From assembly GCA_938028705.1 (NCBI GenBank), contig CALIZI010000020.1, positions 1 to 35,200 on the forward strand: DNA of 35,200 nt, in the 5' to 3' direction. This stretch comes from an uncultured Saprospiraceae bacterium (GTDB lineage: Bacteria > Bacteroidota > Bacteroidia > Chitinophagales > Saprospiraceae). Numbering within the stretch: position 1 is the stretch's first letter; every line of letters begins with the position of its first letter. Shown here piece by piece: positions 1 through 35,200 of this stretch. The position numbers and the translations under genes were made by a program. The notes beneath the pieces were generated by a model. It worked only from the letters and a program-made list of their open reading frames with translations. It was not told where the DNA came from and made no database searches.

Positions 1-320
1 GACACTTTTACATTTTGAATTTGTTATTTTACATTTTACATTAAAAAAAAATACATCCTATCGACACTTTTATATTTTGAATTTATTATTTTACATTTTA
101 CATTAAAAAAAATACATCCTATCGACACTTTTACATTTTGAATTTGTTATTTTACAATTTACATTAAAAAAAAATACGTCCTATCGACACTTTTATATTT
201 TGAATTTATTATTTTACATTTTACATTAAAAAAAAATACATCCTATCGACACTTTTACATTTTGAATTTATTATTTTACATTTTACATTAAAAAAAATAC
301 ATCCTATCGACCACTTTTAC
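1..320. repeat. Tandem array of a ~62-bp AT-rich unit
   Basis: Five full units begin at 1, 63, 124, 186 and 248, and a partial sixth begins at 309, giving a period of 61-62 bp. Each opens with GACACTTTTACATTTT (or TATATTTT) and ends with an A-run followed by TACATCCTATC. The copies differ only by single-base changes and A-run length. The array continues off the left edge and stops about 12 bp before the pepT start, so any pepT promoter must lie inside it. The same core (TCCTATCGACACTTTTACAT) recurs in both orientations near 1630 and at 14.26-14.86 kb, so this is a local expansion of a dispersed intergenic repeat. There are no unique spacers, so it is not a CRISPR array. Confidence 0.95.
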
Positions 321-331
321 ATTTTAATATC

Positions 332-1579
332 ATGTCCATATCTGTCCAACATACTGTTACCAAACGTTTTTTAAGATACGTTCAAATTGACACCCAATCT
401 GACCCGATGTCCAAGACCTTTCCTTCTACCGAAAAACAAAAGGATTTGGGGCGGGTATTGGTCGAAGAATTATTGGAAATGGGCATTGCGGATGCTCACC
501 TCGACGAGCATGGTTATGTGTATGCGACCATACCTGCGAATACGGATAAAGACGTGCCTGTGTTGTGCTTTTGCTCGCATGTGGACACTTCGCCTGATAG
601 TAGCGGAAAAGGTGTTAAACCCTTGATACACAAGAACTACGATGGTGGAGACATCACATTGCCGGATGACACTACGCAGGTGATTAGCCCCGATAATTAC
701 CCGCCATTAAAAGACCAAATCGGGAATGATATAGTGACGGCAAGTGGCACTACTTTGCTGGGTGCAGACAATAAAGCCGGAGTTGCAGCTATCATGGATG
801 CCGCTCATTTTTTTATGAATAATAAAACGGTAAAACATGGTAAAATACGGATTTTGTTTACTCCCGACGAAGAAGTCGGGCGTGGTGTAGAAGAGGTGGA
901 TATGCAAAAGTTGGGTGCTGATTTTGGTTATACGATTGACGGTGCAGAACGCGGCTCTATTGAGGATGAAACTTTCTCTGCCGATGGCGCGACGATTAGG
1001 GTGAAAGGCGTGAGTCAACATCCGGGTTTTGCGAAAGGAAAGATGGAAAGCGCCATAAAAGCGATTGGTGAAATGGTGGCGCGACTGCCAAAAGACCGGC
1101 TATCGCCCGAATCGACGGAGGGCAAAGAGGGTTTTGTGCATCCGGTGCGTATGGAAGGCAAGGTGGAGGAAGCGAGTGTGACTTTTATTGTGCGTGATTT
1201 TACGGATGAAAAACTGGCAGACCACGAGAATGAACTTCGCGCTATCATGGATGATGTGATGAAGGGCTACCCCAACTCGACTGCCGAACTAAAAGTAACG
1301 GAACAATACCGAAACATGAAAAAGGTTTTGGATAAATACCCGCATGTGGTGGACTATGCAGTGCAGGCGATCCGACGTGCCGGGCTGACTCCAAAGAAAA
1401 GTAGTATTCGCGGCGGAACGGACGGCTCACGATTGTCGTTTATGGGTTTGCCTTGTCCGAATATTTTTGCAGGCGAACATGCTTTTCATTCCAAGCACGA
1501 ATGGGTTTCGGTACAGGATATGCAAAAATCTGCCGAAACGATTATTCACTTGTGTATGATATGGGAAGAAAATGCTTGA
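332..1579 (+). CDS. pepT: Peptidase T (tripeptide aminopeptidase, M20B family)
   Basis: Cytoplasmic di-zinc aminopeptidase that removes the N-terminal residue of tripeptides. All expected metal and catalytic residues are visible: H83 and D85 in the SHVDT motif, bridging D146 in LGADNKAG, general base E180 and ligand E181 in FTPDEEVG, D203 in YTIDG, and H386 in AFHSKHEW. The dimerisation domain lies between them. The 415-aa length is close to the roughly 408 aa usual for the family, and residue spacing follows the E. coli enzyme closely. The ATG at 332 gives a natural N-terminus. It is the only plus-strand gene in the first 33 kb and sits directly after the tandem repeat array. The family assignment is firm. 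The promoter is not identifiable. Confidence 0.97.
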   Translation: MSISVQHTVTKRFLRYVQIDTQSDPMSKTFPSTEKQKDLGRVLVEELLEMGIADAHLDEHGYVYATIPANTDKDVPVLCFCSHVDTSPDSSGKGVKPLIHKNYDGGDITLPDDTTQVISPDNYPPLKDQIGNDIVTASGTTLLGADNKAGVAAIMDAAHFFMNNKTVKHGKIRILFTPDEEVGRGVEEVDMQKLGADFGYTIDGAERGSIEDETFSADGATIRVKGVSQHPGFAKGKMESAIKAIGEMVARLPKDRLSPESTEGKEGFVHPVRMEGKVEEASVTFIVRDFTDEKLADHENELRAIMDDVMKGYPNSTAELKVTEQYRNMKKVLDKYPHVVDYAVQAIRRAGLTPKKSSIRGGTDGSRLSFMGLPCPNIFAGEHAFHSKHEWVSVQDMQKSAETIIHLCMIWEENA

Positions 1580-1589
1580 ACAAATGCCT

Positions 1590-1720
1590 AAATAAATGTA
1601 AAATGTAAAACACAAAATGTAGAATGTAAAAGTGTCGATAGGACATGAAGTAATTTATAAAAAACATTCACGTCATACCCTTTTACATTTTACATTTATT
1701 ATTTTACATTTTGACTCAAT
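1590..1720. repeat. Dispersed TAAAATGTAAAA / GTGTCGATAGGA repeat between pepT and the acetyltransferase gene
   Basis: Runs of AAATGTAAAATGTAAAA, the inverted core TGTAAAAGTGTCGATAGGA near 1625-1644, and then the opposite orientation (TTTTACATTTTACATTTATT) near 1680-1710 fill the gap between two convergent genes. The opposed copies could pair as an AT-rich hairpin. The last codons and TAA stop of the acetyltransferase gene lie inside the repeat. No terminator with a GC stem was seen. Confidence 0.7.
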
Positions 1721-2166
1721 TGTTCCTTAGAAAAATCGACATTTAGCCAACCACTTTCTAATCTTGCATTATATTTTTTATAAAAATTAATCGCAGGCAT
1801 GTTCCAATCCAACACTTGCCATTTCATACGGTTTGCACCAATTTTTCGGGCTTCTTCAATGACTGCTTCAAATATTAATTCACCGATTCCTTGCCGCCGA
1901 TACCGCTCCGTCACCACAAAATCTTCCAGAAACAACATGCGTCCTTTCCATGTAGAATATGCCGTATAATATAATGCCATACCCACAACTTGACCGTTGG
2001 TTTCGGCTACATGAGCGTCAAATATGCCCGCTTCAAAATCGGTTTCGTAATCTGCTAAGGTAGCTGTTACGGCTTCGGGTTCTTTTTCATATACCGCAAG
2101 CTCTGTGACGAGTGCGTGGATGGCTGCCAAGTCGTTTTTGTTGGCTTTTCTTATTGTTGTCATCAT
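1699..2166 (-). CDS. GNAT acetyltransferase, SSAT/thialysine N-acetyltransferase-like
   Basis: GCN5-related N-acetyltransferase of about 155 aa, the usual size for the diamine (SSAT-like) branch. The acetyl-CoA motif A is clear (LEDFVVTERYRRQGIG), preceded by the YSTWKGRMLFLEDF block typical of SSAT homologues and followed by the C-terminal DWNMPAINFYKK motif. By family it transfers acetyl from acetyl-CoA to a small amine or an aminoalkyl-cysteine-type substrate; the exact substrate cannot be read from sequence. A TTG at 2169 is possible, but the ATG codons at 2166 or 2163 are more likely. The ATG at 2166 overlaps the TGA of the upstream remnant (TGATG), which suggests former translational coupling. 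The C-terminus (SQNVK) is encoded by the intergenic repeat. Confidence 0.88.
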   Translation of the reverse strand: MMTTIRKANKNDLAAIHALVTELAVYEKEPEAVTATLADYETDFEAGIFDAHVAETNGQVVGMALYYTAYSTWKGRMLFLEDFVVTERYRRQGIGELIFEAVIEEARKIGANRMKWQVLDWNMPAINFYKKYNARLESGWLNVDFSKEQLSQNVK

Positions 2167-2292
2167 CAATTTATGGAAAGAAAGGTGTCGAGTTCTGTGA
2201 TAAAGTTATCTAATTTGGTCAGTCGGTGGCGTAAATCGGCTAACAAAATCAAATTCCGTTTCACCTTCCACGAATATGACAACTTTTTTCAT
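2166..2292 (-). pseudogene. Collapsed remnant of a small gene, probably TOPRIM/DUF4276-like
   Basis: An ATG at 2292 directly abuts the TAA of the upstream AAA ATPase gene (TAAATG). It opens a 28-codon frame (stop at 2206) starting MKKVVIFVEGETEFDFVSRF. The hydrophobic strand followed by VEGETE resembles the first strand and glutamate of TOPRIM-type (OLD-like, DUF4276) proteins. After a frame change the next 15 codons read LDNFITELDTFLSIN and end in a TGA overlapping the acetyltransferase ATG, as a normal gene end would. The simplest reading is a gene reduced to its two ends by a large internal deletion. The family call rests on about 13 residues and is tentative; the operon-like junctions at both ends are seen directly. 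Confidence 0.55.
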
Positions 2293-3411
2293 TTAGGGCA
2301 TTTTAACGTATTCCTTGAATCCTTTTGCAAAAAATTCAGTGGCAAGAAAATCAAAGTTATTTAGTCCCGTCAAAGCAAAATCATCAAAATTTTGCTTGGA
2401 ATTTTCGTAATTATAAAAGACCGATTTGTTGCCTTCGCGTCTGATAGCCTGCCAATATTTCAAGGGTACTTTATTCATTACGAAATGGTCATTGGTCGTC
2501 ATAATCAACTGTACCTGAGTACCTTCTATTTTTTTGATGATTAAGTCTATGAGTTTTTTAGAACGTTCATAATCTAAGCCTTCGCCGATGTCATCTATTA
2601 AAATTAAACTGGGTTGGTCGGAGAGGAGGGAGTAGTTGAGTTGGATGATGAGGGAGAGGGCGCGGAACATGCCTTGAGACATTTCGTGTTGGTCGGTCTT
2701 GGTATTTAATTCCTTTTCGCGCACGTTGATTTTACTCATATTGAAAATCAGTACACGTTCAATACTTTCCAAATCATATCCAATTCCTCTCATATCATTC
2801 AAATTAATATGATGAAATTCCTCTCCATGATTTTCTATCCCTCGCGCAAAAACAGACGATACATTTATTCCATTTCTAAATGCAAATGTGCCTGTTTGAT
2901 TGTCGTAATTATCACGACTCATTTTGTCGCCAAATTTGTAATGAGAAATCTTGTCACCCCATTCATATAATTTGTCGAAAAAAGGTTGTTGTTCGCTGTC
3001 TCCTTTGGTTACTGCAATTTCTTTATCTCGTATTTTGAATGATAAATGTTTGTTTTCTTTTTCGTAAAAAAGCACTTGTTCTTTTCGGTTTAATTTTTCT
3101 AAATCATTGACCGATAATTTTTCCTGTTTTACTTGTTTATCCTCTATTTCTAAAATATAATCAAATACATCATTAGCATTTTGTAATAATAATTCATAAG
3201 TACCTACTTCGGGTCTTATTATATTTGAGGCATCTGCTCTTCCTGAAATTAAATCTGAAATAAGTCTGATAATATCAAGCGTTCTGGTTTTACCCGTTGC
3301 ATTTTGTCCTACAACTAAGTTGATTTGGCCAAGATTCAAAGGCATAGCACCACGACCTTCAATCGCCCAACCGGATAAATTCTCCTTATATTTTATCGAC
3401 TTTAAAATCAT
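2293..3411 (-). CDS. AAA-type ATPase (AAA_21/AAA_15-like, OLD-related)
   Basis: A 372-aa ATP-binding protein of the type common in defence and toxin loci. Walker A is GQNATGKT at residues 35-42. Walker B is LILIDD at 269-274, followed by a D-loop-like GEGLD and a LIMTTND segment near 302-308 typical of this ABC-related branch. The middle part (about 90-220) is charged and helical, probably the variable insertion. It sits 2 nt downstream of the DUF3037-like gene and its stop abuts the ATG of the TOPRIM-like remnant, so it belongs to an operon with the HipA-like kinase. ATPases of this branch often pair with a TOPRIM nuclease; here that partner appears lost. The specific role is unknown. Confidence 0.8.
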   Translation of the reverse strand: MILKSIKYKENLSGWAIEGRGAMPLNLGQINLVVGQNATGKTRTLDIIRLISDLISGRADASNIIRPEVGTYELLLQNANDVFDYILEIEDKQVKQEKLSVNDLEKLNRKEQVLFYEKENKHLSFKIRDKEIAVTKGDSEQQPFFDKLYEWGDKISHYKFGDKMSRDNYDNQTGTFAFRNGINVSSVFARGIENHGEEFHHINLNDMRGIGYDLESIERVLIFNMSKINVREKELNTKTDQHEMSQGMFRALSLIIQLNYSLLSDQPSLILIDDIGEGLDYERSKKLIDLIIKKIEGTQVQLIMTTNDHFVMNKVPLKYWQAIRREGNKSVFYNYENSKQNFDDFALTGLNNFDFLATEFFAKGFKEYVKMP

Positions 3412-3413
3412 AA

Positions 3414-4223
3414 TTATTCCGAAAAATTCAATGGCACAACATCATTCATTTTCGCATATTCTTCGATTTGTTCCATTTCATTTTGAGTAACGAAGGTAAA
3501 CACTTCGCGGGCTTTTTGCCACATCGAATGTTGTTTTTTTAGATTTTTAGAAGGCTCATTACCAATGAGAAATAATTTGTTTTTGGGCGAAGCCTCTCGC
3601 AACATATAATAATTTGACAAATCATAACTCACCCAATTCCAGGATTTATTCATATCTACACCTTTCGCAAAAACAAAATCGCCATTGACACCAGCCAAAT
3701 CTACTTTGGTCGGAAAACGCAAATTGTCAATCATCGAAGGATAAAGGTATTGATTGGTGTTGGTATTATAATAAACGCTTAATTGTTTTTTTCTTTCTTT
3801 TATATAATCGGGGAAGAAGAATTTGTCTTGGATGGGCTTTTTTGTGGGTTCGGTGTCGTCAATGTAGTCGCTGAATAATTTATTTAATAGGGTATCTGAT
3901 AAGGCTTTGTCAATTTGAATGGTTTTAGAATAAGCTATCACACTGTTATTGTAGATATGCAGGTATTCAAGATATTCTTTGGAAAAAAGTTGTCCTTGCA
4001 TTGTTAGTGGTACAGGTTCGGAAGCTGCTTTTTCTATAGCTTGAACGGTATAATTGACATGACGCAATAATGCCTTATGCAGTACTTTCCCCGCCAATCT
4101 TATTTTTGTCTTCGAGAATTTGACTTTTACCTGTTTACCGTCAGACAAAATAATTCCTATCGAAATTTTCTCACCAATTTCATGTCTGATAGTTGCGTAT
4201 ATAATCGTATAATAAGAAATCAT
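3414..4223 (-). CDS. DUF3037-like protein
   Basis: A 269-aa soluble protein. The N-terminus (YYTIIYATIRHEIGEKISIG followed by IILSDG) matches the general pattern of DUF3037 proteins, which start with a strand, a short basic stretch and an N-[VI]-G-[VI]-[VI]-L segment. DUF3037 genes are commonly found next to a HipA-family kinase, as here, and that context strengthens the call. The rest is mixed alpha/beta with no catalytic motif I can name. It starts 4 nt after the HipA-like gene; the junction (AAAATGTAAAATAATG) supplies both the kinase stop and this start. The biochemical role of the family is not established. Confidence 0.6.
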   Translation of the reverse strand: MISYYTIIYATIRHEIGEKISIGIILSDGKQVKVKFSKTKIRLAGKVLHKALLRHVNYTVQAIEKAASEPVPLTMQGQLFSKEYLEYLHIYNNSVIAYSKTIQIDKALSDTLLNKLFSDYIDDTEPTKKPIQDKFFFPDYIKERKKQLSVYYNTNTNQYLYPSMIDNLRFPTKVDLAGVNGDFVFAKGVDMNKSWNWVSYDLSNYYMLREASPKNKLFLIGNEPSKNLKKQHSMWQKAREVFTFVTQNEMEQIEEYAKMNDVVPLNFSE

Positions 4224-4227
4224 TATT

Positions 4228-5079
4228 TTACATTTTCTTGATTGTCAGTTGATAAAAGCCGATAAAATCATTCCAACTTTTTTCCATCCATTCATTGCTA
4301 AATAGATTTTTTACAATAGCATCTTGATAAAGTGTTGCGTCAAGTTCCCATTCTGTGGGGATATTTTTTATGATTTCAGGCAAATTTTGCTTGCACCGTA
4401 AAGTGTTTTCTTCAAAGAATAATTGTAATTCAGACAGTACTTTGGCATCGCTTAATTCCTTTTTACTGAATAAAACCAAAGGTAAAAAACTACTCAATAA
4501 TGAGTACTCATATTTTGCACTGTAATTATTCAAATGGAAAATATTACCATTGAAAAATATGGATTGATTATCAATCGGTACAAGGCGGTTATCATTTTCG
4601 CTGTCGTACATCAGATTAAAATTATCTTCAGTTCTATCGCTATGCCCCATCCAAATATCAAATAAACAAATTTTGAGAAAATCCTTTTTATGTTTTGAAA
4701 ACTCCTTGTAAAATCGTTTTGGATAATCACGAAAAGATTTGTCTATTTCAATGTACAATTTACCATGTTTTGACCCAAAACAAACCTTATCAAAATACTT
4801 TTTCTTCAAACCCAAACGCTCATCCACATGCTCAGATTTTACCTTTACAAATTTAAAATCCGGTACAGCTAAAGCCCATGTTTTCAAAAAAGAAGCTGCC
4901 AGCAATTCATAAAACAAAAAATCCGTAAGAGTTCCGACAGAATATTTACACACATAGCTATTGCCATCTTCGCAGTCCACCCGAATAGGTTCGCTACCTA
5001 TCGTTTGGTACTTTTCTAAAATGGTTTGTCGGCTATGGGTCAATTCTATTTTCACAATATTGGTTTTATGTATCAACAC
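4228..5079 (-). CDS. HipA-family serine/threonine kinase-like protein (HipA_2 type)
   Basis: A 283-aa compact kinase-fold protein. Visible features are a probable beta3 lysine K45 (YVCKYS), the catalytic-loop-like HSDRTEDNFN at 146-155 with D148 and N153, and a DFG-equivalent aspartate D170 in LVPIDNQSIF. This resembles the short HipA-like kinases that pair with DUF3037 rather than full-length HipA toxins. The first codon is GTG at 5079. A second GTG at 5055 (residue 9) would give VKIELTHSRQ and is an equally plausible start. It heads the operon with the DUF3037-like gene and the AAA ATPase. Kinase activity and target are inferred from motifs only. Confidence 0.68.
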   Translation of the reverse strand: MLIHKTNIVKIELTHSRQTILEKYQTIGSEPIRVDCEDGNSYVCKYSVGTLTDFLFYELLAASFLKTWALAVPDFKFVKVKSEHVDERLGLKKKYFDKVCFGSKHGKLYIEIDKSFRDYPKRFYKEFSKHKKDFLKICLFDIWMGHSDRTEDNFNLMYDSENDNRLVPIDNQSIFFNGNIFHLNNYSAKYEYSLLSSFLPLVLFSKKELSDAKVLSELQLFFEENTLRCKQNLPEIIKNIPTEWELDATLYQDAIVKNLFSNEWMEKSWNDFIGFYQLTIKKM

Positions 5080-5134
5080 AATATTATAAATAAAAATTCA
5101 TAAAACACAATATCGAATATGTTTTAAAAATGGT

Positions 5135-7264
5135 TCACTCAAACACTTCCCCCTTCTCTGCCATCTCCATGAGAAGCGTAGGCGGTTCAAATCGCTCTCC
5201 AAATTTCGCTGCAAGTACCTTCGCTTTTTCCACAAATTCTGCCACACCATAATCATTGATATACTGCAAAGTCCCACCTTTAAATGGTGCGAATCCCCAA
5301 CCAAAAATACTACCAATATTGGCATCGGCTACGCTGTGCAAGACCTTTTCTTCCAAGCAACGTACCGTTTCGAGGGCTTGTACGAACATGAGGCGTTCCA
5401 TCATTTCCGTAAAATCAAAATCAGGTTTGGAGACAGGAAAAAGCTCCGTTAAACCCTGCCAAAGATGCTTTTTCGCGTCTTCGGGATATTCGTAAAAACC
5501 TGCGCCTTTGGCTTTGCCGGGGCGATTAAGTTCAAGTACCATTTTTTCAAAAACGGCAATAGCGGGATGTGGTTCGTAAGCTTCGCCCATGTCTTTTTTC
5601 GCCTGTTCGTTGATGTCGAGTGAAAGCGAAAGTGCAACTTCATCCGAGACGGCAAGCGGTCCGGTAGGCATACCGGCTTTGAGTCCGGCATTTTCAATAG
5701 CTGCGACGGGGTAGCCTTCCTGCAACATCGCCGCACCTTCCATCACGTAGGTGCTGAATACACGCGAGGTATAAAAGCCTCGACTATCATTGACCACGAT
5801 AGGAAATTTGCGAATCATTTTGACAAAATCAAAAGCCCTCGCCAGTGTCTCGTCAGAAGTTTTTTCACCGACGATGATTTCGACTAATTTCATTTTACTA
5901 ACAGGCGAAAAAAAGTGCAGACCAATAAAATTTTCAGGTCGTATCGAGGCTTTTGCCAAGCCTGTAATCGGCAGCGTAGAAGTATTACTGGCGAAAATAG
6001 AATATTCGTCGATGTATTTTTCGGCTTCTTTGGTGACGTTGGATTTGAGGCTTTGATTCTCAAAAACTGCTTCGATAATCAGGTCGCAACCTTCAAAATC
6101 GGAGGCGATTTCGGTGGGATGTATGCCGTCCAAAACACTTTTTGCATTAGCTTCGGAAATATGCCCCTTAGCGACTTTTTGTTTTAATAATTCTTCGGAA
6201 AAACCTTTGCCGCGCTCGGCTACGGGTTTGGAGACATCTTTTAACACCACATCCAAACCACTCATCGCAGATATGTATGCAATGCCCGATCCCATCATCC
6301 CTGCACCGATAATACCGATTTTTCGGGGACGAAATTTACCGATACCCTTGGGGCGACTTTTTCCGGCACGTATGGCATTGAGGTCATACCAAAAGGCTTT
6401 GGTCATATTTCGCGCTGTTTTGCCCAAAAGGAGTTCGGTAAAATATCGGCTTTCTACTCTCAATGCCGTATCAAAATCCAACATGGAGCCTTCGACCAAT
6501 GTATTCAAAATGGCTTGCGGTGCAGGGTAATTATTTCGTGTTTTTTTGGTCATTTGTGCGGTAGCGGCAGCGGTGAGTTGGGCAATTTTGGGGTCGCAGG
6601 GCGTACCGCCGGGTATTTTTCGGGCAGAATCATCCCAAGGACGCACAGGTTCGGGGTTGGCTTTTATCCATGCGTGGGCTTTATCTATCATACTGTTGTA
6701 ATCGCTCGCGAGTTCGTCCACAAGTCCTGCGGCGAGGGCATCTTCGGGTTTGTACCGCTCGCCTTTGGTGAGGATGTCCAATGCCTTTTTCATACCCAAC
6801 AGCCACATCAAACGAATAATCCCTCCCGCACCTGGCAGCAAGCCCAAAGTGACTTCAGGCAAGCCTACCACATGCTTCGGGTCATTGATTAGAATACGAT
6901 GATTGCAGGCTAAAGCCAATTCAAACCCGCTACCCAAAGCCGAACCGTTCATAGCCGCCACGATAGGCACTTTTAATAATTCAATAGAACGAAAGAGGTC
7001 TTTTTGTTCTTCAATAAATGCAAAAATATCCTCTGCATCATTCGTCTCATACAGATAGTCTAAATCACCGCCTGCCAGAAAACTCGGCTTGGCAGAGGTG
7101 ATGATGACTCCCGCCAATTCACCCGCTTCTTTTTCTTTCTCCAAATGCTCCAATACCGGTATGAACGCCTTTGCAATCTCATGGTTGATGATATTGACCT
7201 TGCGCCCTTCCATATCCAAGGTGAGGGTGACGATGTTGGAGGTGTGTTTTTTGTATTTTATCAT
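5135..7264 (-). CDS. fadJ: Fatty-acid oxidation multifunctional protein (enoyl-CoA hydratase / 3-hydroxyacyl-CoA dehydrogenase)
   Basis: A 709-aa alpha subunit of the bacterial beta-oxidation complex. It hydrates 2-enoyl-CoA and oxidises the resulting (S)-3-hydroxyacyl-CoA with NAD+. The crotonase half (about 1-290) has the oxyanion segment PSFLAGGDLDYL and catalytic glutamates E115 (GSGFELALAC) and E137 (GLPEVTLGLLPGAGG). The dehydrogenase half has the NAD-binding GAGMMGSG near 320-327 and catalytic H450 (GLHFFSPV) with E462, the same positions as in E. coli FadB. No thiolase gene adjoins. It begins 19 bp after the methyltransferase stop and so may share its transcript, although the neighbours on both sides are defence-like genes. 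fadB and fadJ cannot be separated here. Confidence 0.95.
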   Translation of the reverse strand: MIKYKKHTSNIVTLTLDMEGRKVNIINHEIAKAFIPVLEHLEKEKEAGELAGVIITSAKPSFLAGGDLDYLYETNDAEDIFAFIEEQKDLFRSIELLKVPIVAAMNGSALGSGFELALACNHRILINDPKHVVGLPEVTLGLLPGAGGIIRLMWLLGMKKALDILTKGERYKPEDALAAGLVDELASDYNSMIDKAHAWIKANPEPVRPWDDSARKIPGGTPCDPKIAQLTAAATAQMTKKTRNNYPAPQAILNTLVEGSMLDFDTALRVESRYFTELLLGKTARNMTKAFWYDLNAIRAGKSRPKGIGKFRPRKIGIIGAGMMGSGIAYISAMSGLDVVLKDVSKPVAERGKGFSEELLKQKVAKGHISEANAKSVLDGIHPTEIASDFEGCDLIIEAVFENQSLKSNVTKEAEKYIDEYSIFASNTSTLPITGLAKASIRPENFIGLHFFSPVSKMKLVEIIVGEKTSDETLARAFDFVKMIRKFPIVVNDSRGFYTSRVFSTYVMEGAAMLQEGYPVAAIENAGLKAGMPTGPLAVSDEVALSLSLDINEQAKKDMGEAYEPHPAIAVFEKMVLELNRPGKAKGAGFYEYPEDAKKHLWQGLTELFPVSKPDFDFTEMMERLMFVQALETVRCLEEKVLHSVADANIGSIFGWGFAPFKGGTLQYINDYGVAEFVEKAKVLAAKFGERFEPPTLLMEMAEKGEVFE

Positions 7265-7283
7265 CTTAAATCAAGTACACTGC

Positions 7284-8546
7284 TTAAGGTTTACTATTCG
7301 AAAATATTACCACGCTTTCTCGTAGTTCATTTACATTGGTGCTGTACTTTGTTTTTCTTTTTCTTAAATGTCTTAAAACTCCTATCTCTTTGAGGTACCA
7401 TCCAGCTTTTGTTCCAATATCTCCAATGATTAAATCCACTGGTATTTGCTTATCAGCATAGGCTGAATTAGAAACAACAAGCCATATCTGGGCATCCTTA
7501 GCGGCTTTTTGTTTTAGGAGTTTTAATATATTAAATATATCCTCAAAATATGCTTGTATCATCATCGGTATGTTTTTACTCATCAAATTCTCTATGTTAT
7601 CGTTAACATGAGTCATTGTTTGTTGATACAAAAATCCAAAATCATTCTGTGTCGGTTTTTTCCATTTTGCCTGAATATGAGAACGAACAGTTTTAAGTCG
7701 GAGTTTGTACAGGTCTTTGTTATTAAAAACAAATTTTCCTAAAAATAATTCTGGACGATATATATCAGTATAATCGAAAGTATTTAAATAAGGAGGAGAG
7801 GTTACACAAAGTTTAAATGGTTGTATTGATTTACTTTTTAATTTGGTTCTACAATCTCCCGTGATAATATTGGCTTTTTGAGTTATTGTTTGCTTGTCTA
7901 TATCCTCAATGATTGTATCTAAATTATGCGATAAAACCTGAAGAAATGACTCTTTTCCAAGTCCATTTTCTTCCCAATTTGGTCTGTAACGAAAGCATTT
8001 TCCGTCCCTTCTCGCATTACAGTTTTGTACTGCCGAAACTATTAATGCCAGTCGTGTAATTTTTTTTATATCGTGTGATTTTATTTCGTCTGTCAACTGC
8101 CATCCTCCTTCAAATGAGTTTAATACTGAATCATTAAAAAGCCATTTTTTAAGGTTCTCATTTTGGGAGAATGTTGAATATTTTAAAAGTGGAGAGTCTG
8201 CACCTTTATCAGATGAATCAATTAATTTTTCGCGCCACTCCTTTAATTTTTTTACATTAGCGTTCCGGATTTTAGTATCAGATAAGAAAGATGTAAACGG
8301 GTTGACTTCTATTCCAATGGATTGATACCCTTTAACGGACGCTGTGAGTGTAGTTGTTCCACTACCGTTGAAAGGGTCGATTATTAAATCATCTTTACCA
8401 ATATCACTACTTTCAATAGCTTTTTCAACTAAGTATGGAGAGAATCCTTCTTTGTAATAATACCATCGATGTCTAGGTAAATCTACGGTATTCTCATAAT
8501 TAGAGTAGCCACGATCTTTGAGTATGTAATCGTTAATAACGCTCAT
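7284..8546 (-). CDS. DNA methyltransferase (N4-cytosine/N6-adenine type, TSPPY motif)
   Basis: A 420-aa S-adenosylmethionine-dependent DNA amino-methyltransferase. The SAM-binding motif is DPFNGSGTT at 57-65 (preceded by DLII, followed by GIEVNP). The catalytic motif IV is TSPPY at 249-253, a form most often seen in N4-cytosine enzymes. Motif I precedes motif IV with about 185 residues between them, which could hold the target-recognition region; this includes a cysteine- and arginine-rich stretch, CNARRDGKCFRYRP. It starts 5 nt after the putative nuclease gene and is the last gene of the four-gene ABC-ATPase cluster. It probably modifies host DNA to protect it or provides the discrimination signal. 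The sequence specificity is unknown. Confidence 0.88.
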   Translation of the reverse strand: MSVINDYILKDRGYSNYENTVDLPRHRWYYYKEGFSPYLVEKAIESSDIGKDDLIIDPFNGSGTTTLTASVKGYQSIGIEVNPFTSFLSDTKIRNANVKKLKEWREKLIDSSDKGADSPLLKYSTFSQNENLKKWLFNDSVLNSFEGGWQLTDEIKSHDIKKITRLALIVSAVQNCNARRDGKCFRYRPNWEENGLGKESFLQVLSHNLDTIIEDIDKQTITQKANIITGDCRTKLKSKSIQPFKLCVTSPPYLNTFDYTDIYRPELFLGKFVFNNKDLYKLRLKTVRSHIQAKWKKPTQNDFGFLYQQTMTHVNDNIENLMSKNIPMMIQAYFEDIFNILKLLKQKAAKDAQIWLVVSNSAYADKQIPVDLIIGDIGTKAGWYLKEIGVLRHLRKRKTKYSTNVNELRESVVIFSNSKP

Positions 8547-8551
8547 ATTTT

Positions 8552-9625
8552 TTAATTTGACATAACAGGTTCCATAAAAAATCTAACGGGTTTTGCAAAA
8601 TCTGGTCGGGTAGTGTGGTAATCGGGCGTGAGTGGGATATTGTCGTTGACATACTTCATGCCTCTTGCCCTATTAAGTTGAGTTAGAGTACCGTCATATT
8701 CTCGTCTTGCATCGAAAATAACGAGATAGCCTTTTGTCGTTTTTTTCGGGGCTTGTTTTTGATTTTCGTCTAAGTAGTCAGCAAGTTGCTTTGCTCCATC
8801 ATTTACTCTATTGATTGCGCTTTGTTTGGTGTAGTTACTAGTAATATCTCCAGATTCTTTTATAGATTTTCCTAACCATTTAATCTCAATTAATGCTAAA
8901 TCATTTGGTATTGTCCACGTCACTTTTATATCAACCGGATGCGATTTGTCAACGACTTGTTCTGGTCTTACTTCGCTGTTTCTCAAAGAAATTTTCAAGA
9001 AATATGTAAGTGAATCCCTCAAGACACTCTCAGGCTTGGGTTTAAAAAATACTCTATTTTTGTCGGTCCATACTTTCTCTAAATATGGACATGCGGAATA
9101 GCGAGCCACATTGGAAGTGTAATCTTCTAAGGCTTGTTCTAAACTTTTGTGTGTTTCTACTGCAAACCAACTGTCACCATCGGGCAATTTACGAAGATTG
9201 ATATCAGAGTTTTTACCAAAGAAGCTTTCGGTTTTTGTTTCGCCTGAATATGAGTAAACAATACAGGTTTTCCTATATGTATTAACGTCAAAATTATTAT
9301 TTATGGAGTATTGCAAATCACCATTTGATTTTATTTCTATCGTAATCGTTTGCCCTGTAAGCTGCGATAAATTCTCATAAGAAAATAATGAGGTAAGATT
9401 TGGATTAATAGGAGTTTCCGTCTTTGTCTTTTCTTCGACAGATATATATACAAACACTTTTTTGAAGGTTTTATATTGTAAATTTTTATAAATATTTTCA
9501 ATGCTATCAGTTAATTGAATCAATAAGTGTTCTTTATCACTACCGTAGTCACCGAGTACCATAGTAACGTATAAATCACGAGCTACGCCCTTATAGAAAT
9601 CAATATCTTTTTGGTCTTTTATCAT
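8552..9625 (-). CDS. Putative PD-(D/E)xK nuclease, effector-like
   Basis: A 357-aa protein I do not recognise as a named family. The C-terminal half carries a plausible PD-(D/E)xK core: D232 (HPVDIKVTW), then E247-I-K249 in LALIEIKW, a 14-residue spacing that fits the beta-hairpin of this nuclease fold, followed by a helix with Q268-rich polar residues. The N-terminal half (1-190) is mixed alpha/beta and could be a sensor or scaffold. Its ATG overlaps the TGA of the 200-aa gene (ATGA), and the methyltransferase gene follows after 5 nt. With the SMC-like ATPase and middle protein it fits the effector position of an ABC-three-component conflict system. Nuclease activity is inferred from these motifs. 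Confidence 0.6.
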   Translation of the reverse strand: MIKDQKDIDFYKGVARDLYVTMVLGDYGSDKEHLLIQLTDSIENIYKNLQYKTFKKVFVYISVEEKTKTETPINPNLTSLFSYENLSQLTGQTITIEIKSNGDLQYSINNNFDVNTYRKTCIVYSYSGETKTESFFGKNSDINLRKLPDGDSWFAVETHKSLEQALEDYTSNVARYSACPYLEKVWTDKNRVFFKPKPESVLRDSLTYFLKISLRNSEVRPEQVVDKSHPVDIKVTWTIPNDLALIEIKWLGKSIKESGDITSNYTKQSAINRVNDGAKQLADYLDENQKQAPKKTTKGYLVIFDARREYDGTLTQLNRARGMKYVNDNIPLTPDYHTTRPDFAKPVRFFMEPVMSN

Positions 9626-10224
9626 AATTCTGATTTGACTCTTTCAGGATTCAAAGATTCAAGCCACACCACAGCCGGAACTATTAAATCTTGATACTGG
9701 TCAGCTAATGCCGTATGTAAGGCTTCAAATTGGTTGTACAAAACCTTCGTTGCGGGATTAGATTCTTCAAGTAAATTTGTTTTTATTGAATTTTTTGCTG
9801 AAGTCATTACAGGGTCAGATATTATTGCTTCTTTGACTACACCGAGAGGAAGTAGTGAAATGCTTTTACAGGCTGTTTCTAAATATTTTTTTCTCCAAGC
9901 TACAATATTCATTTTATTATTAAAATTGAAAAATTCTGTTCCTTTTCCGGTTATATTGAAGTAAGTACCTTCCCCACTTACCTGCTGGATAGAGTTGTTA
10001 GCTTCAAGTGTTGACAATGCAGTTTTTATGTCTAAGCTAAATGGACTACCTAGTTCGGTTTTGACAAATGAGTATTCCCATTTATCAATGGTATTTCCCT
10101 CATAAAGAGAGAGTAAACAACTGAAATACGCAAAAAATTGAATTTCATATTCAGAAAAATCATCTATTTTTTGTTGTAATCGTTGACCGATAAACAAGGT
10201 GTCGTAAACTGCTGTTGAAATCAT
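9622..10224 (-). CDS. Small winged-helix-like protein, candidate ABC-3C middle component
   Basis: A 200-aa protein with no recognised catalytic motif. Residues about 25-100 (helical segment, then SLDIKTALSTLEANNSIQQV and a GTYFNITGKG wing-like turn) look like a winged-helix unit. The rest is helical. It is translationally coupled on both sides by 4-nt ATGA overlaps, with the ATPase upstream and the putative nuclease downstream. Small coupled partners of SMC-like ATPases include the 'middle component' proteins of ABC-three-component systems and MukE/JetB-like kleisin partners. Position and size fit either one; homology cannot be decided by eye. Confidence 0.5.
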   Translation of the reverse strand: MISTAVYDTLFIGQRLQQKIDDFSEYEIQFFAYFSCLLSLYEGNTIDKWEYSFVKTELGSPFSLDIKTALSTLEANNSIQQVSGEGTYFNITGKGTEFFNFNNKMNIVAWRKKYLETACKSISLLPLGVVKEAIISDPVMTSAKNSIKTNLLEESNPATKVLYNQFEALHTALADQYQDLIVPAVVWLESLNPERVKSEL

Positions 10225-12152
10225 TTGGACTCATTTAAAGTTTTTTCAATCTCGTCATAGGCATCTTCAATTCGTTCATTTTCTGCTAACTGTACATCAG
10301 ATAGCTCTGTCCACTCTGTCATGCGTTCTATTTGCATACGCTCATTTTTACAAATATGAGCTAACTCAAGTAATAACTGCGAACTATTAATATTTGCAGT
10401 GAGCATAGATTGGTTAAGACCGTGCGAAAAATCAGCAAACATTTTTCCAGCCCTACTTTCGTAAGCAATATCAAGAGAGCCTTCAGGTGTGTCAATCAGT
10501 ATTGTGGAAGATTGCGTGCATAATTCAATCAAAGCCATACGAAGTGCTATATCTACGAAGTATCTCTGGCTTTCAGAAAGTTGATACGCATTGCTTCGCA
10601 ATGAATCACCTATGTCAATTGACAGTCTGACACCATCTTTTTTCGAAATTAAATTTATATTGATGTCGAGACCCAAAAAACTTTTTGCGTACCTGTTGAA
10701 AACAGGTATAAATTTAGATTCTGCCTCAATATATCCTTGGTTTAGTTCTTTTTCAAGAGGTTCCATAGCTTTTTTAGCTTTATCTCTCTCTTTATATGCT
10801 TTATCTTTTTGTTCGGAAAGTCGTTCTATTTGGTCTTCATAATTTTTGATTAGAGGGCTTTTTTCGCCTGATGAGCTACGAATTTTACGGAGTAAAACAT
10901 CATTATCTTTTTCGATTTCATCAATTTTTAAACGCTTATAATCAAGTTCTTGTGTATGCTTAGTTTCTTCATCAATTAATCTTTTTCTTCTATCTTCGGC
11001 TAATTTTAGCTTGTTTGATAATTCTGATAGTTCGGTATCTATTTTTTGTAATTCTTGATAATAATCTTTGTCAGAAGATATATTACCACATTCACTTCTA
11101 ATCTTAGTAATAAGTTGTTCAATTAAATCTTCATACTCTTTGGAAGCACAGATTCGAAGTCTAAGGTCGTTTAATATTTGGATGATAATCGGATTCTTTT
11201 CAATTTGTATATTATTATTCAACGTTTTGTTAAAAATTACCTCATACTCACTTCTTTTTGCTGTGGCTTTGAGCGAAAAATCTGAAATATTTAGTTCAGT
11301 ATGGTTTATTTTCTCCGATATATCACTTAATGTCTCCATTATATTATCCGTTTCACTAAGTAAGATTTTGTACGTTTCGTAAAGCTCAATATTTTCGCTC
11401 TTATTCAAATCGACAGTAGGCTTTTCATTCTCAATCTCCTTTAATTGATTTCTTGTTTGTGTAATTTGAGATTGCAAGTTCCTCGCATCTGAGCCATATT
11501 TGTTATATTTTTTTCTTAGTTCGTCGGCTTGCTTTGCTTTCAGGGCATCAACTCCAAAAAATAAGTATAAAACCCTCTCCATGATACTTTCATCCCAAAA
11601 TAATAATTGGTGTGTTTCATCAAAAGTAAATACATGCAATTGAAGGAAAACAAATTGAGTAAATTCTGATAAATGTAAATCACTAACAATGTGTTTTCTG
11701 TACTGGTCACTTAACTCACTATTGGATGTTATCAATTCTTGCCCTGTTTCTAATTCTTTTTTACTAAACGTTCTAAGTTCATCATCTGAATCAAAGAAAC
11801 CACGCTTTATTTTATATTCATACTTATCTACTGTGAATGTTAATACAACTTCAGCAAGTCCATAATTATCTTCATTGACTCTTCCATCAAAATAATCTCC
11901 TGAAAATCTTTTACTATCATTGTAAAATTTCGGTAGAGAACCATAAGATGAGAATTTTCTCTTAGGATTTTTTACAATTCCCGTAAGTGCATAATTAACA
12001 ATCGTAATAAATGTAGATTTCCCCAAACCATTAGCACCAACTAGACAGAATACATTTTTATCAATGTCGATATCAATGTATTTCTTCTTTTTGTAAATAT
12101 CAAAATGATTTATTTTGATATTTTTAATTATTGGAAAGCTATATTTCTTCAT
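10221..12152 (-). CDS. SMC/Rad50-like ABC ATPase with coiled coil
   Basis: A 643-aa ATPase. Walker A is GANGLGKST at residues 39-47. A long charged coiled-coil region covers roughly 215-460 without an obvious CxxC zinc hook. The C-terminal lobe has the ABC signature LSESQ at 525-529 and a Walker B block ILIDTPEGSLD at 551-561, with D554 and probable catalytic E557. The family binds DNA and uses ATP-driven head engagement. At 643 aa it is much shorter than chromosomal SMC, as expected for conflict-system ATPases. It is the first gene of a four-gene cluster and its TGA overlaps the next ATG. The ATPase class is firm, the system assignment inferred. Confidence 0.82.
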   Translation of the reverse strand: MKKYSFPIIKNIKINHFDIYKKKKYIDIDIDKNVFCLVGANGLGKSTFITIVNYALTGIVKNPKRKFSSYGSLPKFYNDSKRFSGDYFDGRVNEDNYGLAEVVLTFTVDKYEYKIKRGFFDSDDELRTFSKKELETGQELITSNSELSDQYRKHIVSDLHLSEFTQFVFLQLHVFTFDETHQLLFWDESIMERVLYLFFGVDALKAKQADELRKKYNKYGSDARNLQSQITQTRNQLKEIENEKPTVDLNKSENIELYETYKILLSETDNIMETLSDISEKINHTELNISDFSLKATAKRSEYEVIFNKTLNNNIQIEKNPIIIQILNDLRLRICASKEYEDLIEQLITKIRSECGNISSDKDYYQELQKIDTELSELSNKLKLAEDRRKRLIDEETKHTQELDYKRLKIDEIEKDNDVLLRKIRSSSGEKSPLIKNYEDQIERLSEQKDKAYKERDKAKKAMEPLEKELNQGYIEAESKFIPVFNRYAKSFLGLDININLISKKDGVRLSIDIGDSLRSNAYQLSESQRYFVDIALRMALIELCTQSSTILIDTPEGSLDIAYESRAGKMFADFSHGLNQSMLTANINSSQLLLELAHICKNERMQIERMTEWTELSDVQLAENERIEDAYDEIEKTLNESK

Positions 12153-12285
12153 TTATTTTTGGTTCAATTTATAGGATGCAATTTAGCAAAAAAAATTGAA
12201 AAACAAATATGTATTGACGTATGGAGAATCTTCATCCATAATCACTAAATCAATTAAAATTCTACTATGAAAGGCTGAAATCTGA

Positions 12286-13716
12286 TTACACCACCACATC
12301 TTTTTTCACCTGATAGCCTAAAATCGAAAGCATATCTTCCACGCTTTGCTCATGGCTATATACAGTATCAATGAAGTTCCCGGTATCATCGCGGTCAATC
12401 AGGATGTACTTAGGCGAAGGTATGAGGCAGTGTTTGATGCCGCCATATCCGCTGATAGCATCCTGATAAGCTCCTGTATGAAAGAAGCCTATGTATAAGG
12501 GTTCTGCATCTTTGTTTTGGTAGCGGGGGAGCATAATTTGTTGGTTGAGGTCTTCGGAGTTGTAGTAATCCGAGCTATCGCAACTGATGCCGCCGATATT
12601 GACGCGCGTGTATTCGTTGTTCCATTTGTTGACGGGCAGGAGGATGAATTTTTCAAAAATAGACCAAGCATCGGGTATAGTATTCATCAGGCTATTGTCA
12701 ATCATATACCAAAGTTCGGAGTCATTTTGTTGTTTTTGTTCGAGGACAGAAAAGATAATCGCACCGCTTTCGCCTACGGTATATTTCCCGAACTCGGTAA
12801 AAATATCGGGTTCTTGGATGCCCTCTTCCGCACACATATTTTTGATATTAGATACGATTTCGTTGATGATATATTTGTAATCGTATTCAAAACCGAGATT
12901 GTTGCGAATGGGAAAACCACCACCAAGATTGAGCGCACGTAGCGTAGGGCAGGATTTTTTGAGTTCGCTAAAGAGCTTCATCGCTTTTTGAAATTCGCCC
13001 CAATAATACATGGTGTCTTTGATACCCGAATCGACGAAAAAGTGCAACATTTTGAGGTCAAAACGTTTGTCGGGTTTGATGTTTTTTTCATAAAAATCAA
13101 TAATTTCGGAAGGGCGAATCCCCAAACGGGATGTGTAATACGATGATTGTGGATCTTCATTGATTGCCATCCGAATACCGAGTTTTATCTTCGTGCCGGA
13201 CTGCGCTATTTTCTGTTGGATGCGGTAAAATTCGCTCTTGGAATCTAATACTATGACGGAATTTTTGAAGCCGTCTTTGTTCAGTTGAATGATTTTATCG
13301 AGGTAGCTCTCCGTTTTGTAACCATTATGAATGAGTATAGTGGTGTGATGAATTTCGCCTTCTTCGTGGAGTTGTCTGATCAGGTCAATATCGTAAGAAG
13401 AGGAAGTTTCGATATGGATATTTTCTTTGAGTGCCGCCTTCACAACAGGCGCAAAGTGGTTGCATTTGGTGCAGTAACAGTAGTTGTATGTGCCTTGATA
13501 ATTGTGTTGTTTTATAGCGCGATTAAAGAGGTTTTTGGCTTTTTTAATTTGGTCATTGATGCGGGGCAAATACATTAAACGAAAAGGTGTACCGTGTTTT
13601 TCGATTAAATATTTGAGCGAAATACCGTAAAATGTCAGGTAGCCATTGCGTAAATCAAAGCCTTCTTGCGGAAAATAATAGCTTTGGTCAATGAGGTCGA
13701 AATAGGTATTTTTCAT
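12286..13716 (-). CDS. speA: Arginine decarboxylase (fold-type III PLP enzyme, Bacteroidota type)
   Basis: A 476-aa decarboxylase related to SpeA/diaminopimelate decarboxylase. It is predicted to convert arginine to agmatine and CO2, the first step of agmatine-route polyamine synthesis, in the cytoplasm. PLP-binding lysine is K84 in YCYCTKCNHF. The phosphate-binding glycine loop is GGGFPI at 265-270, and the TEFGKYTVGESG segment (307-318) replaces the usual E-x-G-R motif. The active-site cysteine-aspartate from the partner subunit is C379-D380 in ISCDSSDYY. The start at 13716 is the only good one. It stands alone between the ABC-ATPase cluster and the CMD-domain gene. Substrate is inferred from resemblance to annotated Bacteroidota arginine decarboxylases. 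Confidence 0.88.
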   Translation of the reverse strand: MKNTYFDLIDQSYYFPQEGFDLRNGYLTFYGISLKYLIEKHGTPFRLMYLPRINDQIKKAKNLFNRAIKQHNYQGTYNYCYCTKCNHFAPVVKAALKENIHIETSSSYDIDLIRQLHEEGEIHHTTILIHNGYKTESYLDKIIQLNKDGFKNSVIVLDSKSEFYRIQQKIAQSGTKIKLGIRMAINEDPQSSYYTSRLGIRPSEIIDFYEKNIKPDKRFDLKMLHFFVDSGIKDTMYYWGEFQKAMKLFSELKKSCPTLRALNLGGGFPIRNNLGFEYDYKYIINEIVSNIKNMCAEEGIQEPDIFTEFGKYTVGESGAIIFSVLEQKQQNDSELWYMIDNSLMNTIPDAWSIFEKFILLPVNKWNNEYTRVNIGGISCDSSDYYNSEDLNQQIMLPRYQNKDAEPLYIGFFHTGAYQDAISGYGGIKHCLIPSPKYILIDRDDTGNFIDTVYSHEQSVEDMLSILGYQVKKDVVV

Positions 13717-13870
13717 TCGTTAAATTCAAGCACATATAGACAAAAATAGGCTCTCCATGAATTGCAAGGCAAGTCAAAAAGAACCCTTTTATTTCAATAG
13801 GCAAAATTGCACTATTTATTTTATAAATGTAAAGATTTTTGAGAAATATTTTTTGACCGGAAAAGGTATT

Positions 13871-14227
13871 TTACGAGTCGTTATTTTCAAGTGCCTCCCA
13901 ATATTCGACCGCACGTCGGGTATGCGGAATACAAATAGAACCACCCACCAAATTAGCAATGGCAAATACCTCAAATACTTCTTCTTTGGTCACGCCGAGT
14001 TCGTGGCAAGTGCCTAAGTGATAAGCAATACAATCATCGCAACGCAAGACCATCGAAGCTACCAAACCTAACAATTCTTTGGTCTTAGTGGGCAAAGCAC
14101 CCTCCGCATAAGCATTGGTATCGAGATTGAAAAAACGATTGAGGACTTTGTTTTTCTGACCGAGTATTTTTTCATTCATTGCTTTGCGATACTCGTTGAA
14201 AGCAACAACTTTATTTTGTTCTGACAT
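13871..14227 (-). CDS. Carboxymuconolactone decarboxylase (AhpD-like) family protein
   Basis: A 118-aa helical protein of the CMD/AhpD fold. The hallmark C-x2-C-x3-H motif is present as C63-D-D-C66-IAYH70, followed by the GGSICIPHTRRAVEYW helix. Proteins with this CxxC are usually thiol-disulfide or peroxidase-linked (AhpD-like) rather than true carboxymuconolactone decarboxylases, so a redox role is more likely. The length is normal for the single-domain family. It lies 154 bp upstream of the arginine decarboxylase gene, with AT-rich repeats immediately before its start. No redox partner gene is nearby. Confidence 0.88.
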   Translation of the reverse strand: MSEQNKVVAFNEYRKAMNEKILGQKNKVLNRFFNLDTNAYAEGALPTKTKELLGLVASMVLRCDDCIAYHLGTCHELGVTKEEVFEVFAIANLVGGSICIPHTRRAVEYWEALENNDS

Positions 14228-14460
14228 GATAGAAATGTAAAATGTAAAATGTAAAATAATAAATGTAAAATGTAAAAGTGACGATAGAACGTGAAAGGAA
14301 ATTTAAAATGTAAAAGTAGCGATAGAACGTGGAGGGAAATTTAAAATCCCGTTTCATCGGGACAAGTTGTAAAAGTAGTGATAGGACGTATTTTTTTTAA
14401 TTTAAAATGTAAAATGATAAATATAAAAGTAGCGATAGGACGTGAAAGGAAATTTAAAAT
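14228..14460. repeat. Degenerate AAAAGTRGCGATAGRACGT repeat cluster
   Basis: No gene is visible here. Four degenerate units built on TGTAAAAGTAGCGATAGAACGT followed by GAAAGGAAATTTAAAA recur at about 14270, 14310, 14370 and 14424. They are a variant of the TCCTATCGACACTTTTACA family of the window's left edge, in the opposite orientation. A small hairpin (TCCCGTTTCATCGGGA, about 14346-14361) interrupts the third copy. Confidence 0.8.
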
Positions 14461-14469
14461 ATAAAATAA

Positions 14470-14708
14470 GGTTGCACTGAAATTAGCCGTTTTTTAATTA
14501 ATTAAAATTATTTTAAAATATATTTATTATTAAAAAATTAATGGTCGCACTGAAATATAGCCATTTTTAAATTAATTAAAATTATTTTATAATTTATTTA
14601 TTATTAAAAATTAATTATTTATAAATATTTTTTATTGTAAAATAATTTAAAATCACTCTTATTTCAGTAGAACCAATTAATTATTTATAAATATTTTTTA
14701 TTATAAAA
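14470..14708. repeat. AT-rich direct and inverted repeats around GGTYGCACTGAAAT
   Basis: Two adjacent units of about 73 bp start with GGTTGCACTGAAAT (14470) and GGTCGCACTGAAAT (14543) and continue as nearly the same A/T block. A third, inverted copy of the head (TATTTCAGTAGAACC) ends at 14674. A second block, AATTAATTATTTATAAATAT, occurs near 14610 and again near 14677. The arrangement resembles a small foldback element with flanking repeats. No coding capacity was seen. Confidence 0.75.
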
Positions 14709-14724
14709 TAAAAAAATTAAAAAC

Positions 14725-14862
14725 ACTTCATGTCCTATTGACACTTTTACATTTTAAATTTATTATTTTACATTTCTTTTCACGCCCTATCGACACTTTT
14801 ACATTTTACATTTTGTGTTTTACATTTTACATTTCTTTTCACGCCCTATCGACACTTTCACA
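14725..14862. repeat. Dispersed CCTATCGACACTTTTACATTTT repeats downstream of lspA
   Basis: Three copies of CCTATYGACACTTTYACATT (about 14731, 14787 and 14843) sit between the 14.5-kb AT-rich element and the lspA stop, spaced by 56 bp. They are in the same orientation as the array at the window's left edge. The last copy reaches the final codons of lspA. Confidence 0.8.
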
Positions 14863-15502
14863 TTTCTACCTCCTCAACGCTCTGCATTTCGTATTGCGCT
14901 CGTCTATCGTCTAATGCTTTGAAAAATGAACGCTGAAAGATAATCAGAGAGAAAACGCCGGTGGTAATCGCAACATCAGCGATATTGAAGATAGGACGAA
15001 AAAACTCTACATATTTGCCTCCCAACCACTCGGGCAGGTAGCCATGATAGACCGGCAAATACAACATATCGACGACCCTGCCATGCAAAAAAGCCGAATA
15101 CCCTCCGGCTTCAGGCATAAAAGTAGCCACGCTATGAAAACTACTCGAAAACAACAAACCGTAAAAAGCACTGTCAACGATATTACCCAACGCTCCAGCA
15201 ATAATCATCGAAAGTCCGGCAATCAGCCCCATCGGAGCTTTTTCACGAATGAGTTTTACTACATACCAACTCAACAAAGTCACTGCAAAAATCCGAAAAA
15301 TACTCAAAAACAACTTCCCGTAATCCCCTCCGAAACTCAGCCCGAAAGCCATCCCTTTATTTTCGGTAAAATACAATTTGAACCAATCAAAAACGGCGAT
15401 ACTTTCTCCGATACGCATATTCAACTTCACCCAAACTTTCAAAGATTGGTCGAGCAGCAACACAAAAAGAATAATCGAAATCGCTAAGGTAATTCGCTTC
15501 AT
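14858..15502 (-). CDS. lspA: Lipoprotein signal peptidase (signal peptidase II)
   Basis: Inner-membrane aspartyl protease that cleaves prolipoprotein signal peptides after diacylglyceryl modification. The 214-aa protein starting MKRITLAISI has four predicted membrane helices. Conserved blocks are DQSLKVWV (18-25), TENKGMAFGL (46-55), GALGNIVD with catalytic D110, and FNIAD with catalytic D176. The loop of about 50 residues between D110 and D176 is longer than in E. coli LspA, a feature I associate with Bacteroidota homologues. The frame stays open upstream to 15589, but those 29 codons include MNYEL repeats read from an intergenic repeat, so the ATG at 15502 is chosen. Confidence 0.93.
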   Translation of the reverse strand: MKRITLAISIILFVLLLDQSLKVWVKLNMRIGESIAVFDWFKLYFTENKGMAFGLSFGGDYGKLFLSIFRIFAVTLLSWYVVKLIREKAPMGLIAGLSMIIAGALGNIVDSAFYGLLFSSSFHSVATFMPEAGGYSAFLHGRVVDMLYLPVYHGYLPEWLGGKYVEFFRPIFNIADVAITTGVFSLIIFQRSFFKALDDRRAQYEMQSVEEVEM

Positions 15503-15510
15503 TTTTTTTA

Positions 15511-15548
15511 GTTCATAGTTCATAGTTGATAGTTCATAGTTCATAGTT
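15511..15548. repeat. Short tandem AGTTCATAGTT repeat upstream of lspA
   Basis: Four near-perfect copies of a 9-10-bp unit (GTTCATAGTT, with one TTGATAG variant) lie immediately before the lspA start. On the minus strand they read ATGAACTATGAACT and create false in-frame start codons. Their position just upstream of the start means they could affect initiation by slippage, but nothing in the sequence proves this. Confidence 0.8.
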
Positions 15549-15703
15549 ATCATAATAACTGGACATTGGAGAATTAGGAAATTTTGCATTAGGTAAAATG
15601 CTGATTATCAACAATTTGAATTAATTTATATTTTATTTTAAATAAATTTTATTGTAATATTCATTTTACTGATAAATAATAAATTGTACCTTTGTTAGCC
15701 TAA

Positions 15704-15917
15704 CTTGACAATGTCATGTTCGATTTTTATTTAATATAGTTGGTATTTTGCTCTTGAATTTGGGCTAAAACTCGTCTGACATTTTCAAAATTCACCGATG
15801 ATGTCATATTTTATCCTGCAAAGTTTAAATGTCTGACGAGTTTTAGCCCAAATTCGGAAAAAATATCCCATGTTAAATACAAACATATTTTTATTTTTAA
15901 AACATGATATTGTCAAG
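15704..15917. repeat. Nested inverted-repeat element downstream of the megasynthase operon
   Basis: The outer arms are CTTGACAATGTCATGTT (15704-15720) and its inverse at 15901-15917, with one mismatch in 17. The inner arms are a perfect 29-bp inverted repeat at 15756-15784 and 15827-15855 (GAATTTGGGCTAAAACTCGT and onward), with a 42-nt loop. The architecture looks like a small non-autonomous mobile element, although the inner hairpin could also act as a bidirectional terminator between the convergent ends. No clear target-site duplication was seen. The core TCGTCTGACA is shared with the element at 31718-31854. Flanks at 15560-15600 and 15926-15966 carry the GGACTTTG repeat family. Confidence 0.72.
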
Positions 15918-15969
15918 CTAATTACCGAATTTTCCAGTTACCCAATGTCTATTTTGTTCAAAGTCCAAA

Positions 15970-18060
15970 TTATAACACTTGTTCCGGCACATCATTCTTC
16001 GTTTTGTCCATATTTGTTGCTTTGTCTTTCATCACCTTTAAGAAAATCTTTTGATACTTTTTAAAAAAAGCGGTGGCTTCAGGGTCTCGTTTTGAATCCA
16101 TATCATTAAATACATATCTGCTTTTTTTCTTTATTCTCAAATATTGTGCAAGGCTGTGGGTCAAAATCATTGCCCCAAGCGGTATTAAAAAATGTCCAAA
16201 TATACTGCCGAGTATCAAACCTAAAAGCAAAATCAGGTGAGCAGTATAATCCCATAAATTGTTCCTTCTGGCATTAGGAATGCCCCAATTTCCATTGATA
16301 AAAGTTGCTGCCAAATGGGCAGGAATAATCGCTGTTAGGGCGATGGGAAGTTTAATAATCAGAGATATGGGAAGTAATAAAATGGAAAATATTATATTGT
16401 AAAAAACGAATAAATACAATGCAAATATATATAAATTTCCTGCAAAATGATAGTGTTCATCTGCAATTTTATCCACCAGTTTGGCTGCACCGGAGATAGC
16501 ATACTCTCCCTTTTGCCTATAATAATAAGGATTATTGGGAGATAAAAAATATTTAGCCAGATCTTTGAGGCTTCTCACTTCCCTTAATTTGGGCTGAATG
16601 CCCATTAACTCACCTATTTCTTCTGTATAAAATCCATAATAGACCAAATGGTCGGAAGGTTTTTTATCGGCAGAGAGGTAGTGTTGTTTATTATATTTTT
16701 TAATTCTTTTAGGGATATTGGTACGAATAGAATCATAAAAATCTTTTTGAGTGATCATTTTATGAGCAAATATGGATTGCATTTCTGTGATGTTATTAAG
16801 CCCTCCGGTAAAAGGTCGGGTATAACCTAAGAGATAAATATTATTTAACTCCGGAGCGATCATCCCCATAAAAGTTGAGCGATAATCATAATGAAACTGC
16901 TCCAATGTTCCATTATCATTTTTATAGAGTATTTCAGGAAGTGCCGGTGTTTCGCGGTCTCCTTCTATGATAAAATCATACTTTACTTGACGGTCACCTG
17001 AAGATAATTCTTGAGTTTCCTTATTGATTTGAGTATTACTTTTATCCCATAAATTTACATAACCTTGGTCTATGTAAAAAGGTAAATCGTTTAGGAGAAA
17101 TCCTTTTTTTATAAAATTCTCTAAATCATGTAAGTGCGTTGTTTTATAAAAATCTATGGGCCAATATTTGATGGCTATGTTAGAATTGTCAGGAAATTTT
17201 GAAGTCTTTACAAAAGGAATCCAACGTAGATATATATTTATTAAAGATTTCCATAACCTTTTAATCAGGTCTTTACGAATAGTAAGCGGGTATGCTTGAG
17301 TAAAATTATTCGGTCCGTACAAGAATGAAGATAATTTTCTCGGTAGAAGGAAAGATAGAAGATAGCCTAAGGAAATAGTGCCTTCATACATGGTAGGAAA
17401 GTATTTTGCCACGTTATGAAATTCGAATTGATCCACAGTCGCAGTAAGATTTTTTGAGAGGTATTTGGGAGTCTGAAACTGCTTATCTAAGGCGATAAAA
17501 CCATTGGATAGCAATTCTACTTTTGCACCAAAACAAACTAATTTGGCAATGAGTAAATTTCCTGAGTCTCCAATACTCGTGATGGCAATTGTTTTTCCTT
17601 TAAGATTTTCATCAAATTTAAATTGCTTGAGGCTATGGTGTATTTTTCGTTTGAATGCTGTTGCTACAACAACGTTTTTTGCCTTATATTGCGTTCCATT
17701 AGATAATTGAACTATGGAAAAGGAGTCGTGATTTTCAATTTTATCTACCCTTGTTTTAATGGTTTTTGGCGCGTAAATTTTAGCATACTTTTTTAAAAAC
17801 CCGTAATACTCGGCAGAAGTCGGATAACAATCTCCCAATTTATCGTTGTTTCTCATCATATCTATCAACTCAAATGAAAAATAAGAGGTATATAGAGAGC
17901 TGACCAAATCAAAATCTAATCGGTCGTTAGCCTCCAGTTCAGCCCAAACCGACTTTCCTTCATTAATGATCACGTATTCATCTCCTGTACGGTCCAGTTC
18001 TTTAAGCAGAGGAATGGCTGACAAGCCGCCACCTATTATTAAATTATCTATTGTTTGCAT
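15970..18060 (-). CDS. FAD/NAD(P)-dependent oxidoreductase with C-terminal membrane domain
   Basis: A 696-aa flavoprotein resembling FMO/pyridine-nucleotide oxidoreductases. The N-terminal dinucleotide fold is LIIGGGLSAIPLL (8-18). A second Rossmann segment, KTIAITSIGDSGNLL (156-170), would bind NAD(P)H. YLLGYTRPFTGGLNN is a late FAD-contact-like block. Residues about 543-640 hold three to four hydrophobic segments followed by a basic stretch (RIKKKSR), so the protein is probably anchored in the cytoplasmic membrane. It starts 11 nt after the phosphopantetheinyl transferase gene and is the last gene of the operon. It is therefore a likely tailoring enzyme, such as a hydroxylase or desaturase-like oxidant of the lipid product. 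The reaction is unknown. Confidence 0.72.
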   Translation of the reverse strand: MQTIDNLIIGGGLSAIPLLKELDRTGDEYVIINEGKSVWAELEANDRLDFDLVSSLYTSYFSFELIDMMRNNDKLGDCYPTSAEYYGFLKKYAKIYAPKTIKTRVDKIENHDSFSIVQLSNGTQYKAKNVVVATAFKRKIHHSLKQFKFDENLKGKTIAITSIGDSGNLLIAKLVCFGAKVELLSNGFIALDKQFQTPKYLSKNLTATVDQFEFHNVAKYFPTMYEGTISLGYLLSFLLPRKLSSFLYGPNNFTQAYPLTIRKDLIKRLWKSLINIYLRWIPFVKTSKFPDNSNIAIKYWPIDFYKTTHLHDLENFIKKGFLLNDLPFYIDQGYVNLWDKSNTQINKETQELSSGDRQVKYDFIIEGDRETPALPEILYKNDNGTLEQFHYDYRSTFMGMIAPELNNIYLLGYTRPFTGGLNNITEMQSIFAHKMITQKDFYDSIRTNIPKRIKKYNKQHYLSADKKPSDHLVYYGFYTEEIGELMGIQPKLREVRSLKDLAKYFLSPNNPYYYRQKGEYAISGAAKLVDKIADEHYHFAGNLYIFALYLFVFYNIIFSILLLPISLIIKLPIALTAIIPAHLAATFINGNWGIPNARRNNLWDYTAHLILLLGLILGSIFGHFLIPLGAMILTHSLAQYLRIKKKSRYVFNDMDSKRDPEATAFFKKYQKIFLKVMKDKATNMDKTKNDVPEQVL

Positions 18061-18071
18061 ATTGTGTAGAT

Positions 18072-18917
18072 TTAATTGATGTGGTCAGTTGAGAAATTAT
18101 TAAAGTCCGAAAGATTTACTTTTCTGAAACAAGACATAGGAATGGCTTCGCAAGCCGAAATTCGATATGCTTTGTTATGGTTATTTTTTACGGCTAATGA
18201 CAAAAGATGCTCATGGGCAAAATTCAGATTATAAAATTGCCATAAATAAGGTTCATTTTTGTCAGAATGTTTAAAAGATATTTTTATTTCATTTTTGGGA
18301 AAGGAAAAACAGAACTGATCTAGTGGGGTCGTCAAGCCTGTTCCGCAGGCTTTTAGATAGGCTTCCTTTAAAGTCCATATTTTTACAAACGCCGGCTTAA
18401 GCTGTTCAGGAGATAAACTGCATAGTTCTTTATATTCTAATGGGGAGAAAAAAGATTCAGCAATATTAAAGATGTCAATATCTCTTTCGAGCGGTTCTAT
18501 ATCTACTCCAATATTCTGTTCTAAAATAACTGCTAAAACAACTAAATCTTTTGTATGAGAAAGGCTAAATTGGAGTGCTGTGTCCATGAAATTCCCTATA
18601 AAAGGTTTTCCATAGATGCCTTTGTAAAAAAATATATCTTTTGAAGTAATATTTTCCAAATATTGAGCCAATGCCCATCTGAGTAAGCCCCTGCTTACGA
18701 GGTAGTTTTGTTGGTCTTCTTTACGGAAAAATCTATTTTGCTGCACTTTTTCTTCCTCGGAGCATAATGCTTTATATTGATTTAGGAGAGCCTGCTCCCA
18801 ATCCCGCGTTAAGTGGGTGTACCAAATATCAATTTGCCCCGATAATAGGCTTCGTTTTTCAGGGATAGCCGAAGACCAACCAGTCATTTTTTTTATCTGA
18901 TCAATTTCTGTGTGCAT
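18072..18917 (-). CDS. 4'-Phosphopantetheinyl transferase, Sfp type (PfaE-like role)
   Basis: A 281-aa enzyme that moves phosphopantetheine from CoA to the conserved serine of carrier domains. The Sfp-type motifs are present: SLSHT at 118-122, the Mg2+-binding GVDIE with D139 and E141, and FVKIWTLKEAYLKACG with E185 and K189. The pseudo-dimeric length of 230-280 aa is right for Sfp/PfaE. Its ATG lies 17 nt inside the pfaD end and the flavoprotein gene follows after 11 nt, so it is cotranscribed. The obvious substrates are the two carrier domains of the KS-AT-ACP megasynthase and the stand-alone ACP across the spacer. Confidence 0.93.
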   Translation of the reverse strand: MHTEIDQIKKMTGWSSAIPEKRSLLSGQIDIWYTHLTRDWEQALLNQYKALCSEEEKVQQNRFFRKEDQQNYLVSRGLLRWALAQYLENITSKDIFFYKGIYGKPFIGNFMDTALQFSLSHTKDLVVLAVILEQNIGVDIEPLERDIDIFNIAESFFSPLEYKELCSLSPEQLKPAFVKIWTLKEAYLKACGTGLTTPLDQFCFSFPKNEIKISFKHSDKNEPYLWQFYNLNFAHEHLLSLAVKNNHNKAYRISACEAIPMSCFRKVNLSDFNNFSTDHIN

Positions 18918-20469
18918 AATGATTTTCTTTGATTGGATATCTATGTGCCAGTTCCGGGAGGTTTATTCCCTGCAATCGCAAGATATGTTTGCGCTGTTCA
19001 AAAGCACAACCATGCATTATTTTTTCGGCAATATCGGCAACATGTCTTGATTGATAATTTTCAAGATAGCTGCCTGCTACCCATTGATTAAAAGCACCCA
19101 TTGAGGGTCCTACCCATATCTGATAATCTAATTTTCGTTGAGCAATTCCCTGCGTTGCCCAAGCCGATGAACGCCCTAAATAAGACCGGAAGATTAAAGC
19201 CATCTTGTGTTTAGGGTTTTTTTCAGCCTTAGCAATCTGTCGGGGGTCTATGTTTTCAAAATAAGCAATACAACCCTGCCATACCTGTTCAATAGGCGCT
19301 TGAAAAAATTGTTTTTCCAGTTTTTGAATGGTGTTTGCCGGAATCTCATCTATACTGTTATGCTTCTTATAAAGATCATACAGTAATTGCGCTCTCATGG
19401 GGTACATAGTTCCTCTTTTAAGTACTTGTAGTTTTACGCCCATTTCAAACATATCAGCGGCGGGTGCCATTTCTACATCGCTGCTGCTTGTTTCAGCCAA
19501 CATTTTTCTAACCTCATCACTTGTTCCAGATTCCGTACAAGCCTGATTGATAGACCCTGTCATAATAAAGGAAGCTCCCATAGTAAATGCTGCTAAAGCC
19601 GATTCGGGTGTACTAATGCCTCCGGCTGCCCCTATTCGTATAGCATCAGCAAAAGGAAAATCTTTGCTTACCTTATTTTTAAGTTGTATAATAGTAGGCA
19701 AGAGAACTACGAGCGGCCGGTTGTCTGTATGTCCGGCAGAGTCTGCTTCAACTACAATATCATCTGCCATAGCAATATGTTTTGATAAATTTACAATGGC
19801 TTCGGAAATCTTACCCTGTTCGTATAAGGTATTAACCATTTCTACAGGAGCGGGCTGCATGAATTTTATGGCAACTTTCGGGCTTGAAATTTTTGCCATT
19901 ATTTTATGATGGCTTTTTACAAGTCCATCTTTATCTTGATAAAGCCCTTTTAATCTATATTCAACCAGTGGCAAAGTGAGGTCCATAAATGCAGAAACCT
20001 CCGCTCCTTTAACTTCATTTTTTAAGAAAATATCTACTACTTGCTGCTCCATAGCAGGTATTTGAGGGTTATGAAGCAAATTGACCATAAAAGGCTGCGA
20101 ACCGAGTTGTGATTTTATTTTTAAAATACCCTTTTCAATCTGTTTCAGGTTTAATATACCCGCTCCAAAACTTGCCAACATTCCTGCTTTTCCCATTGCA
20201 ATAACCAGTTGTGGAGAGGCAATACCGTTTGCCATAGCACCAGTAACGTATGCATATTTAGCTTTATATGCTGAACGAAAACGGGAATCGCCCAGTTGTT
20301 CTGGAAAAATGGCAGGTACCACAGCCTGTATGCTTGAGTTGGGGGGAAGTTGTGCCGCCGGCTCCTCATGTAAACTCAGTTGATTTCCTTGTTTTGCAAC
20401 AATTAACTTCTTCTCTGTTTGAGCTAAAAGCTCCAGCATTTTATGTTCAGTTTTAATGATTGTTTCCAT
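18901..20469 (-). CDS. pfaD: PfaD-type FMN-dependent enoyl reductase
   Basis: A 522-aa stand-alone trans-acting enoyl reductase of PUFA-synthase and trans-AT PKS systems (FabK/nitronate-monooxygenase-like TIM barrel). Characteristic pieces are YVTGAMANGIAS (74-85), EADSAGHTDNRPL (241-253) with probable catalytic H247, and the FMN-phosphate segments IGAAGGIST (279-287) and GASFIMTGSINQACTESG. The N-terminus has the short PfaD extension before the barrel. It would saturate selected 2-enoyl-ACP intermediates with NAD(P)H. A 94-bp gap separates it from the upstream fusion gene, enough for an extra promoter. The family assignment is secure. Confidence 0.95.
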   Translation of the reverse strand: METIIKTEHKMLELLAQTEKKLIVAKQGNQLSLHEEPAAQLPPNSSIQAVVPAIFPEQLGDSRFRSAYKAKYAYVTGAMANGIASPQLVIAMGKAGMLASFGAGILNLKQIEKGILKIKSQLGSQPFMVNLLHNPQIPAMEQQVVDIFLKNEVKGAEVSAFMDLTLPLVEYRLKGLYQDKDGLVKSHHKIMAKISSPKVAIKFMQPAPVEMVNTLYEQGKISEAIVNLSKHIAMADDIVVEADSAGHTDNRPLVVLLPTIIQLKNKVSKDFPFADAIRIGAAGGISTPESALAAFTMGASFIMTGSINQACTESGTSDEVRKMLAETSSSDVEMAPAADMFEMGVKLQVLKRGTMYPMRAQLLYDLYKKHNSIDEIPANTIQKLEKQFFQAPIEQVWQGCIAYFENIDPRQIAKAEKNPKHKMALIFRSYLGRSSAWATQGIAQRKLDYQIWVGPSMGAFNQWVAGSYLENYQSRHVADIAEKIMHGCAFEQRKHILRLQGINLPELAHRYPIKENHYAHRN

Positions 20470-20563
20470 ATTTGTTTAGTGCTGTTAGTCGTTATTTGTG
20501 TACTCATTATTCGTCTTGCATTTTTTTAATAACGAGTAATTTATCGTCAATAATAACTGTCTG

Positions 20564-23500
20564 TTATTTCGGATGCAGACCATTAGTTATATATGCTTCT
20601 GTAATGGCTATAGCAAAATCATGTATATAATAGCACCTCAGATTTCCTTTAAACAAATCGCCATCGGCTATAACCAGTATTCTACCTTTTTCTTTTTTAA
20701 TTTCTTTAATATGAAGTTCTATGCTCATATCCGGGTCTGTTCTTAAAATTTGCCCACGGTATTTCCATGTGGTTTCTATATCTAAAGCTAATCCGAATTT
20801 TGGACTATTAAACTCATTGCGTCCAATATTGTGTTCAATAATATACAGCTGAAGTGCTTGATAAAGTGCTTCTATACCCAATGAACCGGGCATAACCGGG
20901 TCTTGATGAAAATGACACGTAAAATACCAATCAGTCGGTTTGATATTTTTGTAACCATACACATATCCCAATCCATACTTGCCTCCACCGGTTAGTATTT
21001 TTGCCTGATGAAGTAAGTTGAGTTGTTGTACGCCCAACCTGTAATGAGGCTTATCTGGTGTAGATTCAAACAAAGGATTATTGATTTCTTTTTGAAGATT
21101 GCAAGATTTCATTCGCTTGGCTTCAATGCCTTGTTGTAAGTGCCAGAAATCTTTGGTTTGTCCATTATCCAATCCTAACTGATTTTCTAATGCCTGTGCT
21201 TGAAAATATCCAAACAGAGATTCTCCTTCATAAATCAGCCGTTCATCAACCCTTAATGAAAAACTAAAATTTTGAAGTATAGAGCCGTGTACAGATTGGG
21301 TAGATAATAAAGTAGATGTAAAGCGTATTGTTTTGCCTCTTACATCAAGGTCTTTTAAAAAATTAGCTTTCCCTTCTAAATTACGAACCGAAAAATTAGT
21401 TGTTGAATTATTGAGTGTTGCACCTAAAAAATAGCCTAAAAAAACACTGGCTTGCAATGCGGCTTCGAGATATAAAGATGCCGGAATAGCCGGAAAGCCA
21501 TTGTGCTCTAAATACCAAATGTTGGTCGGAACATCATATTCTATTTCCATCATACTCCCATTTGCATAGGTCTTTCTTTCCCCTGTTACACTCACCACCC
21601 TATCTACAAATTGAAAATCTCCATTAGGCAAACGAACCCCCCGCTGACCTTGCCGGTCATAAATAGCAAAATCTTCTCCCAAGGCGATTAAGTGTTTTCC
21701 AAGCGAAGAATGTGCCACCTGAAATTCATTCATAACCACCGGCGTACCATCTGCCAATCGGCGACCACTGTAATAACCTTTTGCTCCAAATCTATTGTTT
21801 ATAGAAATTCCGGTAGTTTCAATCAAGCGAAGTGTGAGGGCATTAAATTCCATTATAAGCGAAGCATCACCATAAATTTTAATGTCGGCTTTTATATAGG
21901 GTCTGGGCAAAAAACCTGTTTCATAAATATCAATCACATATACTAATTCAGCTATTTGCAAATTAGCTTGCGGATACTGTCTGACTTGGTCGCTATTTAA
22001 TTGGTCTGGAATAAACTGAACGCCCTGAAAGCATTGATGCAGTCCAATAGATAGCGCAAAAGTTTTCAATAACTCTACTGCCCCAGTATGTAATAAGTTG
22101 ATTAGTGTTCCCTCATCAAGGTTTTGAATATTTAGCTCATTCGCAGTTAATGTTTTTTGAGTCTTTAAGGTATAAACCTCAGAAGGTGAAGACCGTTTCT
22201 TGAAGTATATGATATGTACTAATTGCTGTACTTCTTTGGACAGCTTTAAGTTATTACCGGTATAAGATTGCCAACCCTTACCAAAAACTAAATCGAGTGC
22301 ACCATTGCATAATTCTTGAATATCCTCCGGTCCAAGTTCTTGTTTTTTTGATTTTAAAATGGGTTTTATGAATTTCCCTTTCCGTTCATTTATCTGCGGT
22401 TTAGTATCGCTGATGAATCTTTTTTGGATTAGTTCCTTTTTTGTTTGTTGGAATGGTAATGATACTGGCTGTGCATCATCAATAACCTTATTAATTTCGC
22501 TGAATAAAGCATCTGTAAATACCGCATTAGAACGCAAAAAAGCATTGTGCGAACGATGAATGTTATTCATTTGCTTTTTAAAGTATGACTTAGCATCATA
22601 GTTCAATAGTTGTTTGGAAATAGGTGGAACGATTAACTGTGCTGCGGGCTGATATGCTATTTGCGGTGTTTTACTAACTAAAGGCACTTCAACCAAATCA
22701 TTTTCAAATACCTTTGCAGGCTTTTTGATAAAATGAAAATCCCAATAAAATAAGTCTTCTTCGGAGATTTTCGAGGGGCTTAATGCTTCTTGTATAGGAG
22801 TTGCTGATTTTTGTTCAGTAAAACGCCCATTAGCACGGTATGCTTCGGAACTTATTTGTATTTCGGGAGGGCATAATTTATCTAGTGCCATAGGAATTTG
22901 TAAGCTGATAAGTTTAGCCAGCAACTGTTCCATACTCTGCACGTCCGTTTTACCGCGTTGAGAAATAGTGAAGCTATGATACCCTTCTTTTTTGGGCAGG
23001 TTATCTGCTACCCATCTTGTACAAGTACCTCCGGGTCCGACTTCAATAAATGTTTCCACACCTAATTCAATAGCTTTGCTCACCATTTTAGGAAAGTTTA
23101 CCGTATTGAGGTATCCTTTCGTCATTAATTTTGAAATGTGTGCAGGCTCATAATTGTCATAAACATCAAATTTTCCTGCGGAGATGAGTTGAAGTTCAGG
23201 TGCCGGCTGATGAGTGGGTAAACAAAAAAGTGCATCAAAATCTGCAGACAGTTCTTCTATAATAGTGTTATGAATAACATAAGGAATAGGTACTTGAATT
23301 GCCTTACAATTTAAGCGTTTTATGAGTTTGTTGAGCTGTTTAGGGCTTCCAGAAACCATTAATTCATTGGGGCTGTTAATATGCGTAAGAAAAACACGGT
23401 CAAAAGAATGTAGCTCTTCCCTCACAAGTGTTTCCTGTATAAATAATACGTATGCCAGCCATATTTCATCTTTGTCGGTTTTATCATTTAATTGCCATTT

Positions 23501-25207
23501 CTCTCTTAAAAAGTTATGATTGCCACTTAGTGTATTTTTAAAAAGATGGCTTGAATGAACCAATCTGGTAGATGAACTAGAAATATCCCATACTCCGTTG
23601 GCATATAAAACGGTGCTATCTCCCAAGCTATAACCAAAAGCCACCTGATGATTTAACTCAAAGATTTCTTGCAGTACTTTGGTATAAATAATTCCTAAAC
23701 AACTGATACTACTTGTAATAGCGGGGATGTCTTTCAGCATACCGGTTGTTTCGAGTTCCATAAAATCCTCACCTTCAAGTGTACGAAGGCTCTTTGGAAA
23801 AATAAGATAATCCGCTAGGGTTTTGCCTAAGTCGTCAATGGCTTCTTCGAGTTGTTGAAACTGACGTGGAAACAGCCTCAATAAACCATTTGCTAAATAT
23901 GGGTATGCGGTAAAACCGCCCGGATATACTAAAGCGACTTTTCCGTTGGAAGGTGCCGGAAAGAAACAGCTACCGCTAGGCATTTTCCACGGCAAATTGC
24001 TATTCGCATCAAGGTGGCTAATGAGTTGTTGAGCCTCTTTTTGTAATTGATTCAAATTTTTCGCTATAATAGAAGCGGTTACACCCAAATGTCCTGAAGT
24101 AATATTTTTCCAACAATCATTTTTAAACCGCTCATAGTCTAATTTGCCTTGTTCAATACCTTGGCAGATGTTGTAAAGCTCTTGTTTTAGGCTTGCGTTA
24201 TCTTTTGCTGTTATTGGAAATATATGATGAAGCCTTGCAAAGAGGCTTTCTTCTCTGTGCCAGTCTGCTTCGTAGATTTGGAGGCTGTCTAATTTGCCGA
24301 CAGATGAGGTAAATGTCAATAAAGCCGCTCTATCCTTTTTTGTTTTTTTGAACCAAGGGTAAGAAAACTGAGGGCGGTGGCACGATGTATCTTTAAAAAC
24401 ATCTTGTATTTTATCGTCAAGATGAGCAATTATTTTTCCTTTTGCAGGAATATAACGATGATGGATTGAAAGTACGGTTAAAATAAGCCCTGTTATGGGC
24501 GATACCGTTCCAAGTTCACTCAGGCATTCTTCGGAGGATATAATGGCGGCAGATTGTGTTTGTTTTAAGATAAAAGATAAGGTGGTCTCCAAAAATTCAG
24601 TCTCTATATTTCCACAGATATTCACTAAATCAAAAGGAGCTGCCTGTTCCTGTTTGTCTGAATTTTTTATCGTTGCATATCTTCTAATATTTCTATTTTT
24701 TGCCGCTTCATTTTCCATTAGGAAAATAGCTCCGGATGTTTCATCCTGCGTTCCTATTAATACGCCATCGATTTTTTTTTGTGATAGTAAAAAAGTAGCT
24801 TGTTCAATTGCTTCAACTAAGCTGTTGTCAGTATCTGGTTTATTTGTAAAAATTACTGAAATTCTATTTTTTTCAATAATTTCAGACAAATTTAAACCTG
24901 TATTTGAAAATGCTTCTTCAAATGCGTTTAAATCAAAGGCAGATGCCGTCATTTCATCAGACGCTGAGGCATTTGGTATCCCATCGAACAATCTACGTTC
25001 AAAAGAACTAAGGTTATGTAATGCCCCCAATGATATACCCATCCCTACAATGGCTATATCTTTGTAAGGCGTATTTTTTTTCTGATGGGCTTTCGCTACT
25101 GCAACGGTTGAGGAGCTTTGTGCTTGTGTCCTCAATGTTTTCCAAAATGACTTTAGGTCATTTATTGTAGGCATTTCATTTTTATAATTAGCAAAGGTAG
25201 TTCTCAT
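20564..25207 (-). CDS. PfaB-PfaC-like fusion: degenerate KS, acyltransferase, two FabA-like dehydratases
   Basis: A 1547-aa protein. Residues about 49-290 form a shortened ketosynthase-like domain (DIAIVGMGISLG) with no nucleophile-elbow cysteine, as in PfaB. An acyltransferase spans about 420-760, with VALVYPGG, nucleophile S527 in GYSLGD and H646. A linker and pseudo-hotdog region runs from about 870 to 1190. Two FabA-like hotdog dehydratases follow: DH1 around H1235 (WYLEHNGFPAIPASLYLEAA) and DH2 around H1432/E1446 (HFHQDPVMPGSLGIEA, close to the FabA active-site motif). Canonical PfaC begins with KS-CLF; that half is missing and a PfaB unit stands in its place. The start overlaps the upstream stop (ATGA). 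An alternative start is M12. Confidence 0.85.
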   Translation of the reverse strand: MRTTFANYKNEMPTINDLKSFWKTLRTQAQSSSTVAVAKAHQKKNTPYKDIAIVGMGISLGALHNLSSFERRLFDGIPNASASDEMTASAFDLNAFEEAFSNTGLNLSEIIEKNRISVIFTNKPDTDNSLVEAIEQATFLLSQKKIDGVLIGTQDETSGAIFLMENEAAKNRNIRRYATIKNSDKQEQAAPFDLVNICGNIETEFLETTLSFILKQTQSAAIISSEECLSELGTVSPITGLILTVLSIHHRYIPAKGKIIAHLDDKIQDVFKDTSCHRPQFSYPWFKKTKKDRAALLTFTSSVGKLDSLQIYEADWHREESLFARLHHIFPITAKDNASLKQELYNICQGIEQGKLDYERFKNDCWKNITSGHLGVTASIIAKNLNQLQKEAQQLISHLDANSNLPWKMPSGSCFFPAPSNGKVALVYPGGFTAYPYLANGLLRLFPRQFQQLEEAIDDLGKTLADYLIFPKSLRTLEGEDFMELETTGMLKDIPAITSSISCLGIIYTKVLQEIFELNHQVAFGYSLGDSTVLYANGVWDISSSSTRLVHSSHLFKNTLSGNHNFLREKWQLNDKTDKDEIWLAYVLFIQETLVREELHSFDRVFLTHINSPNELMVSGSPKQLNKLIKRLNCKAIQVPIPYVIHNTIIEELSADFDALFCLPTHQPAPELQLISAGKFDVYDNYEPAHISKLMTKGYLNTVNFPKMVSKAIELGVETFIEVGPGGTCTRWVADNLPKKEGYHSFTISQRGKTDVQSMEQLLAKLISLQIPMALDKLCPPEIQISSEAYRANGRFTEQKSATPIQEALSPSKISEEDLFYWDFHFIKKPAKVFENDLVEVPLVSKTPQIAYQPAAQLIVPPISKQLLNYDAKSYFKKQMNNIHRSHNAFLRSNAVFTDALFSEINKVIDDAQPVSLPFQQTKKELIQKRFISDTKPQINERKGKFIKPILKSKKQELGPEDIQELCNGALDLVFGKGWQSYTGNNLKLSKEVQQLVHIIYFKKRSSPSEVYTLKTQKTLTANELNIQNLDEGTLINLLHTGAVELLKTFALSIGLHQCFQGVQFIPDQLNSDQVRQYPQANLQIAELVYVIDIYETGFLPRPYIKADIKIYGDASLIMEFNALTLRLIETTGISINNRFGAKGYYSGRRLADGTPVVMNEFQVAHSSLGKHLIALGEDFAIYDRQGQRGVRLPNGDFQFVDRVVSVTGERKTYANGSMMEIEYDVPTNIWYLEHNGFPAIPASLYLEAALQASVFLGYFLGATLNNSTTNFSVRNLEGKANFLKDLDVRGKTIRFTSTLLSTQSVHGSILQNFSFSLRVDERLIYEGESLFGYFQAQALENQLGLDNGQTKDFWHLQQGIEAKRMKSCNLQKEINNPLFESTPDKPHYRLGVQQLNLLHQAKILTGGGKYGLGYVYGYKNIKPTDWYFTCHFHQDPVMPGSLGIEALYQALQLYIIEHNIGRNEFNSPKFGLALDIETTWKYRGQILRTDPDMSIELHIKEIKKEKGRILVIADGDLFKGNLRCYYIHDFAIAITEAYITNGLHPK

Positions 25208-28200
25208 TTATTCATAAACTTCTCGTGAAAAATCATACTCTTAACTACAGATACATTCGCTGATAACAAAATTTTATTATCCGGTGTCATTCCCGTTATA
25301 GTCAATTCGGTTTGGTGTTCTTCCTTATTGAGCAAATTCGTTTTAAGGATAACTTCTGTTCCCCTTAAGATAGGCTGATAGCAACGTAGATTACTAACTT
25401 TCATCGGTATTGCCGGAAGCTGCTCATAAGCGATTACCCAAAGTGAAGCCGCCTGCATTATAGCATCTCCATACATTGGGCAAAAGCTTTGTCCACTATG
25501 CTGTTCTATAAAAACCGGCTCTTGTATATACGAACTATCCGAATCAACAGCCCATTTACATTTATAAGTTAATCCGTATTCACCAAATTTTCTGGATGCT
25601 TCCATCATTTGGAAGCGTTCTCCGTGAAATAAAGCATTGTCGTGATAATAACCCAATGCTTCGGGGTGTTTAGGTATTTCTTCTATCATTGGAATTTGAG
25701 CCGGTTGAGCTAATGGTTTTTGAGTGATTAGAATATTTTTGAATGAGTAGTAAGCTCTTTGAGTATCGGAATGAAATAATCTGGCATCGGCATACAATGT
25801 TTCATTTTTGATGTCTTTAAATTGAAGATGCAGCGTGAGTTCGTCCATTAAGTTTTCATCTACTACAATTTTATTATTGACCTGCACTTGCTCTATTCCG
25901 CTAAAATGTACAGATGCAAACATTCTTTCGATTACCTTAGCTACTCGACCTATTACAAAAGAGACGGGTAAAATATTGTTTCCTCCTATCCTGTGATGGT
26001 CCAATAATTTACTTGCTTTCATTTGAGCGGTACTGATTTTTATACTATGGGAAGTATTTGCCCATTCACTCAAATTTTCTTTTTTAGGAGCTAATCCTGA
26101 ATTAGGACCGACCATAATCAGCGGTGCATCTTTTTCGTTCAGACAAATATCTACAAAATGGTTTATGCCTTCTTCCACCTCAATCATTTTAACACCGCGC
26201 GCCTCAAATTGTGCTTTAATTTCAGCACTAACCATTCCTGCATTCCACGCACCCCAAATAATTGAAACTGCACGGGCATCTTGTGACATTAGAGATTGCA
26301 TGCTTATGGCTTCTCTGTTCAAGATTTCATTAGCCATTGCATAACCGACTTGCCCGATATTTCCGAATAAACCGGCTACCGAAGAGAAGAGACAACAGAA
26401 TTGTAATTTGTCTTTGTCAATACATTCAAAAACATTCCACAAACCTGTGACTTTAGGTTGAAATACTTTGTCAAAATCTTCCGGTTTTTTGTCTTCTATA
26501 AGTCTGTCAGCTAAAGCACCCGCTCCATGAATAATAGCTACATTGCCCGATTCCGTCATCCATTTGTCTTGTTCAAAACACTGTTTTACTTCGGCGACAT
26601 TCGTAATATCCAGCTGTACATATTTTGCATCTACGCCAAGTGCCTGTAGGCTGGATAATGTTTGACCTATTTCTCTAGAACTGATTACTTTTTTGACCAA
26701 GCTGCTTATGGCTTTTGGAGTCGTCGCTTCTCCGTGTTCTTTCAAATGGGTAAAAGCGGCTGCTTTAAGCGCTTCGTCGGCTATTCCTACTGCCCATTCA
26801 GCCGGCTCCGGGTTATATGCTGACCTTCCCAGGAGGATATATTTACCGGATACCTTCTTCGCAAGTCCGATAATGCAATGAGCCGTAATTCCTTTTGCTC
26901 CACCCGTCACAATAAAACAAGTGTCATTTGGTAAATCGTAATCTTTAGAACTTTGTGGCGATGCTAGTTTAAAAGTATATCTACCTTCATCAGAAATACC
27001 GATATCGGTTACATTTTTGTTGACATCATGCAATTCGTGATTTATTTGGCTAGCTGCTTTTGTAAAGTTCATTTGAGGGTCTATGTCAATGGCTTTGGTA
27101 AATACATATTTTGTCTCGGCATTTAGCGTTTTAATCAGTCCGAAGGCACCTGCCGAAGTATCTCCAAGTGTTGTTTGATTAGAAAATCCGAGTTTACCGT
27201 CTATTTGGGATATAGTGATGAATGCTTTTCTAAAGTTGTGTTTAACATCCAGTTTTTTCTTGAAAAATTTTGCTGTCATCAATAAGGCTTTCAAGGTATC
27301 GGGGTTTTGATTTTCTTTTGCGGGAAGGCAAAATACGACTATATCAGATGCTGAATAGGGAGCAAGTTGGTCTGACCAAGAAGATAATGGATTGGATAAT
27401 AAAAATGAAGATACCTCAAAATCGTTATTTTCAAGTTCTTTTGTGAGGCTATGCTGAAATTCATTTTGCTCGCTAATAATTAAGCAGCTGCTGCCCTTTT
27501 CAAAACAATTTATCAACTCATCTATTTCACCGATTTTAGTGAGTTGAATGGAATGTTGGGCAATTGACGGTGTGAACACCGTTTGAGTCTCCTCGCCGTT
27601 TTGATAACTCCCGTTTTGATGACTACCATTTTGTGTAGTTGCTAATACCTGAACTCCGACAGCCGATGGATTATTGGGCAAAAAATAATCTATCAGTTGT
27701 TTGATGGTCTTAGTGTTTCCGGCGGCTTCACTGTCCATTTCGGATAAATCGGGATAGGCTACTCGCAATGCGCCTAATATTTCCACCCTTTTGATAGAGT
27801 CAATACCTAAGTCTGATTCTAAATCCATGTCTATTTCCAAAACATCTTCAGGATAGCCTGTTTTTTCACTCACAATGGAAATAAGCGTACTTTCGATTTC
27901 TTCTTTTGTGAGTACATTCCTTCCATTTTGAGTTATTTCAACAGGCTCGCTTTTCGATACGGCTCGTGAAACACCATTCGATAAAGGCTGCGTATTTGCT
28001 GATGTGGTTTTTTTAAAATAGGATAAAAAATCTTGAATCGTATTAAAGTTGGACAATTCTTCCTCATCTTCTATACTATCCGAAAGGTGTTTTTTTAATT
28101 CACCTAATATTTCTACCCGTTTGATTGAATCAATGCCTAAATCAGCTTCAAGACTCATACCGGGTTCTAATACCTCTTGTGGATATCCTGTTTTTTCTGA

Positions 28201-31200
28201 AATAGTTTGAAACAGGAGTGCTTTTACATCTATTTCTTGCGAATCGGCTGTCTGACGACTCGAAGCGTGTTCAATACTTGTAATGTGGTTGGGTTGGGAT
28301 GCCTCACCGTTGGTATGTTTAGGGGCTTTTGCCGAATAGTCTATTCCATTTGTGTGGGTTTGCGGATGGGCTTTAGGGGCTAATAATCTGTTTTGCTCTT
28401 TAGGAGTATTTATATCAGGTGGAATAGTTGGTGGAACAATTGTTTTATTGGTAAGGTTAGCACTTACACTATCCAGATAAAGTTCATGCGTTTTTGACAG
28501 CATTTCCTGCGATTTACCAATCAGCTCAAAGCCTTGATTCAACACTTGTACCATTTCTTTCGGTAAGTTTTCTCTGGTTTCAATTTTATGTAACAAATCG
28601 ACAGTTTTGTGAACAGTTCCTGCGGATTCAGATAGGTATAATTTGTGACTATCAGAGACTCCTTCTTGCATTTTATATATCGAATTTATTTTATCAGATG
28701 TGCTAAAATCAGAACTTTGTGAGTTGGTATGCACTGTTTGTTTTTCAAGTGTTTGGGGAATAGCCAAATCTTGTTCGGGAGGAGCTAAGGTTTCAATAGT
28801 CGGAGTAAGTGGTTCTTGACCAGTTGGCTTATCAGCTAGAGGCATAACTTGTTTGGGAGGATTATTTAAGGCTATTTCCCATTGCTCTTTTTTCGATTTG
28901 CTTTCATATTGTGCCCCGCTAAGTGTAACCAATGGTCCTTTTTTTATCGGGGCTTCTTCAAAGTCAGAATAAGCACTTTTAAGTGATGCCATTTCGATAC
29001 CTAAAACCGCCAATTGCAGGCTTGCTTCATTGATTTGATGGGCAGATATATCTTCGCTTCCATTGTCGCAAGCAATAGTATTCACCGTAACACCTAAGTC
29101 CTGACTGATTTGATGCACAATTTTGCTTAGAATAGCCTTCGGTCCGAATTCTACAAAGGTTCGGAACCCATCTGCTATCATGTTTTCAATAACATTTTGA
29201 AATTTAACCGGCTGAAGTAGCTGTTTTTTTAAGCCGGCTTTCAAACTTTTTGCTTGTGTGACGGCTTTTCCATCCTTATTCCTGTAGAGTGGTTTTACAG
29301 ATTTTTTGAAGGTGACCGACTCTACTGATTTTTCAAATGACTGCGAAGCATGAGCAACTAAAGGCGTGTGAAAAGCCGCCGAAACATTTAAAGGAATAAA
29401 ATTAATATTGGCTTGTTTAAGGACAGTAGAAAAGATATTGACAGCTTCTTTAGTTCCTCCAATTACAATTTGATGCTCGGAATTATAATTGCATAAGTAA
29501 ATACCTTCTATATTCGTTTTCTTTATTAAAGCCTCGATTTCCTGTGCATTCGTCCGTACAGCCAACATTCCTGAATCCGGGGTGCTTTCATTGGCTTTCA
29601 TAGCCTGACCGCGTGCTATCGCCAAAGAGACATAATCATCCAACTCAATACATCCCGAAGCAAATAAGGCGGTGAGTTCTCCAAAACTATGTCCGGCAAA
29701 ACCATCTATTTTTAGCCCGTTTTTTGTTAGAAGATGATAGGCAGCCAGAGAACTCCACCCGATGGCAGGTTGGGCATTTTGTGTTAAACTCAGCACCGCA
29801 GATTGCTCTTTTTTTAGCTTTCCATTAGATACCTCATAGGGAAAAATCTTATCTGCTAATGACTCTTTCGTGATTTTTATGTATTGCTGCTCAAATTTTT
29901 GCAACAAATTGACATACTCCGGGTAATAAACCGAAGCACCTCTAAGCATATTTACATATTGGCTTCCCTGACCGGAGAAAAGACCGGCAACTTTCCCTCC
30001 GGCTCTACCCTTACAAAAGAATATTCCTTTAGGATGCTTCCACTTATCCAATCCTTCATTCTTTTTCAGAAACTCAATAGCTAAACCGACTTTTCCCGAC
30101 AAATCTTCCAGATTAGATACAATAAATCCAATACGCAAATCATTTTCATTGCCTTGTTCGTATGGCAACTCAACAAGTGCTTTAGTATTAGTTATTGATT
30201 GCAGCTTACTCAACAAGCCGGCATGGTCAGTAGCCGAAAGAAGCACCTGTGCCACTCCTGTATGCGTTCTTCCCGGTCTGTTATCACCTGAATATTCTTC
30301 CAGAACAGCATGAAAATTGGTACCCCCAAAACCAAAGGAACTTACCCCTGCATATCTTTTACTTTTTTCCGGTCTTAATACCCATGGTCTGGTTTCTACA
30401 TTAGGGTATAGTGGAACTTCAGGATTTTTCAAGATGTCCTGAGGAGTCTTAATATTGATGGTCGGCGGTAAAATCTTATGGTGTAAGGATAGCGCAACTT
30501 TAATAATACTTGCAGTTCCGGCTGCTGCTTTAGTGTGTCCTAACTGAGATTTTACCGAACCTATGGCTATATTTTTAGGCGTATTATTTCCAACTACAGT
30601 AGCTAGTGCTTCCAGTTCTGTACGGTCTCCGACTTTTGTTCCGGTACCGTGTGCTTCTATCAAGCCTACTTGATTTATCGGAATATCAGCTTCTTTGTAT
30701 GCTCGTTTCAAGCATCTTATCTGACCTGCCTTTCTTGGTGCATAAATACTTTTAAACCTCCCATCACTTGATGCCCCCAAGCCTCTAATGACTGCATATA
30801 TCTTATCTCCCGCAGCTTCTGCATCCGACAGTCTTTTTAAGGCAAGCATAGCGATTCCTTCTCCTAATATAGTTCCGTCTGATGCTGTGTCAAATGGAGT
30901 AATGGCTTCTGACGGGCTTAATGCCGGAGTTTTAGAAAAACACATATACATTAATATGCTGTTTTCTGCATCACAACCTCCAGTTAAAATCATATCAGCA
31001 CGACCACTCTGCAACTCATCTATGCTCATACGTAAGGCAGCCAGCGAACTGGCACAGGCAGCATCAACAGTGCAGTTGGTGCCTCCCAAGTCAAATCGAT
31101 TGGCTACCCTTCCGGCAACTACATTGCCAAGCATACCCGGAAATGAATTTTCTTCCCAAGGAGCAAAAGCTTTTTTATAAGTACCTGTAATGTCTTCGAT

Positions 31201-31680
31201 TTGTTCTTGATTAAATCCCCTACTACGAAGAATCTTCTCGATAACAGGTGTTTGCAGACGGTTTGAGAGTGGTTGAATAAGTGTGAGGGCACTGGTAATA
31301 CCTAAAATGACACCAGTACGTTCTTTGAGATTTTCAAATTTTTTATTTTCATAATGTCCTGCATCAAATAATACAGATTTAGCCACACTCAAACTTAGCA
31401 TTTGAAGAACTCCTGTAACATCTAAATTTTTGGGAGGAATGCCAAACTCTAAAGAATTAAAAGCAACATCCGGAATAAAACCTCCCTTACGACAATAAAT
31501 TTTATCCTCCGCTGACTTATCGGGAGAATAATAATCTTCAATGTTCCAATGTGTGTCCGGAACATCTTTGATGCCATTATGTTTTGATAAAATATTTTCC
31601 CAGTATTCTTTTAAATTACCTGCGTCAGGAAATATACCAGACATTCCAATGATAGCAATAGGCTCGGAATTTCTATTCAT
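25204..31680 (-). CDS. pfaA: PfaA-like multidomain lipid/polyketide synthase (KS-AT-ACP-ACP-KR-DH)
   Basis: A 2158-aa iterative megasynthase. KS (about 5-460): C209 in DAACASS, H344 in EAHGTGT, H382 in SQLGHTKAAAG. Malonyl-type AT (about 565-880): S665 in GHSFGE and H771. A helical linker (1000-1080) has two similar HKLYL/HELYL stretches. Two ACPs carry the PUFA-synthase motif LGIDSIKRVEIL (S1185, S1295). KR (about 1380-1860): TGGAKG at 1592-1597, S1766/S1767 and Y1780. A C-terminal PS-DH-type double hotdog has DHHRIGGNNILP (H1895) and D2072. NG-rich linkers separate the domains. Marine PUFA synthases usually carry five or more ACPs; here there are two. It is the first gene of the operon and is translationally coupled to the next. 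Confidence 0.93.
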   Translation of the reverse strand: MNRNSEPIAIIGMSGIFPDAGNLKEYWENILSKHNGIKDVPDTHWNIEDYYSPDKSAEDKIYCRKGGFIPDVAFNSLEFGIPPKNLDVTGVLQMLSLSVAKSVLFDAGHYENKKFENLKERTGVILGITSALTLIQPLSNRLQTPVIEKILRSRGFNQEQIEDITGTYKKAFAPWEENSFPGMLGNVVAGRVANRFDLGGTNCTVDAACASSLAALRMSIDELQSGRADMILTGGCDAENSILMYMCFSKTPALSPSEAITPFDTASDGTILGEGIAMLALKRLSDAEAAGDKIYAVIRGLGASSDGRFKSIYAPRKAGQIRCLKRAYKEADIPINQVGLIEAHGTGTKVGDRTELEALATVVGNNTPKNIAIGSVKSQLGHTKAAAGTASIIKVALSLHHKILPPTINIKTPQDILKNPEVPLYPNVETRPWVLRPEKSKRYAGVSSFGFGGTNFHAVLEEYSGDNRPGRTHTGVAQVLLSATDHAGLLSKLQSITNTKALVELPYEQGNENDLRIGFIVSNLEDLSGKVGLAIEFLKKNEGLDKWKHPKGIFFCKGRAGGKVAGLFSGQGSQYVNMLRGASVYYPEYVNLLQKFEQQYIKITKESLADKIFPYEVSNGKLKKEQSAVLSLTQNAQPAIGWSSLAAYHLLTKNGLKIDGFAGHSFGELTALFASGCIELDDYVSLAIARGQAMKANESTPDSGMLAVRTNAQEIEALIKKTNIEGIYLCNYNSEHQIVIGGTKEAVNIFSTVLKQANINFIPLNVSAAFHTPLVAHASQSFEKSVESVTFKKSVKPLYRNKDGKAVTQAKSLKAGLKKQLLQPVKFQNVIENMIADGFRTFVEFGPKAILSKIVHQISQDLGVTVNTIACDNGSEDISAHQINEASLQLAVLGIEMASLKSAYSDFEEAPIKKGPLVTLSGAQYESKSKKEQWEIALNNPPKQVMPLADKPTGQEPLTPTIETLAPPEQDLAIPQTLEKQTVHTNSQSSDFSTSDKINSIYKMQEGVSDSHKLYLSESAGTVHKTVDLLHKIETRENLPKEMVQVLNQGFELIGKSQEMLSKTHELYLDSVSANLTNKTIVPPTIPPDINTPKEQNRLLAPKAHPQTHTNGIDYSAKAPKHTNGEASQPNHITSIEHASSRQTADSQEIDVKALLFQTISEKTGYPQEVLEPGMSLEADLGIDSIKRVEILGELKKHLSDSIEDEEELSNFNTIQDFLSYFKKTTSANTQPLSNGVSRAVSKSEPVEITQNGRNVLTKEEIESTLISIVSEKTGYPEDVLEIDMDLESDLGIDSIKRVEILGALRVAYPDLSEMDSEAAGNTKTIKQLIDYFLPNNPSAVGVQVLATTQNGSHQNGSYQNGEETQTVFTPSIAQHSIQLTKIGEIDELINCFEKGSSCLIISEQNEFQHSLTKELENNDFEVSSFLLSNPLSSWSDQLAPYSASDIVVFCLPAKENQNPDTLKALLMTAKFFKKKLDVKHNFRKAFITISQIDGKLGFSNQTTLGDTSAGAFGLIKTLNAETKYVFTKAIDIDPQMNFTKAASQINHELHDVNKNVTDIGISDEGRYTFKLASPQSSKDYDLPNDTCFIVTGGAKGITAHCIIGLAKKVSGKYILLGRSAYNPEPAEWAVGIADEALKAAAFTHLKEHGEATTPKAISSLVKKVISSREIGQTLSSLQALGVDAKYVQLDITNVAEVKQCFEQDKWMTESGNVAIIHGAGALADRLIEDKKPEDFDKVFQPKVTGLWNVFECIDKDKLQFCCLFSSVAGLFGNIGQVGYAMANEILNREAISMQSLMSQDARAVSIIWGAWNAGMVSAEIKAQFEARGVKMIEVEEGINHFVDICLNEKDAPLIMVGPNSGLAPKKENLSEWANTSHSIKISTAQMKASKLLDHHRIGGNNILPVSFVIGRVAKVIERMFASVHFSGIEQVQVNNKIVVDENLMDELTLHLQFKDIKNETLYADARLFHSDTQRAYYSFKNILITQKPLAQPAQIPMIEEIPKHPEALGYYHDNALFHGERFQMMEASRKFGEYGLTYKCKWAVDSDSSYIQEPVFIEQHSGQSFCPMYGDAIMQAASLWVIAYEQLPAIPMKVSNLRCYQPILRGTEVILKTNLLNKEEHQTELTITGMTPDNKILLSANVSVVKSMIFHEKFMNK

Positions 31681-31717
31681 TTGTAATTATTTAATATTTT
31701 GTTAATAACTGGACTTT

Positions 31718-31854
31718 GTAGCCCCCAAAAATCAGAGCGGGGAGAGTTGTCAGACGAATTCTTTTGCTAAAAGCGAAGATCTTATCAAATAATCGATGCC
31801 TTCTAAAACAGCATTCGTCTGACAACTAAACCACCTGAAAAACTTGGGGGCTAC
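31718..31854. repeat. Nested inverted-repeat (MITE-like) element just upstream of the megasynthase operon
   Basis: The outer arms are GTAGCCCCCAA (31718-31728) and TTGGGGGCTAC (31844-31854). The inner arms are GTTGTCAGACGAAT (31746-31759) and its perfect inverse at 31813-31826. The element lies inside a repeat-family context: an 18-bp direct repeat, GTTAATAACTGGACTTTG, flanks it at 31701-31718 and 31868-31885. It begins about 40 bp before the pfaA-like start codon, so it lies in or next to the operon promoter. The 72-aa frame read across it (31750-31968) has no coding character. Confidence 0.7.
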
Positions 31855-31969
31855 ATATTCAACTTGGGTTAATAACTGGACTTTGGGTAATTGAGAAATT
31901 AGGGTACGATTGAAGGTAGGAAACAGTCTCAAAGCGAATGTTTTTGTAAAATGTGGAGGTTTAATCATA

Positions 31970-32140
31970 TTGGACTTTGGACAAAATGAGAATTAGGAAA
32001 TTCGGTTTAAAACCGTAATTTATTGATAATCAATTAAATAAGTTTTATTAATAAAATAAAACATGCAATTAATTATTTTTTGTAAAAATCTAAAACAGAA
32101 GGGATTACCTAATTTCCCAATTTCCTTTGTCCAAAGTCTA
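31970..32140. repeat. TTGGACTTTGG intergenic repeat with inverted ends
   Basis: The left end, TTGGACTTTGGACAAAAT, and the right end, TTTGTCCAAAGTCT, are inverted, with AATTAGGAAATT/AATTTCCCAATTTCC inside each end and an AT-rich middle. A close copy follows the thioesterase gene (34889 onward), and partial copies occur near 15560, 15926 and 31871. It is a dispersed intergenic family in this genome. No coding capacity. Confidence 0.75.
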
Positions 32141-32200
32141 AAATCATAGAAATACTCGCTTTCAACCGAGAAATTCGCCTTTCAACTCTCTCTTAATTTA

Positions 32201-32267
32201 GTGGTATCTCAAATTTGTTGAGCCCAATTATTGAGTATATGTTAAATTTGTAGATTTGAGATACTAC
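32201..32267. repeat. Imperfect 16-bp inverted repeat in the divergent spacer
   Basis: GTGGTATCTCAAATTT (32201-32216) pairs with AGATTTGAGATACTAC (32252-32267) with 14 of 16 matches and a 35-nt loop. It could be an operator, a cruciform or a degraded element. It lies about 520 bp from the pfaA-like start and 990 bp from the ACP gene. The function is unknown. Confidence 0.45.
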
Positions 32268-32492
32268 CCAATTATCTTTACCCTACATAGTTTAACTTCA
32301 ATCATTTATTGAAAATAAATATATGTATTTTCTTGTAAAAACACCGATTTAATATCTTTATAACCTTAATAATCAATGCTTTGCAGAAAATTTATCCAAA
32401 TAATATTTGGTAAATTCATAAAATCGTCTTTTGGCAGCTCGAAAAACTATTTTTTGCTCGAATTTTGGGTCAAAAATTTAATTAAAAAAATA

Positions 32493-32742
32493 GAGTGTGA
32501 CACACATAAGTGGAATCATAATATAAAATCAAAAAAAGCTAAGATTGGCAAGAGACTCCGTAATGACTGCTTTAGCTGTCAAGTGGGTGGCAATATTTCA
32601 TAAAAATTGTTTTTAAGTTGATAAAATATTATATTAAAAGCACACTTGACAGCTAAAGCAGTCATTACAGTATCTACAATTTGTATTTATCAAACCAAAA
32701 ATGCATTTTAATATTAAAAATCCACTTATGTGTGTCACACTC
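32493..32742. mobile_element. MITE-like element, copy 1
   Basis: A 250-bp element with 22-bp perfect terminal inverted repeats beginning GAGTGTGACACACATAAGTG. Inside is a second perfect 26-bp inverted repeat at 32560-32585 and 32643-32668 (GTAATGACTGCTTTAGCTGT and onward). It is flanked on both sides by AAAAAAATA (32484-32492 and 32743-32751), a credible 9-bp target-site duplication, although the sequence is A-rich. There is no transposase, so it would move in trans. The 75-aa frame at 32376-32603 merely crosses it. A 98% identical inverted copy lies at 33636-33886. Confidence 0.85.
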
Positions 32743-32751
32743 AAAAAAATA

Positions 32752-33256
32752 GCTTTTTCAAACTCGTGAATGTAAGATGAAAACATTTAACTTAAAATAA
32801 TGTTTCGCTTAAAAAAAAATTACACAATACAATATTTTAAATAACACTTTTTTAATATAATAATTAATTTCAATTTCGCAGAAGTGTAAAAAAAAGTAAC
32901 TCACTGATTATTAATTGTTTATAAAATCAAGGTGTTTCTATCTTACAGTCGAGATTAAAGCTAGCTATGATTTTGTATAGCCTTTTGAATTTTAGCTTAA
33001 CATCGTTAATCTGTCTTGTAAGTGACAATTAAGTAGAAAATATATTACAAAAGATTAATGTTTTATGCAGGTATCTCCAAAAAGCTGCTAATTAAGTAGC
33101 TTTTTTTCTACCTTAGCTAACAGTTACGTTAAAAATCATTTTTTATAAATTTTACGATTTACCTTTTAGCTTCAACTACAAATAGCACTTTGCAGACGTT
33201 ATGACATTTCAAATCTTAACCCAAGTTAAAGAGTTAAATAATTAAAAATACATATA
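32752..33256. other. Leader/spacer before the stand-alone ACP gene
   Basis: About 500 bp of AT-rich sequence without a credible gene. It must hold the promoter for the ACP gene unless transcription enters from further left. Apart from the terminator-like hairpin at 33079-33107, no operator or riboswitch could be assigned. Confidence 0.5.
33079..33107 (+). terminator. Terminator/attenuator-like hairpin in the ACP leader
   Basis: AAAAAGCTGCT, loop AATTA, then AGTAGCTTTTTTT gives a 10-bp stem with one G-U pair followed directly by seven T residues, the form of an intrinsic terminator read rightward. No gene precedes it on the plus strand, and the ACP start codon lies 150 bp downstream. It may end a short transcript or act as an attenuator. 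Confidence 0.5.
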
Positions 33257-33502
33257 ATGGAAAAAAAAATAATACAAGAATGGATGATTGAAAAAGTCGC
33301 ATCTAAATTAGATTGTAAAAAAGAAGATGTTGATATTGATAGAAATCTTACAGATTTCGGATTTGATTCTACAGATATATTATTAATGATCGGAGAGTTA
33401 GAAAGTAAAGCCAATATAAAATTGAAATCTAATTCAATATGGTATTATCCTACTATAAATAAATTATCGGCTTTTATTGAAGATAAGATAAATAGTAAGT
33501 GA
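33257..33502 (+). CDS. Stand-alone acyl carrier protein
   Basis: An 81-aa four-helix carrier protein. The phosphopantetheine attachment site is S38 in DFGFDSTD, followed by the helix II ILLMIGELE and the PKS-type end WYYPTINKLSAFI. This pattern is closer to polyketide/non-ribosomal carrier domains than to housekeeping FabC/AcpP (usual DSLDxVE). The ATG at 33257 is the only reasonable start. It is divergent from the megasynthase operon, upstream of a type II thioesterase gene, and bracketed by two inverted MITE-like copies. It could serve as a loading or off-loading carrier for the Pfa-like synthase, modified by the operon's phosphopantetheinyl transferase; the partnership is inferred from proximity. 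Confidence 0.88.
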   Translation: MEKKIIQEWMIEKVASKLDCKKEDVDIDRNLTDFGFDSTDILLMIGELESKANIKLKSNSIWYYPTINKLSAFIEDKINSK

Positions 33503-33537
33503 AAGAAACAAAATAACTTCGACAGCTATATGGCTTA

Positions 33538-33599
33538 TTTTCCCCCTTGAAAACAATTATTCCGAAATATCTTCGGGATGCCCGCTTTCAAGAGGAAAA
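33538..33599. repeat. Imperfect hairpin after the ACP gene
   Basis: TTTTCCCCCTTGAAA (33538-33552) faces TTTCAAGAGGAAAA (33586-33599). The stem would have about 13 pairs with one bulge/mismatch region and a 33-nt loop. There is no T-run, so it is not a classical terminator. It sits 35 bp after the ACP stop and ends 37 bp before MITE copy 2. Confidence 0.4.
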
Positions 33600-33635
33600 C
33601 TAAGCGCAAAACAAGCTCATCAATCTATCGAATTT

Positions 33636-33886
33636 GAGTGTGACACACATAAGTGGATTTGTAATATTAAAATGCATCTTTGGTTTGATAAATACAGATT
33701 GTAGATACTGTAATGACTGCTTTAGCTGTCAAGTGTGCTTTTAATATAATATTTTATCAACTTAAAAACAACTTTTTATGAAATATTGCCACCCACTTGA
33801 CAGCTAAAGCAGTCATTACGGAGTCTCTTGCCAATCTTAACTTTTTTTGATTTTATATTATGATTCCACTTATGTGTGTCACACTC
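33636..33886. mobile_element. MITE-like element, copy 2 (inverted relative to copy 1)
   Basis: A 251-bp reverse-complement copy of the element at 32493-32742, differing at about five positions including one single-base indel. It has the same 22-bp terminal repeats and the same internal 26-bp inverted repeat (33710-33735 and 33794-33819). The flanks share only AATTT directly at the ends, so the target duplication is short or decayed. It separates the ACP gene from the thioesterase gene and ends 46 bp before the thioesterase start. Confidence 0.85.
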
Positions 33887-33932
33887 AATTTATTTAATTT
33901 CTTTCACTAAATAAAATCCAGTTTATAACATT

Positions 33933-34886
33933 ATGAAATTATCTTTTGCAAAAGCTATCAATAGACCCGAAAACGCAAAGGGAAACATTATTTTTTTTCA
34001 TCCCGGAGGTTTACCGGCTAGAGGAATTTCCCAGATAGCTCAAAGTTTTCCTGCTTACAACTTCACGTATATAGAAATAAGACTTGTTTCAAGTTTTATA
34101 AATGCTTTTAGCCCCGAAGGAAAACAACTCAACTCTTTGACACAAATAGCACAGGAAATACTTTCAGAGATTTATGACAAAAATGACCTTCCCAGCCTTT
34201 TCTTAGGATGGTCTTTAGGTGGAGCTATTGCGTTTGAAGCAGCCCATTTATGGCAAGGAAGCAAAAAACCTGTTTTGTGTTTTTTGGACAGTACAGGTCC
34301 ACATGCTGCAGACTATTTTATTAGTAAGTGGTTTGGGGAAGCAAATTTTCAAGCATTCCTGAAAACAAGTGGTAAATCAACATTATCTGAATTAGATGCT
34401 TCAAAGTGGTTTTCATACTCTGACAAAGGGATGAATTTAAGTTTTATATCTAAATACTTCACTATGTATCTCAATGCACTAAGGGAAGTTAATATTCCAC
34501 TGAAACCACTCAACCATAGCCCCATTAGTCAGACTGATTTTATGACAGAACTCATGGAGGAGGCAATTAAATACGGTGCTTTTGATGAAAGTTTAAGCGC
34601 TGATGGGTTTTATAAAGTCTTTGAGGCTTATAAGGAAGGTATAATTATAAGTATGGTCATTATTATAAGCCACACCTATCAATATTATGACGGCACTTTG
34701 CTGCTTTTCAAAGCTGATAATAAAGACTTGGGAGATTCAAATGAGCCACCTTATATGGGGTGGCAAAAACTATTTTCCAAAATACATCCGGTTTCCGTGC
34801 CTTACGATCACTATGCCATATTAAGTAGTGAAGCTTCAGAAAAATACTTAATCAAAGAAATATCCGACTTGTTAGAAACTATTTAA
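33933..34886 (+). CDS. Type II thioesterase (alpha/beta hydrolase, PKS/NRPS associated)
   Basis: A 317-aa alpha/beta hydrolase with the TE nucleophile elbow GWSLGG (S94), an early FFHPGG oxyanion loop (21-26), a probable acid D119 (CFLDST) and catalytic H293 in VPYDHYAIL near the end. It is longer than the roughly 240-250 aa of typical editing thioesterases because of an insertion around 130-250, which may form a larger lid. It resembles thioesterase domains that hydrolyse acyl groups from carrier proteins. It is in line with the ACP gene (430 bp apart, with a MITE between), so it may release or proofread chains of the nearby synthase. The substrate is unknown. Confidence 0.83.
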   Translation: MKLSFAKAINRPENAKGNIIFFHPGGLPARGISQIAQSFPAYNFTYIEIRLVSSFINAFSPEGKQLNSLTQIAQEILSEIYDKNDLPSLFLGWSLGGAIAFEAAHLWQGSKKPVLCFLDSTGPHAADYFISKWFGEANFQAFLKTSGKSTLSELDASKWFSYSDKGMNLSFISKYFTMYLNALREVNIPLKPLNHSPISQTDFMTELMEEAIKYGAFDESLSADGFYKVFEAYKEGIIISMVIIISHTYQYYDGTLLLFKADNKDLGDSNEPPYMGWQKLFSKIHPVSVPYDHYAILSSEASEKYLIKEISDLLETI

Positions 34887-34887
34887 G

Positions 34888-35060
34888 ATTGGACTTTGGG
34901 CAAAATCGGAATTAGGAAATTAGGATCTTCGGTTTTAAATCGTAAGTAATTGATTATCAGGTATTTTATTTTATTAAGACTAAAAAAAAATTTAATTAAT
35001 TGATAAAAATCCCGATAACTATCGGGATACCTAATATCGAATTTCCTAATTCCCCAAAGG
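34888..35060. repeat. Second copy of the TTGGACTTTGG intergenic repeat
   Basis: It begins 2 bp after the thioesterase stop with ATTGGACTTTGGGCAAAAT and GGAATTAGGAAATTAGG, matching the element at 31970. It ends with CGAATTTCCTAATTCCCC. A perfect ATCCCGATA/TATCGGGAT hairpin (35009-35028) lies within and could stop transcription of the thioesterase gene, although no long T-run follows. Confidence 0.7.
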
Positions 35061-35111
35061 GGTGCATCTCAAATTGTCGCATATAGAAAAACGCAAAGTA
35101 TTGTTGTTGTC

Positions 35112-35186
35112 TTTCACGCAGAGGGCGCAGAGAACGCAGAGTATTGATTATCAGCCCTCTGCGTTCTCTGCGAACTCTGCGTGAAA
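35112..35186. repeat. TTTCACGCAGAG inverted repeat
   Basis: Arms of 30 nt (35112-35141 and 35157-35186) built on TTTCACGCAGAGGGCGCAGA pair with 28 of 30 matches around a 15-nt loop. Internally each arm repeats a CGCAGAG word. Repeats of this type are widespread in environmental bacterial genomes as intergenic hairpins. Much more GC-rich than its surroundings. Confidence 0.8.
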
Positions 35187-35200
35187 CAATTAATAAAAAT

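Follow-up and report, generated by a model that had tools for sequence, protein, structure and literature searches.

Canonical PUFA synthases possess a PfaA with a KS-MAT-tandem ACP-KR architecture, a second condensing unit in PfaC that consists of a ketosynthase and a chain-length factor (KS-CLF), and two FabA-type dehydratases (DH1 and DH2) with a catalytic motif. As cited in PMC8305795 and PMC12895367, the last elongation in characterised synthases falls to the KS-CLF of PfaC. In the Type D Pfa synthase of Bacteroidota (Shulse and Allen 2011, PMC3098273), the KS-CLF is part of a pfaBC fusion that also carries domains in the order AT-DH-DH, and pfaA is split. Genes of the pfaBC type without KS-CLF were described in 2026 (PMC13291983). 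In the cyanobacterial clade II of that study, which is probably Type G of PMC3098273 (loci L098, L117, L143 and, in part, L125 in our set), a KS is present in pfaA only, pfaBC has an AT, pfaA is split and PKS-NRPS genes are attached. The same study reported a putative tryptophan halogenase beside some Microcystis clusters. PfaB (PDB 9ry8) has a KS'-AT arrangement with a Tyr before the Ser; according to PMC12895367, PfaB is a monomer, its KS' is likely a scaffold, and the Tyr-Ser pair is essential in the Moritella protein. For the flavin-dependent halogenase AetF, PMC10306068 describes an essential Lys258, a residue not general among FMOs, and a fold related to that of FMOs, a family with some membrane-binding members.

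We analysed a window of 35,200 nucleotides from an uncultured Saprospiraceae bacterium (contig CALIZI010000020.1 of assembly GCA_938028705.1), where an initial annotation had placed a Pfa-like operon of five genes at 15970-31680. An ORF check confirmed the five reading frames, all on the minus strand; counted from the PfaA-like gene, neighbours overlap by 4 and 17 bases at the first and third junctions and are 94 and 11 bases apart at the second and fourth. The gene content and the single KS of that annotation hold, but it missed a halogenase homologue within the operon and two divergent genes for an acyl carrier protein and a thioesterase-like protein. The features are as follows.

25204..31680, minus strand: PfaA-like synthase KS-MAT-ACP-ACP-KR-DH, 2158 aa (TIGR02813, 1512.6 bits vs cut-off 1010.1; Pfam; motifs)
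30286..31665, minus strand: sole complete ketosynthase, C209-H344-H382 (PF00109/PF02801, motifs, tree)
29086..29982, minus strand: malonyl-transferase-like AT with GQGSQ and GHSFGE (PF00698, motifs)
27682..28215, minus strand: two ACP domains, LGIDSIKR at 1181 and 1291 (PF00550 in two stretches, motifs)
26242..26916, minus strand: ketoreductase (PF08659)
25231..26013, minus strand: PKS-type dehydratase, DHHRIGGNNILP at 1894, borders approximate (motif; alignment with relatives' KR-DH proteins)
20564..25207, minus strand: PfaB/PfaC-like fusion KS'-AT-pseudoDH1-DH2, 1547 aa (Pfam, alignments, structure model, motif survey)
24218..25072, minus strand: KS' pseudo-domain without a Cys-His-His set, borders approximate (alignment; structural match of the model to PfaB 9ry8 starts at residue 46)
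22868..24085, minus strand: PfaB-type acyltransferase, GYSLGD (Y526-S527), H646 (9ry8, E 4.2e-24, Z 43.7; motif)
21788..22384, minus strand: degenerate first FabA-type DH (alignments, motif survey)
20588..21760, minus strand: second FabA-type DH/isomerase with CHFHQDPVMPGSLG at 1431 (PF07977, motif survey)
18901..20469, minus strand: PfaD-type enoyl reductase (TIGR02814, 621.1 bits vs cut-off 449.25)
18072..18917, minus strand: phosphopantetheinyl transferase, PPTase (PF01648, 5.4e-18)
15970..18060, minus strand: AetF-like single-component flavin-dependent halogenase homologue (P0004), hydrophobic C-terminal stretch at residues 539-634 (AetF, 372 bits, E 4.7e-110; E213, K298, GGGLSA; hydropathy)
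33257..33502, plus strand: discrete acyl carrier protein, 81 aa, divergent, putatively linked to the operon (PF00550, 6.7e-11)
33933..34886, plus strand: thioesterase-like protein, divergent, putatively linked to the operon (PF00975, 7.4e-8); no PDB match at E 0.01

The PfaA-like protein shows the canonical architecture with two ACPs. The Pfam DH model has no match in its DH region, and its C209 sits in the only complete Cys-His-His set of the operon, as the initial annotation held. The absence of a KS-CLF subunit, also claimed there, is borne out by Pfam, whose ketoacyl-synthase model has no match in the fusion protein, by alignment with relatives and by a search of the own genome (98.5% complete). 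The latter has PF00109 matches in five places: the operon KS, FabF on contig C118 (TIGR03150, 598 bits, above the cut-off), a discrete FabF-like KS on contig C241 below the fabF cut-off, and two thiolases on contigs C392 and C175. A PPTase gene adjoins that of the C241 enzyme. A KS-CLF query gave three matches in this genome, the best being the operon KS at 34%, and neither search found a PfaC-type or hidden KS-CLF elsewhere in the assembly. The second condensing unit of canonical synthases is missing here, and the only KS of the synthase is that of the pfaA homologue.

The fusion protein was rightly described as PfaB/PfaC-like without KS-CLF, but its first FabA-type DH, as alignments and the motif survey demonstrate, has no catalytic motif, so that one motif remains in place of the canonical two. 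Among same-family pfaBC proteins (2,244-2,343 aa; BLAST), 20 of 20 have both KS and CLF; in an alignment that took in these 20 and was read for four of them, the fusion lacks the KS and its KS-like domain is shortened. The best structural match of the KS'-AT model (pLDDT 84.5) is PfaB 9ry8 (Z 43.7 across 594 residues, against 33.7 for the runner-up), with the same Tyr before Ser and with the His of the Ser-His pair read from the alignment as the invariant H646. Unlike PfaB, the operon KS'-AT is fused to pseudoDH1-DH2. The fusion keeps an AT and a FabA-type DH and is accompanied by pfaD. In this, and in having its single KS in the pfaA homologue, the operon agrees with one-KS Pfa-like secondary lipid synthases, whose pfaBC-like proteins retain an AT, a FabA-type DH or both.

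Comparison with relatives indicates that the arrangement as such is not new. Among 80 loci retained from 385 relatives, 11 combine a PfaA-type KS with a DH2 protein and have no KS-CLF. Eight of these are actinobacterial and three cyanobacterial, and one cyanobacterial locus also contains modular PKS genes; PMC13291983 likewise documents such clusters. The actinobacterial clusters (Nocardia, Amycolatopsis, Actinokineospora, Thermocatellispora) share with the operon a PfaA with one KS and, in 11 proteins, a lost DH1 motif and a kept DH2. These 11 proteins have no AT and their 11 genomes no AetF-like gene, unlike the operon. The cyanobacterial clade II resembles the operon in the distribution of KS and AT, whereas it keeps the DH1 motif (4/4), has a split pfaA with attached PKS-NRPS genes, and lacks an AetF homologue in four genomes. 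Type D has the same AT-DH-DH order, and its PfaD is 49-56% identical to that of the operon in 19 matching family loci; in the operon, however, pfaA is a single gene and both the KS-CLF and the DH1 motif have been lost. Judging by sequence, the combination of an AT with neither KS nor DH1 motif is confined to the operon fusion among 87 DH2 proteins with an uncut start (101 surveyed, 14 with a cut start set aside), which are not independent because certain contig regions are represented by two loci. A separate motif survey covered 24 chosen loci, of which 23 were read.

In the KS tree, the operon KS groups with nine actinobacterial KSs (support 99/99), outside the Bacteroidota clade, and its forced grouping with 20 Bacteroidota KSs, a group picked after tree inspection, was rejected (p-AU 0.0063). 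By the KS phylogeny, which the initial annotation had proposed, the operon KS is not that of the two-KS Type D synthases of its own family and belongs with actinobacterial Pfa-like synthases. In the PfaD tree, the operon PfaD falls within its own family (support 82), which counts against one origin for the operon; KS, DH2 and PfaD of the operon are all long branches. We also considered whether the operon arose recently, by loss, from the Type D synthase of its family: the KS grouping that this implies was rejected, but the PfaD tree weakly points to the family. From the loci L052-L071, 17 of 20 were dropped in the first KS tree and 18 in the second KS tree and the AU test; the DH2 and PfaD trees omit the same 17 together with another 28 Bacteroidota loci that were near-duplicates or incomplete, and the KS trees contain only stretches longer than 400 residues. 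The protein P0001 gave 50 matches at E 1e-60 when compared with 345 genomes of its class; outside the own genome, the best of them is 44% identical over 1,003 residues, and P0001 is thus without a close relative in this set. No relatives of P0002 were found in viral contigs. Comparison with the NRPS contig C321, made to find a link to the operon, showed that the two contigs have only short repeats in common.

We give about even chances to the reading that the operon encodes a reduced Pfa-like secondary lipid synthase that works with one ketosynthase and is joined by a halogenase for tailoring. Its PfaA KS would form all C-C bonds, as the initial annotation suggested for a single KS, and chains would end at about C18-C20 or earlier, because the last elongation in characterised synthases of other organisms belongs to the PfaC KS-CLF. 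With a single KS for the whole synthase, EPA, DHA or ARA is an unlikely product, in agreement with the earlier expectation, and only one FabA-type DH with a motif would give fewer cis double bonds than in EPA or DHA. The PfaB-type AT may remove the finished chain from the ACPs, perhaps onto the discrete neighbouring ACP or a membrane acceptor. The AetF-like protein, held at the membrane via its hydrophobic tail, would then halogenate the unsaturated acyl product with NAD(P)H, O2 and halide. The product is probably a shorter lipid, possibly halogen-bearing. We put slightly below even the proposal that, in this member of the Bacteroidota, a membrane-held AetF-family halogenase and a one-KS Pfa-like synthase with a KS'-AT-pseudoDH1-DH2 fusion together produce unsaturated lipids that are halogenated.

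Several other explanations concern the synthase. Missing elongation might be provided by FabF or the FabF-like enzyme, both of which exist in the genome, the latter with its neighbouring PPTase gene; we consider this improbable, as neither is near the operon or more like the KS of PfaC than the operon KS is. Pfa synthases are not known to borrow FabF. The initial annotation offered the degenerate KS of the fusion as a chain-length partner, which would act on the PfaA KS in trans. A KS-like remnant is indeed in frame and modelled with middling confidence, but with about 280 residues it is shorter than a CLF (about 450), and it models like the KS' of PfaB, which is reported as a monomer with a likely scaffold KS' (PMC12895367). 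We hence consider a chain-length role of the KS' in trans very improbable. The least probable scenario is a decaying, non-functional remnant: it would fit the loss of KS-CLF and DH1 motif and the searches that found no close relative, but all five ORFs are open and closely spaced, the motifs of KS, AT, ACP, KR, DH and DH2 are in place, and the DH1 motif is likewise absent in the 11 actinobacterial proteins.

A more serious, though still unlikely, alternative keeps the one-KS synthase and makes the AetF-like protein a lipid mono-oxygenase (hydroxylase or epoxidase). Pfam sees only FMO-like domains in P0004, and hydroxylation or epoxidation is possible because AetF is FMO-like in build, with membrane-binding members among the related FMOs (PMC10306068), and because pocket positions differ (M217 to F253, V220 to A256 and L254 to N294 in a hand-read alignment). 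On the other hand, all six PDB sequences matched by P0004 at E 0.01 or less are AetF and no FMO structure besides was matched; the positions of GxGxxA, Glu200 (E213), Lys258 (K298) and Phe372 are kept, the catalytic Lys being the residue not general among FMOs. The plain "flavoprotein" of the initial annotation is accordingly replaced by an AetF homologue. The tryptophan anchor of AetF (Gln500, Asp516, Ser523 and Lys587; PMC10306068) has no counterpart in the alignment: F546 stands opposite Gln500, alignment ends before the remaining three positions, and the hydrophobic tail lies where AetF binds the amino-acid part of tryptophan. Unlike AetF, P0004 is encoded in a lipid synthase operon. Its fold predicted without an alignment has a pLDDT of 38.8, too low for interpretation.

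Relatives of P0004 were found in one of 150 same-family genomes, namely its own, which served as the positive control for the wider search; in the latter, 0 of 49 other Pfa-bearing genomes (L152 left out) had an AetF-like gene, and its link to the synthase therefore rests on gene order. At E 1e-20, none of 72,556 plasmid records contained a relative; there was no PHROG match, and no gene cluster of an AetF-family halogenase with a one-KS Pfa-like synthase among the entries listed in further searches. If the halogenase reading is true, a PUFA-type synthase has acquired a flavin-dependent halogenase; the cluster would then offer a genetic entry point to halogenated lipids of bacteria, and P0004 would be a candidate for the halogenation of aliphatic substrates borne by membranes. 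Whether or not that reading is right, the cluster is a natural test of the roles of KS-CLF and the first FabA-type DH in PUFA synthases, since it has lost the KS-CLF and the DH1 motif but looks otherwise intact; how long its product is, and which double bonds it has, would show what the PfaA KS does alone.

The window is the entire contig C20 of an 8.0-Mb genome that is 98.47% complete, and the five operon genes lie on its minus strand. The layout, domains and single complete ketosynthase (KS) set described in the initial annotation proved right by open reading frames, Pfam, NCBIfam and motif searches.

31680-25204, minus strand: PfaA-like gene, an open reading frame with KS-AT-ACP2-KR (Pfam, NCBIfam)
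25207-20564, minus strand: fusion gene, an open reading frame with AT and FabA-like DH (Pfam, NCBIfam)
20469-18901, minus strand: PfaD gene, an open reading frame exceeding the PfaD model cut-off (NCBIfam)
18917-18072, minus strand: PPTase gene, an open reading frame (Pfam, NCBIfam)
18060-15970, minus strand: flavoprotein gene, an open reading frame

The motif search placed a PKS-type DH motif at residue 1894 of the PfaA-like protein and found C209, H344 and H382 to be the sole complete KS set. The flavoprotein gene very likely belongs to the operon, since it starts 11 bases past the PPTase gene.

Elsewhere in the genome, PF00109 matched a FabF on contig C118, which exceeds the TIGR03150 cut-off, a discrete FabF-like KS on contig C241 with an adjacent PPTase gene, and two thiolases. 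A 950-residue query spanning ketosynthase and chain-length factor (KS-CLF) gave three matches in the window's own genome, with the window KS at the top (34%); as a positive control, the same query scored 460 bits for the KS half and 320 bits for the CLF half in a cyanobacterial genome possessing a real KS-CLF. Thus, the proposed single KS without a KS-CLF subunit is borne out by the Cys-His-His set and both searches, which revealed no separate KS-CLF gene in this nearly complete genome. Fusion homologues (E 1e-20) occur in 61 of 398 genomes of the same family; sampling at order level gave 13 of 396 and at phylum level 1 of 395, each count including the window's own genome. KS and CLF matches are both present in all 20 fused pfaBC proteins (2,244-2,343 aa), one from each of 20 fetched regions. 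In an alignment with these 20 relatives, where differences were read against four of them, the KS is absent from the fusion, the CLF position is filled by about 280 residues rather than about 450, and the first part of the first dehydratase (DH1) is missing, as is its CHF..D...G motif.

A model of fusion residues 1-796, built from 41 aligned sequences (pLDDT 84.5), matched best the PfaB of Shewanella baltica (9ry8; Z 43.7, 3.0 A, 594 residues; runner-up Z 33.7), and phmmer concurs (residues 330-781, E 4.2e-24). In the fusion AT, Tyr precedes Ser (GYSLGD), whereas the AT of the PfaA-like protein has GHSFGE; according to PMC12895367, this Tyr is essential in PfaB and malonyl transferases have His there. 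Together, the model, phmmer and the Tyr-Ser pair show the fusion to consist of a PfaB-like KS'-AT followed by pseudoDH1-DH2. The suggestion that its degenerate KS' serves as chain-length partner is disfavoured by this likeness, because the same source reports PfaB to be a terminal acyltransferase that is monomeric and has a KS' likely serving as a scaffold.

A scan of named genomes found 385 relatives, and 80 of them were taken further. Among these 80, 11 loci pair a PfaA-type KS with a DH2 protein lacking KS-CLF: eight actinobacterial (L077, L099, L103, L120, L128, L133, L134, L140) and three cyanobacterial (L098, L117, and L143, which has further PKS genes). In the whole genomes of seven of the eight actinobacterial loci, the matches listed for the KS-CLF query include none to the CLF half, with top KS rows of 220-264 bits. 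Cyanobacterial and Ottowia pfaBC genes without CLF and KS-CLF, respectively, are described in PMC13291983, and PMC3098273 reports a Type J cluster made up solely of pfaD and pfaA. The one-KS state is therefore already known.

A survey of 101 DH2 proteins, 14 of which had a cut start and were set aside, found KS, AT and the DH1 motif all present in 67 and all absent in 11, every one actinobacterial. AT and DH1 were combined in four cyanobacterial proteins, KS and DH1 in two, and DH1 stood alone in two (one, L109, in a split gene); the window's fusion is the sole case with AT alone. The DH1 motif is kept without KS-CLF in L077 and four cyanobacterial proteins; thus, DH1 loss does not always accompany KS loss. 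At 20588-22384 of the window the DH1 motif is absent, as in 11 actinobacterial proteins without KS-CLF.

A carefully built tree of 39 KS sequences places the window KS with nine actinobacterial KSs (support 99/99), and a quick tree of 106 sequences gives the same placement with support 83; forcing it with 20 Bacteroidota KSs, a group picked after seeing the tree, was rejected (p-AU 0.0063). In a quick tree rooted at its midpoint, DH2 falls beside the actinobacterial clade. PfaD groups with the window's own family (support 82), its branch being very long. The operon could be a mosaic, and its transfer is likely, not proven.

We propose that the PfaA KS would carry out priming and elongation, with double bonds reduced or left by KR, PKS-type DH, DH2 and PfaD, and that chain growth would end about where the PfaC KS-CLF would step in. 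Work cited in PMC12895367 has PfaA-KS cycles reaching C18:4 and KS-CLF performing the last elongation; that cited in PMC8305795 assigns C18-C20 to the PfaA KS and C20-C22 to the PfaC KS. From release onward, and for halogenation as well, we infer every step: the chain might be released by the PfaB-type AT, perhaps onto a discrete ACP, and a halogenation step may occur. Two genes are divergent from the operon:

33257-33502, plus strand: discrete ACP gene, near the thioesterase gene
33933-34886, plus strand: thioesterase-like gene, with the contig end close behind

More biosynthetic genes may lie past base 35200.

All six PDB sequences matched by the flavoprotein in phmmer are AetF (top E 4.7e-110, 372 bits). 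With AetF residues named as in PMC10306068 and window letters checked, the essential Lys258 aligns with K298, Glu200 with E213, pocket residues M217, V220 and L254 with F253, A256 and N294, and Gln500 with F546; Phe372 is also retained in the alignment. The alignable part stops near AetF residue 502, and the residues that anchor tryptophan by its amino-acid portion (Asp516, Ser523 and Lys587; same source) lie past its end. The position of these anchors outside the alignment and the strongly hydrophobic stretches that the window protein has there (residues 539-634) suggest a substrate other than tryptophan, located in or at the membrane. AetF reportedly accepts arenes and olefins, and JamD terminal alkynes. 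No Pfa-AetF cluster appeared among the papers listed on PUFA synthases with halogenases (3), on brominated fatty acids with halogenases (8 of 665) or on pfaD, hglE, AetF and halogenases (12 of 41), nor in passages of PMC12964715 and PMC12871659; few subscription papers were covered, which makes this weak evidence of absence. PMC13291983 does mention a putative tryptophan halogenase next to pfa genes in Microcystis.

Short stretches at 14492-14674, 15556-15921 and 34878-35001, dispersed repeats flanking the operon, recur with 70-90% likeness on contig C321 of the same genome. This contig holds all four condensation-domain matches of the genome, in a region (L164) that also has an ABC transporter, an ornithine cyclodeaminase-like gene and a sulfotransferase; a link between this region and the window was looked for and not found.

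L164 208-7284, minus strand: C321 condensation-domain region
L164 16689-20000, plus strand: C321 condensation-domain region

On the minus strand of the window, 2293-12152 resembles a region of defence genes or a mobile element, with genes for an AAA_21 ATPase, a weak DUF3037 match, a HipA-like kinase, a DNA methylase and AAA_23 around a 3-hydroxyacyl-CoA dehydrogenase gene.
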